Below the pieces are notes generated by a model. That model had not been told where the DNA came from, ran no database searches, and saw only the letters and a program-made list of their open reading frames with translations. From contig JAOVFP010000012.1 of NCBI GenBank assembly GCA_025738555.1, positions 2,852,001 to 2,916,000 on the forward strand: DNA of 64,000 bases, written 5' to 3'. Below, in pieces: positions 1 through 64,000 of the stretch (position 1 is the first letter of the stretch; every line of letters starts with the position of its first letter). The translations under genes and the position numbers were made by a program. The DNA comes from Cyathus striatus. Taxonomy: Eukaryota; Basidiomycota; Agaricomycetes; Agaricales; Nidulariaceae.

Positions 1-2
1 AA

Positions 3-595
3 ACATACTTTTCTCCAAACCATTATTACTGTGTAGAGACAATTTGTGCTCCATGTGGTGTTGTCATTGCATGGACAAAACTTGTCAAGTCTGAATCCTC
101 AAGACATATTTTGGAATTTTTAAATATGGTTTTTCCTGATCCTAAATTACGACCAGCATATATATGCATTGATAAAGCATGTCTTGTTCTTCGTTTCATT
201 GTAAACAATGCCATTCATCATATTTGGCTTGATACAAGTCAATTTGTTGTTGACAGTTATTACTATACAAACTATAAAGCAGATGATGATCTTTGCCACA
301 CATACTGCAATCCTGCACCTAATGATGGTTCTGCTCCTAATCTTGTAGTAATTGATCATGATCATAATGGAAATCGATATTTCAAAAGAGCTTTTAATAC
401 ACAGGTGAGCTTAAGTACTTTAAGTTGTATTCAATATTAATATTATTAAAGGCTTGTGAACAACTCAATGCTTGGCTTGGTGGATTTGAATCAATACTGA
501 AAAGAATGACTGTATCAAACTTTAACTGGTTTTTGCATGCTATGTTGTTTTATCACATACAGCATGTATTGAACAAGCAGCAAAAAGAATGGTAA
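3..595 (+). CDS. CxC5/CxC6-type cysteine-cluster protein associated with KDZ transposons, C-terminal part
   Basis: The frame is open from base 3, so the gene enters from outside the window. It reads through HYYCVETICAPCGVVIAW, then a stretch with CIDKAC, FVVDSYYYTNYKADDDLC and CNPAP, to RAFNTQ. A 47-bp intron (405-451, gtgagc to aag) follows, then ACEQLNAWLGGFES and a stop at 593-595. This order (CxC6 cluster, then a CIDKAC/CNPAP region, then an AFNT..EQLN tail) is the C-terminal pattern of the proteins found next to KDZ transposases in Agaricomycetes; their function is unknown. A related, broken copy lies at 49745-51390 on the minus strand. No disabling change is visible in the part seen. 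Confidence 0.72.
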
Positions 596-829
596 GGTTG
601 AGTAGGGATTTATTTGAAAATGAGGAGGAAGAGTACATGTAGGTTGTAAATTGTAAATTGTAAACTATTTTGTGTAGAGCATTAAATGATTAGTTTGATT
701 TCACTATAATTTATCACATTTTAAGTAAACTTTATTTTATTCTAAGTATCATAAGGTAAACTTCTATAATACAAATGTACTCATGTAAAACTATATGTTA
801 ATTGTACTTATCTTTATCAGTACTAAATA
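596..829. other. AT-rich spacer
   Basis: Low-complexity AT-rich DNA downstream of the CxC gene. I see no gene, repeat unit or RNA structure in it. Confidence 0.6.
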
Positions 830-1125
830 GCCTATAATTCATCTAATATTCATGTAAAATTCACATGAATGACACCTAATTTTCAATGTGAAATAGCCTA
901 TAATTCATCTAATATTCACATGAAATTCATGTGAATTTCACCTAATTTTCAATGTGAAATTTCACCTAACTTTTACCTCACTTTCACCTCACCTTCACCT
1001 AATTTTCACTTAAATTTGATGGTTTTGGAATATTGTATGTGAAGGTGAAATTCATGTGAATTTCATGAGAAATATACCCTAAATTGGTGAAATTCATGTG
1101 AAATTCACGTGAATTCATGGTGAAG
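830..1125. repeat. AT-rich repeat built from TTCACATGAATTT-like palindromic words
   Basis: Words such as CATGTGAAATTCACATG, TTCACCTAATTTTCAATGTG and their reverse complements alternate through this stretch. It could fold on itself and resembles a MITE or satellite remnant. No clear ends or target duplication were found. Confidence 0.45.
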
Positions 1126-1149
1126 GGGGGGGAGTGCAAAGTACTGCCT

Positions 1150-1360
1150 CAGTCCAATGTGCATTGTATAACAGGACTAAGGGCTGCCCATACTGTGCTT
1201 TCAAGACCCAAGTAGCATCATCCTGGAGCGTTGCAGGTGTATGAGCGCTGAGCAGTATGGGTGGACCCTGTGGGAGTAACAGAGCTTCCCATGCACATCG
1301 ATAACGATGTGCTTCTTGACTATGATCCTATGCGCAATACCACCCATGGTCCATTCAGTC
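1150..1360 (-). pseudogene. Degenerate gene relic, 3' part (copy 1, left of the inserted element)
   Basis: This is nearly the same sequence as 22700-22880 and matches 14560-14790 and 61560-61790 in reverse. It is the distal part of an unrecognised gene whose proximal part continues at 5510-6830 on the other side of the inserted element. The only open frames are short and differ between copies, so it is treated as a dead gene. No product could be named. Confidence 0.5.
1352..1360 (+). repeat. Probable target-site duplication of the 1361-5509 element, left
   Basis: CATTCAGTC here and CATTCAATC at 5510-5518 match at 8 of 9 bases. The uninterrupted relatives at 14560, 22890 and 61570 have a single copy of this position (for example GCTCAGTC next to CTCTTCGTGG on the matching strand). 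The duplication is therefore 8-9 bp. Confidence 0.6.
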
Positions 1361-1424
1361 ATAAGTGTCAGCCAAATTTCTCATTTAAGCTCGATGTTTT
1401 ATGATATGTACAGATTACTCATAA

Positions 1425-2065
1425 AAACTCATTACTTTGTGCTTCTTACTATTATTACAATTGTATTATGTGTACTCATAAGTACTCATTACTTCACATT
1501 CCCTATTGTTATTGTAATACTATTATGTGTACTCATAAGTACTCATTACTTTATATTCCTTATTGTTATTGAATACTATTATGTGTACTCATAAGTACTC
1601 ATTACATTATGTTTCCTATTGTTATTGTAATAGTATTATGTGTACTCATAAGTACTCATTACTTTATATTCATTATTGTTATTGTAATAGTATTATGTGT
1701 ACTCATAAGTACTCATTACTTTACATTTCCTATTGTTATTGTAATACTATTATGTGTACTCATAAGTACTCATTACTTTATGTTTCCTATTATTATTGTA
1801 ATACTACAATGCATACTCATAAGTACTCATTACATTGTGTTTCATATTATTATTGTAATACTAGTATGTGTACTCATAAGTACTTATTACTTTATGTTCT
1901 CTATTATTACTGTAATGCTTCCTATTATTATTTAATGGTATAATGTGTACTCATAAGTACTCATTAATTTATGTTTCCTATTACTATTGTATTAATATTA
2001 TATATACTCATAAGTGCTCATTACTTTATACTTTCTATTATTATTAATAGTATTATGTATGCTTT
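1425..2065. repeat. Subterminal tandem repeat, about 57-bp units (left arm)
   Basis: About ten units of roughly 57 bp carry the palindromic core CATAAGTACTCATTAC followed by an AT-rich spacer with ATTGTTATTGTAATA. The inverted counterpart is at 4780-5420. The open frames here are artefacts of a repeat unit divisible by three. Confidence 0.8.
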
Positions 2066-2099
2066 TTCCTTATGTATTGCTATTACCGATTACTAGTTG

Positions 2100-2870
2100 A
2101 CCTGCGCTTTACATATTTCCCACGCTTCGCATTTGTCACGTTATTCACGCGCGTCACGTTCGTCACACATACTCCTGCGCCTCATATTTTTCCCGCGCAT
2201 TGCATTTGTCACGTTCTTCACGCGCGTCACGTTCGTCACACATATTCCCGCGCCTCGTATTTTTCCCGTGCATTGCATTTGTCACGTTCTTCACACGTGT
2301 CACGCTCGTCACACATATTCCCGCGGTTCGCATTTGTCACATACTTCCTGTGTGTCACATTTGTAACATATATTCCTGCGCTTCACATCTGTCACATATT
2401 TCCTGTGGGTCACGTTCGTCACATATATTCCCGCGCATCACATTCGTCCCGCCCGTCACGTCTGTCACGCATATTCCCGCGCATCAATTCATCATACATT
2501 TCCCACACATCATATTTGTGACAATTTTCACGCGCGTCACGTCTGTCACAATTCTCCCACACTACGCATATATTGCACTTGTCACGCTTTAGCGCGTTTG
2601 TCATACTTTCATGCGCGTCACGCGTCACGTTTGTCACATTCTTTATGAGCATTGTGCTTTTATGAATGTCACACATCTCACATCTATTTGTCACGCATTT
2701 CATGCTCGTCACACGTGTCACGTCTTTGGGGCACGTCACGCTGTGACGATCTGCATGCATGTCACATAAGTCACATCTGTTTCTTATGATTTGTACATGC
2801 ATCATGCTTTCACACACATCATAAGCATTACCTATGTCACATCTTTGAGATGTATAATACATTTCAAGCA
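2100..2870. repeat. GTCAC-rich repeat block (left arm)
   Basis: Degenerate short units of the form GTCACGTTCGTCACA..ATTCCCGCGC are repeated through the block. The inverted copy is at 3960-4740. The apparent proteins of 130-150 aa rich in Cys, His and Arg are identical in both arms because the DNA is repeated. They start and stop arbitrarily in the repeats and are not regarded as genes. Confidence 0.75.
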
Positions 2871-2879
2871 CATTATGCT

Positions 2880-3950
2880 TGCATGTGTATCATGATTGTG
2901 ACATGTTGATGGGGTTCCAACAGGTCTATAATGAAAAATGTTCTGTACCTTTCATATCCAAGGAATCAGAGCACTCAGTGATGCCACATTTAACCCATAT
3001 CTCATTACTTAGCAGTGTAATTCAGCCTCTTGCATTGACAAGTCAGTCATTGATTCAGACCCTGTATGACAATACTGCACATGACTACAGAAAAATGATA
3101 GTAAGTTTTTCTTAGGCAAGAAAGGAGAAAAGACAAAGTAGTCCTTCTGAAAAGAGAACAAGAAGAAAAGAAGGTGATGATGTAGTTGACACTAAACTAA
3201 AGAATAGACAAGCAAGTAATGACCAAATGGATACTAATACTAAAAGAACTATATAACATAAATCAGAGATGTGAACACATATGACAGTGTAGAAGTGTCA
3301 TGTAATCATATAGAGTAAGCATATATGTGACTTAATAATGTGAGTAGAAGATATAAGAATAACCAATGGTTAATGCAAGAATCATGATTATTTAATAACT
3401 GAGACATGTGAGTTTGATGTGATGTGGAATCACATATACTCACTATTCTTTCAGATTTTTTATCCATATGTAGTTCTTTCAGTATGTCCTTTTCTGTTCA
3501 GTTGTTAAATATTTCCAAAACATTCATTTCTATCATATGATCTCATGATCTCTCATATCCAGACTAACCATTATGGTTTTTACTTTGTCATTTCATTACA
3601 TCTCTAGACCTGATTATTAAACATCATATCATCCCATTTCCAAATTTCTCATGCTCTGTCAGTGGGGTAGGACTTCAACTACATATACACTCTACATTTT
3701 TCATTCTTGTTTCTTATTACTACCACACTTCTATAACTATCTAATTGTTATTTTCCATGTTACAATCTCCACTTCTACAAGTTCATTTTGTTTCCTCTGC
3801 ATATATAATTAATTCACTTTATACTATTAAATTCTTACTCCACTCTCATGACAGACAGAAAAATATAATGTGATTCAAAAGCATCATATTTGTGAAAAGA
3901 TGCAATGCATTTGAAAAATGTTACATGCATGAACACATGATGGATTTTAA
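2880..3950. other. Unique centre of the 1361-5509 element
   Basis: AT-rich, with no convincing gene. The first 300 bases (GATGGGGTTCCAACAGGTCT onward) have a diverged relative at 53300-53560, inside the 52.4-57.5 kb composite region. That shows the centre is itself part of a repeat family. Confidence 0.55.
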
Positions 3951-4149
3951 AAAATGATATATGTAACATATGTGAAAAGTGTGACATGTATGCAGATCGT
4001 CACGGCGTGACGCGCCTCAAAGACGTGACACGTGTGACGTGCGTGAAATGTGTGACAAATAGATGTGAGATGTGTGACATTTATAAAAGCGCAATGCTCA
4101 TAAAGAATGTGACAAACGTGACGCGTGACGCGCATGAAAGTATGACAAA

Positions 4150-4262
4150 CGCGCTAAAGCGTGACAAACGCGCTAAAGCGTGACAAATGCGCTAAAGCGT
4201 GACAAATGCGCTAAAGCGTGACAAATGCGCTAAAGCGTGACAAATGCGCTAAAGCGTGACAA
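4150..4262 (+). repeat. 19-bp tandem repeat expanded in one arm only
   Basis: About six copies of GACAAATGCGCTAAAGCGT lie head to tail. The matching place in the left arm (about 2580-2620, other strand) has essentially one unit. This is a recent copy-number gain after the two arms became inverted duplicates. Confidence 0.8.
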
Positions 4263-4779
4263 GTGCAATATATGCGTAGTGTGGGAGAATTGTGACAGAC
4301 GTGACGCGCGTGAAAATTGTCACAAATATGATGTGTGGGAAATGTATGATGAATTGATGCGCGGGAATATGCGTGACAGACGTGACGGGCGGGACGAATG
4401 TGATGCGCGGGAATATATGTGACGAACGTGACCCACAGGAAATATGTGACAGATGTGAAGCGCAGGAATATATGTTACAAATGTGACACACAGGAAGTAT
4501 GTGACAAATGCGAACCGCGGGAATATGTGTGACGAGCGTGACACGTGTGAAGAACGTGACAAATGCAATGCACGGGAAAAATACGAGGCGCGGGAATATG
4601 TGTGACGAACGTGACGCGCGTGAAGAACGTGACAAATGCAATGCGCGGGAAAAATATGAGGCGCAGGAGTATGTGTGACGAACGTGACGCGCGTGAATAA
4701 CGTGACAAATGCGAAGCGTGGGAAATATGTAAAGCGCAGGTCAACTAGTAATCGGTAATAGCAATACATAAGGAAAAAG

Positions 4780-5420
4780 CATACATAATACTATTAATAA
4801 TAATAGAAAGTATAAAGTAATGAGCACTTATGAGTATATATAATATTAATACAATAGTAATAGGAAACATAAATTAATGAGTACTTATGAGTACACATTA
4901 TACCATTAAATAATAATAGGAAGCATTACAGTAATAATAGAGAACATAAAGTAATAAGTACTTATGAGTACACATACTAGTATTACAATAATAATATGAA
5001 ACACAATGTAATGAGTACTTATGAGTATGCATATTACTATTACAATAACAATATAAAACATAATGTAATGAGTACTTATGAGTACATATAATAGTATTAC
5101 AATAACAATAGGAAATATAAAGTAATGAGTACTTATGAGTACACATAATACTATTACAATAACAATAATGAATATAAAGTAATGAGTACTTATGAGTACA
5201 CATAATACTATTACAACAACAATAGAAAACATAATGTAATGAGTACTTATGAGTACACATAATAGTATTATGATAACAATAGGAAATATAAAGTAATGAG
5301 TACTTATGAGTACACATAATAGTATTCAATAACAATAAGAAATATAAAGTAATGAGTACTTATGAGTACACATAAATAATTGTAATAATAGTAAGAAGCA
5401 CAAAGTAATGAGTTTTTATG
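4780..5420. repeat. Subterminal tandem repeat, about 57-bp units (right arm)
   Basis: Inverted counterpart of 1425-2065, with the same GTAATGAGTACTTATGAGTA core and a slightly different unit order. Confidence 0.75.
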
Positions 5421-5509
5421 AGTAATCTGTACTCATTTAAGCTCGAAGTTTTATGATATGAAATATCATAAAACTTCGAGCTTAAATAATAAATTTGGCT
5501 GACACACCT

Positions 5510-6830
5510 CATTCAATCCTCTTTGTGGCCATTGTAGCATTGTAGTGAGGAGCAGAGATGGCATTGGCACAGGTCTGGACTGTAGAACACTCTACTATGT
5601 GAAAGCCTAAGGTATGAACAGAGGAGGTACAGAGGTTGAGGTTGGAGGGGGATACAGGATACAAGTCTGCCTGCTGCTCCATACAAGGCCTTCATGGTGG
5701 GGCCCTTAAGGTGGTCAATAACTGTATTAAAGAGCTTTGGTGGAACATGTATAGTCACAATGTTAACATCTATATCATGGGCTTTGCACAGACAGAACAG
5801 TAGTAAGAGCACATGTCCCATCCAAGGAAAAGTCCAGGAGTGTGTGGTGAAAATAGCCTCCTGCTCAGGATGTTGATAACATTGGTGAAGAGCTCCAGTT
5901 GAATACATGTAGGCTTGACATTAATGCTGCCACCATGAGCTATGCGCGAGGGGCATGGTACAAGCACTCGCATATCATCCAAGATGCCTTCTTCAACTCC
6001 CGAGCCTCAATCCCCCTTTCACTCCATAGAACAAGAGATCTGCCACCACTTCCACCACACACACACAAGACGATATCCACATCATTGAGTCTGTCCCCTC
6101 AAGGAGTCCTACATCCCATTAGAAAGTGTCGTTGTAGGTGTAAGGAGTGGAGAGAGCATCATAGAGGAGGTTGGTGAAGTTCTAAGTAATGGAGTAGTGG
6201 TTACGAGGGGCTGTACATGTCAGAAGGAGAGATTGCATTCTTCTGTATCGATACTGGGTATGTGGAAAGAACCAGCTGTTCCATGTTGGGCAGTTATAGT
6301 GTTTTCAATAGCAGGTTTGGATGAGGAGTCATAAGGCATAAGTTGGAACTATCGATGGTGTAGCTTGCAATGCAAGCAAGTGTATGCTATGAGGCAAGTG
6401 TAAGTGTAAGTAGGGCACATGAAAAGATATGGGAAGGGAGCATACCTGTTTTGTTCCAAGCAGCTTCAGCCCATCAATGCATCAAGCCCAGTGAGTTTGG
6501 TTGTCGCCGATATGAGTAGCCAAGAATGATATCCTGTAAGAAGATGCAGAGTTAGTGAACATAGTGTGGACGAGTTGAGTGAAAGAGAAAGTGGAAAAAC
6601 ATGCGATCACCATATGTCGACAGCAAAGAAGAAACAAAGAATGGAGAGGAGAGTTGACACTTACTTTAGTTGTACCAGATACCACCATCTTCTCATTCCT
6701 CTACTCCCTCTCAATTGTGGGTGATTGCAACCTCGCTGTCCACTAGCAGTGTTCAGTGTGCCAAAGAGGACTCTGAGCATCAGCTTCAGGATAGCTTTTC
6801 ACAAAATCATTTAACAGGTGATGCTCAGTA
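5510..6830 (-). pseudogene. Degenerate gene relic, 5' part (copy 1, right of the inserted element)
   Basis: This continues the relic of 1150-1360 and is collinear with 13400-14560 on the plus strand. Recognisable blocks include the stretch around 6480-6540 that matches 13660-13740 and the stretch around 6690-6790 that matches 13420-13530. All frames are short and broken. The product was not recognised. Confidence 0.5.
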
Positions 6831-7029
6831 AAAACAGTAAGTCAGTAACATGTAGCCGAAATACACTAGTTTAGTCATCTGAGGGTTGAAGTTTGGTTGA
6901 AATTGAGCAAGTGGTGACTAAAGTGCCAAAAATTTGATGTTAGTCTGACTATTGAAAGACTGCAGTTAATTTTAAAATAATTCTATGTTTCATCTTTATA
7001 TCACGAATATCTCTTTGCACAATTACCCA

Positions 7030-7205
7030 ATTATTGAGCTCTTTACACTTAGCCATGTGTTCTGTATGGATCCACACGGAATTTTTGGAATCCATGTGGA
7101 ATCTGTACAGATTTTTTTCATTTTGGCAGAGGTTTTTTTGGGTCTGCAGATTCCACACAGATTCCGAAAATTCTGTACAGATTCTGTACAGAATCTTATT
7201 ATACT
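7030..7205. repeat. Repeat with palindromic CTGTACAGAATC words
   Basis: It starts GAGCTCTTTACACTTAGCCATG and contains inverted words such as TCTGTACAGATT and ATTCCACACAGATTCC. A second copy with the same start lies at 51390-51620. The short frames on both strands follow from the palindromes. It looks like a small inverted-repeat element, but its exact ends are not clear. Confidence 0.5.
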
Positions 7206-7225
7206 TATTTCCTTGCATGTGACAC

Positions 7226-7975
7226 TATACATTAAGCATGACACTAGGTGTTGAGTGTGATACTAGGTGTTGAGTGTGACACTATACATTAAATGTGACA
7301 CTATATGTTAAATGTGACACTCTGCATTAAGTGTGACACTATGCATTGAGTGTGACACTACGTGTTGAGTGTGACACTACGTGTTGAGTGTGACACTAAG
7401 TGTTGAGTGTGACACTAAGTGTTGAGTGTGACACTAAGTGTTGAGTGTGACACTAAGTGTTGAGTGTGACACTAAGTGTTGAGTGTGACACTAAGTGTTG
7501 AGTGTGACACTAAGTGTTGAGTGTGACACTAAGTGTTGAGTGTGACACTAAGTGTTGAGTGTGACACTAAGTGTTGAGTGTGACACTAAGTGTTGAGTGT
7601 GACACTAAGTGTTGAGTGTGACACTAAGTGTTGAGTGTGACACTAAGTGTTGAGTGTGACACTAAGTGTTGAGTGTGACACTAAGTGTTGAGTGTGACAC
7701 TAAGTGTTGAGTGTGACACTAAGTGTTGAGTGTGACACTAAGTGTTGAGTGTGACACTAAGTGTTGAGTGTGACACTAAGTGTTGAGTGTGACACTAAGT
7801 GTTGAGTGTGACACTAAGTGTTGAGTGTGACACTAAGTGTTGAGTGTGACACTAAGTGTTGAGTGTGACACTAAGTGTTGAGTGTGACACTATGCATTAT
7901 ACATGATACTATGCATTGAGTGTGACACTCTGCATTGAGTGTGACACTATGCATTGAGTGTAATACTATACAGGT
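7226..7975 (+). repeat. 19-bp minisatellite (GTGTTGAGTGTGACACTAA), about 39 units
   Basis: Unit TGTTGAGTGTGACACTAAG is repeated head to tail. Units from about 7385 to 7885 are identical or almost so, while both edges carry variants (TATGCATTGAG, CTATACATTAAA). Homogeneous core and decayed edges are typical of a minisatellite that grows by replication slippage or unequal exchange. No coding function is likely. Confidence 0.95.
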
Positions 7976-8501
7976 TACACTATGTGTTCAATGAATGGGG
8001 GAATTCATATGTATGTAGAACTACAGTTGACTACTGTACCTACCAAACCAAGCTGGCAGTCACAAGTCATGCCCCTATGCTATCTACTGAATTTTCTGAT
8101 TAGTCAGACATGAAAAATATAAATGCCAAAAAGGTCATTGCAAGTTTGGCCTCTGAAATTTTACTCTTTATTTGTATACCTTGTCTTATTCTGCATAGGC
8201 TATCTGAGCAAGTAATAAAACTTTGACCAATAAACTGGTGTATGTGTAAAGAGAAGGACTTTTACACCATAAATGTCAAATAAATAATTTGAATGAAGTA
8301 ATATTTAAGTCTAATGTCACAAAATAATCAATATTGCATAACTATATACTTGCCATATACACTATAAAATACAATATACAGAGGGAGTATGAACTTAGAA
8401 TTGGTACAGAGAGAAGAATAGAGCATAGTATAACATGTAGTTGTAGTTATAGCTTGAACAACTGCTTAAAGTTCCTTCCCCTTAATGAAACTAGTATCTG
8501 G
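7976..8501. other. AT-rich spacer downstream of the NACHT-WD40 gene
   Basis: No gene or repeat unit was recognised. It contains the 3' flank of the gene at 8502-11770. Confidence 0.5.
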
Positions 8502-11500
8502 TTAAAGATCTTTGGGAAGTACTGGAGAGCCAGTTATACACTGAACCCAGTCAAATCCATAAACAAAATTTGTTAAATCAACTTGACAAATATTATAATT
8601 TGACAATATTTGAAAAGTTTCAAGACCACACAAATTTGCTCTATGATGGAAAGGGACCCAAAACAACTTATGGCCACTGTCATCTTTCAGCCACCCATCT
8701 GAATGACAAGATGGAAATATTTCTGAACCCCAAAGTGATCTGCAAATTTTGAAGTGATCTAAGGTGAGATCTATATTATACACTCTGACAGTTTCATCAT
8801 GTGAGCTAGACACCACTTGTATTCCATTAGGGGAAAATGTCACTAATGTCACCCAATCACTGTGGCCTTTAAATGGTTCTGCAATGGTTTTTCCACTCTC
8901 CAAATTCCACACTCTGACAGTTTGATCATATGAGCCAGATACCACTTGTGTTCCATTGGGAGAAAATGCCACTGATGCTACCCAATCACTGTGGCCTTCA
9001 AATGGCCCTGCAACAGCTTCTCCACTCCCCACATCCCACACTCTGACAGTTTTATCACCTGATCCAGACACCACTTGTGTTCCATCAGGAGAAAATGCCA
9101 CTGATGTCACATAACTATTGTGGCCTTTAAATGGTCCTGCAATGGTTCTTCCACTCTCCACATTCCACACTCTGACAGTTTGATCATCTGAGCCAGACAC
9201 TACTTGTGTTCCATCAGGAGAAAATGCCACTGATGCTACCCAATCACTGTGGCCTTTAAATGGTCCCGCAATAGTTTTTCCACTCTCCACATTCCACACT
9301 CTGACAGTTTGATCATTTGAGCCAGACACTACTTGTGTTCCATTAGGTGAAAATGCAACTGATGTCACATGATAACTGTGGCCTTTAAATGGTCCTGCAA
9401 TGGTTTTTCCACTGTCCACATTCCACACTCTGACAGTTTGATCCCATGAGCCAGACACCACTTGTGTTCCATCTGGAGAAAATGCCACTGATGTCACCCA
9501 ATCACTGTGGCCTTTAAATGGTTCTGCAATGGTTTTTCCACTGTCCACATTCCACACTCTGACAGTTTGATCCCATGAGCCAGACACCACTTGTGTCCCA
9601 TTAGGAGAAAATGCCACTGATGTCACATGATGACTGTGGCATTCAAATGGTCCTGCAATGGTTTTTTCACTCTTCACATTCCACACTCTGACAGTTTTAT
9701 CATGTGAGCCAGACACCACTTGTGTTCCATCAGGAGAATATGCCACACATGTAACAATTGAATTAGTATAATATACTGTATGCAGTTCTGCATTCCACAT
9801 TTTGTCTCTTCCTTTAACAATTGAAACAGTTTTCTGAAAGAAAGGTGAGAAATGTTTCACAATCACTGAGTCTTCAGGTGCAAATGGTAATGCTGACATA
9901 TATATACTTGTTATGCTTATTGTGATAGGAATAAAAAAATGTGTAACAAATTTTATACCATCTTCAATAAAATCAAGTTGATATGAGCAAATCTGATTAA
10001 ATTTAAGTATTTCATTTCTTTACATATCTAAAAGCATACCTTTGTACAATATGTTAATTTTTTCAGCAATTCCTGTGCTGTCTGTACTTCATTTAAGAGA
10101 CTCATTGTTTCCAACCAAAATAAGAATTTGCAGTATAGGAATTCATTTAAGTCTGCTACTAAAGAATTATAGTGGCATTTCTCATTTCCCATCATTTCAA
10201 TATAATGTATGTTCCAATTCCTGCAGCAATATTGAAGATGTGTAGGTATGTACTGTTTTATTTTTTCTGGTAAGCTTTCAATGTCTTTATTTGCTATATA
10301 GGATGATTCAATATTGCAAATATTAAATTTCAGTTCATTATTAAGAATTTGAAAAATCATTTTGGTTACTCTTGGTATGTGTTTGACTCTATTAATTTTA
10401 AATGTGTTATTATTCAAACCTCTTTCCAAAAATTCAACAAATGATAAATGATGAAACATTATGTTGTTATTATTTGTTGAAATGACTGGTAGAAGTTGAT
10501 GTGTAATTCTTTTAACTTCATTTGTAATGGCACTATCATTTCCACTAACATCCAAGAAGTGCTTGATATCCTCTATTCTCAATGGTGATTTTGCCAACAA
10601 TAATGTTGCCAATACTTGTTGAACAATTTCTTTTCTATGTTCTGACCATTTTCCAAATGACAATTGAAGCATTTTATAATAGAGATCTTCAACCCCATGA
10701 CCTGTATTCCATGATAGGACTTCTTGAAGCTTTTCATCTGGTGAAAGCTGGTCATCTTCCTCTGAACTCATGGTAATGTACTTGACTGCAGTAGATGCCC
10801 AGATAAACAATCCAGCAGCTTGTTTGGCCATCCTCCTCAACTCATTTTCTATTAAATCAAATTGTAATTCATCTTTATAATTTTCAAATTTTTTCTTCAG
10901 AAAGATATAAATATCTTGATTTACCTCTGAATCATAGAGTGAATCAGTTTCCAATTTAATAGTTTTGCATATGTTCTCATTCTGGATAATGTCTGGTAGA
11001 GAACCAGGCCTTCCAGTCAAAACAAGCTTATATTGTTTAGGAAGTTGAATCCAATCTTGTATTGTTTTTTTCAAAGATTTTAAAAACTCAGATGATTTGC
11101 ATTCATCCAAGGCATCAATAATAAATGCAGGTGGATCTTTTTTCAGTTGTTCTTTGCAAACATTCAGTGGATCAGTAATCAAGTATTTGAAGTGCCATTC
11201 AATTCTCCCAAGTTGAAAGGTAGTACTAAGCTGTCCTGCAATCTTTTCTCTCAGAATGGAATAATTTGAGTTAGATGCTAAATCTGCAGCTATTGTTCTC
11301 CATACTACACTGGCATCACATAAGTTTTCATCATCTCTCTTGAAGAAATAATATCCACCAAGTCTGCTGTGTTCATTGGAGCTAAGAGTTCCAACCAGAG
11401 TAGAGGCTATTGCAGATTTTCCTGTGCCAGGACTACCAGTAATCCACATAATGTTTGTAGTTGACTCTTCTATAAATTAAATTGATGATTTTTGTAGTAA

Positions 11501-11770
11501 ATGTATATAGATGAACATACCAAAATCATTGAGCCACTTGTTTATATCATTCAGAATGGTAACCCTAGTCCCTTCCATACATGGAGGCAGATAATGCAAG
11601 TTATGATCAACAGGCTTCAATAACTTAAGTTTTTCAGACATTTCATCATTCTTCATATTATAATTATTGATTAGATCATGACCAATAGCATTAAGCTGAG
11701 CACCAGACACATTGACATGGTGTGCATAAGGGAACATATGAGCAGCTGCATTGGATTGATTTTCAGCCAT
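8502..11770 (-). CDS. NACHT-WD40 (NWD) NLR-like protein, intact (NACHT copy 1)
   Basis: Three exons, 11770-11521, 11469-10040 and 9992-8502, join in frame to 1056 codons plus stop. The introns (11470-11520, 51 bp; 9993-10039, 47 bp) have GT-AG ends. The start is the ATG of MAENQ, conserved in the two paralogues; an upstream in-frame TTG is not a start. Order: an N-terminal region of about 90 residues without a recognised domain, a NACHT NTPase with Walker A GSPGTGKS and Walker B AFIIDALDEC, a helical region ending LHTVYYTNS, eight 43-residue WD40 repeats, and a C-terminal tail with SGHKLFWVPFHHR. Such proteins are thought to sense ligands through the WD40 propeller and signal in heterokaryon incompatibility or defence. 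This is the only complete copy of three in the window. Confidence 0.88.
8775..9770 (-). repeat. Eight WD40 repeats encoded by 129-bp near-identical units
   Basis: The unit is GH-S-x-x-V-T-S-V-A-F-S-P-(D/N)-G-T-Q-V-V-S-G-S-x-D followed by a conserved TVRVWNV stretch. Between units almost only a few positions change: the pair after GHS (DW, YH, HH, SY), T or A after V, D or N after SP, and the residue after SGS (H, W, N, D, G, Y). High internal identity with a few variable surface positions is the pattern of repeats under concerted evolution and diversifying selection in fungal NWD genes. Confidence 0.85.
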
Positions 11771-12150
11771 TGTAAATGCAAGGGAATTCAACCTTGAGCT
11801 TGTAAGATGTTAAGTTCTTGAGTAGTAAGGTGTTTGAGATGACAAGAGAGGGGGAATGAAAGCTATCGTGAACAGGCTATATATACAGAACAATGCAGTT
11901 GACACGCGTGAATAAACGTGTTCCGAGCCAAATCGTTGGTATGATCAGCTGTTCATCTATAATAAGATACATGTCGTTTTATGCATATCCGTCAACATGT
12001 TCACGGACTTACCCTTTTGCGTGGTCGTTTGGTGCGTATCGATAAGAAGTTTAAATATAGATTATTTTGTGGGTCCGAGTTATCGGGACTCGCAATGGAC
12101 ATTTCGAATTGCTTCCATGCATTCTATCGCGTAAGTCACACCTAATAATC
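11771..12150 (-). promoter_or_regulatory. Promoter/5' flank shared by the three NACHT genes
   Basis: This stretch upstream of the ATG is recognisably the same as 44570-44986 and 56519-56740. Shared blocks are AAGCTCAAGGTTGAATTC just before the ATG, a TATATA stretch near 11878, GTTCCGAGCCAAATC, and TCACACCTAATAATCATTCATC. Conservation of non-coding DNA fits a common recent origin and possibly shared control. No specific factor site was identified. Confidence 0.5.
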
Positions 12151-12159
12151 ATTCATCTT

Positions 12160-13270
12160 TACGACGGCTGTACGTTTGTGGTACAAGTATGTCCGCTATC
12201 TTTGAGAAATTGAAGCTTTACAGTCTACTCTACTTGCGATGTGCTGGTATCATCTACTAACAAATAGATTGATGCCATGTCGTAATTTGTTGAGAATCAC
12301 ATAGATCGATATTTGCAATGCCTTATAAGTCCATTATGGTTTTGCAATGAATATTCGCTTGAGAGCGCAGTAGTTACTCCGCCCCGGTAAGAAAGTCTGG
12401 TTGGGGAACGAAGTCGACGACCCGACAGGATAATCGATGGTTCGCCGTACTACGTGGAAATAATTCCTACTCTGCTAGTGTCCCCTCAGTGTCCCCTCAA
12501 AGAGTTCAATTTTGTTTTGTACAGCTGGCGGTAAATTCTTCATGTCGATGCACTAACCGGAATGTTCTATATGATCGCATGACGCGGCTCCGTCTTACTT
12601 CTGATGTACCACCAAGCTGGGGTCGCGGAGAATCGAAGCACTCCACAGTGAGACCTGCCACCGAGCGGACTGCAGAAGGGCTTCCTTCATTTCGCGGTAT
12701 TTAGTTCACGTACGTATCTGAACCTCTTTTCGATGACGATGGCAAATCTGACTTCTTATTTAAGTGTTTAATCAATTATGTGGAAACGAGTGCCAGCTGA
12801 CGGATTGAACGACTCACATACCTCGACCCTCCGAGTCTATCCTTAGTTCAACCCGGGAATCGCCTGGTATATCAATGCATCAAGCCCCCGAAGCGCCAAC
12901 GATTCGCCGAAGGATCGATCCGACCAACCCAAGCCCGACAAGCATTGATTAACCGGTGCACGTCGCTCCATTTATGTTGTTATTGATAGCCCAGTAGATT
13001 GGAACAGTAGAATTAAATCGTGCTATGATGCGCGCGTGTGGAAGACGCGGATGAGAATTTCAATGATCCCAAGTTTCGGTTTTGGCGCTTGTCGAAGTAC
13101 ATAAGTGTAGTGTTATCGATGAGATATTTTCATTTTGCCTTCGTGGTCGAATCTAATCACAGATGCAGCTTAAGGTGCTTGAACGCTTGACTTGGCTAGT
13201 TTGCTGGCTGATGATAAGATTAAACATTACATGATGCGTGTGAATCGAATGCTTCCGAACTTCTGACCAA
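12160..13270. other. Region of higher GC without a recognised gene
   Basis: Base composition shifts from the AT-rich NACHT locus to a GC-richer island. The longest open frame (about 12490-12704, plus) has no recognisable motif. I see no RNA gene or tandem repeat. Confidence 0.4.
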
Positions 13271-13284
13271 CCTCTCACAGAGTC

Positions 13285-14820
13285 GCAATGGCATTGCCGA
13301 CGACACCTTCCTACACTTCTACCCATCCCGCTTCTGCTGCCCCGATGGAAAGACTCGGTGTTTTCGACATCAAGCTACCCATATACATCGCCCGTTAAAC
13401 AATTTCATGGAGAGCTATCCTGAAGCTGATGCTCTGAGTCTTCTTCGGCGCACTGAACACTGGTAGCGGACAGCGAGGTTGCAATCGCCCACGATTGAGA
13501 GGGAGTAGAGGAATGAGAAGATGGTGGTATCTGGTACAACTGAGGTAAGTGTCAACTCTCGCCGTTCTTCGTTCCTTCTTTGCTGTCGACACATGGTGAT
13601 CGCGCGTTTTTCCACTTTCACTTTCACTCGACTCGTCCACGCTATATGTTCACTAACTCCTCGTCTTTTTACAGGATATCGTTCTTGGCTACTCATATCT
13701 GCGACAACCAAACTCACTGGGCTGGATGCATTGATGTGCCGAAGTTGCTTGGAACAAAACTGGTACGCTCCCTTCCGTTTCTTTCCGTCCGCCTTACTTA
13801 CACCTGCACTTGCCTCATAGCATACACTCGCTTGCATCGCAAGCCACACCATCGGTAGTTCCGCCTTACGCCTTACGACTCCTCGTCCAAACCAGCTATT
13901 CAGAACACTATAACCGCCATTCTTGAGGGGGATAGACTCGTTTTGACGAGGATATAGTCATGCGTGCGTGCGGTGGTGACGGATCTCTTGTTGCAGTTGG
14001 AGTGAAGGCGATTGAAGCTCGAGAGTCGAAGAAGAGGTCATAGACGATATACGCGCGCCTATACCATCCTTTCCGCGCATAGCCCATGGTGGCGACGTTA
14101 ACGTCTCGCCTACACGTACTCAACTGGAGCTTTTCACCAACATTATCAGCCATCTGCCATACCCAACATCAGCGTTAACCACCATGCGACCCCTACCACG
14201 ATGAACTCATACGGAGTAGGAGGCTATTTTTACCTCACGCATATCCGGTGTCCTCCCAACCCCTGTACAAGGGGGCAGACATATTATGCCGAACGATGTA
14301 GTCTCGCGTGTGGTGAAGGTCTCAGATCTACTGTTATCAACCCCGGAGTAGCAGGCTCTCTTCACCGCACTCGTATCCGGCGCCCCCTCCGACACCTATA
14401 TCGTCTATGTTCCGCCGCACGCGTATCCAGCTCCCCAGCCCCCGTACTGGCTCCGCTCATGCGCCCATTACGAAGCTTATGCTTTCACGTAGACCGTTCT
14501 TACAGTCCAGGCCTATGTCCAGCGCCATCTCCGCTCTTTACTCCAGCGCTACAATGACCACGAAGATGACTGGGCGGGCCTTGGTTGATGGCACGCGTAG
14601 GATCATACTGAAGAAACACATCGTTGTCGATGTGCACAGGCAGCTCTGTCCTGACTCGAGCTCACCTATACTGCTCGTACATCCGCAATGCTCCAGGATG
14701 ATACTACTCGGATCCCGAAAGCGCAATATCGGTGGTCTTTACCTCTGGCGTCCAAAGTGCATTATACTTGAACACCTGCGTGAGGAGGATGTAACGTGGG
14801 CCCCATTGTTCGAGTAATCT
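13285..14820 (+). pseudogene. Degenerate gene relic (copy 2), unrecognised product
   Basis: An ATG at 13288 begins MALPTTPSYTS, but the frame breaks within 40 codons. Fragments further on read EADALSLLRRTE, then a possible intron (GTAAGT at about 13543 to ACAG at about 13675), then DIVLGYSYLRQPNSLGWMH followed by a stop. Later blocks (14200-14800) keep short frames in different phases. The same order of blocks occurs at 6830-1150 (minus), 23330-22090 (minus) and partly at 61200-61880 (plus). The repeats inside it (CGCACTCGTATCCGGCGCCC and related) suggest a former repeat-containing protein. I do not recognise it. Confidence 0.5.
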
Positions 14821-15470
14821 AGCTGGACGCGGAATCAAGTTGAGTCGGGTTGGAGGTGCTCACATACGTGCGCGTCGTTCTGTCCTCTTCGCAAGTTACT
14901 ACTAGTGGCTTGCGACGTTGATGGTCAGCGGTGTTTCGCTTACGAGGAAACCTGCTCGACGGCGTGAAGGATAGAGGCATCCTACATTCCACGACCGACA
15001 TACAGTCCCTTCCGACTCCTATGTATATCGTTTGTTTCCGCCGCATGCATATCCAGCGTCCCCCCAACCCCCGTCCTGTCTCCGTTCATACACTCCTTGC
15101 AAAGCCTTAGCTTACACTTTCACGTAGGTCGTTCTACAGCCCAGATCTTTGCCAGTCCCGCCTTCGCTCCCTACTCCAACTCTACAATACCCAAGAAGAC
15201 GACAGGGTTTCCTTCCTTTGACTGCTATAACGCTAGCGCTGGGGAAGGAAACCAGGATAGGTAATTACCCACGTTGCTGTCTTGTTGAATGATTGGCGGT
15301 ACGGATCGCTGCCTTGCAGGACCTTAAAAGCAATTCATTGGTTAGTATTTGGTTAGTATACTAAATTGTATGTTTACAGAAATGCACGAACGACATACAC
15401 CTCCAGTATCGTTATCAAAAAGACCAGCCATTATGCATCAACTGCAGTAATTCCATTGCGTTCTCTCATA
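14821..15470. other. Spacer with short relic blocks
   Basis: 15000-15220 again carries the CCGCATGCATATCCAGC/GCTTACACTTTCACGTAG blocks of the relic family, so a further decayed partial copy is likely. There is no continuous frame. Confidence 0.35.
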
Positions 15471-15474
15471 CGTT

Positions 15475-15992
15475 CAACGCATATAGCGTCCACCATGAAG
15501 CGCATGTTGATCAATGAAGGGGTCTAGAGAGGGGGGGAGGAGAGGCCTGATACGCCCGTGCCGCCTAGTGGTAGGCATAGGTCTCGGTTGAGCAGGCGGC
15601 AGGCTCCGGGGCTTGGTGAGGCTCGGTTGCAGGCTTGGGGTGAGAGGGGTGTACGGACGTCGGTTTCGGTTTGTCTTTTCTGCTCCATGGTGTGAGGTAG
15701 ATGCTGACAAGTGGTTCGTAGAGTCTTTATTGATCTAGCTGGATAGGGGAAGGCTAGGTCTGATATAAAATGGACGAGGGAGGAAAGTATATTAATGCTA
15801 GGTCAGTTGTTGATTTCGTGGAAGGCTATAGCGAGCTGACGGTGTATGTTAGATTCTAGAAACTGACATTGGGACTCAAGCTGGGAATGCTGCTAGGGGC
15901 AAGATGTGTGTCCTAGCTAGCTAGCTATTGATGTGCTTGCTGACGGACCAAACGCAGAGATCACGTACCCTATCACAACTAGAAGCTTACGT
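15475..15992 (+). pseudogene. Kinesin motor-domain fragment (middle), degenerate
   Basis: The plus strand keeps the blocks of a kinesin motor: a Gly/Arg-rich loop (ERPDTPVPPSG) as in the minus-strand fragment at 18440-18620, then FIDLAG, EGKYINTR, and finally the remains of the HVPY..SKLTR stretch, which stops abruptly at about 15992. Stops and frameshifts break it. The same block is present at 61895-62170 (plus) and about 22000-21860 (minus). Confidence 0.6.
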
Positions 15993-16262
15993 CTCACGAC
16001 TCAGTCGCATCTCTAACACGGAGTAAAAAATGTGAAGGAAGACGACAATCTTCAAGCCACAAGGAGCGCCACTTGAAGATGATTGAATTAGTGCATACAC
16101 ACAGACATTTTACACACACGAGTAATGTTCTCAATCGACAAGACACTTCGACTTCATGTGCTCCCATGCTTCTCTTCGCTTTCATCTGTGAAAAGTAGCA
16201 TTAGTACAGTATGAATGCCAAGATAGGAACAACAAATAGTATTATAAAGCCTTGAACTCACA

Positions 16263-17025
16263 TTAATCCTTGTACAGCTTATGCTTCTTATGCCACCCTT
16301 CAAGCGAATCCGGACCATAGTCCTTGTAAACCTTCTTCTTCCCCTCTGGTAGATGCACGTAGTCAGGTTTAGAGTTCAGTTTGATACATGTCTAAATTTT
16401 CAATCAACAATCCGCCTACCATGCAAAGGACAGTGATAGGGGAGAATGACGTACCAGTTCATCAGGAACTTCGAGCTCGGAGTCGATAGCTGATGCGAAT
16501 GGGTGGATTAGCTCTGGCCTATGAGTCAAAGGGGTTCAGTATAATGTGAATGGGGGAAGGATGGTAAGGGCGTACCAAGACGCATCATACAACCATTTCA
16601 TTGTGAACACCATTCTCACAGTCACAACCTTTCAAAATTAGGATACCAGTACATATGGTTTTGGATCAGTTATATGTGTTTACAACATGTATGTGACATG
16701 GAAATATGTGAAGTAATGATGTATCTGATTGCTCACTGTTATTTAGTGTTGTTAAACAGCTAAACATGACTCAGCTCAGCTCATAGCATCGTCCCGCATT
16801 TGCTGCAGAAGTTTCTCTCAGAGGAGGCGATCTCTTGCTGTGGAGTGTCGCGGTTCAGAACGGCGTTGTAGACACTGCAGGGCAGTGCCACGTGTCAGTC
16901 AGAAGCGTTAGAGGAGAGAAGTAGATACGAACCTGATATTCTCCTTCCCCTCCACATTGAGCGTATCACTGTGCCCACCGAGGTTAATCGATCCACCTAC
17001 GCCGCCGACTTTGCGGCATATATAG
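16263..17025 (-). pseudogene. GFA (glutathione-dependent formaldehyde-activating / CENP-V fold) protein, 5'-truncated and interrupted
   Basis: Exons joined at GT-AG introns (16875-16932, 16519-16575, 16392-16454) read CRKVGGVGGSINLGG, then ENISVYNAVLNRDTPQQE, SSERNFCSKCGTML, and after an interruption WLYDASWPELIHPFASA, SKPDYVHLPEGKKK and YGPDSLEGWHKKHKLYKD to a stop at 16263. CRK, CSKCGT and the WPELIHPFA block are typical of small fungal GFA-domain enzymes, which bind zinc through such cysteines. About 190 bp (16598-16783) interrupt the gene between ML and WLYD, and the N-terminal CxCxxC part is missing beyond 17025. The 3' three exons alone are still open from ATG 16613 (76 aa). Confidence 0.65.
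16598..16783. mobile_element. About 190-bp insertion in the GFA gene
   Basis: It lies between CTATG (of CGTML) and ATGGTTGTATGATG (of WLYDA). The insert does not start with GT on the coding strand, so it is not a normal intron. It is AT-richer than its surroundings and contains TCAGCTCAGCTCA and TTAGTGTTGTTAAAC. A 3-4 bp ATG duplication is possible. Its type is unknown. Confidence 0.45.
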
Positions 17026-17029
17026 TGTT

Positions 17030-18106
17030 GTTGGCACAACCTCGCCGTTTCGCCTCGCCATGTATCGCCAGGTGGCGATACCTCCTCAGAAATTGATACT
17101 GGCGAGACCCGGCGATATCTAAGGATTATGTAATTAGTAATAGATGATGTGATCCACTGTCTTTGCTTTCCGTTCTGTTAGATACCTCTGCTGTCTCAAA
17201 AATTCAATATGTACGAAGCTAAAATGCATGGAACTAAAGGTAGATGACCAAAGATTACATTCATAGGTGAGATCTCTTGTAATATTATCTAATAAATTAG
17301 TGCTTACTGAGGCGCGCAGGCAACAGTGACTTAGAATCGCACAATATGGAATGGGAAAATTGGGGATGAATTCACTCTTAATTTACATACAGGGTTTTCA
17401 TTGTAGTATTATACTAATACATTTATCTACAATGTTCTACGTGAGTCTACAACTTGCATTCCAAATTGTTCTCGTTCTCGGTCAACTCGGCGTTCTCGAA
17501 GGCCACTGTCCAAAGCATTTCGTGCCTCCTAGTAAATGTCACAACACACCAAAAGATTTACCAATTGATGTAAATAATATTCTGATGGACTGGGATGAAT
17601 GGTTTGTCGGACTCAGAGGATGATATTGAGGTTACTGTGGCCTTGAATACCTCTCATCCCAAGAAGGAAAAGGTTGCACCTGGGAAGGTGATTATGGATA
17701 GAGTACTTTAAATTTAAAAAGGAGAGAAAGACGGTGCTAATACTTTATAAAGTGAGTATATTGCTTCTGAGGGGAATAAGTAATGTGGAATTAACCGTGC
17801 GGGGCGAGAATAGGTGGTTTATACCAAGCTCATACATGAAACCCTCCCTTCCCTCAAGGATCGGGCTGAGGCTGATGATTCATGAGCCTCAGGATGCCAA
17901 TTGGTTATTTAATTCAATGAAAATGTATAATAGTAGATATTTTCAAGATATTCCATATGTTCCGCAGCCAAACACCCGTCTAACCCATCGCTCAACCATC
18001 GCTTTCCCATCGCCAGTCTCACCAGGTCTCGCCACTTTCCCACGCCAGGTTTTCGCCGCGCCAGGCGATTGGCGAATGCTTTGGGAGGTTGTGCCCCCTG
18101 CACTAG
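17030..18106. mobile_element. Unclassified 1.1-kb element between GFA and kinesin remnants
   Basis: The ends carry inverted GGCACAACCTC (17034 area) and GAGGTTGTGCCC (18087 area). Just inside are repeated GGCGA/TCGCC words (CTCGCCATGTATCGCCAGG; CATCGCCAGTCTCACCAGG). The interior is AT-rich. One 90-aa frame at 17351-17623 ends LMDWDEWFVGLRG and has no recognised motif. The element sits exactly where kinesin sequence ends on one side and GFA sequence ends on the other. Confidence 0.4.
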
Positions 18107-18109
18107 TTA

Positions 18110-19640
18110 CCGGACAAGGAAAGTTAAGAATGCGCGTAAGCTTCGAGTTGCGGTAGGGTACGTGATTCCTGTATAATCTATCATCAAGCACATCGGTATT
18201 TAACTAGGTATAACATACGTCTTGCCCCTAGCAGCATTCTCCGCCAAAGTCCCAATAACAGTTCCTAACGTCAACAAGCTACACACCGCCAGCATCCTAC
18301 AACCAACCACAAAACCAACAACGACCCTAGTATTAATATACTTCCCTTCCCTCGCCCGTTCCTTATCGGACGTAGCCTTCTCCGACCCAGCAAGATAAAT
18401 CAGACTCTAACAACCAACCACCTCATTAGCATCTACCCACACCATAAAGCAGAAATACAAACCAAAACCGACGTCCTGACACTCCTCCCACCTCTAGCCC
18501 GCAACCTAGTCCCACCAAGCCCCAGCGTCTGGCGTCCCCCCAACCCAGGCGTATACATCCCACTAGGCGGCACAGGCGTAACAGGCCTCTCCTCCTCCCC
18601 CCTCTCCCGACTCCCAATAACAACCCTAAAAACACTAAGACTCCGACTACTCCTCTCATTCCAATCCGTACTCGCAGTCTTCCTATTCCCTTCGCCCCTC
18701 TTCAAAACACCATTCACACCAGCCAAACTCGTAACCTCCTCGCGGAGTGGAACGAGGGTAATATCGTTCCCTGTCCCTTGGATCTGTACGGGATTCGTGG
18801 AAGCCAACGAGGGGGGAGCGAGGAGATCGATGATAGTTTCGTTGTAGATTTCTAGGTACGAGCAGCGGAGGAGGTATTCCCTCTCTGGTGTGTTGCGCAT
18901 GTACGCGAAGATGTCCCTTGTAGCGCGGGGTACGATACCCGGCTCGGTTTCGTCTCCTGTGAGTGTACACATCTTTCCTGAGGCGGTCTGTCTGTCTGTG
19001 AAGACGACTGCGTTGTATCCCTCCATTGCGGCGCGTACGTGTTTACGCGTGGTGGTGATGTATATGGGCTTATTCTCCGACCCGGGAGGATGGAGTTGAA
19101 GGTGGATGTGGGCGCAGGGGTGGTGGGCTTGTGGTACGCAGGCAAGACGGAGATTTCGTTCGTGCTCAGGGACCATGCGCTAGGGTTGTTCGAAGGGCGC
19201 ATACTATCATCCCATCGTTAGTCGTTAGCAAGGGAAGTAAGGGAGGGGGGAAAGCGCACCGAACGGAAGCCATATCCTCAGCATCAAACGACATATCCCC
19301 AGGCTCAACAGTCTGATCATCCACCAGCACCTGCTCTGGATCGACATTACTCACATCCATCTCGCTAGTCGCAGGCAACAAGCTAGGACTCTCCACCCCT
19401 TTCCTCGGGGACACTGGTGTCCTAGGTTGACTCGTGCTCCCTCCCTTCGTTGGCGTACCCGGTACAGGAGGCTTTTTGACGTGGAGAGATTGGGTTTGAC
19501 GGTCTTGCGCGATTCGACGGATAGGGGGGCTTTGTATTTCTTGTGGGTGGTGTAGAGGCTGCTCCCCACGCGGGAGAGGCGGTTGGAGAGGTCACTGGCA
19601 CTGGAGATGGAGCCAGGGCCCCCGTGAGTGATGACATTGA
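18110..19640 (-). pseudogene. Kinesin-like motor domain, degenerate
   Basis: On the minus strand, in shifting frames, are EPGDMSFDAEDMAS, then RPSNNPSAWSLSTNEI, TSTFNSILPG, a block around AAMEGYNAVVFTDRQTASGK (P-loop normally GQTASGKT, here altered), TLTGDETEPGIVPRA, EREYLLRCSYLEIYNE, TIIDLLAPPS, and much later HVPYRNSKLTRIL at 18135-18170. These are the ordered motor motifs of a fungal kinesin. Several frameshifts, a damaged nucleotide-binding loop and loss of everything after SKLTRIL make it a pseudogene. Confidence 0.75.
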
Positions 19641-20460
19641 TGAACGTTAACGTTGAACGTGAACGATTAGCTTGGTGTGCGGAGGGTTTTGGAGGGTTTG
19701 GAGATTTTGTTGTTTAGTGGGGTGCTGGGGATCGCTGGCATAGTTGAGGATCACTAGGCTGGCTTGTTAGATTGTTCATGGTGTCTCTCTCTGTGAGAGT
19801 GAAGATGGACTGTCGGTGTGGGCTGTATAAATTTGTTTGTTAGACGTTTGAACGACATAAAATGAACATGATACACACAAGGAGCAAGAATCTTGATTTC
19901 GCGAAGGTACAGCGAGGCTAAGTTGGTATAGAGCTTCAGTAGTGTCTCGGTCAAGTGACGTGGACGGTGCTTAGGAACTATCTCCGACTTAATCTACAAT
20001 GTTATCAATGAGCGCTTGTGGAGCGCTAACCAGTGTCAGATATAATTTCATGTCGCTGCTCTCATTGTCAAGTCTCGCCCCTTCTTAGACTCGTTACGCT
20101 CGTCTACTTTATCTGTTCCCTTCTTAGGCTTTCACTGCTCCGTTCCTCTTTGTTACTCTTGTCACTTGTGTACACATAGCCTTTTTTCGAGTAAAATACA
20201 GTCAGAATGTAGAAGTCGAGTTGTGCTACTAGTATTGGATGAAAGGAAATACCTGCGTAAGACGTGTGTGTGTTTTCAGAATTGGTTTGACTAGTTTTGT
20301 GTCGGATGGATCATTTTGGCTCAATTGTCCAATTTGATAAGTGGTTCTTGTATTTACTCCTGCACATGCCACATTATGACCATTATAGAACTGTGGGGTT
20401 GCTAGGGGGACAGCGAGAGCCGTATCAAAGCTGATTGTCTATAGTTGTGGAACAATAATG
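19641..20460. other. Spacer without recognised gene
   Basis: 5' flank of the kinesin relic followed by unremarkable sequence. Only short frames are present, and I see no RNA gene or repeat. Confidence 0.4.
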
Positions 20461-20467
20461 CTCCGAT

Positions 20468-20731
20468 TTGACCAACAATACCAATGTAGAAATTTTGGAA
20501 GCAGTGGCTCAAGGGCAACATACGTTGGTTCAGGATATCACTTCACGCTTCTTTTCACAACTAGATTTCTGTTCTTTCATTGAAGGCATCGAATGGCATA
20601 AGGACCATAGAACATTGATATGGAAGTTGTATGTGCCCCGGCACTATAGTGAGGAAATTGCAGATATTTTGAAAAGTACCGGTAGAACAGTGTGGAAAGA
20701 TTATGATAACTGCTTCACCCACATCTTGTAA
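20468..20731 (+). CDS. Hypothetical 87-codon open frame
   Basis: The frame is open from a TTG, with no ATG near its start. It contains SRFFSQLDFCSFIEGIEWHK and ends FTHIL. It is compositionally coding-like but recognised as no family. It may be an exon or fragment of a host gene. Confidence 0.25.
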   Translation: MTNNTNVEILEAVAQGQHTLVQDITSRFFSQLDFCSFIEGIEWHKDHRTLIWKLYVPRHYSEEIADILKSTGRTVWKDYDNCFTHIL

Positions 20732-20779
20732 GAATATGCTGGTACAGAGAGTAGCGATGTATTAATGAATGAGGTCTAT

Positions 20780-21475
20780 CAGCGACTGAGTACAAACATA
20801 CTAGAATTACTTTTCGGATTGAAGCCAGATCCATATGAATAGAGCATTCCGAATACAGAACAGACAAAAATCGAAAAGGCAACAATGACAATAACGACAA
20901 CGAAACTTGAGATGGACGTCCGGTTCCCTAATAATAAGTGCAGTATTCTCCCAATTACCCAGCACCTCCCACACACGACTCTGCGGGGTCCCAAACATAG
21001 GCTGTGGGGGAAAAATAGCATTCATAATCAAAGATTGTCTGTCCGTCAAGCCATTCCAGCTCATGGTCCAGCAAACTATCCTGAGCAGGTAACGGCGAGA
21101 GCTTTCCGTCGGCATAGAAGTAGTTGGAGGCACGGGAGAGGATGTAAGAGTCATATCATATTCTTCCTCTTCTAACACTTTGCTAGCAGGTGGTGGACCC
21201 GAAGATAGAGGTGGACGACAGGGAGAGACGTTGTCTCGTTTGCTGTCTCTAAGAGAAAGCAATAACCACTCCTCCAAGGATTGGCTACCATGGCTGAAGC
21301 TTGGAAACTGGCGCAGCACCAAGCCCCAGTCCCAATGCATGGAATATAGTGACGAAGGCAGCGGGTGTACGACATTCCCCCAGCTGTTTTGTCGCCTATA
21401 TACAAATCGTTTAGCAACGCGCGATAGCGAGAAGCAACAGACAAACCTTCTACCTTCAACTGCTTAGCAGCAGCC
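20780..21475 (-). pseudogene. Relic of an unrecognised gene downstream of the kinesin tail (copy 1)
   Basis: The minus strand matches 63065-63720 on the plus strand, in the same order relative to the kinesin tail. Blocks such as CIGTGAWCCASFQAS and GYCFLLETAN are shared, but stops and shifts differ. The frame of 177 aa at 20807-21340 is probably not a real protein. Confidence 0.35.
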
Positions 21476-22110
21476 TCCGCCTTCCTTCCGTTTCCTAACC
21501 TTCTCATCGAACTTCTCCTTCCACTCGCGCTCGACGTCCTCCTCGACGTTCCGCAGCGGCTCACCCAAGTTCTCCTCGTATCCCCTAACGACAATCTCAA
21601 ACTCCCGAATCTTGCCCTGCTCAACGATAAGCTTATCTTTCTCGCTCTCAGAGGCAGTAGTCGGAAGGGGTGGGCAACCAGCGCAGCTTCAAGTGACAGA
21701 AATCGATTGGCTTGAGACTCGATGATCTTCATACGGGCAGCGAGGGGCTCTTGTTGAAGCTATCTAGACCGTACGTGTCGCCATTAGGAGCATTCTCAGC
21801 TTGAGTCCCAACGACAGTTTCTAGAATCTAATACACACTGTCAGCTCGCTACAACCCACCACGAAACTAACAACTGACCTAGTATTAATATACTTTCCCT
21901 CCCTTGTCCGTTCCTTATCAGACGTAGCCTTCTCCAATCCAGCTAGATCAATAAGACTCTACGAGCCACCTGTCAGCATCTACCTCACACCATGAAGCAG
22001 AAAAGACAAACCGAAATCGAAGTCCGTACACCCCTCCCACCCAACCCACCAAGCTCCGGAGTCTAACGCCCGCCCTACCCAGGCTATTGCATCCCTCTAG
22101 GCGGTACGTG
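21476..22110 (-). pseudogene. Kinesin-like middle and tail fragment, degenerate
   Basis: From 22030 down to 21850 the motor block LIDLAG..EKATSD..EGKYINT can be read. From 21770 to 21480 the tail block IESQANRFLSLEAAL and, in other phases, EFEIVV-like, EPLRNVEEDVE-like and KFDEKVRKRKE-like pieces follow. Motor parts that should lie between are missing. It is collinear with 61895-63060 on the plus strand. Confidence 0.6.
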
Positions 22111-23335
22111 CATAACAGCCCCTCCCCCCCCCTCTCCCGACCTCGTGGCGGTCAGAGGAAGCAAAACCCTGTGTCCTTTGCGGTCACTGTAGTGTTGGAG
22201 TAGGGGACAGAAACGACATTGACATAGATCTGAACTGTAGGACGCTATACGTAAAGGCGTAAGCTTCGTAAGGGGCGTATGAACGGAGACGGTGCGGGGG
22301 TTGGAAGACACTGGATACGCGTGTGGCGGAAACATAGACGATATACACAGGAGTCAGAAGGGACTGTACGTCGTTCGTGGATTCGAGCAAGGTTACATTC
22401 TGTACCGCCAATCCTTCAACAAGACAGCAACGTAGGTAGGTCCTCATCCTAGTTTCCTTCCGCAGCGCTGGTCTCATAGCAATCAGAGGAAGCGAACCTC
22501 AGTAGATGTAAGACGTCCAAACAGTGTCCTGGAGGGAGGAAAAGGAATTGTGCAGGAACCCCGCACACGCTACCTGTCGCGAGTAACTAGTAACTTGGGA
22601 AGAGGACAGAACGACGCGCACATACGTGAGCAAACATGAAACATAGAACCACCCCCAACCCGACCCGACCCCCGATCCCACGTCCCCCCAACCCAATGCA
22701 CACCGTACGACAGGAGCAAGGGCTGCCCATACTGTGCTTTCAAGATCCGAGTAGTATCATTGTGGAGCGTTGCGGATGTATGAGCACTGAGCAGTATGGG
22801 TGGGCCCTGTGGGAGTAACAGAGCTTCCCGTGCACATCGATAACGATGTGTTCCTTCACTATGATCCTACGTGTGCCACTAACCAAGGTCTGCTCAGTCC
22901 TCTTCGTGGTCATTGTAGCGCTGGAGTAAAGAGCGGAGATGGCGCTGGACATAGGCCTGGACTGTAAGAACAATCTACGTGAAAGCATAAGCTTCGTAAG
23001 GGGCGTATGAGCGGAGCCTGTCGACAGCGAATAAGAAACGAAAACCGGAGAAGAGAATTGGCACTTACTTCGGTTGTACGGATACAAACATCTTCTCATT
23101 CCTCTACTCCCTCTCAATCGTGGGCGATTGCAACCTCGTTGTCCGCTAGCAGTATTCAGTGCGCCGAAGAGGACTAGAGATAGCTCATGAAATCGTTTAA
23201 CGGGCGATGTATATGGATAGCTTGAAGTTGAAAACTCCGAGTCCTGCCATCGGGGCAGCAGAAGTGGGATGGTGGAGGTGTAGGAAGGTTGTCGTCGGCA
23301 ATGCCATTGCGACTCTGAGAGGATGGTCAGAAGTT
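22111..23335 (-). pseudogene. Degenerate gene relic (copy 3)
   Basis: Same gene family as 13285-14820, on the opposite strand. The ATGGCATTGCCGACGACA start block is at 23300-23317. Within it, 22740-23010 keeps an open run including SAISALYSSATMTTKRT, and 22130-22340 repeats the YIVYVSATRVSS-type block. Around 22890 it gives the uninterrupted version of the site into which the 1361-5509 element inserted in copy 1. Confidence 0.5.
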
Positions 23336-23353
23336 CGGAACCCGAACGGCGTC

Positions 23354-23362
23354 GGTACTAGT
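23354..23362 (+). repeat. Target-site duplication of element A, left (GGTACTAGT)
   Basis: GGTACTAGT here and at 29935-29943 are identical 9-bp direct repeats immediately outside the inverted TAGAC(C/T)GGTAGCCGG termini. Confidence 0.75.
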
Positions 23363-23442
23363 TAGACCGGTAGCCGGTCGGTATCGTGTCGATATACCGA
23401 CCGGTCCAACTCGTCGAATTTAGGCGGGGTAAAAGTTATCTA
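23363..23442 (+). repeat. Left terminal inverted repeat of element A
   Basis: It pairs with 29821-29934. Apart from one gap, the differences I can align between the arms are CpG in this arm and TpG or CpA in the other. Confidence 0.75.
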
Positions 23443-23679
23443 GTCTCGATCCAAAAACGTCCGCGTGTGCGTGGACGGTCTTGTACCAAACTAGGGTTTT
23501 TGATGGAGCTGTGTAACACAAACAATAACCATTTGATACGAATACAAGGCTTCATTACATAAGACAAATTTTTATTTACCGGATGTCACAGATAGATTGT
23601 CACGGTCTGTGATAGCGATACGGATTGGCGAAGTGAGCTGTCCGCTGAACTTTCGACATACGTCCTACACTAATTGCCC

Positions 23680-26091
23680 ATGGATTTGGACCCACCCCTT
23701 CCACGTACACCTCCGCGCTCGGAAGTTCCACTGCCAGCACAACCTACGACACCATTTCAAACACCACGTCGTCGAAAAACTCCAGCATCAACACCACAGT
23801 CTAGCCAGAAAACACCAGCACGCAAAATTTGGCCGCGACTTCGCAAGGTTATCCCAATAGAAACTATTGTAACAGTTACTGAGGAGCTATATGGATATAA
23901 GCCCCACCCATGGCAATTGAAAGTATTCGAGAAGGTGGCTGAGGGGAGTGACACTATCGTAATTGCTGGAACTGGGTACGGGAAATCACTTGTTTTTGGA
24001 TTGCTTGCCATAGCGGCAGCGATAGCAGGACTTGGTGGGATTGTTATTGTGATATCCCCACTGAAGACGTTGCAGAAGGATCAGGTAAGCTTTTCAGTTC
24101 AACGATGGATAATTTTACTTACTTTATACAAGGTCCGCCGATTCAACGAAAAGCGAACGTTGGGTAGGATTGGTATAGATGGGAAGCAGCAGGAGTACTG
24201 TATTTCAGCCGTTGCTGTAAATGAGGACAATAAAGATCCCTCAGTGTTTACACGTATCGGAAAGGGTGAATACCGACTCATCTATGCATCACCTGAGATA
24301 CTATTGCACAGTTCACAATTCAAGCAACTGTTTCGAAGCGAGTCCTTTCATAAGAGCATTGTTGCTATGAATGTAGATGAAACACATGTCATCGAGGAGT
24401 GGAAAGACCAGTTCCGGAAGGATTACGGAGAGCTAGCAACATTAAGAACTCTTGCAGGCATGGAGATACCATGGGCCGCACTTACTGGAACTTGCTCTAC
24501 CAAGACCTTCGAGATTGTTCATGCTACACTTGGGATGGGAGGTATGCGGCCTTTCTATGGAGTTGATATGGGTTCCGACCGTTCCAACCTGACATTTATG
24601 GTGAGGCCAATGGAAAGCTCTGCGTCATCAATGGCCAATTTATTTGCAATAATTCCAAGGGATATAAATGACCATAACACATTGGTTAAAACCCTTGTAT
24701 ACCTGAAAACTCATCAACAGGCTCGCAGAGCCTGTCAGCTTTGCTGCCTTCTGGTTAAAACCGAATTTCGAGACGCTATGTTCACACTCACTGCAACATC
24801 CTCAGAAGATTTCAAAGATGAGGTCATGAAGCGCTTTCTGGAAGGAACAGTGAGGATATTATTTGCAACAATGGCAGTAGGAATGGGAACGGACGTACCT
24901 GATATTGAAAAAGTCGTAATATTTGGAGTGGATAGCTTCAACAGCGCGTACCAAAAGGGTGGCCGTGCTGGGCGCTCAGCATCTATTCAAGCAACAATGT
25001 TGTGAATCGTTGAACCATGGGCCTTTGAGCCAAACCACAGCACCTTGTCTCAGCAGAAGTTAATGAAGAAAACGAAAGCAAATGCAGAACGGAGACTCAA
25101 AATGGATCGTGCATCATGGGAATTCATCAACCGTGCCCAATCCCAGCAGTGTCAGCGTATTTTCCTTCGCACCCACTTCCGCCCTCAGCCCAATTTGCCA
25201 GGATTTAAGTGGTATGTTCCACCAGACGATAGTGAAGAGGAGAAATCTAGATTGAAGGCACGAGTAGAGTGGGATGTTGTGGAAGAGATTGACGAGTTGA
25301 AGCAGACATGTGGGTCCTGCAGTGCGCTTGTTTGTCGCAATGATCCAAACATTGCTGTGGGACCCCTCACTCCAACTGAGCAAGATCTCATTGCATATCA
25401 TATCAAAGCACTACAGGCTACTAACCTTGCATTTATAGATACAATGGATACGACTCTGGTTGAAAATGTTGCTCGATTACGATGCACACAGCCAGAACGC
25501 GATGACCTATGTGAGGCACTTAACTCGTGGAGGGATGCCAAATGGAAAGAAATGCGTTCAAAAAATCAACTTCTTTCTCGTAATTGGGTGATCAGCAATG
25601 GAAATATTAACCGCCTCGTTGATAAAGCCCATATTATTCTTAATGTCTTGCAGGTAAGCTCCTCAACCCATTCTATTATATTTTTACCCTCGCTACCAAC
25701 TTCATTACAGGTCAATGCCACAGTCATTCAAAAGCTTATCACATGGATTACAAACGAAGATTTAATGACATCGCTGATCACTGTCCTGGAGCAATTTCGA
25801 CAGGCGCGTTGGGATCGTGACGATCAAGAGGTGACTGAACGACCAGTGAAATGCTCGCATTTAGAACTTAGCACCGACAGCAGTGAAAATCCTTTCGTCG
25901 ATATAGAAGAATATTCAACACATTCAATACTTCAGTGGCAACTACAAAATTATAAGCATGATAATGAGTGCGTAATTATATTTCAACTCCGTCAATATCT
26001 CTGTTACCAAATCTATAGTCTCCACCCAACACTGGATCCTGTGTTGTATCCACATTCATTCTCCCATTTGGATCCTGAAAACCCTCGCTAA
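23680..26091 (+). pseudogene. RecQ-like superfamily 2 DNA helicase (element A), one nonsense codon
   Basis: ATG at 23680 (MDLDPPLPRT). After a Pro/Thr-rich lead come PHPWQLKVFEKV, Walker A AGTGYGKS, VISPLKTLQKDQ, motif II VDETHVIEEW, motif III ALTGTC, FATMAVGMGTDVPDIEKVV and motif VI QKGGRAGR. Two introns (24085-24132, 48 bp; 25654-25710, 57 bp) are in frame. A TGA at 25003-25005 follows QATML; the same frame continues with IVEPWAFEP, a Cys-containing region (CQRIF, CGSC) and a coiled C-terminal part. Family role: ATP-driven 3'-5' DNA unwinding. Without that single stop the protein would be about 770 residues. The last 115 bp overlap the DUF6589 frame on the other strand, so the true 3' end may be earlier. 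Confidence 0.78.
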
Positions 26092-28699
26092 CATCAAAAT
26101 CATCTTGCTGTGAAATAAAAGTAGTGTCCGCTTCTATATCTCCACCCAATATACCTGTTCTGCTTCCTCCTGTTCGCTTGAGCCAATCATCAAACATTCC
26201 TTTCTCTTCCAACATTTCTCTGCCTTCACCTAGCACATCTTGTACACCTCGTTTTTTTGTGTTGGCTGTTTGTATTTTTCGGTTAGGAGTGAATAAATGG
26301 ACCTTCTGAATTGCAAGATCTAGTCGGAGCGCTTTAATATCTTTGTAAGAATCAACTGTTATATGATGTCAATGAAAATCCTGAACGCTAAACCAATGTG
26401 CAACTTCATGAACAAGTGATCGCAGTACTTCCACACAAGCTGAAGATTTGTTCTGAATGTGTTCTATCGAGGCATTACTTCCATGTGCAGCAAACATATT
26501 CTATACGAAATTAAAGCTATGAATAGTGATTGTTTAAATGACTGACTGACCTTCAAAAACCCATTATTATGTTCAAGGTACAGATCGGTTGGAATGGAAT
26601 GACCTTTCTTTCCCCAGTGGTTCACAAGCCATGTGCGTTCAACTACTTCTTGAAGTTGTGGTGAGAATTCATACTCGAATTGGGCTTTCATTTCAAGGAT
26701 TTCATTTCCATAATTGTGACAGCCAGCGCCCCGCATCATAAACACCCAGAAGTCAAAGACTACCCACATTCGTCCTACATCAGCATCACGAATTGCATCG
26801 CAAAATTCCCAAAAGAATAATGCATCACGTATGAATAAGATTGATTGTGCAAGAACCTCATCACCAAGTCCTGTCTCCAAGGCATCATGTGCCGCAGCAG
26901 TTGAAGCAAACCGATTGACAATTTTTTCAACAACATCCTCAAACTCCTCACAGCTAGGTGACCATTTTTTCAAGTCTGAAACTGATTTTGCACCGACAAT
27001 AATTCTGTAAGATCGTGAGGCTTAAATACACCATAGAATTGCTATGGCAAAAATAACTTACCGTGTACAGTCAAGAATGCAAGCTGTAAGAGAATGAAAT
27101 ACCAACTCCTTTGCACTATTATATTCTGGCTTTTTCATATCTAGCTTTGAGCGACAAAGGAGAGTGCGATGATGCTCTAATGAGCTTGGATTGTTCTGAG
27201 CACTTGTTCCAAGGTGTGTCCAGAATATTGAATACATAGCATTGAGCTGAAAATGAAATGGCATAGATGCTTCTTGAAGCCATGTAAATCGCAGATAACG
27301 AGAAAATTCATCTTGCCACTCCTCTTTTACTAGACGTAAGTTACGAATTGTTAACCAATCACCAACAGTGAGGCGAAGCTCAACTTCCACAACTTCACGT
27401 GCCAAACCTAGAAGAGTGGTAAATATTTTCTGTACAACTTGGATTGTGCCATTAACTGAGGCCTCCTCTTCATTAAGAGCAGAGAGTGGAAAAAACTGAG
27501 TCTTTTCATGCTCCAGACATCGGATTTGGGGCTTAAGCTTCTTTATATGCCTGTGTAACTTCCTATTTTTCGCCTTATGGCTAACTGGCCCAGGAGCATT
27601 TAATACAAGTATTGTACGCACAGCATGTTTGAATGCATCATGTGCCTGATATTGCCTTTCTTCTGTTATCCTGAGTTTCTCTAACGTAAGAAGCCGACGG
27701 AGTCCCATTCGTTTTGAATGGTCAGCAATTGAAAGTGTGGATGCATATGCTGCTCTTGAGAACCGTAAGGGAAGTGAAAAGAGAGCTGATGTTGTCGCAT
27801 TAATTTGCTGGGTAGTAGAATCAAGATGTTGAGAAGCCTTTCGCAATGTAAAATTAATGTTGTCATAGACAACACCCCAAAGCCGTGTTGGTGACTGAGA
27901 AAACTCTTGAGCACGCTGTTTTGCATCTTCTGAGAGGTGGGATAATGAACTTTGCACAGTTCTATAGATATTAGAATTAAAATTCTATTGGTAATGTGAA
28001 AATATAAGACATACTGATAGCTGACTGATAGACCCATATGATTGAAGATACCAATAACTCATCTACCAACTCCAGAACTTGATAGAAAAAGCCCAATAAC
28101 GAGTTGAAATGCATTTGTTGCCCTGTTTCTGAAGAATAGACACATGCTTATAATAACGACAACAACCTGAAGCAAAGTAAGTTAAGCAATTGAGTTTAGA
28201 ACTTAATTTATACCTGGTTTGCAAGAACTGTCTTTCCAATCTTATCTGTGTTGTTCCAGTGCTCATAGTCATTCCTTGCTGTGAGAACAGCATATAGAAG
28301 CACAGTAAAGCATGGAAGAAGAATATTGTAGCGCTCTTGAATTTGATCCAGTCCAAATTTAGTTGTCAGGTAGGGTACTGAGACACCAGAAGAAGAAAGT
28401 CGGAGAGTATGATCTCGACAGGCCTTGGTGGATTCTGATATAAGGACATCTGTGGCTGCTCTGGTAATAGCAAGATTAAGATTTACTCTTGATTCCTTTG
28501 GTACATTACAAAGCCATGCTGATAGAATGTGAGAGGGTGCATAAGATGCATCTTCTCTGAAACGCAGTGCTTGGGCAGCAAGCTTCTCTGAACTATAGAA
28601 AGCTTGTATGAACTCATTTGGAGAGCGGAACCCAATTCCTGTAAGAGACTTGACTGCTTTAGTAAGTTTCTGGTCTATTGTCGTCTTCTTGTGTGCCAT
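25976..28699 (-). pseudogene. DUF6589 protein (element A), candidate transposase, two nonsense codons
   Basis: ATG at 28699. Exon 1 runs to 28214 (MAHKKTTIDQ onward). Later exons, joined at GT-AG introns, read RNRATNAFQL, NHMGLSVSYQ, WGVVYDNINFTLRK, VGDWLTIRNLR, RGAGCHNYGNEIL, NHWGKKGHSIPTDLYLEHNN, GFLK, NMFAAHGSNASIEH and a C-terminal acidic tail to 25976. The YDN, VGD and LEHNN motifs and the NMFAA..SNAS block are the hallmarks of DUF6589. Two in-frame TGA codons (one after SSGVGR, one after SVQDFH) break it. Biochemical function is unknown for the family. The same D/D/E pattern in element B's copy suggests a nuclease or transposase fold. Confidence 0.75.
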
Positions 28700-29820
28700 A
28701 CTAAAGTCAAGAAGGTGGAGAAGCGCATTTGTGGGGGCATGCGTCGTGATTGAAATATTGATGCACGCGAAAAATTAAAATCACATGACTACGCGTAAGT
28801 TTGATGTGACTTGCTTCCATGACACTTCCCATCAGTCCGGCATTTCAAACGATTTTTCCATTCAAATAGTTTGAAGTGCTTCAAGTACACAAAATTTTAC
28901 AATTTTAAGGCTACCATGAAGTCAATATGCACTATAATTTTGTAATAATTACATGAGAGTGTAGCTTTAATAGCGGGGACCAAATTATCTCTATTAATGG
29001 TGTGCAATGGAATCGAACCCAAGGCTACAGGTGCAATTTAGGTTGTGATTTTACATTGCCCTTCACTTTCCCTACTTTCGTCTAAGCCCCTCTCATGTTT
29101 CGTGGTCGGCCTATATCCAGAATAGACCATGTGAAATCGTGGGAGGGGATTTGATGAGCCTAAAAAGTTATCGGCGTTAAGACCTTTTGGGCTTCAAAAA
29201 TTACCTTTTTGGGATTTTCAAGTCCTCACGGGTATGCATGATCCCTCCCGTCGTCTCTCATTTTTATTGTGTTTCCCTTCAGCTTTGCACTTTGTATCCT
29301 CTATTTTAAATAGTATTATAACTTTTACAATTATCTGAACCACTACCATGTCTAAGAACCAAGGTATAGCCCATGTAGTGTCCCTTGCCCCCACCAGCCA
29401 ACCAAGCAGCACCTCCAACAATCTAATTCCACCATCTTCCCTCTATCTCTTGCACATTTCAACCTTTTTAAGCACTGAATCCCCCAAATCTACCATATTT
29501 AGAGGCCATGGAAGGGAGTTAACGCACTTTCAGCTGATTATAAGACTGTGTGATGCTGTTCAGTGTTGACTTTTGAGGGTATGCCTGAATCTTGAGTGCT
29601 ATCTGTTGACCATGGAGACTAATGCAGCATATTCTGCACATCGGGTGGTGTTGACATATAGATGTAGTCAATAAATGGTAGAGTTGAGGAGCCTTCAGGA
29701 GGGAGTAATGGAAGGGAGGACAACAGGTAGATGAATGACGTGTTGCACATGAGCACTGAGATGGGAAAGTACGGCTCTATCTGAAACCCAAAAAAGGCGA
29801 TTTTGTGAAGCCTTAACACT
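28700..29820. other. Element A region between the DUF6589 start and the right TIR
   Basis: About 1.1 kb with no convincing gene. It should hold the DUF6589 promoter. Near 29010 the minus strand has GGGTTCGATTCC, an exact pol III B-box-like word, but no matching A-box or clover-leaf was found, so no tRNA is called. Confidence 0.4.
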
Positions 29821-29934
29821 GATAACTTTTACCCTGCCTAAATTTGACGAGTTGGATCAGTCGGTATATTGACATGATACAATCCTTCATATCACATGAA
29901 CACAGTCTCACAATACCAACCGGCTACCAGTCTA
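29821..29934 (-). repeat. Right terminal inverted repeat of element A
   Basis: Reverse complement of 23363-23442 with a 44-bp extra piece. CpG sites of the left arm are mostly TpG or CpA here. Confidence 0.72.
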
Positions 29935-30010
29935 GGTACTAGTAGTGTTCAGTTCACATACATCATGTGATGCTCAATCTTATCATCAGATTCATCACCC
30001 AGAAAATTGG

Positions 30011-30020
30011 CTGGGTCAAG
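30011..30020 (+). repeat. Probable target-site duplication of element B, left (CTGGGTCAAG)
   Basis: The identical 10-bp word is at 42200-42209 in the same orientation, next to inverted GG(C/T)TCCTAAAAC termini. On the left a 4-bp spacer (TGCA) lies between it and the terminal inverted repeat. Confidence 0.65.
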
Positions 30021-30290
30021 TGCAGGCTCCTAAAACTGTCCTATTGTTCACAGGTAGGGGGGCCCCATCCTAGTAGCATAGTGTACAAACAATGTACAAA
30101 CATAAACAGAACCAAACTCAAGTCTCCCCTCCTACCTGCGAAGATAGGCTGGCAAAATGTCACCTCACGTGATACAGTCACCCTCCACTGTGACTTAAGA
30201 ATGTACAAATAAACCCTACTGTAGGGGTAAATATAATGACTCAGTTACAATTTAAAAAAAATTAAGATCATTTATATAATAAAAAAACTG

Positions 30291-33200
30291 ATGGCACGAC
30301 TTCGGCACATCAAAGATTCTGACAACTATATTCACATGCTGCTCGCTACTTGCAATATCCTCAAGTCCTTCTCAGAAAATAAAATAACAGCTGCAGAGTT
30401 TATATTAGACATACTACAAAGCCCCATACTCATATACAATGAACAGGTGCAATCACTTGCAGAGTGCAGGAGTGAGATATATGCAGCACTTGCTCATCAC
30501 CCTGCTACAAAGAAGACAGCCGAGGAATGGACCATCAGTAAAATGAAGGACATCTGTTCACAGGAAGCTGTCACCCTGGCAGACCAGAATGCCGGCTTTC
30601 ACTTTGGTGCCAACACAACTACTCAAGAGAAGCCGCATAACTTCAGTCTAGCAGAAACTGCCACTAAAATGAAACAACACACACCTGTACTTTGGGATTT
30701 CCTTGCACAGCTGCTTGACGCTGAAATGGGTAGTTGTATTCTAGAAGTGTATCCTGCTATAGTTACACAGCAAAATCACTTCTAACTTGTACAAAATTCC
30801 GAAAATGCGAGTGACAGGTAAGGTAGTGCTCCTTTTTATATCAATGTATCTTTAAATTCACTTTTCAATCCCAAATGAATCGAAACAATAATGATTTATT
30901 GGAAGAGGAGAAGTAATACACTCTGTACTACTCTGAAATTGCAAGAACCTAATTAACACTTCTTGTGTTAACTTAAATCCTTAAAAACCAGTTGAAAGCA
31001 ACCCTTTGCTTTCCTTAAATTCGCTTTTACTCAGAGTCTCAAATACTAGACCCTCACTGGAGCCTCAGTCCTTTGCACTTTGTAATAAATCCCACAAGAT
31101 TCCGATAAAATCACTTTAAATTACTTTGAAACAACAAGACCTAAACCACTACCCTATACCTATGTACTGGTCATCTCATTATTATAATTTACCATTGATA
31201 CAGCATATTACACTTGTTCTTTCGAGTATATTTCATTCATCAGAAGTATGTATTACCCATAGACCAACATTAAAGTTCTGTAGAGTCTTGTACTCCGAGT
31301 AATGCATAGCCTTCTTCATTAATATTCCTTATATCATGTCTGACTACTTGTTTAATATCCTTCCTGTTGCCAAACAAACAATTATAGCGGTCTTAGAACT
31401 TAACAGACACCTATATAAGTCATGTGACTGATGCTGAAGCGGTCCATTTTAATGATTATATTATCTTTCCTTTATTTCCAGGCTAGTGGTAGGTTGGACA
31501 TTGAAGCACTTATAAGTATATTTGTAGGTGGTTTATGACTATTAATATTAAGTCAATGTGTTGGGTGCTTGCTATTGAATAGCAGTCCATGAATCTTTAT
31601 TTATTATATGGGCTTCCTCAATGTGTTCAGCTTTAATGCTGAAAATGATAAAAATGTGCAATTTTACACCTAAATGCACAAGTGGCATCACAACACTGAT
31701 CCTGTTTACAAACACAAGTGTGAGCAAAAGCAGCAGGTATGTGGTGCCGGAACAAGTGTGCTCTCTGCTGTGAGCAGAGGAAATAATGGTGACATTGAAA
31801 TGGCTGATGTCAGGGCAATGCTGGATAGTGAGCATGCAAATCCTGCTGAAGATATCATTGAGGGAGACGAGGATGAGCCTGAGGACCTAGAAGATCACCT
31901 GGAACAGCGCTGGCGAGCTCTGATTACAATTGTAAGTATGCCAGAGTGAAACACAGAAATCCTACTTACAGTGCAAATTAATAGAAGCAAATCATCTGCA
32001 TCAGTATTATGATGCAAAGCACCAATCAAGCATGTAATGCACTTCAATGTGTCTTTGGGATCTTCTTGCATTCATGCAATGCACCGGAAACAGTCTGTGA
32101 ATTGATGAGTTGCATTGGCTTATCTATTTCAACAACATTGATCAATTATGCTGTGAACAATCTTTCATTTGAGGCTGACAAGGAAATGCGCAAGTTGGGA
32201 CAGACATTCTTGACAGCATATGCATATGATAACCTAGACATTGATCTGAAGCATACAGTCCTGACAGTGGAGAAGACCCAAGAGACACTGGTACACCTTA
32301 CCACAGGAACACTTATTCCACTACACAAGGTGACACCAAGCGATCTTGACTGTTCTGAAGAGCTATGGAAGAGCTCATTAAACAACACATCAAAGGATGC
32401 AGAGAGTTTTACAGTACCTTTTAGCAGGCTAATAGAGTGGCATTCACAATTTGATATGCCACATTTCTCAGGCCTTACACTATGAGAGTGGTTCAACAAA
32501 TGGAAGTTCCTTTACGATCTAATTCACTGTGGGCCCGAATACTTTCATTGTTTCCAATACAATCTTAAAGATCCTGATGTTATTGAAGCAATACCCTTAA
32601 AGAAAACACGACAGGTACCTTTACACACCCAGGACCTGAGTCCTTCAATGCCAGCACAAAATGCTGAAGCACTTGAGACCTTTATAAAACAAGCTGGTGT
32701 TGGTGACCCAAAGCACCACAGATTAAAACCAGCTGGCAATAATGTAATACTAGTATTTGGTGATTTACTCACCTTGGAATGAATTCATAGTCTTCAAGAG
32801 TCATGTTCAGTTGAAACAATGGCATGGAGAAGACTTCAGTTAATAATTGCAATAGTGGGGATGATTCACAGTAAAATGGCATGTGCTGACTCCTTGTGGC
32901 AGGTGTATTTTAAGACAAAAGGCTGCTGCAATGACCAAAATAGCCTATTGTCACATGTCAATGAAATTCGACCTAAAGAAACTTCAAAAATAGAGAGCAA
33001 ACCTGGTTTCTGGTGCATGCATGAAGTAATCCAGCATGTGGGCATTGCTTCTCAACTGGAATGTTGGAGAGTTGAGGCCACAAAGAGGGGATATCCAACT
33101 CTTGAGAGTTTTGTGGAGAGTAAGCCATCTTGGGAAATGCTGGAGCAAATGGCGAATGAGATGGTGGTGGAACAAGTGGGCAATGGACTAACACTCCAAA

Positions 33201-34021
33201 AGATGTGTGCTCAAGATCTGAAAACGTGAGACCAAGTATGTGAAAATCTTCTAATGTGTCAACAGCATTTCCTGCTTTACGAAGAAATGTCATATGCATT
33301 GAACCAAGGCGATATAGGGCACATGGAATCATGCTTTCTGCCCTGGATGTTCATATTTCAGGGCTGTGGAAAGCATAAGTACGCTGCTGAGTTCAGAAGA
33401 TACATAGAAAACATACATTTTAGGTACCCAAAGGGCCTTAGGTATGTATGTTGTCTTCGAGTTGGTTTTAGTTTATCTGATTCATATATTGGTTTCAGTA
33501 AGGCAATCAGAATGAATATACTAAGTAATCCTACCAGCAAGAAAGGACACTTCAGGGCTATTGATTGGGTTGTTGAGCATAATAATCTATATATAAAAGT
33601 AAGTAATCATTTAAAGGCACTCAACATACCTATGACTCAAAGATAACAGAGGATATATGGTGGAAAGTATTCAAACCACACGAAAACTCGAATTCTTAGG
33701 GAGTCTGCACTCATAGAGGTTTTCAAAAACATTTGCATTCAATTTGAACAGATGTTTTGCTTGAAACATAAGATGACGAGACACTCACCACCTAATATGA
33801 AAGCTACATTCTCAAAACTACAGTGCTTCCTGCAAGAGAACAAGGCTTGTGTCAGAGTACCAGGTCAAAAATCAAAGTGCTGCTTACTGGATGTCATGAT
33901 GAAAGGTATGCAATACTATTTGACACCATGGTCAGCTAGTATCAAAGCAGAGGAAGGGAAATGGATTGACTTACTTGACGAGGAAATGGAGGTAGAGGAT
34001 GATGGTAGCTTAGATGTGTAG
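30291..34021 (+). pseudogene. DUF6589 protein (element B), interrupted and with nonsense codons
   Basis: Starts ATG 30291 (MARLRHIKDS) and runs through HTPVLWDFLAQLLDA, then a 1-kb repeat intervenes (30721-31695). It resumes DPVYKHKCEQ, then SSCIGLSIS-like NLSF and AYAYDNLDIDL (YDN), LVFGDLLTLE (GD), IGHMESCFLPWMFIFQGCGKH, WVVEHNNLYIK (EHNN) and a C-terminal CLLDVMMKGMQYY block to 34021. Introns are GT-AG, for example the one starting GTAAGT at 33599. In-frame TGA codons occur after SGLTL (32483), after LLTLE (32780) and after DLKT (33227). It is the partner of the helicase at 35317-41864. Confidence 0.72.
30721..31697. mobile_element. About 1-kb repeat inserted in the element B DUF6589 gene (copy 1)
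   Basis: Matches 43093-44517 in inverted orientation from ACGCTGAAATGGGTAG at one end to CATCACAACACT at the other, except for a solo LTR present only in the second copy. It splits LLDA from DPVYK of the DUF6589 protein. No inverted termini or reliable target duplication are seen, and it has no gene. It could be a non-autonomous or solo remnant of an unknown type. Confidence 0.65.
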
Positions 34022-34079
34022 AGTCATTCACGAACAGAGATAACGTTGTTTAATATGAGATATGCTGATGCCCCCTTCC

Positions 34080-34720
34080 CTTCCTGAGTCAACAAAGCCT
34101 AAGTCCAACAGCCAACGAACATGAAGGTGAATATGATGGCTGATGCCCTCCAATGGCCAACATGAAGGTGAATACGATGGGTGAATATAGTCCAACAGCC
34201 AGTGGCCCAACGGCCTAACAATTGATTCCAAAGTCCAATGGCCAATGCAAAGAGCTGAGGACGAGTGCTCCAATGAGGTGGATGACGAGTCCAACAGCCA
34301 ACAACAACCCCCTTCCTGAGTCCAACAATGGCCAACATGATGGTGGCCCGAGTTTGATGGCTCCAATGAATACGCATAACAAATACACATAGTGCTAATG
34401 TTCTGAGTTCAACAAAATTGACGGAATAAAACGTGACAATCACATACGCTGGCTGATGCCATGAGGACCCCCCTTCATGCCCCCCTCCCCGAGTCCAATG
34501 GCCAACATGACAGTGAGGTTCCTGAGGAGAAGGGTGCTCCTGGAGTTATCCCGAAGTCCAACACCCAAAGTCCATTGAAAAGCTGATGGTCATAGAGTTA
34601 TCCCGAAGTCCAATGCCCAAAGTCCATCAAAAAGCCAATGGTCATATGCTGACGGCCCTGAGTCATCCCGAAGTCTAGCACCCGAAGTCCAATGAGTCTA
34701 ACAAGCCAACAGCTTTCTGA
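34080..34720. repeat. Degenerate repeat of GTCCAACAGCCAA / GAAGTCCAATG words
   Basis: Short words AGTCCAA(C/T)(A/G)GCC, GGCCAACATGA and CCCGAAGTCCA recur irregularly between the two convergent genes of element B. The open frames across it are repeat artefacts. No gene is supported between 34022 and 35316. Confidence 0.6.
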
Positions 34721-36170
34721 ATGATCAAGAGGTGGTTGTGGTTGTTGTGTTGCAGAAGTGTTGGGGAAAGGGGGAAATAAGGGACAGTGCACAGGACAAA
34801 ATGGACTTGGGGTATGTGCAAGTGGCCCTGGTGTACGTGGTAAGTACTGCTGATAGAATGATGGAAGTCTGGCAGGCGTTGCAGGTGTGGATGGAGTGTG
34901 GGGTCATGGTTGAGTTGGAGGGTGGGGTTGTTGCAGAGACAGAGGGTGCAGAGACACAAGGAACAGAGGCATTGGAGATGTGGGAAAGAGTGGAGGGTAG
35001 GGTCATTGCAGCATAGGCATTGGAGACATGGAAAGAAGAGCCAGAGGCGGAGGGTGGGGTCTGACAGTCGGAGACACAGGGAACAGAGCCATATGGTGGA
35101 CCAGAGAAGATGATACAAGTCTCAGTCCTGGAGCTGAAGAGATCAATGGTAAGGATCTATAATGACTACGAGCAGGAGTTGTTGAGGTGTCGACATTGCT
35201 TGGAGGGGGAATGTGTTCTCTTTTTGCTGAACAGCAATTCACACTGGACAGCTCAAGTTAGTTCCTACATGACATTAGAATATCAGTTAAAAAATCAACT
35301 GCTATAATTGTATATTTCACATACTGATGTGCCCCATACCATCTAGCCCAATGTCATTGCAAGCCCTACACTGTCGAACCTCCTTTACGTATTTGCCTGT
35401 TGTTATCGTCAAACTTGTGGTCGAAGTTGAAGTAATTGATGCTGATGATGTGGGAAGAGGGAAGTATGCATGCACAATGGCCAAGATGTCACTGCCAAAC
35501 TCGACCACCCATTCCTTCAACCAGCTTGTTTCCTTCATGAGATGGCTAGCTGACTTCACCTTGAACACTTGGCCACACGCAATGATATGCTCAATGGTTT
35601 CATCTGGCATCAGTAAGTAAGGACCAAATGTTCGTACCATTTCAGAACCGAACTTTACAATTGCTGCTTCTTCCCTCCACTTCCATAATGCCTGTCTGAG
35701 TTCCAGATGCTGTGAACTCATGTTGAACAATTTGATAGTTGACTTCTTCAATGTACTATGCTCTTTTGGAAGGGACGCAGTATTCAAGCCTCCAGTATAC
35801 TCAGGATTGCAGGTATCACAGCAGGTGGGGTAGGACTTTGGGCAGTAATGTGTGCAACCACTTGCTGTTGTAGTCTCACAGTATAGATGGTCATTGGATG
35901 CTGTCAACAAGGTGGTAAGCGCCCTTATTGTTATGAATTGAGAATAAAGGGACATACTTCTTTGATCATTGCCAAAATAGATCTGAAGAACTTCGCGATG
36001 GCACTGTCCTCCCTCAGTATCATTGCCAGCATTGATATACTCATCCATGGCACATCCTAGTTCAACAACAATGTCCTTTTTCATTTGAATTATCGTGGCT
36101 GGCCCAGCATTCCTTTTTCTGTCGAAATCTGCGTAATGTGCTCACCTTTTGTTGTTGGCTCCCATTGTCT

Positions 36171-36178
36171 CTTCAGTC
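36171..36178 (+). repeat. Probable target duplication of the Harbinger element, left
   Basis: CTTCAGTC here and CTTCAGTT at 40361-40368. In the interrupted helicase frame the ACTGAAG (other strand) encoding VTE is present on both sides, which supports a real duplication of 7-8 bp. Confidence 0.6.
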
Positions 36179-36239
36179 ATGAGTGTTAGCCAATGTGATC
36201 ATAAAAATGTAGTGTTTTATGATTGCGGCAATCATCTAT

Positions 36240-36395
36240 CTCATGATTGCCTGTTTCTAATGTAACAACAATATGCCTATTATAATATGGTAATCATATG
36301 CAATCATTGGTTACTTTAAAGTGTATATTACTACTGTAGGCCTATTATAAATGGTGATCATATGCAATCATTGATAATTTGAAGTGTATATTACT
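36240..36395. repeat. Left subterminal repeats of the Harbinger element
   Basis: About two and a half units of ATGCAATCATTG..TTTAAAGTGTATATTACTACTGTAGGCC. The right end has about eight (39780-40320). Confidence 0.75.
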
Positions 36396-36625
36396 AGACA
36401 CGCGGGAAGAACGTGACAAATGTGATGCGCGGGAATTATCTGGAGCGCGGGAATGATGTGGAGCGCGGGAATTATGAGAAGCGCGAGAAGTGTGTGACGC
36501 GGCTGGAAATGTGTGACACGCGGGAAGAACGTGACAAACGTGATGCGTGGGAAATACGTGACGCGCGCGAAGAATGTGACAAATGTGACATGAGGGATAT
36601 CAGTGACATATTAGTACAATAGTCG
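36396..36625 (+). repeat. GTGAC/GCGCGGGAA repeat block of the Harbinger element
   Basis: Words GAACGTGACAAATGTGATGCGCGGGAA and variants repeat here, as in the arms of the 1361-5509 element and, in decayed form, at 52790-53200. The 69-residue open frame is an artefact. Confidence 0.65.
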
Positions 36626-36797
36626 CGGTCAAAGTTGAGCTGCAACTTTTGCAGCTGCAGCTGCAGGTGGCTGTGTGTTGCCATAAACAGTCGACGCGTG
36701 TGAATTTGAAACTCAGCCACATTCCGATGTCACGCTGCAGCCACAACTCAATCGTGTTTTATCTGATTTAACTACTTTTACACATCTCTCTCTTCAT

Positions 36798-38113
36798 ATG
36801 TCTGGTTTACCTACTCGAGAAGAAGCTATTGAAGCTTATCTAGTTAATATGATGGCCAGAGATGCTTTGTTCCCACCACAAACTCTTGAAGAGGCATGTA
36901 TTCAGTTTAATATTGATGCTTCTATAGTAGTTGCTGCAAGTGAAACACACTACCTCAATGGAAGAGATCACAGAGTTCCAAAGTCAGGAAACCTCCATCT
37001 GGCCTGGGAGTACCTGAAGGATCCACGAGACCATCACCGATTCCTTAATATGCTTCGCATTCCACCACTTTCATTCGATACTCTACTTCACTTGATTGAA
37101 AATCATGAAGTCTTTGAAAATAACTCAAACAACTCACAGGCACCAGTTAAAGTACAACTTGCTGTAACCCTTTATCGAATGGGTAGAACTGGCAATGCTA
37201 CATCTCTTGAAGACACTGCTCGCATGGCAGGGATTTCAAAAGGCTCTGTTGAAAACTACACCAATCGCTGTCTCATTGCAATTGAATCACTTCATGAGCA
37301 GTTTGTACGGAAATTGACACCAGAAGAGAAGGAGGCAGAAAAAGCATGGATAGATCAACAGATTGGGTTTCAGGGGGCTTGGCGTGATGGCTGGGTTATG
37401 TATGATGGAACTATTGTGGTGCTATTCAGGAGGCCAGGATATGAAGGTGATACATACTATACCAGAAAGGGAAATTATGGACTCAATGTTCAGGTATATC
37501 TCTTTTATAACAATCCACTCTTACTAAAGTAGCATTGTTGTAGATTGGAAATGTTCCATCCAATCTACGAATTGTGGATTATTCATATGGAATGACAGGT
37601 GCAGCACATGATGCTGCTGCTTTTGAATATACAACAGCAAATCAATTTCCTGATTGGTTTTTTAATGGACAAGAGTTTGCTTGGACTGATTCAGCTTACA
37701 CTTGTAACAATCGAACAATTCCTGTTCACAAGGAACCAGCCTCTCGTCTGCCTCATAATGCAATATTTGACAAATATGTTTCACATATTCGTGTTCGCTC
37801 TGAGCACTGCATGGGAGCATTGAAAGGTCGATTTCAATGCCTTCGAGGTTTACGCATTTCCATTGATACCAAGGACGCTCACTTTCAATCACTCCGCTGG
37901 ATTAAGTGTGCTATAATTCTTCACAATCTTGTTATTGATGTGGAAGGAGCTGGTTCAGCTGAGTATTTTCAAGGTATTTACACTGCAATTGAGGAGATGA
38001 TGGATGGAGAAGGCCAGAATAATGAAATGGGTGACAGGGAAGATGGTGAAGTCAAACGGCAGAGGCTTATTGATGAACTTATGGCATTTCGGGAGGAAAG
38101 AGATCAGAATTGA
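36798..38113 (+). CDS. PIF/Harbinger transposase (DDE_4 endonuclease)
   Basis: ATG 36798; one 50-bp intron (37494-37543) joins GLNVQ to IGNVPSNLR, giving 421 residues. The N-terminal half (about 1-190) has the helix-turn-helix-like KVQLAVTLYRMGRTG..ARMAGISKGSV region. The catalytic part starts at MYDGTIVVL (first Asp) and includes SYGMTGAAHDAAAF, FAWTDSAYTC (second Asp) and RVRSEHCMGALKGRFQCLRG (Glu). It cuts and joins the transposon ends. The complete triad and absence of stops suggest it is functional. Confidence 0.9.
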
Positions 38114-38250
38114 CATTAAATAATTTTATAAAGATGTAACAAGTAGGGTAAATAGATTGATATTAACAGATCTGTAGATATAAATTTTTGCATATGTAAT
38201 GAGTGGTGGGATTTGTTTAAAGGAAAGAAAGAATGGATAGTAATGCCCAA

Positions 38251-39518
38251 TTAATTAAATATGTTATCATCTGATGAATTAGTATCACGATTAGGCCAAT
38301 CTGGAGAAGACTCTCTTTCAATCCGACGGCGCTTGGGGTCAAGCTCACGCATCTTTTCCTGGTACTGCTCTGTTGTCCAGATTCCAAGCTTGAATTCCTT
38401 AAGATACATCTTGCGCAGCTGAATGCAGTAGTCCTGATCAGACTTATCCTTGAGTAATTTAATATTATTTCTAGAAGAAATATAAGTACACATAAAGAAA
38501 GAATAGATAAAGCTTACTGTGCCATATCAAGCATCATTTCTGATACCGATCTTTTCTGTGGAACATTGTGAGAAGCTTTTTGGAAGGCCTGAGCAGTAGA
38601 TAAAGAAATCCGAGTGCTCAATGGTGTTGGTGTTTCTGGGAGATTGACTGATTGTACTGAGCGTACACCTGGTACCATTGAGGAGGGAGGGGTAGGAAGA
38701 GGACCCTGCTGGGAAGTAGGAGTTTGAAAAATGGCCTGAGTCTGAGTTAGAGCATGTTGGCGATCCTCCTGAAGTAATACAGGATCAATAACATCATCAG
38801 GAGGCTGGAACCACCTAGTTTGGGAACCATTGGGACCAAGTGGAGTTGTTACAACAATTGGAACAATGTTTGGTCGACTGGAAAGAAACTGGTGAAGTCG
38901 GGGAAAGAATGGAAATTCTGCTATAATTTCCTCTTATAATCATGTTACCTAATTAAGAATAAACAAATGAGAGAGAGACAACACACCCCATATATTGACA
39001 GCCTCTTGTGGAGTATTTTCATCAGGTCCTTGAGCTGGAACATAGAAATCATGTGTTGGTTCTGAGGGGATATTATCCTTGTCCCCAACTCCTTCCCCAG
39101 TGCGTCGAAGACGCTTCACATGGAGCTTGTAGGTAGTGAACAACCTGAAAATGTATGAACACACTATTATAACATAAACAGAAAGGATACGCACTGCTCA
39201 ACCTTCTGCCTCACCCTATGACCCATTGCAGTAGCACTTATTTTACATTCTGCAGGAAAGAGAACTTCTGCAATGCGCTTAGTAACTTTTAGCTTGGTGT
39301 CTCCAGTAGTATTCTGTACAAAAAAAATCAGTTGCATTGCACAAATTAATTTAATAGTCACACACATCAGACTTATTAGTCTTTCCAAAGAATAGGGTAC
39401 GATTGGCAGGCAGTTCAAGCTGGGTTAATAGGGCCCAAGTCAACTCGTAGTCATTCTTTGCCCATTTAATGACAGGAATCTTCGTTTCATTGGTTCGCTG
39501 AGACTGAGATGCTTCCAT
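38251..39518 (-). CDS. Myb/SANT-like DNA-binding protein of the Harbinger element
   Basis: ATG 39518 (MEASQSQRTN) then IKWAKNDYELTWALLTQLE, an intron, TKRIAEVLFPAEC, QKVEQ, an intron, LFTTYKLHVKRLRRTGEG and a Pro/Gln-rich middle (PLPTPPSSMVPGVRSVQ). The last exon ends RRRIERESSPDW to NIFN at 38251. A Trp-rich Myb/SANT N-terminus is typical of the accessory protein that helps Harbinger transposases reach the nucleus and bind ends. Exon borders other than the clear GT-AG ones near 39315-39366 and 38471-38517 are approximate. Confidence 0.72.
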
Positions 39519-39779
39519 ATTTAGTGAGCTATTATTATAGAGTAGAAGAGGGGTATAGGGTGGGTATAACGAAAGGGGAAACAGGCTATAATTGGTGGAA
39601 AGACCGTAAACGATGCCAAAATGGAGTGTGAGGTGGCATCACTTCCGCGACCGGTCACAAGCTGTCACTGTCTGAGTTTCAAATTCACGCGCGTCGACTG
39701 TTTATGGCAACACACAGCCACCTGCAGCTGCAGCTGCAAAAGTTGCAGCTCAACTTTGACCGCGACTAATAGCTATATC

Positions 39780-40320
39780 CAATTAGTAGCAACCAATGAT
39801 TGTTTATGATCACTCCAGCATACAGTAGTAATATACACTTCAAATCACCAATGATTGCATATGATCACCATTTGTAATAGGATTACAATAGTAATATACA
39901 CTTCAAATTATCAATGATTGCATATGATCACCATTTATAATAGACCTACAGTAGTAATATACACTTCAAATCACCAATGATTGCATATGATCACCATTTA
40001 TATTAAGCCTACAGTAGTAATATACACTTCAAATCACCAATGATTGCATATGATCACCATTTATAATAGGCCTATAGTAGTAATATACACTAAAAACTAA
40101 CCAATAATTGCATATGATCACCATTTGTAATAGGATTACAATAGTAATATACACTTCAAATTATCAATGATTGCATATGATCACCATTTATAATAGGCCT
40201 ACAGTAGTAATATACACTTTAAAGTAACCAATGATTGCATATGATTACCATATTATAATAGGCATATTGTTGTTACATTAGAAACAGGCAATCATGAGAT
40301 AGATGATTGCCGCAATCATA
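39780..40320. repeat. Right subterminal tandem repeats of the Harbinger element
   Basis: About eight units of some 60 bp: CACCAATGATTGCATATGATCACC then ATTTATAATAGGCCTACAGTAGTAATATACACTTCAAAT. Each contains the palindrome TGATCA or ATATGATCA and could serve as repeated protein-binding sites. Confidence 0.85.
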
Positions 40321-42209
40321 AAACACTACATTTTTATGATCATATTGGCTAACACCACTCCTTCAGTTACTTCTCTCTGAGCCTTACTACTGGCTGCTCC
40401 CACATCAAGGATAGCTGCCAATGCACGTAGTTCCTCTTCGCCTTCGCAATCACTTTCAAGATCTTCATCACCAACACTAGCAAGATCAGGATGTTCGATA
40501 TTTGTATTGTAGTTCTTGTCAACAAGGGCTGGCCGCTTGTTAGGTTTCATTGATTGATGTGATTGGTCACTTTTCTGCTTCGCTCCCACTCAGCTTCGCT
40601 GGGCCTGGTGTATTTTGGTATGTGTCTCCTTCTCCCCTCTTCCTTCAGTGGTATCCTTCTTCTCAATGATTAGCACTGCAGTTCCATCTTGTCCTTCGCC
40701 CCTAGCTGCATGACCGAACCTCTGCCATAATGCGCAAAGCCCACAGGTAGCCTTCAATTGGACAACAAGCTTTATGTCTGGCAGATCCATTCCCTGTAGG
40801 TACATACATACTCATTCAGTTTTAATGAATCCTATTTCAACAGAACACATACCATGCCGAACACATCTATAGCACAAAGTCCCCAAATAGTTGAATTACG
40901 AAGATCTTCAAAGTTTTCCTCCTGGTAGTCTGATGTCATTGTCGAGTGAAAGTATCGGACCTTGTCTTCTAGCGAGGCTGGAAGTCGTTGTTGCAAAAAC
41001 TTCACTGCACATTTGGACTCCTTAGTGCTGTCGAAGAATACGACAAATTTTGGTGGAGGTGGGTTGCCTTCCTTAAAGTTGTCTGGAATGATGAAAGCTA
41101 AGTCTTGAAAGCTATTAGCAGAGTGCTCCATAGGCTTGACTTTCAGCTAAATCTCTGGGCGATCATTTGAATATAGTATGTGTTCAGTCTTTTCAGGGTG
41201 GAATTGTAGTACCTGTATGATGTCTTGCAACACTGAGTCTGGTAATGTGGCAGTGGCAGCATATATTGGAATTTTGTTTGATACAACGTAGTGAAGTGAC
41301 CCAAGCTGTGAGTATTCTTTTTGGAACCTGCTCCACTGGCTTATGCACTGACTCTCATTGATAATGAAATTTAGTATTTGCATGACAACCTTGGGCTTCT
41401 CCCACAAGTTCTGAACATAGGGATTTCCCATTAGGAGCTCTGGGCTCATAATGACAACCTGATATGTGCCGCTTTCGACAGCCTACAGTGTGTTAGATTA
41501 TTAATTTCCTCCTAATAACATGTACTTTAAAGGTTTCTGCCATTGTGTTCTCCTGTGAGATTGCTATTGCTTTTATTCCAGCCTTCTCCAACATCTCGAT
41601 GTTCTGCTTTCCTAATAAATTCAATGGCATCACCACAATCAACATTTTATCTAATCCATCTTCAATCACCATAAGTAATGGAATCCAGAATGACAAGGTC
41701 TTCCCAGAACCTGTTGCAGCACAGCTGATAACATTCTTGCCAGCATACAGTGCCATTGCAATCTTCAACTGCATCCAACATGCACACTTGTTGAATTTTG
41801 CCTGTACAAGTTTCCATATTTCTGGAATAGACCATTTTCTTGTGGAATCGGGGTTGTCTTCCATAGGTGGCAAGATAGATTATTTCCATTGTGCTTGCAC
41901 GTCTTGTTACTCTGATTCAAAAATGATGTGATTACCACTTTAGGATGCTACAAGTGATGGTAATGTAAAATAATATCTTGACGACCTGAGTATCTGTAGC
42001 CCTACGGTAGGGGTTGTGAGGACATTTGCAGGTCAGAACTAACAGTGACAAAATCACATGAGGTGACATTTTGCCAGCCACTCTATCATGTTGAGGAGGG
42101 GAGACTTGAATTTGTATATATTTGTACAGTTATTACAAATCACTGATGTACTAGGATGGGGCCCCCCTCAATGTGATTCGAGAGGCAGGTTTTAGGAACC
42201 TGGGTCAAG

Positions 42210-43090
42210 CACTCAAGCACCTCCTTAAGCTGCATCTGTGATTAGATTCGACCACAAAGGCAAAACAAAAGTATCCCACTGATAACACCATTCTTATGTA
42301 CTTCAGCAAGCACCAAAACTGAAACTTGGGACCATTCTCATCCACATCTTCCAGTGTCCACACACACTCATCACATGAATTAATGATTAATCTTACTGTT
42401 CCAATCTACCTGGCTATCAATAACAACAGAAATAGAACGATGTGCACTGGTTAATCAATACTTGCCAACAATAAGTTGAAATCCACCAGCTGGCGTTCAT
42501 TCCTGCATAAATGATTAAACACTGAAGTAACATGTTAGCTTGCTCCCTTCACATATGGTGCGGATTTTCCAGTGTTGTCACGAAGAGATCCAGATATGTA
42601 TATGGACTAAGTACTGCAAAATGAAGGAAACCCTTCTGCAGTCCAGTTGACAGGTCTCACAGTAGAATGCTTTCGAATCTCCATGGCTCCAACTTAGTGG
42701 GACATCAGAAAGAGGATGGGGCTGCATCATGTGATCATATAGAGCAATCTGTTAGTGCATTGACATGAGGAAGTTTCTTGACAAAAGACAATTGAACATG
42801 TTGAGCAATGAGTGGAAAACCACAGGGTATGAATTATTTTTACATAGTATGGTAAACTACCAGTTACCCTGCTATCTCATTGACTTTGTTCCCCAACTAG
42901 ACTCTCTTGCTGGGGCAGAGAAACTACTGCACTCTCAAGTGAATCTTAAATACATTGCAAAAATCGATTGATATCACTGATGTAGGATGAATCACGATTC
43001 ACAGTGCATCAATCTATTTACTAGTGGATGATGCCGGTAGGTTGCCAGTAAGTCTTGGATAGTGATTCCTTATACATAGTATTGTGACGC
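42210..43090. other. Spacer between element B and the next repeat
   Basis: AT-rich, with only one short frame (42765-42971), without motifs. No gene, RNA or repeat recognised. Confidence 0.45.
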
Positions 43091-43092
43091 CA

Positions 43093-44517
43093 CTCATGCA
43101 TTTAGGCATAAAATTGTGCATTTTTATCATTTTCAGCATTAAAGCTGAACACATTGAGGAAGCCCATATAATAAATAAAGATTCATGGACTGCTATTCAA
43201 TAGCAAGCACCCAACACATTGACTTAATATTAATAGTCATAAACCACCTACAAATATACTTATAAGTGCTTCAATGTCCAACCTACCACTAGCCTGGAAA
43301 TAAAGGAAAGATAATATAATCATTAAAATGGACCGCTTCAGCATCAGTCACATGACTTATATAGGTGTCTGTTAAGTTCTAAGACCGCTATAATTGTTTG
43401 TTTGGCAACAGGAAGGATATTAAACAAGTAGTCAGACATGATATAATGAATACTAATGAAGAAGGCTATGCATTACTCGGAGTACAAGACTCTACAGAAC
43501 TTTAATGTTGGTCTATGGGTAATACATACTTCTGACGAATGAAATATACTCGAAAGAACAAGTGTAATATGCTGTATCAATGGTAAATTATAATAATGAG
43601 ATGATCAGTACATGTTATGGAAGGCATACAGAGGTCAAATCTCCATGAAAATGGGTGATCTTGGGCTCGTTCTAAAGCTAGAAAGAAACACATGTTAATC
43701 GACTATGATTATCAATGCAATGGACAGGATTCCAGCCGATATCAGGCTGAAAGATCAATCATACATAGGAAAGGATGTTTATCCACTAGAAACATCATTG
43801 ATAGGGGCATCTAAGACCTTGAAACATGATAGATTGATATAGAATGAGTAATGGCAGTGCTTCACAGCCTGGACCTGGGTAATATTATTATCAAGAACAA
43901 TGATGATAGGAATCATAGACAGGAGTAGTATGTTTCATCTGTTTCACTGTACATATTTAGTATTTATGATTTGAGAACCTGCTTTGTAATATGTCTTTCA
44001 ATTCTGTATATAACTAGGTACATTAGAGGGTAGAAAAAGGAAGCAGCATCGCGCCTTTCTTGCCCAGTACATAGGTATAGGGTAGTGGTTTAGGTCTTGT
44101 TGTTTCAAAGTAATTTAAAGTGATTTTATCGGAATCTTGTGGGATTTATTACAAAGTGCAAAGGACTGAGGCTCCAGTGAGGGTCTAGTATTTGAGACTT
44201 TGAGTAAAAGCGAATTTAAGGAAAGCAAAGGGTTGCTTTCAACTGGTTTTTAAGGATTTAAGTTAACACAAGAAGTGTTAATTAGGTTCTTGCAATTTCG
44301 GAGTAGTACAGAGTGTATTACTTCTCCTCTTCCAATAAATCATTATTGTTTCGATTCATTTGGGATTGAAAAGTGAATTTAAAGATACATTGATATAAAA
44401 AGGAGCACTACCTTACCCGTCACTCGCATTTTCAGAATTTTGTACAAGTTAGAAGTGATTTTGCTGTGTAACTATAGCAGGATACACTTCTAGAATACAA
44501 CTACCCATTTCAGCGTA
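43093..44517. mobile_element. Second copy of the 1-kb repeat, carrying a solo LTR
   Basis: Inverted relative to 30721-31697 and about 95% alike by eye. It differs by a 454-bp solo LTR at 43613-44066 that is absent from the first copy. Confidence 0.7.
43613..44066 (+). mobile_element. Solo LTR, 454 bp, with 5-bp target duplication
   Basis: Begins TGTTATGG and ends TTGCCCA (TG..CA), flanked on both sides by GTACA (43608-43612 and 44067-44071). The other copy of the surrounding repeat (31160-31190) has the uninterrupted site with a single GTACA. That makes both ends exact. Left by recombination between the two LTRs of a retrotransposon. Confidence 0.88.
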
Positions 44518-44559
44518 GACTATAAAAGCTTCAATTTCTCAAAGATAGCGAACATGCTT

Positions 44560-44986
44560 GTGCTACAAACATACAGTCATCATGTGATGAATGATTATTA
44601 GGTGTGACGTATGTGATAATGTGAATGGAAACAATTCCAAATGTCCATCTCCATGACTCTTGATAACTCGTGACTACATTGAACCCACAGTTTGGAAATC
44701 CCTTATTGATACACACCAAACATATGATTTCAACATGTGATAGGGTAAGGCTGTAAAAATGTTGTTGGATATACATAGAATGAGAAGGTGTATCTTATTA
44801 TAGAAGAACAGCTGATCATACCAATGATTTGGCTCGGAACATGTTTACCGCATGTGTCAATTGCATTGTTCTACATATATTGCTTGTTCACATGAACTTT
44901 CATTCCCCTTCTCTCGCCGACTCAACTTCCTTACTATTCAAGTACAATGTCTTACAAGCTCAAGGTCAAATTCTCCTGCATTTACA
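44560..44986 (+). promoter_or_regulatory. 5' flank of NACHT copy 2
   Basis: Same blocks as upstream of NACHT copy 1: TTAGGTGTGAC near 44600, GATCATACCAATGATTTGGC, CTACATATATTGC, and AAGCTCAAGGTCAAATTC just before the ATG. Confidence 0.5.
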
Positions 44987-46211
44987 ATGGCTGAAAATCT
45001 TCATATATTCTCTGATTCCCACCATGTCTATATACCTGGTGTTCAGATGAATGCTGTTGGTTGTGATCAAATTAATAATTATAACAAAAAAGATGATGAA
45101 ATGTCTGAAAAACTTAAGTTATTGAAGCCTGTTGATCATAACAGGCTTTATCTGCCTCCATATATGGAAGGGACTAGGGTTACCATTCTGAAAGATATAA
45201 ACAAGTGGCTCAATGATTTTGGTATGTTGTTCTATATGTATTCACTACAAAAATTATCAATGCAATTTTACAGATGAGTTAACTACAAACATTATGTGGA
45301 TTACTGGTGATCCTGGTTCAGGAAAATCTGCAATAGCATCAGCTCTGGTAGCCACTCTTAGCTCCAATGAATACAACAGACTTGGTGGATATAATTTCTT
45401 CAGGAGAGATGATGAAACCTTAAGTGATGCCACTGTAGTTTGGAGAACAATAGCTGCAGATTTATCATCTAATACAAATTATTCCATTTTGAGAGAGAAG
45501 ATTGCAAAACAGCTTAATACTACCTTTCAACTTGGGAGAATTGAATGGCATTTCAAACACCTGATTGCTGATCCACTGAATGTTTGCAAAGAACAATTGA
45601 AATCACATCCACCTGCATTTATTATTGATGCCTTAGATGAATGCAAATCATCTGAGTTTTTAAAATCTTTGAAACAGACATTACAAGATTGGATTCAGCT
45701 TCCTAAACAATATAAGCTCATTTTGACTGGAAGGCCTGGTTCTCTACCAGACATTATCCAGAATGAAAACATATGCAAAACTATTAAATTGGAAACTGAT
45801 TCACTCTATGATTCAGAGATAAATCAAGATATTTCTTTCTTTCTGAAGAAAAAATTTGAAATTTATGAAGATGAATTACAATTTGATTTAACAGAAAATG
45901 AGTTAAAGAAGATGACCAAACAAGCTGCTGGATTGTTTATCTGGGCATCTACTGCAGTCAAGTACATCACCCTGACCCCAGAGCAAGATGACCAACTTTC
46001 ACCAGATGAAAAGCTTAAAGAAGTCCTATCATGGAATACAGGCCATGGAATTGAAGATCTCTATTATCAAATGCTTCAAAAGTCATTTGGAAAATGGGGC
46101 TCACTTGGACATCACAGAATTTTACAATCATGTTTTCTTGATGGATATGTAAAAGATAACAGTGGCCATATATTATTTTGGGTGCCTTTTCATCAAAGAG
46201 AAAAATTGTGA
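44987..46211 (+). pseudogene. NACHT gene copy 2, WD40 region deleted
   Basis: ATG 44987 (MAENLHIF), one 52-bp intron (45222-45273). Walker A GDPGSGKS and AFIIDALDEC are intact and the sequence follows copy 1 to LYYQMLQKSFGKWG. It then jumps directly to the extreme C-terminal block (SLGHHRILQSC..SGHILFWVPFHQREKL) and stops at TGA 46209. About 1.9 kb (rest of the helical region, all WD40 repeats) are missing relative to copy 1. After the stop the same C-terminal tail continues (YNMCQIDLTHFVCG). A NACHT-only protein of about 390 residues could still be made. Confidence 0.75.
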
Positions 46212-48165
46212 AGTTTTGAAACATCTCAAATATTGCCTGATTATAATATGTGTCAAATTGATTTAACACATTTTGTTTGTGGATCTGACTGGATTAAATG
46301 TAAAACTGGTTCTCTTGAACTTCCTGAAAGTCTTGATCTTCCTGATTTTCATTTCCCAAAGTCCATTATAATAGTGACAGAAGGAAATGAAAATGAACAG
46401 GTAGAAGCTGATTCTTTTAAAGAAAAAAAAATATTAAATCATGCTGTTACATTTGGTTATCAGACAATTCTTGCAGCAACTGGAGCTTTGAATCATGCAA
46501 ATAAGCATATGGATGAGATTATAGATGTATTTGAGAAGATTGGTATTATGAATAATCAAGTGTTTGTTTTAGCTGGTTTTAATGAATATTTATTGCAAAT
46601 GAACATTGGTTATTTACAAGAAATCCATATATTTTCTATGATAGAAATAAATGAAGACAATCAAAATCTTGACATCTTAGGAAGAATATTAACTCCATAC
46701 CCTCTAAGGATTTTCACTCAATCTAAAGTAATTAATGTGACATTATATAATGTGTTGGGGTTTCCTATTGATCCAGAAGACTTTTCTCTCAATAATGTAG
46801 TAAGAAAAACTACTTCACTTCAGGAATCTAAAAAAAGCTATCCAGATTTTGTATTGTTAACTTCAGAACCTAATGTAACAGGTTCCCACCAGATTAATAG
46901 TGATTTACAAAGTAATGAGGTCTCTTGCAGTTTACATGGAGATATAAGTTTAGATGACCATGTATCCAACACCCCTACAAATAACATTTCTTCTGAACCT
47001 TCTGAAAATGAAGGTGAATCTAGTGAGAACTTGAATCTCAATACCACTAATTCTGCTAATGTTATAAACTCTTCAGTAGTGCCTGGGGACTTATCTGGTG
47101 CACCAGGTGATCCTCATGGTAATTCTGACTCTCAAACCAGCAAACCAGTAGTACATTTTGAAGCTATAGCTGAGGTATATGCAAGTGACAAAATTTTTGA
47201 AGAAATTATAATGAATGGAACAATATGGACAGGGAGTGTGAGTTTTGTATATTTATCTAAGGTCTTCTTTCTAACAATTCTTGTTAGAATTCCAAAGAGT
47301 TAACTGAGTTGGAGTTTCTAAAACTTGACTTCTCTGGAGAGTCACACAGTGGATATAGAATGTATCATCAATTTGGATTCAGAGTGCTGGTTGATACTAA
47401 GTGCAAGAACACATTTATTAAGAACATCCACCCACAGCCTACTAAACACTCTGCCATTGAAATGAAAGAGACTTATACAAGTAAATATACCACTTCTGGA
47501 AAAGCAACACTCTCAGTAGGAACATCTAAAAAGGCTACATTTGATGGGTCAGCAAATAAAGAGAAAACTATTGCATTTGAAAAAGTAATCAATACTTTCA
47601 ACATATTTCAATCAGAGAAAAGGGGGGTTTTGCATTGGTGCATTGAAGTTAATGATGAGAATGAGAGACCACATGGTATAAAGCTAAATGAAGATGTGTT
47701 ACCAAAAGCCACATTAAATATTTTGAAGTCACTGACATTTCTTCTACTTTAGATGTTGAAGTTATGTCATACTGGTCTCTGGTAGAAATTCCACTTAAAA
47801 TTCGATTTAAGTGGAGCTTGCCATGGAACTTGTCTGATAGTGAATATAATAAATCAAGATTAAAGCCATCATTTTCTAATATATGTCAAGGGGTGGCTTT
47901 AACAATTCCAGCAAATTTAACAAAAAATTTGCCATTGAAATCAGATGTAGTGATTGCAGGGTCTGGAAAACCTATTATAAAAATGCACGATAATTCTTCC
48001 GGTTTGACAACAAGTGTACACACACTTTCTGAAGATCCCAAAATAAGCAGCATTAAAGATAGTATGTCAGGTGTATGGCATTTATATAACATACTAATAT
48101 TTTAATATTTTGCAGGGCCATTTTTAGAAGATAGCTTTTTGCACTTAAAATCTATCAGAAAGTGA
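46212..48165 (+). pseudogene. Unrecognised spliced gene fused behind NACHT copy 2, one frameshift
   Basis: The frame continues the NACHT C-terminal tail (LPESLDLPDF) into a new protein: AVTFGYQTILAATGAL, EKIGIMNNQVFVLAGFNEYLL, an Asn/Ser-rich linker, then after an intron (47236-47287) NSKELTELEFLKLDFSG, VLHWCIEVNDENERPHGIKL, and after a frameshift near 47718 (2 extra or 1 missing base) FEVTDISSTLDVEV, SYWSLVEIPLKIRFKW. A last intron (48062-48115) leads to the stop at 48165. Clean GT-AG introns show it was a real gene; one shift makes it defective. The beta-strand-rich C-terminal part is not a family I recognise. Confidence 0.55.
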
Positions 48166-49015
48166 CATTTTAAAATTTGATGTTCTTTCTCTATGTGATT
48201 GAATATTTTTCATGTTTTCTTCTATAGTTGAATCTGTACTATGTTACAATTCTTTCTTAATATCTCCTCTCCTCTCCTGTGCATGACCACTTCTACTCAC
48301 TCTTTTTTTTTTCTATCTTTCTAGTTTACTTGTTATGATGCCAACCTCCCACACTCCACATTTGTGGCCACCTCATATCCTTTCTATTACACTACACATG
48401 CTTCATGTCAGCACAGCTTTTACTAACCCTGTTAGCTTGTCATATTAAGAGTATGGTAATATTTTCTCATATACTTTCTCTTAAACATTTCATTTAATTA
48501 CAGCACCCCTGACAAGTTATGTCAAGTGCATAGACTATATTTGATTATGACCACATAATATAAATCATGTACTTGTGATTACCAATTGGATTATTTAAGT
48601 GTTGGAGTGGGTCTGAGCTGCCAGAAATCATGTTATTTATTTACATTAGGGAATGGCACAGGTAAACCAACAGATCTGTCCTGTTCTGTATCAGGCATGT
48701 GTATCACACATTTTAAATTGGATAATAGTTACTGAAATTGATTTAGAACAAAGACTAAACTGTGTGGGCTAGTTAAAGAACCATCTCAGTGCCACAACTA
48801 TTTATTATTAGAAGTGAATAACACCAGTGTGTTTATTGGTTCTAATTTATGTATAATTACAAATAGTAGCACCTAGTAGTAATTTCACTTCAGCAATGTT
48901 GAGTAAAGGCTCTGAAGTATTTTATCTGATATAACTTGTAAGTTATATTGACTTCCACTTGGAGAAAAAATTTAAACAAATAGAAGATACAAAAGGAAAA
49001 ATTAGTTTCACAGAA
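48166..49015. other. AT-rich spacer
   Basis: Low-complexity AT-rich sequence with no coding or structural signal I can support. Confidence 0.5.
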
Positions 49016-49024
49016 GGTACTCAA

Positions 49025-49335
49025 ATTAATACTTGCACCAGTACTTTATGCTCCCCCCCCAGTCCTTCCAGACTCCAGACAGACCCAATATAGTCCAGAT
49101 ATTCTGGATGGACTCTGGCTGAACAAGAAGTTGTCCAGGTGGAGTCTGGTGGAGTCCTGATGGAATAGATATTGTCCTGATGACATTCTGTTGGAATGTA
49201 AGGAGTCCTGGTGGAGCCCTGATGGGCTTTGTATTTTCCAAAGTAAGTCCTGACATCTTAGCATTTAAAGGTTTAGGACTCCAGGTGAACTTCACAGCAA
49301 GAAATGGAGATAATGGAAGTATTTTATAAGGTCTC
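49025..49335. repeat. Short repeat rich in GGAGTCC / GGACTCC words
   Basis: Inverted words such as CCAGACTCCAGACAG, GGTGGAGTCCTGATGG and GGACTCCAGGTGAAC suggest a small foldback element. The frames on the minus strand follow from the repeats. Ends are not defined. Confidence 0.35.
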
Positions 49336-49379
49336 AACTAACTTTCACACACTTTCTCTTAACTTTTTGACATTGATAA

Positions 49380-49740
49380 TCATAATCTATCATCTCTCTA
49401 CCACATCTTATAACAGCTATTTCATGATATTTTCCCACACCTATTGATAACATACTATCTCACTACTACATCTTCTCACAAATCAATTATATTTCATGCT
49501 ACTACTACTATTCTTTACTAAATTTTCCCACACCCTTCAGCATTGATAGCATACTATCTTGCTACCACAACTTCCCATGCCCCTTCTACAATATTTTCCC
49601 ACACCTATTATTCTCCTATCAGATATCTCTGTACCACATCTTCTGACACATCTTCTACCATATTTCCTACACCTATTATCTCTGATACCTCCTCTACCAC
49701 ATCTTCCAATGCTTCTACAACAGACCATAATCATTTCCAA
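49380..49740. repeat. Degenerate ACCACATCTTC / CCACACCTATTAT repeat
   Basis: Words CTACCACATCTTC, TTTTCCCACACC and TATTATCTCT recur at irregular spacing. Frames here are artefacts. Confidence 0.5.
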
Positions 49741-49744
49741 AATC

Positions 49745-51390
49745 TTCACTAATGATACTAAAGTTTTGGCTGTTCCACTGTTTTATTACATGTTGAGTAT
49801 GATAAAAGATCATAGAATGTATAAACCAATTAAAGTTGCTTGGAGTCATATGTTTCATAATAGATTCAAACCCACCAAGCCATGAATTTAGTTGTTCACA
49901 GGCTTGTGTATTGAATGCTCATTTGTGATATCTTTCACCATTTCTATCTTGCGCAATATGAACAAGATTTGGTACAGAACCATCTTGTGGTGCTGGATTA
50001 CACCACTTTCTACAAAGGTAATCATCTGAGCAGTGATTTGTATAGTGATAGCCATCTACCACAAAGTGGCTACCTTTAAACCAATCTACCCAACTTCCAT
50101 TTGCAACTGCTGTTCAAAGAAGTTTACATGCCTTATCAATACATATCTAATCTGGTGACCTGGTCTTAATTCATCATTAGGAAAAACATCTTCTAAGAAC
50201 TTAAGTATGTTGGTTTTTGACTCAGACTTCACAAACTTTGTCCATGCAATCACAACACCACATGGAGCACATATTGTTTCTACACAATAATAGTGAGAGG
50301 CACTAAAATAATGAGATTTCTTTGAAATATTGTTATCTGACTCATCATGAGGCTGCTGAACATGTCTTCCTCAGTTTTTATTCCAAGGTGGATTTTCAGC
50401 AGTTTACAAAGCATTCTTCATGCACAATTTAAATAATCTGAACTATGTTCTAAATTATATTTACACCACATTTCCTGGTGCTCATTGCAAGCTTGTGTAT
50501 TATTTATTTTTTCATTTGGACAGTCATGAACACAGCATTTTGGTCCAAATTCTTGGTTGTGAACATAACAAAATACACCTCCTCTATGGTTTACAAGCAT
50601 ATTAGAACAATTGTCATATGCACAGTGCTTAAAATATGTATTAGTATAATATTGTTTATATTTAGTTGTGCATTACCTGTGGTCTCATAACAATCCCATC
50701 AATTACTACCATTTTAACTGTTGCACTCTCATCTGGTGGTGAGTCTTGAGTTTCTCTATAAGGCTGTGTACACTCTGAGCAGCTGTGATTATGTGATGCA
50801 TGTATTTTTCCATTTTCACCCAACCTTGCAAATGCTTCTTCTGTTAATCCAGTAATTGAAAGTCCATCAAGACTAATATAATTAACACCAGATCCTGCAG
50901 AAACCATGTGTATTGATTCATGTATAAATGCCTCCCAGACTTGTCTTTGGCTTATTTCCTTTCCATTTCCAAAACTATTGTTCCAATATTCCATATATGC
51001 TGCAGCAGATGTATGAAAACTATATACCATTCAGAACACCTTGAGGAAATGCCCTATCTACCCATAGTTTTTTTCCTACTTTCAGATATTTAGCAGAGTT
51101 TAATGAACCATATAATATCCCCATTTTTCATCATAGGCACATTCATGTTCTGCAGAATATAATGTATTACATTTTTCACAAACACCTGATACCACATAAG
51201 CATATTCAAATACTTTTGAGCCTTTAATTAATGTTGCTTTAGATACATCTCTAACCTTAGTATGCACATGTAGTGCCCATCCTTTACAGCTCAGTGTTTC
51301 GCACTCTGCAGCTATAGGACATATTATATGAACAGGATCAATACTAGCATGAGATACAGGTTTCAGTTGACCTTCAAAAACTTTCCTCAT
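49745..51390 (-). pseudogene. CxC5/CxC6-type KDZ-associated protein, dead copy
   Basis: Minus-strand blocks in order: a CxC5-like region (ICPIAAECETLSCKGWAL, then CEKCNTLYSAEHEC), LNSAKYLKVGKKLWVDRAF, SFHTSAAAYMEYWN, GLTEEAFARLGENG, an intron (50628-50676), HCAYDNCSNMLVNHRGGVFC and CCVHDCPNE..ACNEHQ (CxC6), YYCVETICAPCGVVIAW, a TNHCSDDYLCRKWCNPAPQDG region, AFNTQACEQLNSWLGG. Two frameshifts between 51100 and 51010 and a TGA replacing the Arg of KRAFNT disable it. The intron present in the copy at 3-595 is absent here. Confidence 0.72.
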
Positions 51391-51620
51391 CTGAGCTCTT
51401 TACACTGAGCCATGTTCTGTACAGAATCTGTGTGGATCTGCACAGATTATGAAGATTCTGTATGAAATTCATGCAAATTCTGTAATTAGTAGATTGGCTG
51501 GGACATCACTCTGAATTAATAATTATTCTACATGGATTCCTTATAGAATCTGTGCATATTTGTACAGATTGGTAAATTACATAACAAAAAGTTACATGGA
51601 ATCTGTACAGACCTCTTATG
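51390..51620. repeat. Second copy of the CTGTACAGAATC palindromic repeat
   Basis: Starts GAGCTCTTTACACTGAGCCATG, as at 7033, then TCTGTACAGAATCTG and ATGGATTCC/GGAATCTG inverted words. It is somewhat longer than the first copy. Confidence 0.5.
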
Positions 51621-51654
51621 TTATCTGTAATTATAATATATACTTAGTAAAATA

Positions 51655-51738
51655 ACATACCAGTGTGAATTGAACTCTTAGCTTCCCATTGCTTTTTCAT
51701 CAAACATATGGCATGCTAAACCAGCTGAGCCAACATGG
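51655..51738 (-). other. tRNA-like sequence (possible SINE head or tRNA pseudogene)
   Basis: On the minus strand: GGCCATGTTGGCTCAGCTGG resembles a pol III A box and D arm, and 45 bases later GAGTTCAATTC resembles a B box with the T loop. A convincing anticodon stem and matching acceptor stem are not seen, so it is not called a functional tRNA. Confidence 0.35.
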
Positions 51739-51739
51739 C

Positions 51740-52400
51740 CTTCGCACATAATCACTGACTATGTCACATGTTATTGCTGTCACCAGCTGTTGGTGACTGG
51801 TAACTGGTGCCAGTGACATGTCACCACTGTGCTTCTCACTGTTGATACAGTCTTTCTCACCATTGTTACTCTCCACCCCCATCATTGTCACCCTCCATTC
51901 CCACTACTTGGGTCCTTTCTTTTCCATCAATGCTCCTCACACTCCTTGCTCCTTACTTCAATCAATGCATGCTGCCACCAATGCAGCTGCTCATTTTGGA
52001 GTACTGTGCATGTAGGTCTGGCTGGGGCTAATTATAATGGTACATTGCATGTTCATTATTTTTTCTATCTTTAATTACTTTTCTCATACCAACAGCTTAC
52101 CCTCCATCATGTATCCCCCCTGCCTCCTTCTCCTCACATGTGCCAATTGTACAGCCAACATGTACCATGGCACAACACCACCTCCACCAATGCCCTCTCC
52201 CACATGCTGACAACAATGTACACTTTTACCCCCACCTTCTTCTCCCCATCATATGCACTAGTTGTATGCCAATGCATACCATGCACAATGCCACTCTGCC
52301 AATGTCTTCTCCCACATGCTGTCCCTGCTCCTCCCCCTCTGTGCCTCATCTGGCAAGCAAATGACAAGGTGCCATCCCTCTCTCCTGCACCTTGTCTGAG
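51740..52400. other. Pyrimidine-rich spacer without recognised gene
   Basis: Frames on the plus strand (51818-52425) are rich in His, Pro and Ser because of CT-rich low complexity. Similar phrases recur (CACATGC, TGTACCATGGCACAAC/ATACCATGCACAATGCC), suggesting an old duplication around 52140-52320. No gene supported. Confidence 0.35.
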
Positions 52401-52479
52401 GGGTGTCAGCAATTTTGATCATTGAGTAGCAGGGATATATGATTGTCTTTTTGTATGCATATTTGGAATACTACTTACT

Positions 52480-52775
52480 TCAGGTGATCATAAACAATCA
52501 TTGATTTGTTTTTATTGAATATTACTATTGTATGTATGTATTATATGATTATAAACAGTTGATGACTGGTTCTAATTGTTTATTACTATTGTATGTATGT
52601 ATTAGATGATCATAAAGAATCAATGACTGGTTCTAAATGATTATTACTATTGTATGTATATAATGGATGATCATAAACAATCATAGATTTGTTTTAATTA
52701 AATACTACTATTGTATGTATCCTTTAGGTGATCATAAACAATCATTGGTTGCTACTAATTGAATATTACTATTGT
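52480..52775. repeat. Subterminal tandem repeats, about 60-bp units
   Basis: Five units of GATGATCATAAACAATCATTG then a T-rich spacer and ATTACTATTGTATGTATGTA. Confidence 0.75.
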
Positions 52776-52789
52776 ACTAATGTGCCACT

Positions 52790-53210
52790 GATTTCACTCA
52801 TGTCACATTTGTCACATTCTTCATGTGCATCACATATTTCTCACGCTTCCTATGTTTCCTGTGCTTCCTATGTTTCCCATGCTTCACACATTTCCTGCAC
52901 ATCATGTTGTCACATTCTCCACGTATGTCACACATTTCCTACTGCATCACAAATTTCCCACGCTTCCCATCATTCCCATGCATCATGTTTGTCATACATA
53001 TTCCTGTGCTTCACACATACCCCCGTGCTTCACACATATTCCTGCACATCACATTTGTCACATTCTTCTCATGCATCACATCTATCACACATTTCCTGTG
53101 CATCACATATGTCATGCTTTTCATGCTTGTTAAATATGTCACATATTTATGCCCATCACATTTGTGACATATTTCTAGCATGACAATCCTGTCATGCTTT
53201 CACACATGTC
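52790..53210. repeat. Decayed GTCACATTTGTCACA repeat block
   Basis: Same word structure as 2100-2870, but CpGs are largely replaced (GTCACATTTGTCACATTCTTCATGTGCATC). The 100-150 aa His/Ser-rich frames are artefacts of the repeat. Confidence 0.65.
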
Positions 53211-53279
53211 ACATTAGTCAACACTAATTACCTGACTAGTGTTGGTATGATCTGTCAATGGTGGTCCAAATAGTCTGAA

Positions 53280-54150
53280 GATGTTATGCACTATTCAACA
53301 TATTGATGGGGTCCCAACAGGTCTGCAATAACAATTGTTCCCATACCTTTCAAGATTTAGGAATCAGAGTACTGAGTGACACTACATTTAACTCTCAGTG
53401 CATTGCTTAGCAATGTAATTGAGCCTCTTACATTGACTAGTCATTGATCAACAGATCAATTATTGACTCAGACTTTTTTGACAGATGATGATTTATTGTG
53501 TTGATGACTATGTTGCATATGACTAAGAGAAATGATATTAAGTTTTTTAGACAAGAGAAGAGAAGAGACAAAGGGGCCCTTTAGAAAAGTGAACAAGAAA
53601 AGAAGGTAAGGCTATTCCTAGATCATGAAAGATATGGGAACAATTGTTATTGCAGACCTGTTGGGACCCCATCAATATGTTGGATCAACTCATCTATAGG
53701 TTGAATGGTGTATAACATCTTCAGACCATTTGGACTACCATTGACAGATTATACCAATACTGGTCAGGTAATTAGTGTTGACTAATGTGACAAATGTGAT
53801 GCACGAAAATATGCATGAAGCGTGGGAATATGTGTGAAATGCAAGAGTATGTGTGAACAGTGTTGTGCAGGTCATTGACCTTTGTTTCAGGTTGAGTTGA
53901 CAAACATCAATTAGAATGGAGACCATTACATAATAGTCAAGGGATTTTATCATGTGCCTACAACATTGTGACATATCATAGCCATCATGCTTGTCACACT
54001 TTCCATGTACTGTCATGTTGTGACAAATGTGACAATATATGTCACACTTTTCCAACATGTCACACTTTCCAACATTTTCCAATATGTCACACTTTCACAC
54101 ATGTGTGACAAGTGTGATGACTGTGGGAAACATGTTACAACTGTGATAAT
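53280..54150. other. Diverged relative of the 1361-5509 element centre, plus inverted pieces
   Basis: 53300-53560 matches 2900-3120. 53640-53770 is an inverted repeat of about 53215-53330 (GATGGGGTCCCAACAGGTCT and its complement). 53780-54140 repeats GTGACA words in both orientations. No gene. Confidence 0.5.
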
Positions 54151-54224
54151 AGAGTCTAGGTACAGCTTAGGCACTTGAGTTCAGTGGAGTTCAGGTAGAG
54201 TCCAGGTGCCAGGTCAAGGTTGAA

Positions 54225-54350
54225 AAGCATTTAGAAACTGAAAGTACAGTGAGAGTACAGTGAGAGTAGTCTCACTGAGACTACTAATAGTGTAGTGAGA
54301 CTCACTGGATTCTTGATAATCTAGTGAGAGTACAGTGAGAGTCCAGTAAT
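54225..54350. repeat. Short repeat of GTGAGAGTACAGTGAGAG words
   Basis: AGTACAGTGAGAGT and AGTCTCACTGAGACT alternate just past the point where the WD40 region of NACHT copy 3 ends. It may mark the breakpoint of that truncation. Confidence 0.5.
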
Positions 54351-54359
54351 AACTGTGGG

Positions 54360-56518
54360 AGAGTGCAACATACTGAGAAAATGCCACTGATGACACCCAA
54401 AGACTGTGGCCTTTAAATGGTCCAGCAATAATTTTTCCACTCTCCACATTCCACACTCTCACAGTTCCATTCTTTGAGCCAAATACCACATCTTGTCCAT
54501 CAGGAGAATATGCCACACATGTAACAACTGAATTACTATAATATACTGTGTGCAATGCTGGATTCCACATTTTGTCTCTTCCCTTAACAATTGAAACTGT
54601 TTTCTGAAAGAATGGTGAGAAATGTTTCACAATCAATGAGTCTTCAGGTGCAAATGGTAATGTTGATATATATATACTTGTTATGCTTATTGTGATTGGA
54701 ATATAGAAATTTGTGACAAATTTTATACCATCTTCAATAAAGTCAAGTTGATATGAGCAAATCTGATTAAGTTTAAGTATTTTATTTCTTTTAAATATCT
54801 GATAGCATACCTTTGTACAAAATGTTAATTCTTTCAGCATTTCTTGTGCTGTCTGTAATTCATTTAAGAGACTCATTGTTTCCAACCAGAATAAGAATTT
54901 GCAGTATGAGAACTCATTTAAGTCTGTTACTAGAGAATTATAGTGGCATTTCTCATCTCCAATCATTTCAATATAGTGTATGTTCCAATTCCTGCAGCAA
55001 TATTGAAGATGCATAGGTATGTACCATTTTATTTTTTGTAGCAAGCTTTCAATGTCTTTATTTGCTATATAGAATTATTTAATATTGCAAATATTAAATT
55101 TCAGTTCAGTATTGAGAATTCTAAAAATCATTTTCAATGGTTATTCTTGGTATGTGTTTGACTTTATTAATTTGAAATGTATCATTATTTAAACCTCTTT
55201 CCAAAAATTCAACAAATGATAGAAATGTTATACTATTATTATTTGTTGAAATGACAGGTAGAAGTTGATGTGTAATTCTTTTAACTTCATTTGGAATGGC
55301 ATTCTCATTTCCACTAACAACCAAGAAGTGCTTGATATCCTCTATTCTTAATGGTGATTTTGCCAACAATACTATTGCAAATACTTGTCTAACAATTTCC
55401 TTTCTATGTTCTGACCATTTTCCAAATGACAATTGGAGCATTTGATAATAGAGATCTTCAACCCCATGACCTATTTTCCATGATAGGACTTCTTTAAGCT
55501 TATCATCTGGTGAAAGCTGGTCATCTTGCTCTGGGGTCAGGGTGATGTACTTGACTGCAGTAGATGCCCAGATAAATAGTCCAGCAGCTTGTTTGCACAT
55601 CTTCTTTAACTCATTTTCTGTTAAATTAAAATTTAATTCATCTTCATAATTTTCAAATGTTTTTTTCAGATAGAAAGAAACATCTTGATTTATCTCTGAG
55701 TCATGAAATGAATCAATTTCCAATTTAATAGTTTTGCATATATTGTCATTCTGAATAATGTCTGGTAGAGAACCAGGTCTTCCAGTTACAATGAGCTGGA
55801 AGTGCTATCCAACCTTGTAATGTCTTTTTCAGAGTTTTTAAAAAATCAGATGGCTTGCATTCATCCAAGGCATCAATAATAAATGCTGGTGGATCTGTTT
55901 TTTTCAGTTGTTCTTTGCAAACATTCAGTGGATCAGCAATCAGGTGTTTGAAATGCCATTCAATCCTCCTAAGCTGGAAAGTATTACTAAGCTGTTCTTC
56001 AATTATCTCTTTCACAATGGAATACTTGGAATTAGATGCTAAATCTGCAGCTATTGTTCTCCAAGCCAAAGTTGCATCACTTAAGATTTCATCATCTCTC
56101 TTGAAGAAATGATATCCACCAAGTCTATTGTTGTATTCATTAGAGCTAAGAATTCCAACCAGAGTGGAGGCTAATGCAGATTTTCCTGAGCCAGGACCAC
56201 CAGTGATCCACATAATGTTTGTAGTTGACTCATCTATATATTAAATTAATAATTTTGTAATAGATGCTCATTGAAGAATATACCAAAATTATTGAGCCAC
56301 TTGTTTATATCATTCAGAATAGTAACCCTAGTCCCATCCATACATGGATCTATGTAGTGCAAGTCATGATCAACAGGCTTCAATAACTTAAGTTTTTCAG
56401 AGATTTCATAATTGTTTGTGTCGAAATTATAAATTTGATCACAACTGATAGCATTAAGCTGACCACCCAAGACATTGACTTTGTTTGCATTGGAAAATAT
56501 TTGAGGATTTTGAGACAT
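54360..56518 (-). pseudogene. NACHT-WD40 gene copy 3, frameshifted and truncated
   Basis: ATG 56518 (MSQNPQIF); intron 56234-56283 as in copies 1 and 2; Walker A GGPGSGKS; AFIIDALDEC. An 11-bp deletion near 55800 (LPKQYKL replaced by LPAHCNW) shifts the frame. A 5-bp insertion near 55138 shifts it again, and a TAA follows at about 55077. The second intron (48 bp) is present but happens to be in frame. Only one and a half WD40 units remain (VRVWNVESGKIIAGPFKGHS) before the sequence breaks off at about 54370. Confidence 0.8.
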
Positions 56519-56745
56519 TGTAAGTACAAGAGAATTCAACTTTGAGCCTGTAAGGTTTTAAGTTCTTCAGTAGTAAGGTGTTTGAGATGACAAAAGAGGG
56601 GAAATGAAAGCTATTGTGAACAAGCTATATATGCAGATAAGTACAGCTTACAAGTAGAACAGTACAGCTTACAAGTATTAGTAAACATGTTCCAAGCCAA
56701 ATTGTTCATATGATCAGTTGTTCATCTATAATAAGATACCACATT
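56519..56745 (-). promoter_or_regulatory. 5' flank of NACHT copy 3
   Basis: Same blocks as the flanks of copies 1 and 2 (TTTGAGATGACAAAAGAGGGG, AGCTATATATGCAG, TTCCAAGCCAAATTG, TCATCTATAATAAGATAC). It ends where GTGAC-type repeats begin (about 56770). Confidence 0.5.
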
Positions 56746-56899
56746 CTCGTTTTAAGTGTATCCAATGACAGGTTCAAGGTGTGACAAATGTGACATGTGG
56801 GAGGAATGAACATGACAGATGTGTAGTGCAGAAATATATGTGATGAATGTGATGTGCAAGACAAATGTAACAAATGTAATCCTGTGGATTCATTAGTAT

Positions 56900-57440
56900 T
56901 AATATAATAATAATATACCCTTGCAACACTCAATGATGACTTATGATCACTATTAGATTTAGTAATTGTAGATGAATATGCCCTTGAAATACTCAATGAT
57001 CATTTATGATTGCCATTACATCTAGTAATAGTAGGTGAATATACTTTTAAAGTACCCAATGATCACTTATGATCACCATTAAATCTAATAATAATAGGTG
57101 AATATGCTCTTGAAATACTTAATGATCACTTATGATTACCTGAATAATCATTAGTATGAATAATAAGCAAATACTACATTGAAATACTAAATGATCACTT
57201 ATGATCACCATTAAATCTAGGAATAATAGATGAATATTCTATTGAAACACTTATTGATCACTTATGATCACCTGAACAATTATAAGTACTAATAGAAACA
57301 TTCATTGATCACTTATGATTACCATTAGAACTAGTATTAATAGGTGAATAAGCCTTTAAAATGTGTAATGGTCACTTATGATTACCATTAGAACTAGTAT
57401 TAATAGATGAATGAGCCTTTAAAACACATAATGATCAAGG
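56900..57440. repeat. Subterminal tandem repeats, about 58-65-bp units
   Basis: Eight or nine units of AATGATCACTTATGATTACCATTA then AT-rich spacer and TAATAGGTGAATAT. Same plan as 39780-40320 with different sequence. Confidence 0.75.
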
Positions 57441-57461
57441 TGATCATTAGAAATGATCACA

Positions 57462-57505
57462 ATGATCATAAAACACTACATTTTTATGATCAAAATGGCT
57501 AACAT
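57462..57505 (-). repeat. Harbinger-type terminal repeat
   Basis: On the minus strand: GTTAGCCATTTTGATCATAAAA then ATGTAGTGTTTTATGATC. It is nearly identical to the termini at 36183 and 40354. Confidence 0.75.
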
Positions 57506-57640
57506 CCACAGGCAATGCAAGCAACATCAGGCAACATCAATTCTCAGATGTTTGCAATGTCAGCAATGCCAGGCAATGTCACATGGGAAATTGGTGAGCA
57601 ATGTCAGCAACGTCACTTGCAAGATTCATAGTTGTTGTAT
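57506..57640. repeat. GCAACATCA / GCAATGTCA word repeat (copy 1)
   Basis: The 9-mer GCAA(C/T)(A/G)TCA recurs about ten times. A CpG-richer version (GCAACGTCA) is at 61000-61200. Confidence 0.6.
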
Positions 57641-57704
57641 GCAACACTCTGCTTTGGAGTTACCAGAGGAGGTAAATTCAGTAATGAGGCTTCCAAGCAG
57701 TTGA

Positions 57705-57865
57705 GAAATGAGCTAGGGGCATCTGCTTTAGAATTACCAAAACAGTCAATGAGGTGGGGGTATGAGGGAAGAAGGAAGTCTGCTTTAGAATTACCAAAGC
57801 AGTCAACAAGGTGGGGGGATGAGGGAAGAAGAAATAGTGCTTTAGAATTACCAAAGCAGCAAGTG
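57705..57865 (+). repeat. 57-60-bp tandem repeat, two and a half units
   Basis: Unit TCTGCTTTAGAATTACCAAA then CAGTCAAYRAGGTGGGG and ATGAGGGAAGAAG. A diverged unit (CTCTGCTTTGGAGTTACCAG) precedes at 57648. Frames on both strands are artefacts. Confidence 0.75.
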
Positions 57866-58360
57866 TGATGGTGTGAAAAGTAGGGACACTATGGTGATAG
57901 GCCAATACTGGATAATTTCAACCAACTGTTTGGTCATGCATCACACAGGGCCATGAACAGAACAGATCTAGCTGTTGGTCATGTGTCACAAAAACTCATG
58001 AACACAGGTACAAGGAAAACAAAAAATTGTGAAAAATTGTTAAAAACAAAATAAAATGACTAGTAATATTTAAAACAGTGTTGATACCAATATATACCTC
58101 CTGAAGTGTGTAATGAGTATAATAATTACAGTTGAAAGCCATTCAAATCTATTCCAGCTTAAATTTTGCTCACCCAATGGCTTAGGCTGTGAACAGCTCA
58201 CTTCAGGTGTCACACATTCTATAGGGCTGTGAACAGAGGTTTGGACTGTCACACCTAAAAGGGTCTGAACATTTGGTTGAAATTATCCAGTACTATTTAC
58301 TGTTCATTGTTCAATGGTTTGTTGTTCAAAAAATTTCCACACAAACATTGAACAACAAAA
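57866..58360. other. Spacer without recognised gene
   Basis: Two loosely similar phrases (GGTCATGCATCACACAGGGCCATGAACAG and GGTCATGTGTCACA..CTCATGAACAC) suggest an old local duplication. No gene. Confidence 0.4.
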
Positions 58361-58374
58361 GGACACCTTAACCA

Positions 58375-58520
58375 CCCTCTTCTCTCTTTTCACTATATCA
58401 TGTCACTACTTAGGTTATTCCAAAGTGGACATTCCCTTCTCCCCCTCCTTCACCATTACTTTCATATCACCAGCACAGTGATACTTAGGTTATTCCAAAG
58501 TAGAACTTCCCCTCTCCCGC
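58375..58520. repeat. Direct repeat with ACTTAGGTTATTCCAAAGT
   Basis: Two units of about 75 bp, each TACTTAGGTTATTCCAAAGT followed by a CT-rich tail CCCTTCTCCCCCTCC. Two further units are at 60870-60975. Confidence 0.6.
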
Positions 58521-58965
58521 TCCTCCATCACTAAATTCTGGAGAACCTTGCGAGCGGTTATGATCCATCACAAAGCACCACATTTAACATGATGCACCAC
58601 AATCTTGTGATCACATCATAACTGCTGTTGATAATCCTGAGCTGCCCGCAACTTAATAATTCTGGTGGTGAATCACAATCCAACCTGTGGTTAGATACAT
58701 ATCACAATTTTATCTAACATACAGCATAAATTATGTTTTATTATGTAGTTATATAGAAATGGTGTACTATGTGTGAGCAGTGACAAATGCGCATCAAACT
58801 TAACATTACTTATTAGTTGGGATGTTAGATCTGATTTTATTTATTATTTAACTACTATATACAAGCATTGTAATTGAAGTATGTAATGACAGTAGTAGTA
58901 ATTACTAGTACAGTTTACATAAGTAACTTGCATCCAACTTGCATTGCACTGGTAGAGATAATGAG
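58521..58965. other. AT-rich spacer
   Basis: No gene, RNA or repeat recognised. Confidence 0.45.
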
Positions 58966-58969
58966 ACGC

Positions 58970-59835
58970 CTGACGGGCGTACACGACCTATAGCAGTCGA
59001 TTTTAGCTTTTCTATTATGTATACGAGTACTCACCAAACGGTAACAAACATGGGTTAGATCATAGGATTGGAGTCGAGACCCGAGCTGCCAGTTATAGTA
59101 CTACTAAAAAGTACACTCACCAAGGGTATTATTAACATAAAGCCTAAGGTAGTACTGCATACAGAGGCGGAGAGATAAAGACGGCGCGAAACTCAGCGAC
59201 TAAATGGATAACAGCCAGAAACGCGTCTAGCGACGCGCGAAGGTCACGTGACAAGGCGCGATCAATATCCAAGAGAAGCAAGCGATGACGAGGCGCCTTT
59301 CCAGGCGCCTCGGTGAGTCCCGAAGTCCCGAGTCAACCGATCAACTTCTCTCGGAGATACCGGCAAAGCGAGACATAGCTAGATTAAGTGATGCACCCTG
59401 AACCCTGATCGACACCTGAGCTATTCTTAGTACATCCGCGTATAGCCAATCCCGTATTGACCGAAGGAACGCGCGCGGCACCATATTCCCCGTCGCGCAA
59501 CTCCCTATGACAGACGCTCGACCCCCTATCCAGCACGCTCCGTGAGCGTACGGCCTTCCCTTTGCAGTGACGTCGTTTACCATGCCTAGTACCCCGAATG
59601 TAACTATACAGTAGCTATACAGTACCTTCAGCCACCATATTTCCAGCAGTATATATAGTAGACGAGTTTTGCCATGTACAGCAAGCTATCCCCCGCGCAG
59701 CTTCCGTTATAAAGTACCTTGACGTAGTGTAGTGAAATAAAGTGACCTTTCCAAGATTATTGATTAAGTGATTTGATTTGAGTCTAGTAAGAAGAGCCGC
59801 AAACTCCTAGAGTATCGCGCGTTACATCGTACATA
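58970..59835. other. GC-rich island, possible LTR remnant
   Basis: Sharp change to GC-rich DNA (GACGCGCGAAGGTCACGTGAC, GGCGCCTTTCCAGGCGCC, a perfect stem) ending in a promoter-like stretch (GTATATATAGTAG at about 59650, AAATAAAGTGACC at 59740) and CGCGCGTTACA at about 59828. The layout recalls a retrotransposon LTR, but no duplicate, target duplication or protein domain was found. Confidence 0.3.
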
Positions 59836-60990
59836 GCCAGAGACGTTACCTACCCACTACTTGGACAGTCCTTCACCTTCCTATACATCCCCCTTCTACC
59901 CCCTTTTGCCCGGAAGCATCCTTAATACCGATCTTCTGCGAAATTCCCTCCAAACTCGCCACCCCGTTACGTTGTTTTAGGAGTAAGTAGTTATTATTAC
60001 ATAATCTAGCTACTATCACCCCGCTGTAAACATCTCTAACCTCTTAATAAGAAGAATAAAGTAAAGGGACTACATACCTATTGAAGGTACTTACCAAGTT
60101 TTCAAGTTGGGGCTATAGCTGGGTTGTTAGTCCTTTTAATGCATGTCGAATCCTACCTGCTTATATGCTTTTTGATGTGGAGTACTCTTACAAATACTCT
60201 GGGTCACAGAGCTAGGGGGTGGGGCTTGGAGTGTGCATGTACTGTCACACCTTTCAAAACTCTCGGTAAATTTGGAGTCGGTGATGTCATGTATAACTGA
60301 TGCTTTAGGCCATTCACATCTTTGAAGTTCAAAGTACCTACTTGCAGTTGCGGGGGAATGCATAAGTTCAGCATACATATTTTGTGCAATGAGATATAAT
60401 GCATATCAATGATGATCTTGAAGATATAATAGGCTTACTACATTTGATTGGTTTAATGCTCGAAAATCAATAAGGACAGGCTACATAGCAACAGTAATTT
60501 GTGGAAGTATTCAGACAAATAATTTGACAGCCTGAGGACCGGCATGTATTTTGTACAATTATAATCCAAATCTTAGAATAATATGATGCTTAGATGTAAT
60601 CATGCTAATGTACTGCTCACTATAACACGATCCTGATGTTGTGATGTTAATTTTAGCATGGCGTGATACATAATGATCTTAATATAACAATGGTGGGCAG
60701 TTGTGGGCACCCTATATTTTCGGGAGCCACTCATGACGACATACCATAATTGTGAAGGGCTCCTAATGTTTCATAATTGCTTCTGAGCTGGAGTAATTTG
60801 AGCGTCTGATTGCGAGGCATGTAACTATTGGTAAGATTCTCACTGATTTACTGATGTCAACCTTACTTTCATACCACCTCCACATTGCTACTTAGGTTTT
60901 TCCAAAGTAGATGCTCTCCCCCTCCTTTATTACCACCTCCACATCATTAATTAGGTTATTCCAAAGAACTTAAGTAATTTTTGCAGAAAA
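59836..60990. other. Spacer without recognised gene
   Basis: Only short frames (for example 60136-60378 minus) without motifs. 60870-60975 carries two more TTAGGTTATTCCAAAG repeats. Confidence 0.4.
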
Positions 60991-60999
60991 CATCATACA

Positions 61000-61200
61000 C
61001 AAGTCTAGCAAAGCAACATCAAACCTCTCCAGTCTTAGCAGCAATGCCACACAACAAACATCACACCAAGTCTAGCAAGCAACGTCAAACTCCTTAGCGG
61101 CAACGTCAGGCAACGTCAAAGTCAGATTATCAATGGATGGCAACGTCACTTGGGCAACGTCAAAAATTACTCAAAATCCGAGCAACGTCAAAATCTGTAG
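61000..61200. repeat. GCAACGTCA word repeat (copy 2)
   Basis: GCAACGTCA or close variants occur about ten times in 200 bp, directly before a gene relic. It is the CpG-rich counterpart of 57506-57640. Confidence 0.65.
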
Positions 61201-61885
61201 GCCCCATCTGCCATACCCAACATCAGCGTTAGTCACCATGCGACCCTTACCACGATGAACTCATACGGAGTAGGAGGCTATTTTTACCTCACGCATATCC
61301 GGTGTCCTCCCAACCCCTGTACCAGGGGACAGACATGTTATGCCGAACGATATAGTCTTGCGTGTGGTGAAGGTCTCAGAACTACTGTTATCAACCCCGG
61401 AGTAGCAGGCTCTCTTCACCGCACTCGCATCCGGCGCCCCCTCCGACACCTATATCATCTATGTTTCCGCCGCACGCGTATCCAGCTCCCCAGCCCGTTC
61501 TACAGTCCAAATCTATGTCGATACCGACTCATTTCCTTACACCAACACCACAATGACCACGAAGAGGACTGAGTTGGCCTTGGTTGATGGCACGCGTAGG
61601 ATCATAGTGAAGAAACTTATCGTTGTCGAGATGCACAGGCAACTCTGTCCTGACTCCTCCTAAAGAGCTTACTCATGTTGCTCGCACATCAGTAACGCTC
61701 CAGGATGATACTACTCGGATCCCGAAAGTGCAATATCAGTGGTCTTTACCTCTGGTGTACAAAGTGCATTGTACTTGAACACCTGCGTGAGGAGGATGTA
61801 ACATAGGCCCTATTGTTCGAGTGGTCTAGGAGGATGCGGAATCAAGTTGAGTCGTGTTGGAGATGCTCATATACGTGCGCGTCGT
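61201..61885 (+). pseudogene. Degenerate gene relic (copy 4, 3' half only)
   Basis: Almost identical to 14150-14870, with a deletion of about 85 bp around 61500 (between CTCCCCAGCCCG and TTCTACAGTCCA). Open run MNSYGVGGYFYLTHIRCPPN at 61255 is the same as at 14201 but is not believed to be the original frame. Confidence 0.55.
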
Positions 61886-61894
61886 TCTAACTTC

Positions 61895-63060
61895 TGTCGA
61901 GTCTTTATTGATCTAGCTGGATAGGGGAAAGCTAGGTCTGATATAAAATGGACGAGGGAGGAAAGTATATTAATACTAGGTCAGTTGTTGATTTCGTGAA
62001 AGGCTATAGCGAGCTGACGGTGTATGTTAGATTCTAGAAACTGACATTGGGACTCAAGCTGGGAATGCTGCTAGGGGTAAGATGTATGTCCTACCTAGCT
62101 AGCTATTGATGTGCTTGCTGATGGACCAAACGCAGAGATCACGTACCCTACCACAACTAGAAGCTTACGCGTATTTTGCTACCTTTCATGCCCAGTATTT
62201 AACGCACGTGTCATCTGCACTATGAACCCTGAGCGCTGAGCCCTCTGACGTTACCGAGAGCACGAGCACGCTGTTGTTCGCTAAGAGGATCTTTACTCAT
62301 CTTCGTTTGCTGGGGAGCAGTTTCTGGCGTCAAACCCTTAGCTCAATGCTCAGAAGAAAAAGATCGTCGATACAGATGCGCTCATGGAGCAGTATATACT
62401 ATAAGGAGATTGAGGACCTTAAGAGCGTAGTATTGCGGAGCGTGAAACTGATGCTCCTGTTCGCAATCGCCAATGTATGTCTTCCCTTCTTCCATACCGA
62501 CTTCAGCTGATAAGAGACATCATAGCAAATTGACGCAAACGAAGGCGATGGGCGATCTCAAAGAGCGCAATAAGCGGCTCATGAAGCTCATTCTGACCAG
62601 TCAGACGGTGGATGAATCATGATGCGAAGAGTGATGATTCGAGGCTGGTTAGTCCTGCTAAGGTCGACTCTGATATCTGCCCGTATCAGGTCGGCCGTAC
62701 CTCTCATGTCAACGTTTACCTGCTCATTGTGATGATAGCTTCAACAAAGCTCCTTGCTGCCCGTATGAAGATAATCGAGTCTCAAGCCAATTAGCTTCTG
62801 TCACTTGAAGCTGTGCTGGTTGCTCATCCATCCCTTCCGACTACTGCCTCTGAGAGCGAGAAAGATAAACCTGTCGTTGAGCAGGGCAAGATCTGGGAGC
62901 TTGAGATTGTCATTAGGGGATACAAGGAGAACCTGGGTGAGCCGCTGTAGAAGGTCGAGGGGGACGTTGAGTGAGAGTGGAAGGAGAAGTTCGATGAGAA
63001 GGTTAGGAAACGGAAGGAGGGCAGAGGTTGTTGTTAAGCAGTTGAAGGAGTAGAAGGTTT
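61895..63060 (+). pseudogene. Kinesin-like motor end and tail, degenerate
   Basis: In changing frames: EGGKYINTRSVVDFV, HVPYHN-KLTRIL (62147-62180), LFAKRIFTHL, then the tail blocks KEIEDLKS, GDLKERNKRLMKLILTSQTV, SRLVSPAKVDSD, IESQAN, SEKDKPVVEQGKIWELEIV and KFDEKVRKRKE. Stops interrupt nearly every block. The order agrees with the fragments at 15475-15992 and 22110-21476, so at least two kinesin copies existed here. Confidence 0.65.
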
Positions 63061-64000
63061 GTCTGTTGCTTCTCGCTATCACGCGTTGCTAAATGGTTTG
63101 TATATAGGCGATGAAACAGCTGGGGGAGTGTCGTACACTCGCTGCCTTCGTCACTAAGTTCGATGTATTGGGACTGGGGCTTGGTGCTGCGCCAGTTTCC
63201 AAGCTTCAGCCGCGGTTTCCAATCCTTGGAGGAGTGGTTATTGCTTTCTCTTAGAGACAGCAAACGACACGGCGTCTCTCCCTGCCGTCGACCTCTATCT
63301 TCGGGTTCACCGCTACTAGCAAAGTGCTGGAAGAGGAAGAACATGATATGACTCTTACATCCTCTCCCGTGCCTCTAACTACTTCTATGCCGATGGAAAG
63401 ATTAAATCGTTCCCTGCTCATGCTATTTTGCTGGACCACAAGCTGGTACATATGGCTTAACGGATAGACGAGTTTTGATTATGAATGCTATTTTAACCCG
63501 CTGCCTATGTTTGCGGTTCTGAAGCTGGGTATTGGTCCTGGGGCCCCGCAGAGTAATGTGAGAGGTGCTGGGTGATGAGGATATTATTTCACTCATTGTT
63601 AGACCATTCATCTCAAGTTTTGTCTTTGAAGTTGTTGCGTTATATTTTTAGTATTCATGTAGATCTGGCTTCAATCAGGAGAGTAATTCTAGTACGTTCG
63701 TACGCAATCGCTGATATTAATCCTTCGTGCGCGAGTACCTCTCAGACGGCACTGAATAAACGTCGATGGAGTATGCGACTCTTGCACAGGAAAAGTACTC
63801 AGTGTTCTCCGATCGAGGTGACTCTGGATCCATTATTGTCGACAGCGAGGGACGCGCCGCTGCCCTCCTTGTTGGTGGATGCGGCTATAATAAATCTAGT
63901 GATATTACCTATGCAACTCCCATTGAATAGCTCTTGAAGCATATCAGGACGAAGTAGACTAATGATTGAATCAGTCTGCTGAAGAATGCAGCACAGGATC
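63061..64000 (+). pseudogene. Relic of the unrecognised gene next to the kinesin tail (copy 2)
   Basis: Matches 21475-20780 in reverse up to about 63720, with the same blocks (GDETAGGVSYTRCL, CIGTGAWCCASFQAS). After that, 63570-63937 is an open run without motifs at the window edge. No product could be named. Confidence 0.35.

Follow-up and report, generated by a model that had tools for sequence, protein, structure and literature searches.

The window analysed, a 64,000-nt stretch of the Cyathus striatus genome, contains two loci at which a RecQ-like helicase gene and a DUF6589 (PF20231) gene face each other between inverted ends (Table 1). At the first of these, the helicase gene has DEAD (E=4e-13) and Helicase_C (E=6e-10) Pfam matches within 23674-25005 and matches TIGR00614 recQ_fam (E=4e-42, below the curated cut-off), with one in-frame stop at 25003-25005 and no Pfam match over its remainder (25006-26091). 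PF20231 is matched within 27058-27984 (E=5e-42) and 26464-27021 (E=5e-53), and 28208-28774, which has no Pfam match, is assigned to the DUF6589 gene by position. At the second (element B), PF20231 is matched at 33230-33646 (E=2e-31) and 32783-33229 (E=4e-21), and DEAD at 41493-41879 (E=8e-12). An insert with a PF13359 (DDE_Tnp_4) match at 37544-38110 (E=1.5e-18) splits the helicase side; the probable 3' part of that gene, 35317-36147, has no Pfam match, but two of its segments (35489-35712 and 36032-36147) can be aligned with an element of B's type, L039 (6,918 bp, duplication AGAAACTTC), where they fall just past the helicase matches.

Table 1. Features of the two loci, in positions of the window.
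Feature	Position	Strand	Basis or remark
Left target duplication GGTACTAGT, outer element	23354-23362		identical (9/9) to 29935-29943
Outer non-autonomous element, TAGAC(C/T)GGTAGCCGG ends	23363-29934		uninterrupted copies; genome end counts
Left target duplication AAAAGTTATC, inner element	23431-23440		exact 10-bp copy at 29163-29172
Inner helicase/DUF6589 element, AcademH-like	23441-29162		5,722 bp; ends TAGTCTCGATCC / TAGGCTCATCAAATCC
RecQ-like helicase gene, inner element	23674-26091	+	Pfam domains, recQ_fam, frames
DUF6589 (putative transposase) gene, inner element	26464-28774	-	exon-like frames 28208-28774, 27058-27984, 26464-27021
Right target duplication AAAAGTTATC, inner element	29163-29172		matches 23431-23440
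Right target duplication GGTACTAGT, outer element	29935-29943		matches 23354-23362
Left target duplication GGTCAAGTG, element B	30014-30022		7/9 equal to 42203-42211
Element B, ends CAGGCTCCTAAAAC / CAGGTTCCTAAAAC	30023-42202		12,180 bp; collinear with L039
Decayed DUF6589 (putative transposase) gene, element B	30240-34021	+	PF20231; wider extent from frames and similarity to L007 and L039
Probable 3' part of helicase gene, element B	35317-36147	-	
Insert splitting the helicase side of B	36183-40355		214-bp inverted arms; Harbinger-type DDE_Tnp_4 gene
5' part of helicase gene, element B	40523-41879	-	DEAD; collinear with L039
Right target duplication GGTCAAGCA, element B	42203-42211		7/9 equal to GGTCAAGTG

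The preliminary description had treated 23363-29934 as one element (A). Its two genes and their strands, the inverted ends and the exact flanking GGTACTAGT all stand, but the region is a nest, and the single-element reading was rejected on two grounds, i.e., an inner element with its own ends and 10-bp duplication, and uninterrupted paralogues of the outer one. Subtracting the inner element and one copy of its duplication leaves 840 bp for the outer element; the TAGACCGG ends, previously assigned to the two genes, belong to this non-autonomous landing-site element. Uninterrupted copies (L097, L098 and L102) align with it over 824 bp at 88-91% and thereby show the empty site of the inner element. 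A sibling on C2 has the same ends as the inner element, a 10-bp duplication (GCATGTTTTC) and its helicase in an open 805-aa frame, and elements of this lineage at C8 and at another locus on C2 likewise have exact 10-bp duplications.

For element B, the gene pair at 30.2-41.9 kb and the inverted ends near 30 and 42.2 kb were correctly described, as was a length of about 7.0 kb after subtraction of inserts (the 36183-40355 insert and some 960 bp, near 30.7-31.9 kb, that are extra relative to L039). The exact repeat and duplication needed correction: GGGGGGCCCCATCCTAGTA, given as the terminal repeat, is present but subterminal to the true ends at 30023 and 42202, and CTGGGTCAAG was rejected as the duplication, for three of its bases belong to the right terminal repeat. 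The actual 9-bp duplication is decayed. Two families of one design, as originally proposed, remains a valid description of the pair.

Across this genome, a helicase match lies within 10 kb of DUF6589 at 55 of 93 loci, and 53 of these 55 linked pairs are convergent; when 13 DUF6589 loci were each fetched as a 10-kb stretch and searched with a better profile, a convergent helicase was found at all 13. Reciprocally, 54 of 79 RecQ-like loci found with the element A helicase have DUF6589 within 10 kb, so that the suggestion of RecQ-like copies belonging largely to this transposon class holds for this genome only. A DUF6589-helicase fusion protein was looked for and none was found. For both genes, dN/dS is below 1 in pairs at dS ~0.2.

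The terminal ends are not a product of chance, since genome-wide counts of the three types of end sequence are 370, 143 and 104, vs 12, 1 and 0 for reversed patterns (184+186 vs 8+4 for the element B type; 56+48 vs 0+0 for the TAGAC(C/T)GGTAGCCGG type). Among the matches listed (the first 100 places of the 370, 143 and 104), 97 end pairs point inward, none outward and two lie on the same strand. Of 49 elements tested, 36 lie between exact 9-bp target duplications, vs 0 of 2,352 swapped flanks. No duplication within one mismatch was found at 11 of the 49, i.e., element B and L096 (two mismatches each), L086/087 (three), C12fam, L031, L034, L068/069, L088/089, L093, L099 and L104. Three of the four end types have 9-bp duplications. 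The one other lineage has mostly 10-bp duplications, exact at 4 of 11 loci and not exact at six; at two of the latter (C10, C13) the flanks agree at 9 of 10 bases, and at four (C5, C17, C6, L042) no matching end was found within the stretch searched.

L031 and L034 are recent copies, with 99.95% identity over 6,081 bp, and internally deleted derivatives exist as well; seven of 20 short elements are of the TAGACCGG type, in a comparison that included no autonomous element of that type. Convergent linkage, terminal repeats, 9- or 10-bp duplications, a paralogous empty site, recent copies and deleted derivatives together support the mobile-unit reading, and the jumping genes in the window are real, albeit both decayed. 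That these might instead be resident host genes merely clustered in repeats would fit the many broken copies, as well as the RecQ-like genes that, according to passages in PMC7473861, Agaricus bisporus var. burnettii has at the ends of its chromosomes; contradicted by the target duplications and the empty site, with the near-identical copies also against it, this explanation is in our view extremely improbable.

DUF6589 looks like the transposase of these elements. The predicted model of a DUF6589 homologue has an RNase H-like DDE fold resembling the Hermes, P-element and RAG1 transposases, and in its secondary structure a helical segment is inserted ahead of the final acidic residue. In P0009 numbering, the candidate catalytic residues would be D304, D469 and E718; D469 is present at 29 of 30 loci, and E718 at 24 of the 25 alignable there (five loci were not alignable at that position). 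E675/E678 was set aside as the third residue. Since two groups of loci (L003, L009, L017 and L027, L028, L030) have lost E675 and E718 is kept at 24/25, the alignment favours E718, as a preference rather than proof. MULEs make 8-10 bp duplications, 9 bp included, and the length in three of the four end types would suit a Mutator-like family with a captured helicase; we judge this very unlikely, given the mostly 10-bp lineage and a scan of two DUF6589 proteins at E<=10 in which no MULE domain was listed, HMMER filters dropping most matches above E ~0.1.

The AcademH lineage reportedly goes back to Kojima 2020 (Mob DNA 11:15). The elements studied here encode a RecQ-like helicase beside DUF6589, have inward-facing terminal inverted repeats and make 9- or 10-bp duplications, and we consider it highly probable that the window holds two decayed AcademH-type DNA transposons (23441-29162 and 30023-42202) with DUF6589 as DDE transposase and the helicase as accessory. 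Membership in Academ would follow from these described traits. The class, first thought to be undescribed, is probably not new: passages in PMC10045372 describe AcademH as fungal Academ DNA transposons that carry a helicase and make duplications of 9 or 10 bp, a passage in PMC10799480 likewise has helicase-carrying fungal Academ elements, and a passage in PMC6416283 reports fungal Academ copies with PF00270 (DEAD) and recQ_fam helicases, often annotated as host genes. What is new is the apparent role of DUF6589, which Pfam and NCBIfam nowhere name as a transposase and which went unmentioned in the literature searched, where the sole match for PF20231/IPR046496 was an optics paper.

This silence would also suit a separate superfamily, in which a DUF6589 DDE transposase not close to Academ is accompanied by a convergently carried RecQ helicase and 9- or 10-bp duplications. 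Two unrelated fungal superfamilies sharing both the helicases (passage in PMC6416283) and the duplication lengths (passage in PMC10045372) are improbable, and we regard this alternative as unlikely; equally doubtful is its broader form, a large mushroom superfamily apart from Academ with an obligate convergent helicase and a stagger of 9 or 10 bp by lineage. Were it true, much Agaricomycete "DUF6589" and extra "RecQ" content would be one undescribed mobile class.

Under the AcademH assignment, the DUF6589 protein would bind the terminal inverted repeats and excise the element, which would be inserted via cuts staggered by 9 or 10 bp that host repair converts to target duplications; we infer cut-and-paste rather than copying. 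The first element lies within a non-autonomous one that has a different type of end. The convergent helicase would travel with the element as an accessory, and its most likely task would be to unwind DNA, either at the ends or at the target, in the course of strand transfer or of repair.

Should DUF6589 prove to be the transposase of AcademH, Pfam would gain a function for a family that has so far been listed without one. The presence of both duplication lengths with the same gene pair in this genome (one lineage mostly 10 bp, three end types 9 bp) affords a clean comparison within AcademH, making testable the idea, raised in a passage of PMC10045372, that an accessory enzyme is related to duplication length. 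Many "hypothetical" and "RecQ" mushroom gene models would also become removable from host gene counts and from studies of helicase expansion and host-transposon fusion.

Among known systems, Helitrons are not known to have terminal inverted repeats or target duplications, and were set aside as both are present here. hAT (Hermes), P element and RAG1/Transib share the RNase H-like fold of the predicted model, and in them, too, a helical insertion precedes the last acidic residue; hAT and P make 8-bp duplications and Transib 5-bp ones, and none of them is known to carry a helicase. Kolobok makes TTAA duplications, unlike the 9- or 10-bp ones found here. KolobokH, which is likewise a DNA transposon of fungi and carries a RecQ helicase, was rejected on this ground and on gene order, its helicase lying downstream of the transposase domain according to a passage in PMC9587614, in contrast to the convergent genes (53/55 linked pairs) of our elements. 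Zisupton (KDZ) elements likewise are fungal DNA transposons with terminal inverted repeats, but have 8-bp duplications according to a passage in PMC12730594, a length found at 0/49 elements here. The fungal Academ copies of PMC6416283 share the DEAD and recQ_fam helicase inside the element; the passage on them names no transposase domain, whereas PF20231 is present here. Closest is AcademH: no differences appeared in the traits tested, and passages in PMC10045372 and PMC10799480 share with our elements a helicase accompanying the transposase, fungal hosts and 9- or 10-bp duplications.

Open frames and Pfam matches in the window bear out the facing pairs of RecQ-like helicase and DUF6589 genes that the preliminary description had claimed for both elements; i.e., a convergent helicase and DUF6589 gene at 23.7-28.8 kb (element A), and a decayed DUF6589 and helicase gene, in the reverse arrangement, at 30.2-41.9 kb (element B). 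The top NCBIfam match of the helicase is recQ_fam, with a score under the curated cut-off, and its closest solved relatives are WRN, RecQ, and BLM. For a DUF6589 protein of the genome (L008), the closest homologue is from Cyathus striatus (78% identical).

Element A was found to be a nest. Its outer ends, TAGAC(C/T)GGTAGCCGG, and duplication, GGTACTAGT, are present as originally described; the reading of a single unit in which those ends belong to the two genes did not stand. On contig C2, a close relative of both inner genes (97-98% identical) occurs without TAGAC(C/T)GGTAGCCGG ends, and its comparison with the window gives the inner gene pair ends of its own, TAGTCTCGATCC and TAGGCTCATCAAATCC. 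A 10-bp duplication, AAAAGTTATC, surrounds the inner element (23431-23440 and 29163-29172), with GCATGTTTTC as the 10-bp duplication of the C2 relative. Subtraction of the inner element and one duplication from the outer element leaves 840 bp, with which three of seven fetched short elements of that end type (L097, L098, and L102) align over 824 bp at 88-91%, the remaining four aligning near the ends only. Across the 120-bp joint, these three align ungapped at ~97%; they are thus a paralogous empty site, and insertion of the inner element is directly demonstrated. The C2 sibling (35400-41950; loci L001, L048, L049, and L110) lies ~35 kb from a contig end, flanked by a frame that is helicase-like by eye and is perhaps a subtelomeric RecQ gene.

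Element B carries the terminal repeat CAGG(C/T)TCCTAAAAC at 30023 and 42202, between flanks (GGTCAAGTG and GGTCAAGCA) that are equal at 7 of 9 bases. Apart from ~960 additional bases near 31 kb and a Harbinger-type insert, around which a target duplication was sought and no clear one found, its sequence runs collinear with that of element L039 (6,918 bp, exact duplication AGAAACTTC). Also in the window are three NACHT/WD40 (HET-E-like) genes or fragments.

Insert in element B and NACHT/WD40 features of the window
Feature	Position	Strand	Remarks
NACHT/WD40 gene or fragment	8502-11476	-	8 WD40 matches, very alike by eye
Harbinger-type insert, DDE_Tnp_4 gene	36183-40355	.	214-bp perfect inverted arms, 63-bp subrepeats; nested in the helicase side of element B
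NACHT/WD40 gene or fragment	45201-46211	+	
NACHT/WD40 gene or fragment	54214-55804	-	Resemblance only

Across the genome (107 Mb, 24 contigs), scoring of 102 of 201 candidates gave at least 105 DUF6589 matches, a lower bound, which merged into at least 93 loci. With the element A helicase as sole query and 95 of 182 candidates scored, 55 of 93 DUF6589 loci had a helicase match within 10 kb and 38 had none; 25 of 79 helicase loci found by this query were without an adjoining DUF6589 gene. The proposed convergence of the two genes, examined at 10 kb, held for 53 of the 55 linked pairs, the others being on the same strand (two) and none divergent. It also held for all 13 loci taken as 10-kb stretches (the final 13 of the 93-locus list, on contigs C18, C19, and C21) and searched with a small helicase profile of five sequences, three of them from those same loci. 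That search, the better of the two, placed a convergent helicase at L041, a locus that the single query had scored as same-strand.

Inward-facing ends and the 9-10-bp duplications anticipated at the flanks were likewise recovered. Ends of three types were counted 184+186, 74+69, and 56+48 times in the whole genome, against 8+4, 0+1, and 0+0 for the reversed patterns. Among the first 100 listed places per end type, adjacent ends within 15 kb formed 97 inward, 0 outward, and 2 same-strand pairs; 71 of the inward pairs spanned <4.5 kb, and DUF6589 lay within 18 of the 26 longer ones. Flanks were compared for 49 elements: the 18 long DUF6589 pairs (including the outer element of A and two loci of the C-type, one kind of element in this genome), element B, five other loci, five of the eight long pairs lacking DUF6589, and, selected mainly because they were short, 20 of the 71 short ones. 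In 36 of the 49, the flanks carried a perfect 9-bp duplication (38 with at most one mismatch), with no exact duplication at 6-8 or 10-12 bp and one exact match apiece at 3, 4, and 5 bp; in a control on these 49 elements, 0 of 2,352 swapped flanks matched at 9 bp. In the inner-element lineage, the duplication was exact at 10 bp in 4 of 11 elements and at 9 bp in 1 of 11, and two more agreed at 9 of 10 positions by eye. Duplications in this lineage, which includes L038, L119, L120, L124, L125, and window 23431-29172, are mostly of 10 bp, against 9 bp for the other three end types. Separately, a mirror-image double on contig C5 (1628638-1638300, ends in L068 and L069) holds two DUF6589 and two helicase loci within one end pair, and comparison of its flanks gave no matching duplication.

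Two elements on contig C18, L031 and L034, share 99.95% identity over 6,081 bp and lie in opposite orientation ~47 kb apart, with their 9-bp duplications (CTCTCAAGG and CCAACATGC) swapped between copies. This suggests that recombination between them inverted the ~47-kb stretch, from which swapped duplications would be expected; alternatively, the exchange would be an assembly error. In the set of 20 short elements, three (L090, L091, and L095) are made up of C-type ends and internal pieces, mostly at 95-100% identity, and L092 has the same make-up with weaker similarity. At dS ~0.2, the transposase gave a dN/dS of 0.22-0.27 and the helicase part one of 0.31-0.32 (three pairs, each with L011); the closest transposase pairs gave 1.33, 0.51, and 0.75. 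We read these ratios, from few independent pairs, as probable purifying selection on both genes.

Ultimately, the window elements are real and mobile, and well supported as such. Within the literature searched, no link between DUF6589 and a transposase was recorded; there, PF20231/IPR046496 appeared in an optics paper only and the word DUF6589 was absent. Our contribution is the naming of DUF6589, a corrected anatomy, and duplications of 9 versus 10 bp that vary by lineage, in elements that most likely belong to an already known kind. According to the respective papers, AcademH elements, i.e., fungal helicase-carrying Academ DNA transposons, have target-site duplications of 9 or 10 bp (PMC10045372) and are low-copy in Basidiomycota, Ascomycota, and Mucoromycota (PMC10799480); fungal Academ copies contain PF00270 and recQ_fam and are often annotated as host genes (PMC6416283); and in Marasmius oreades, putative non-autonomous elements of the MULE and Academ types are widespread (PMC8290104).
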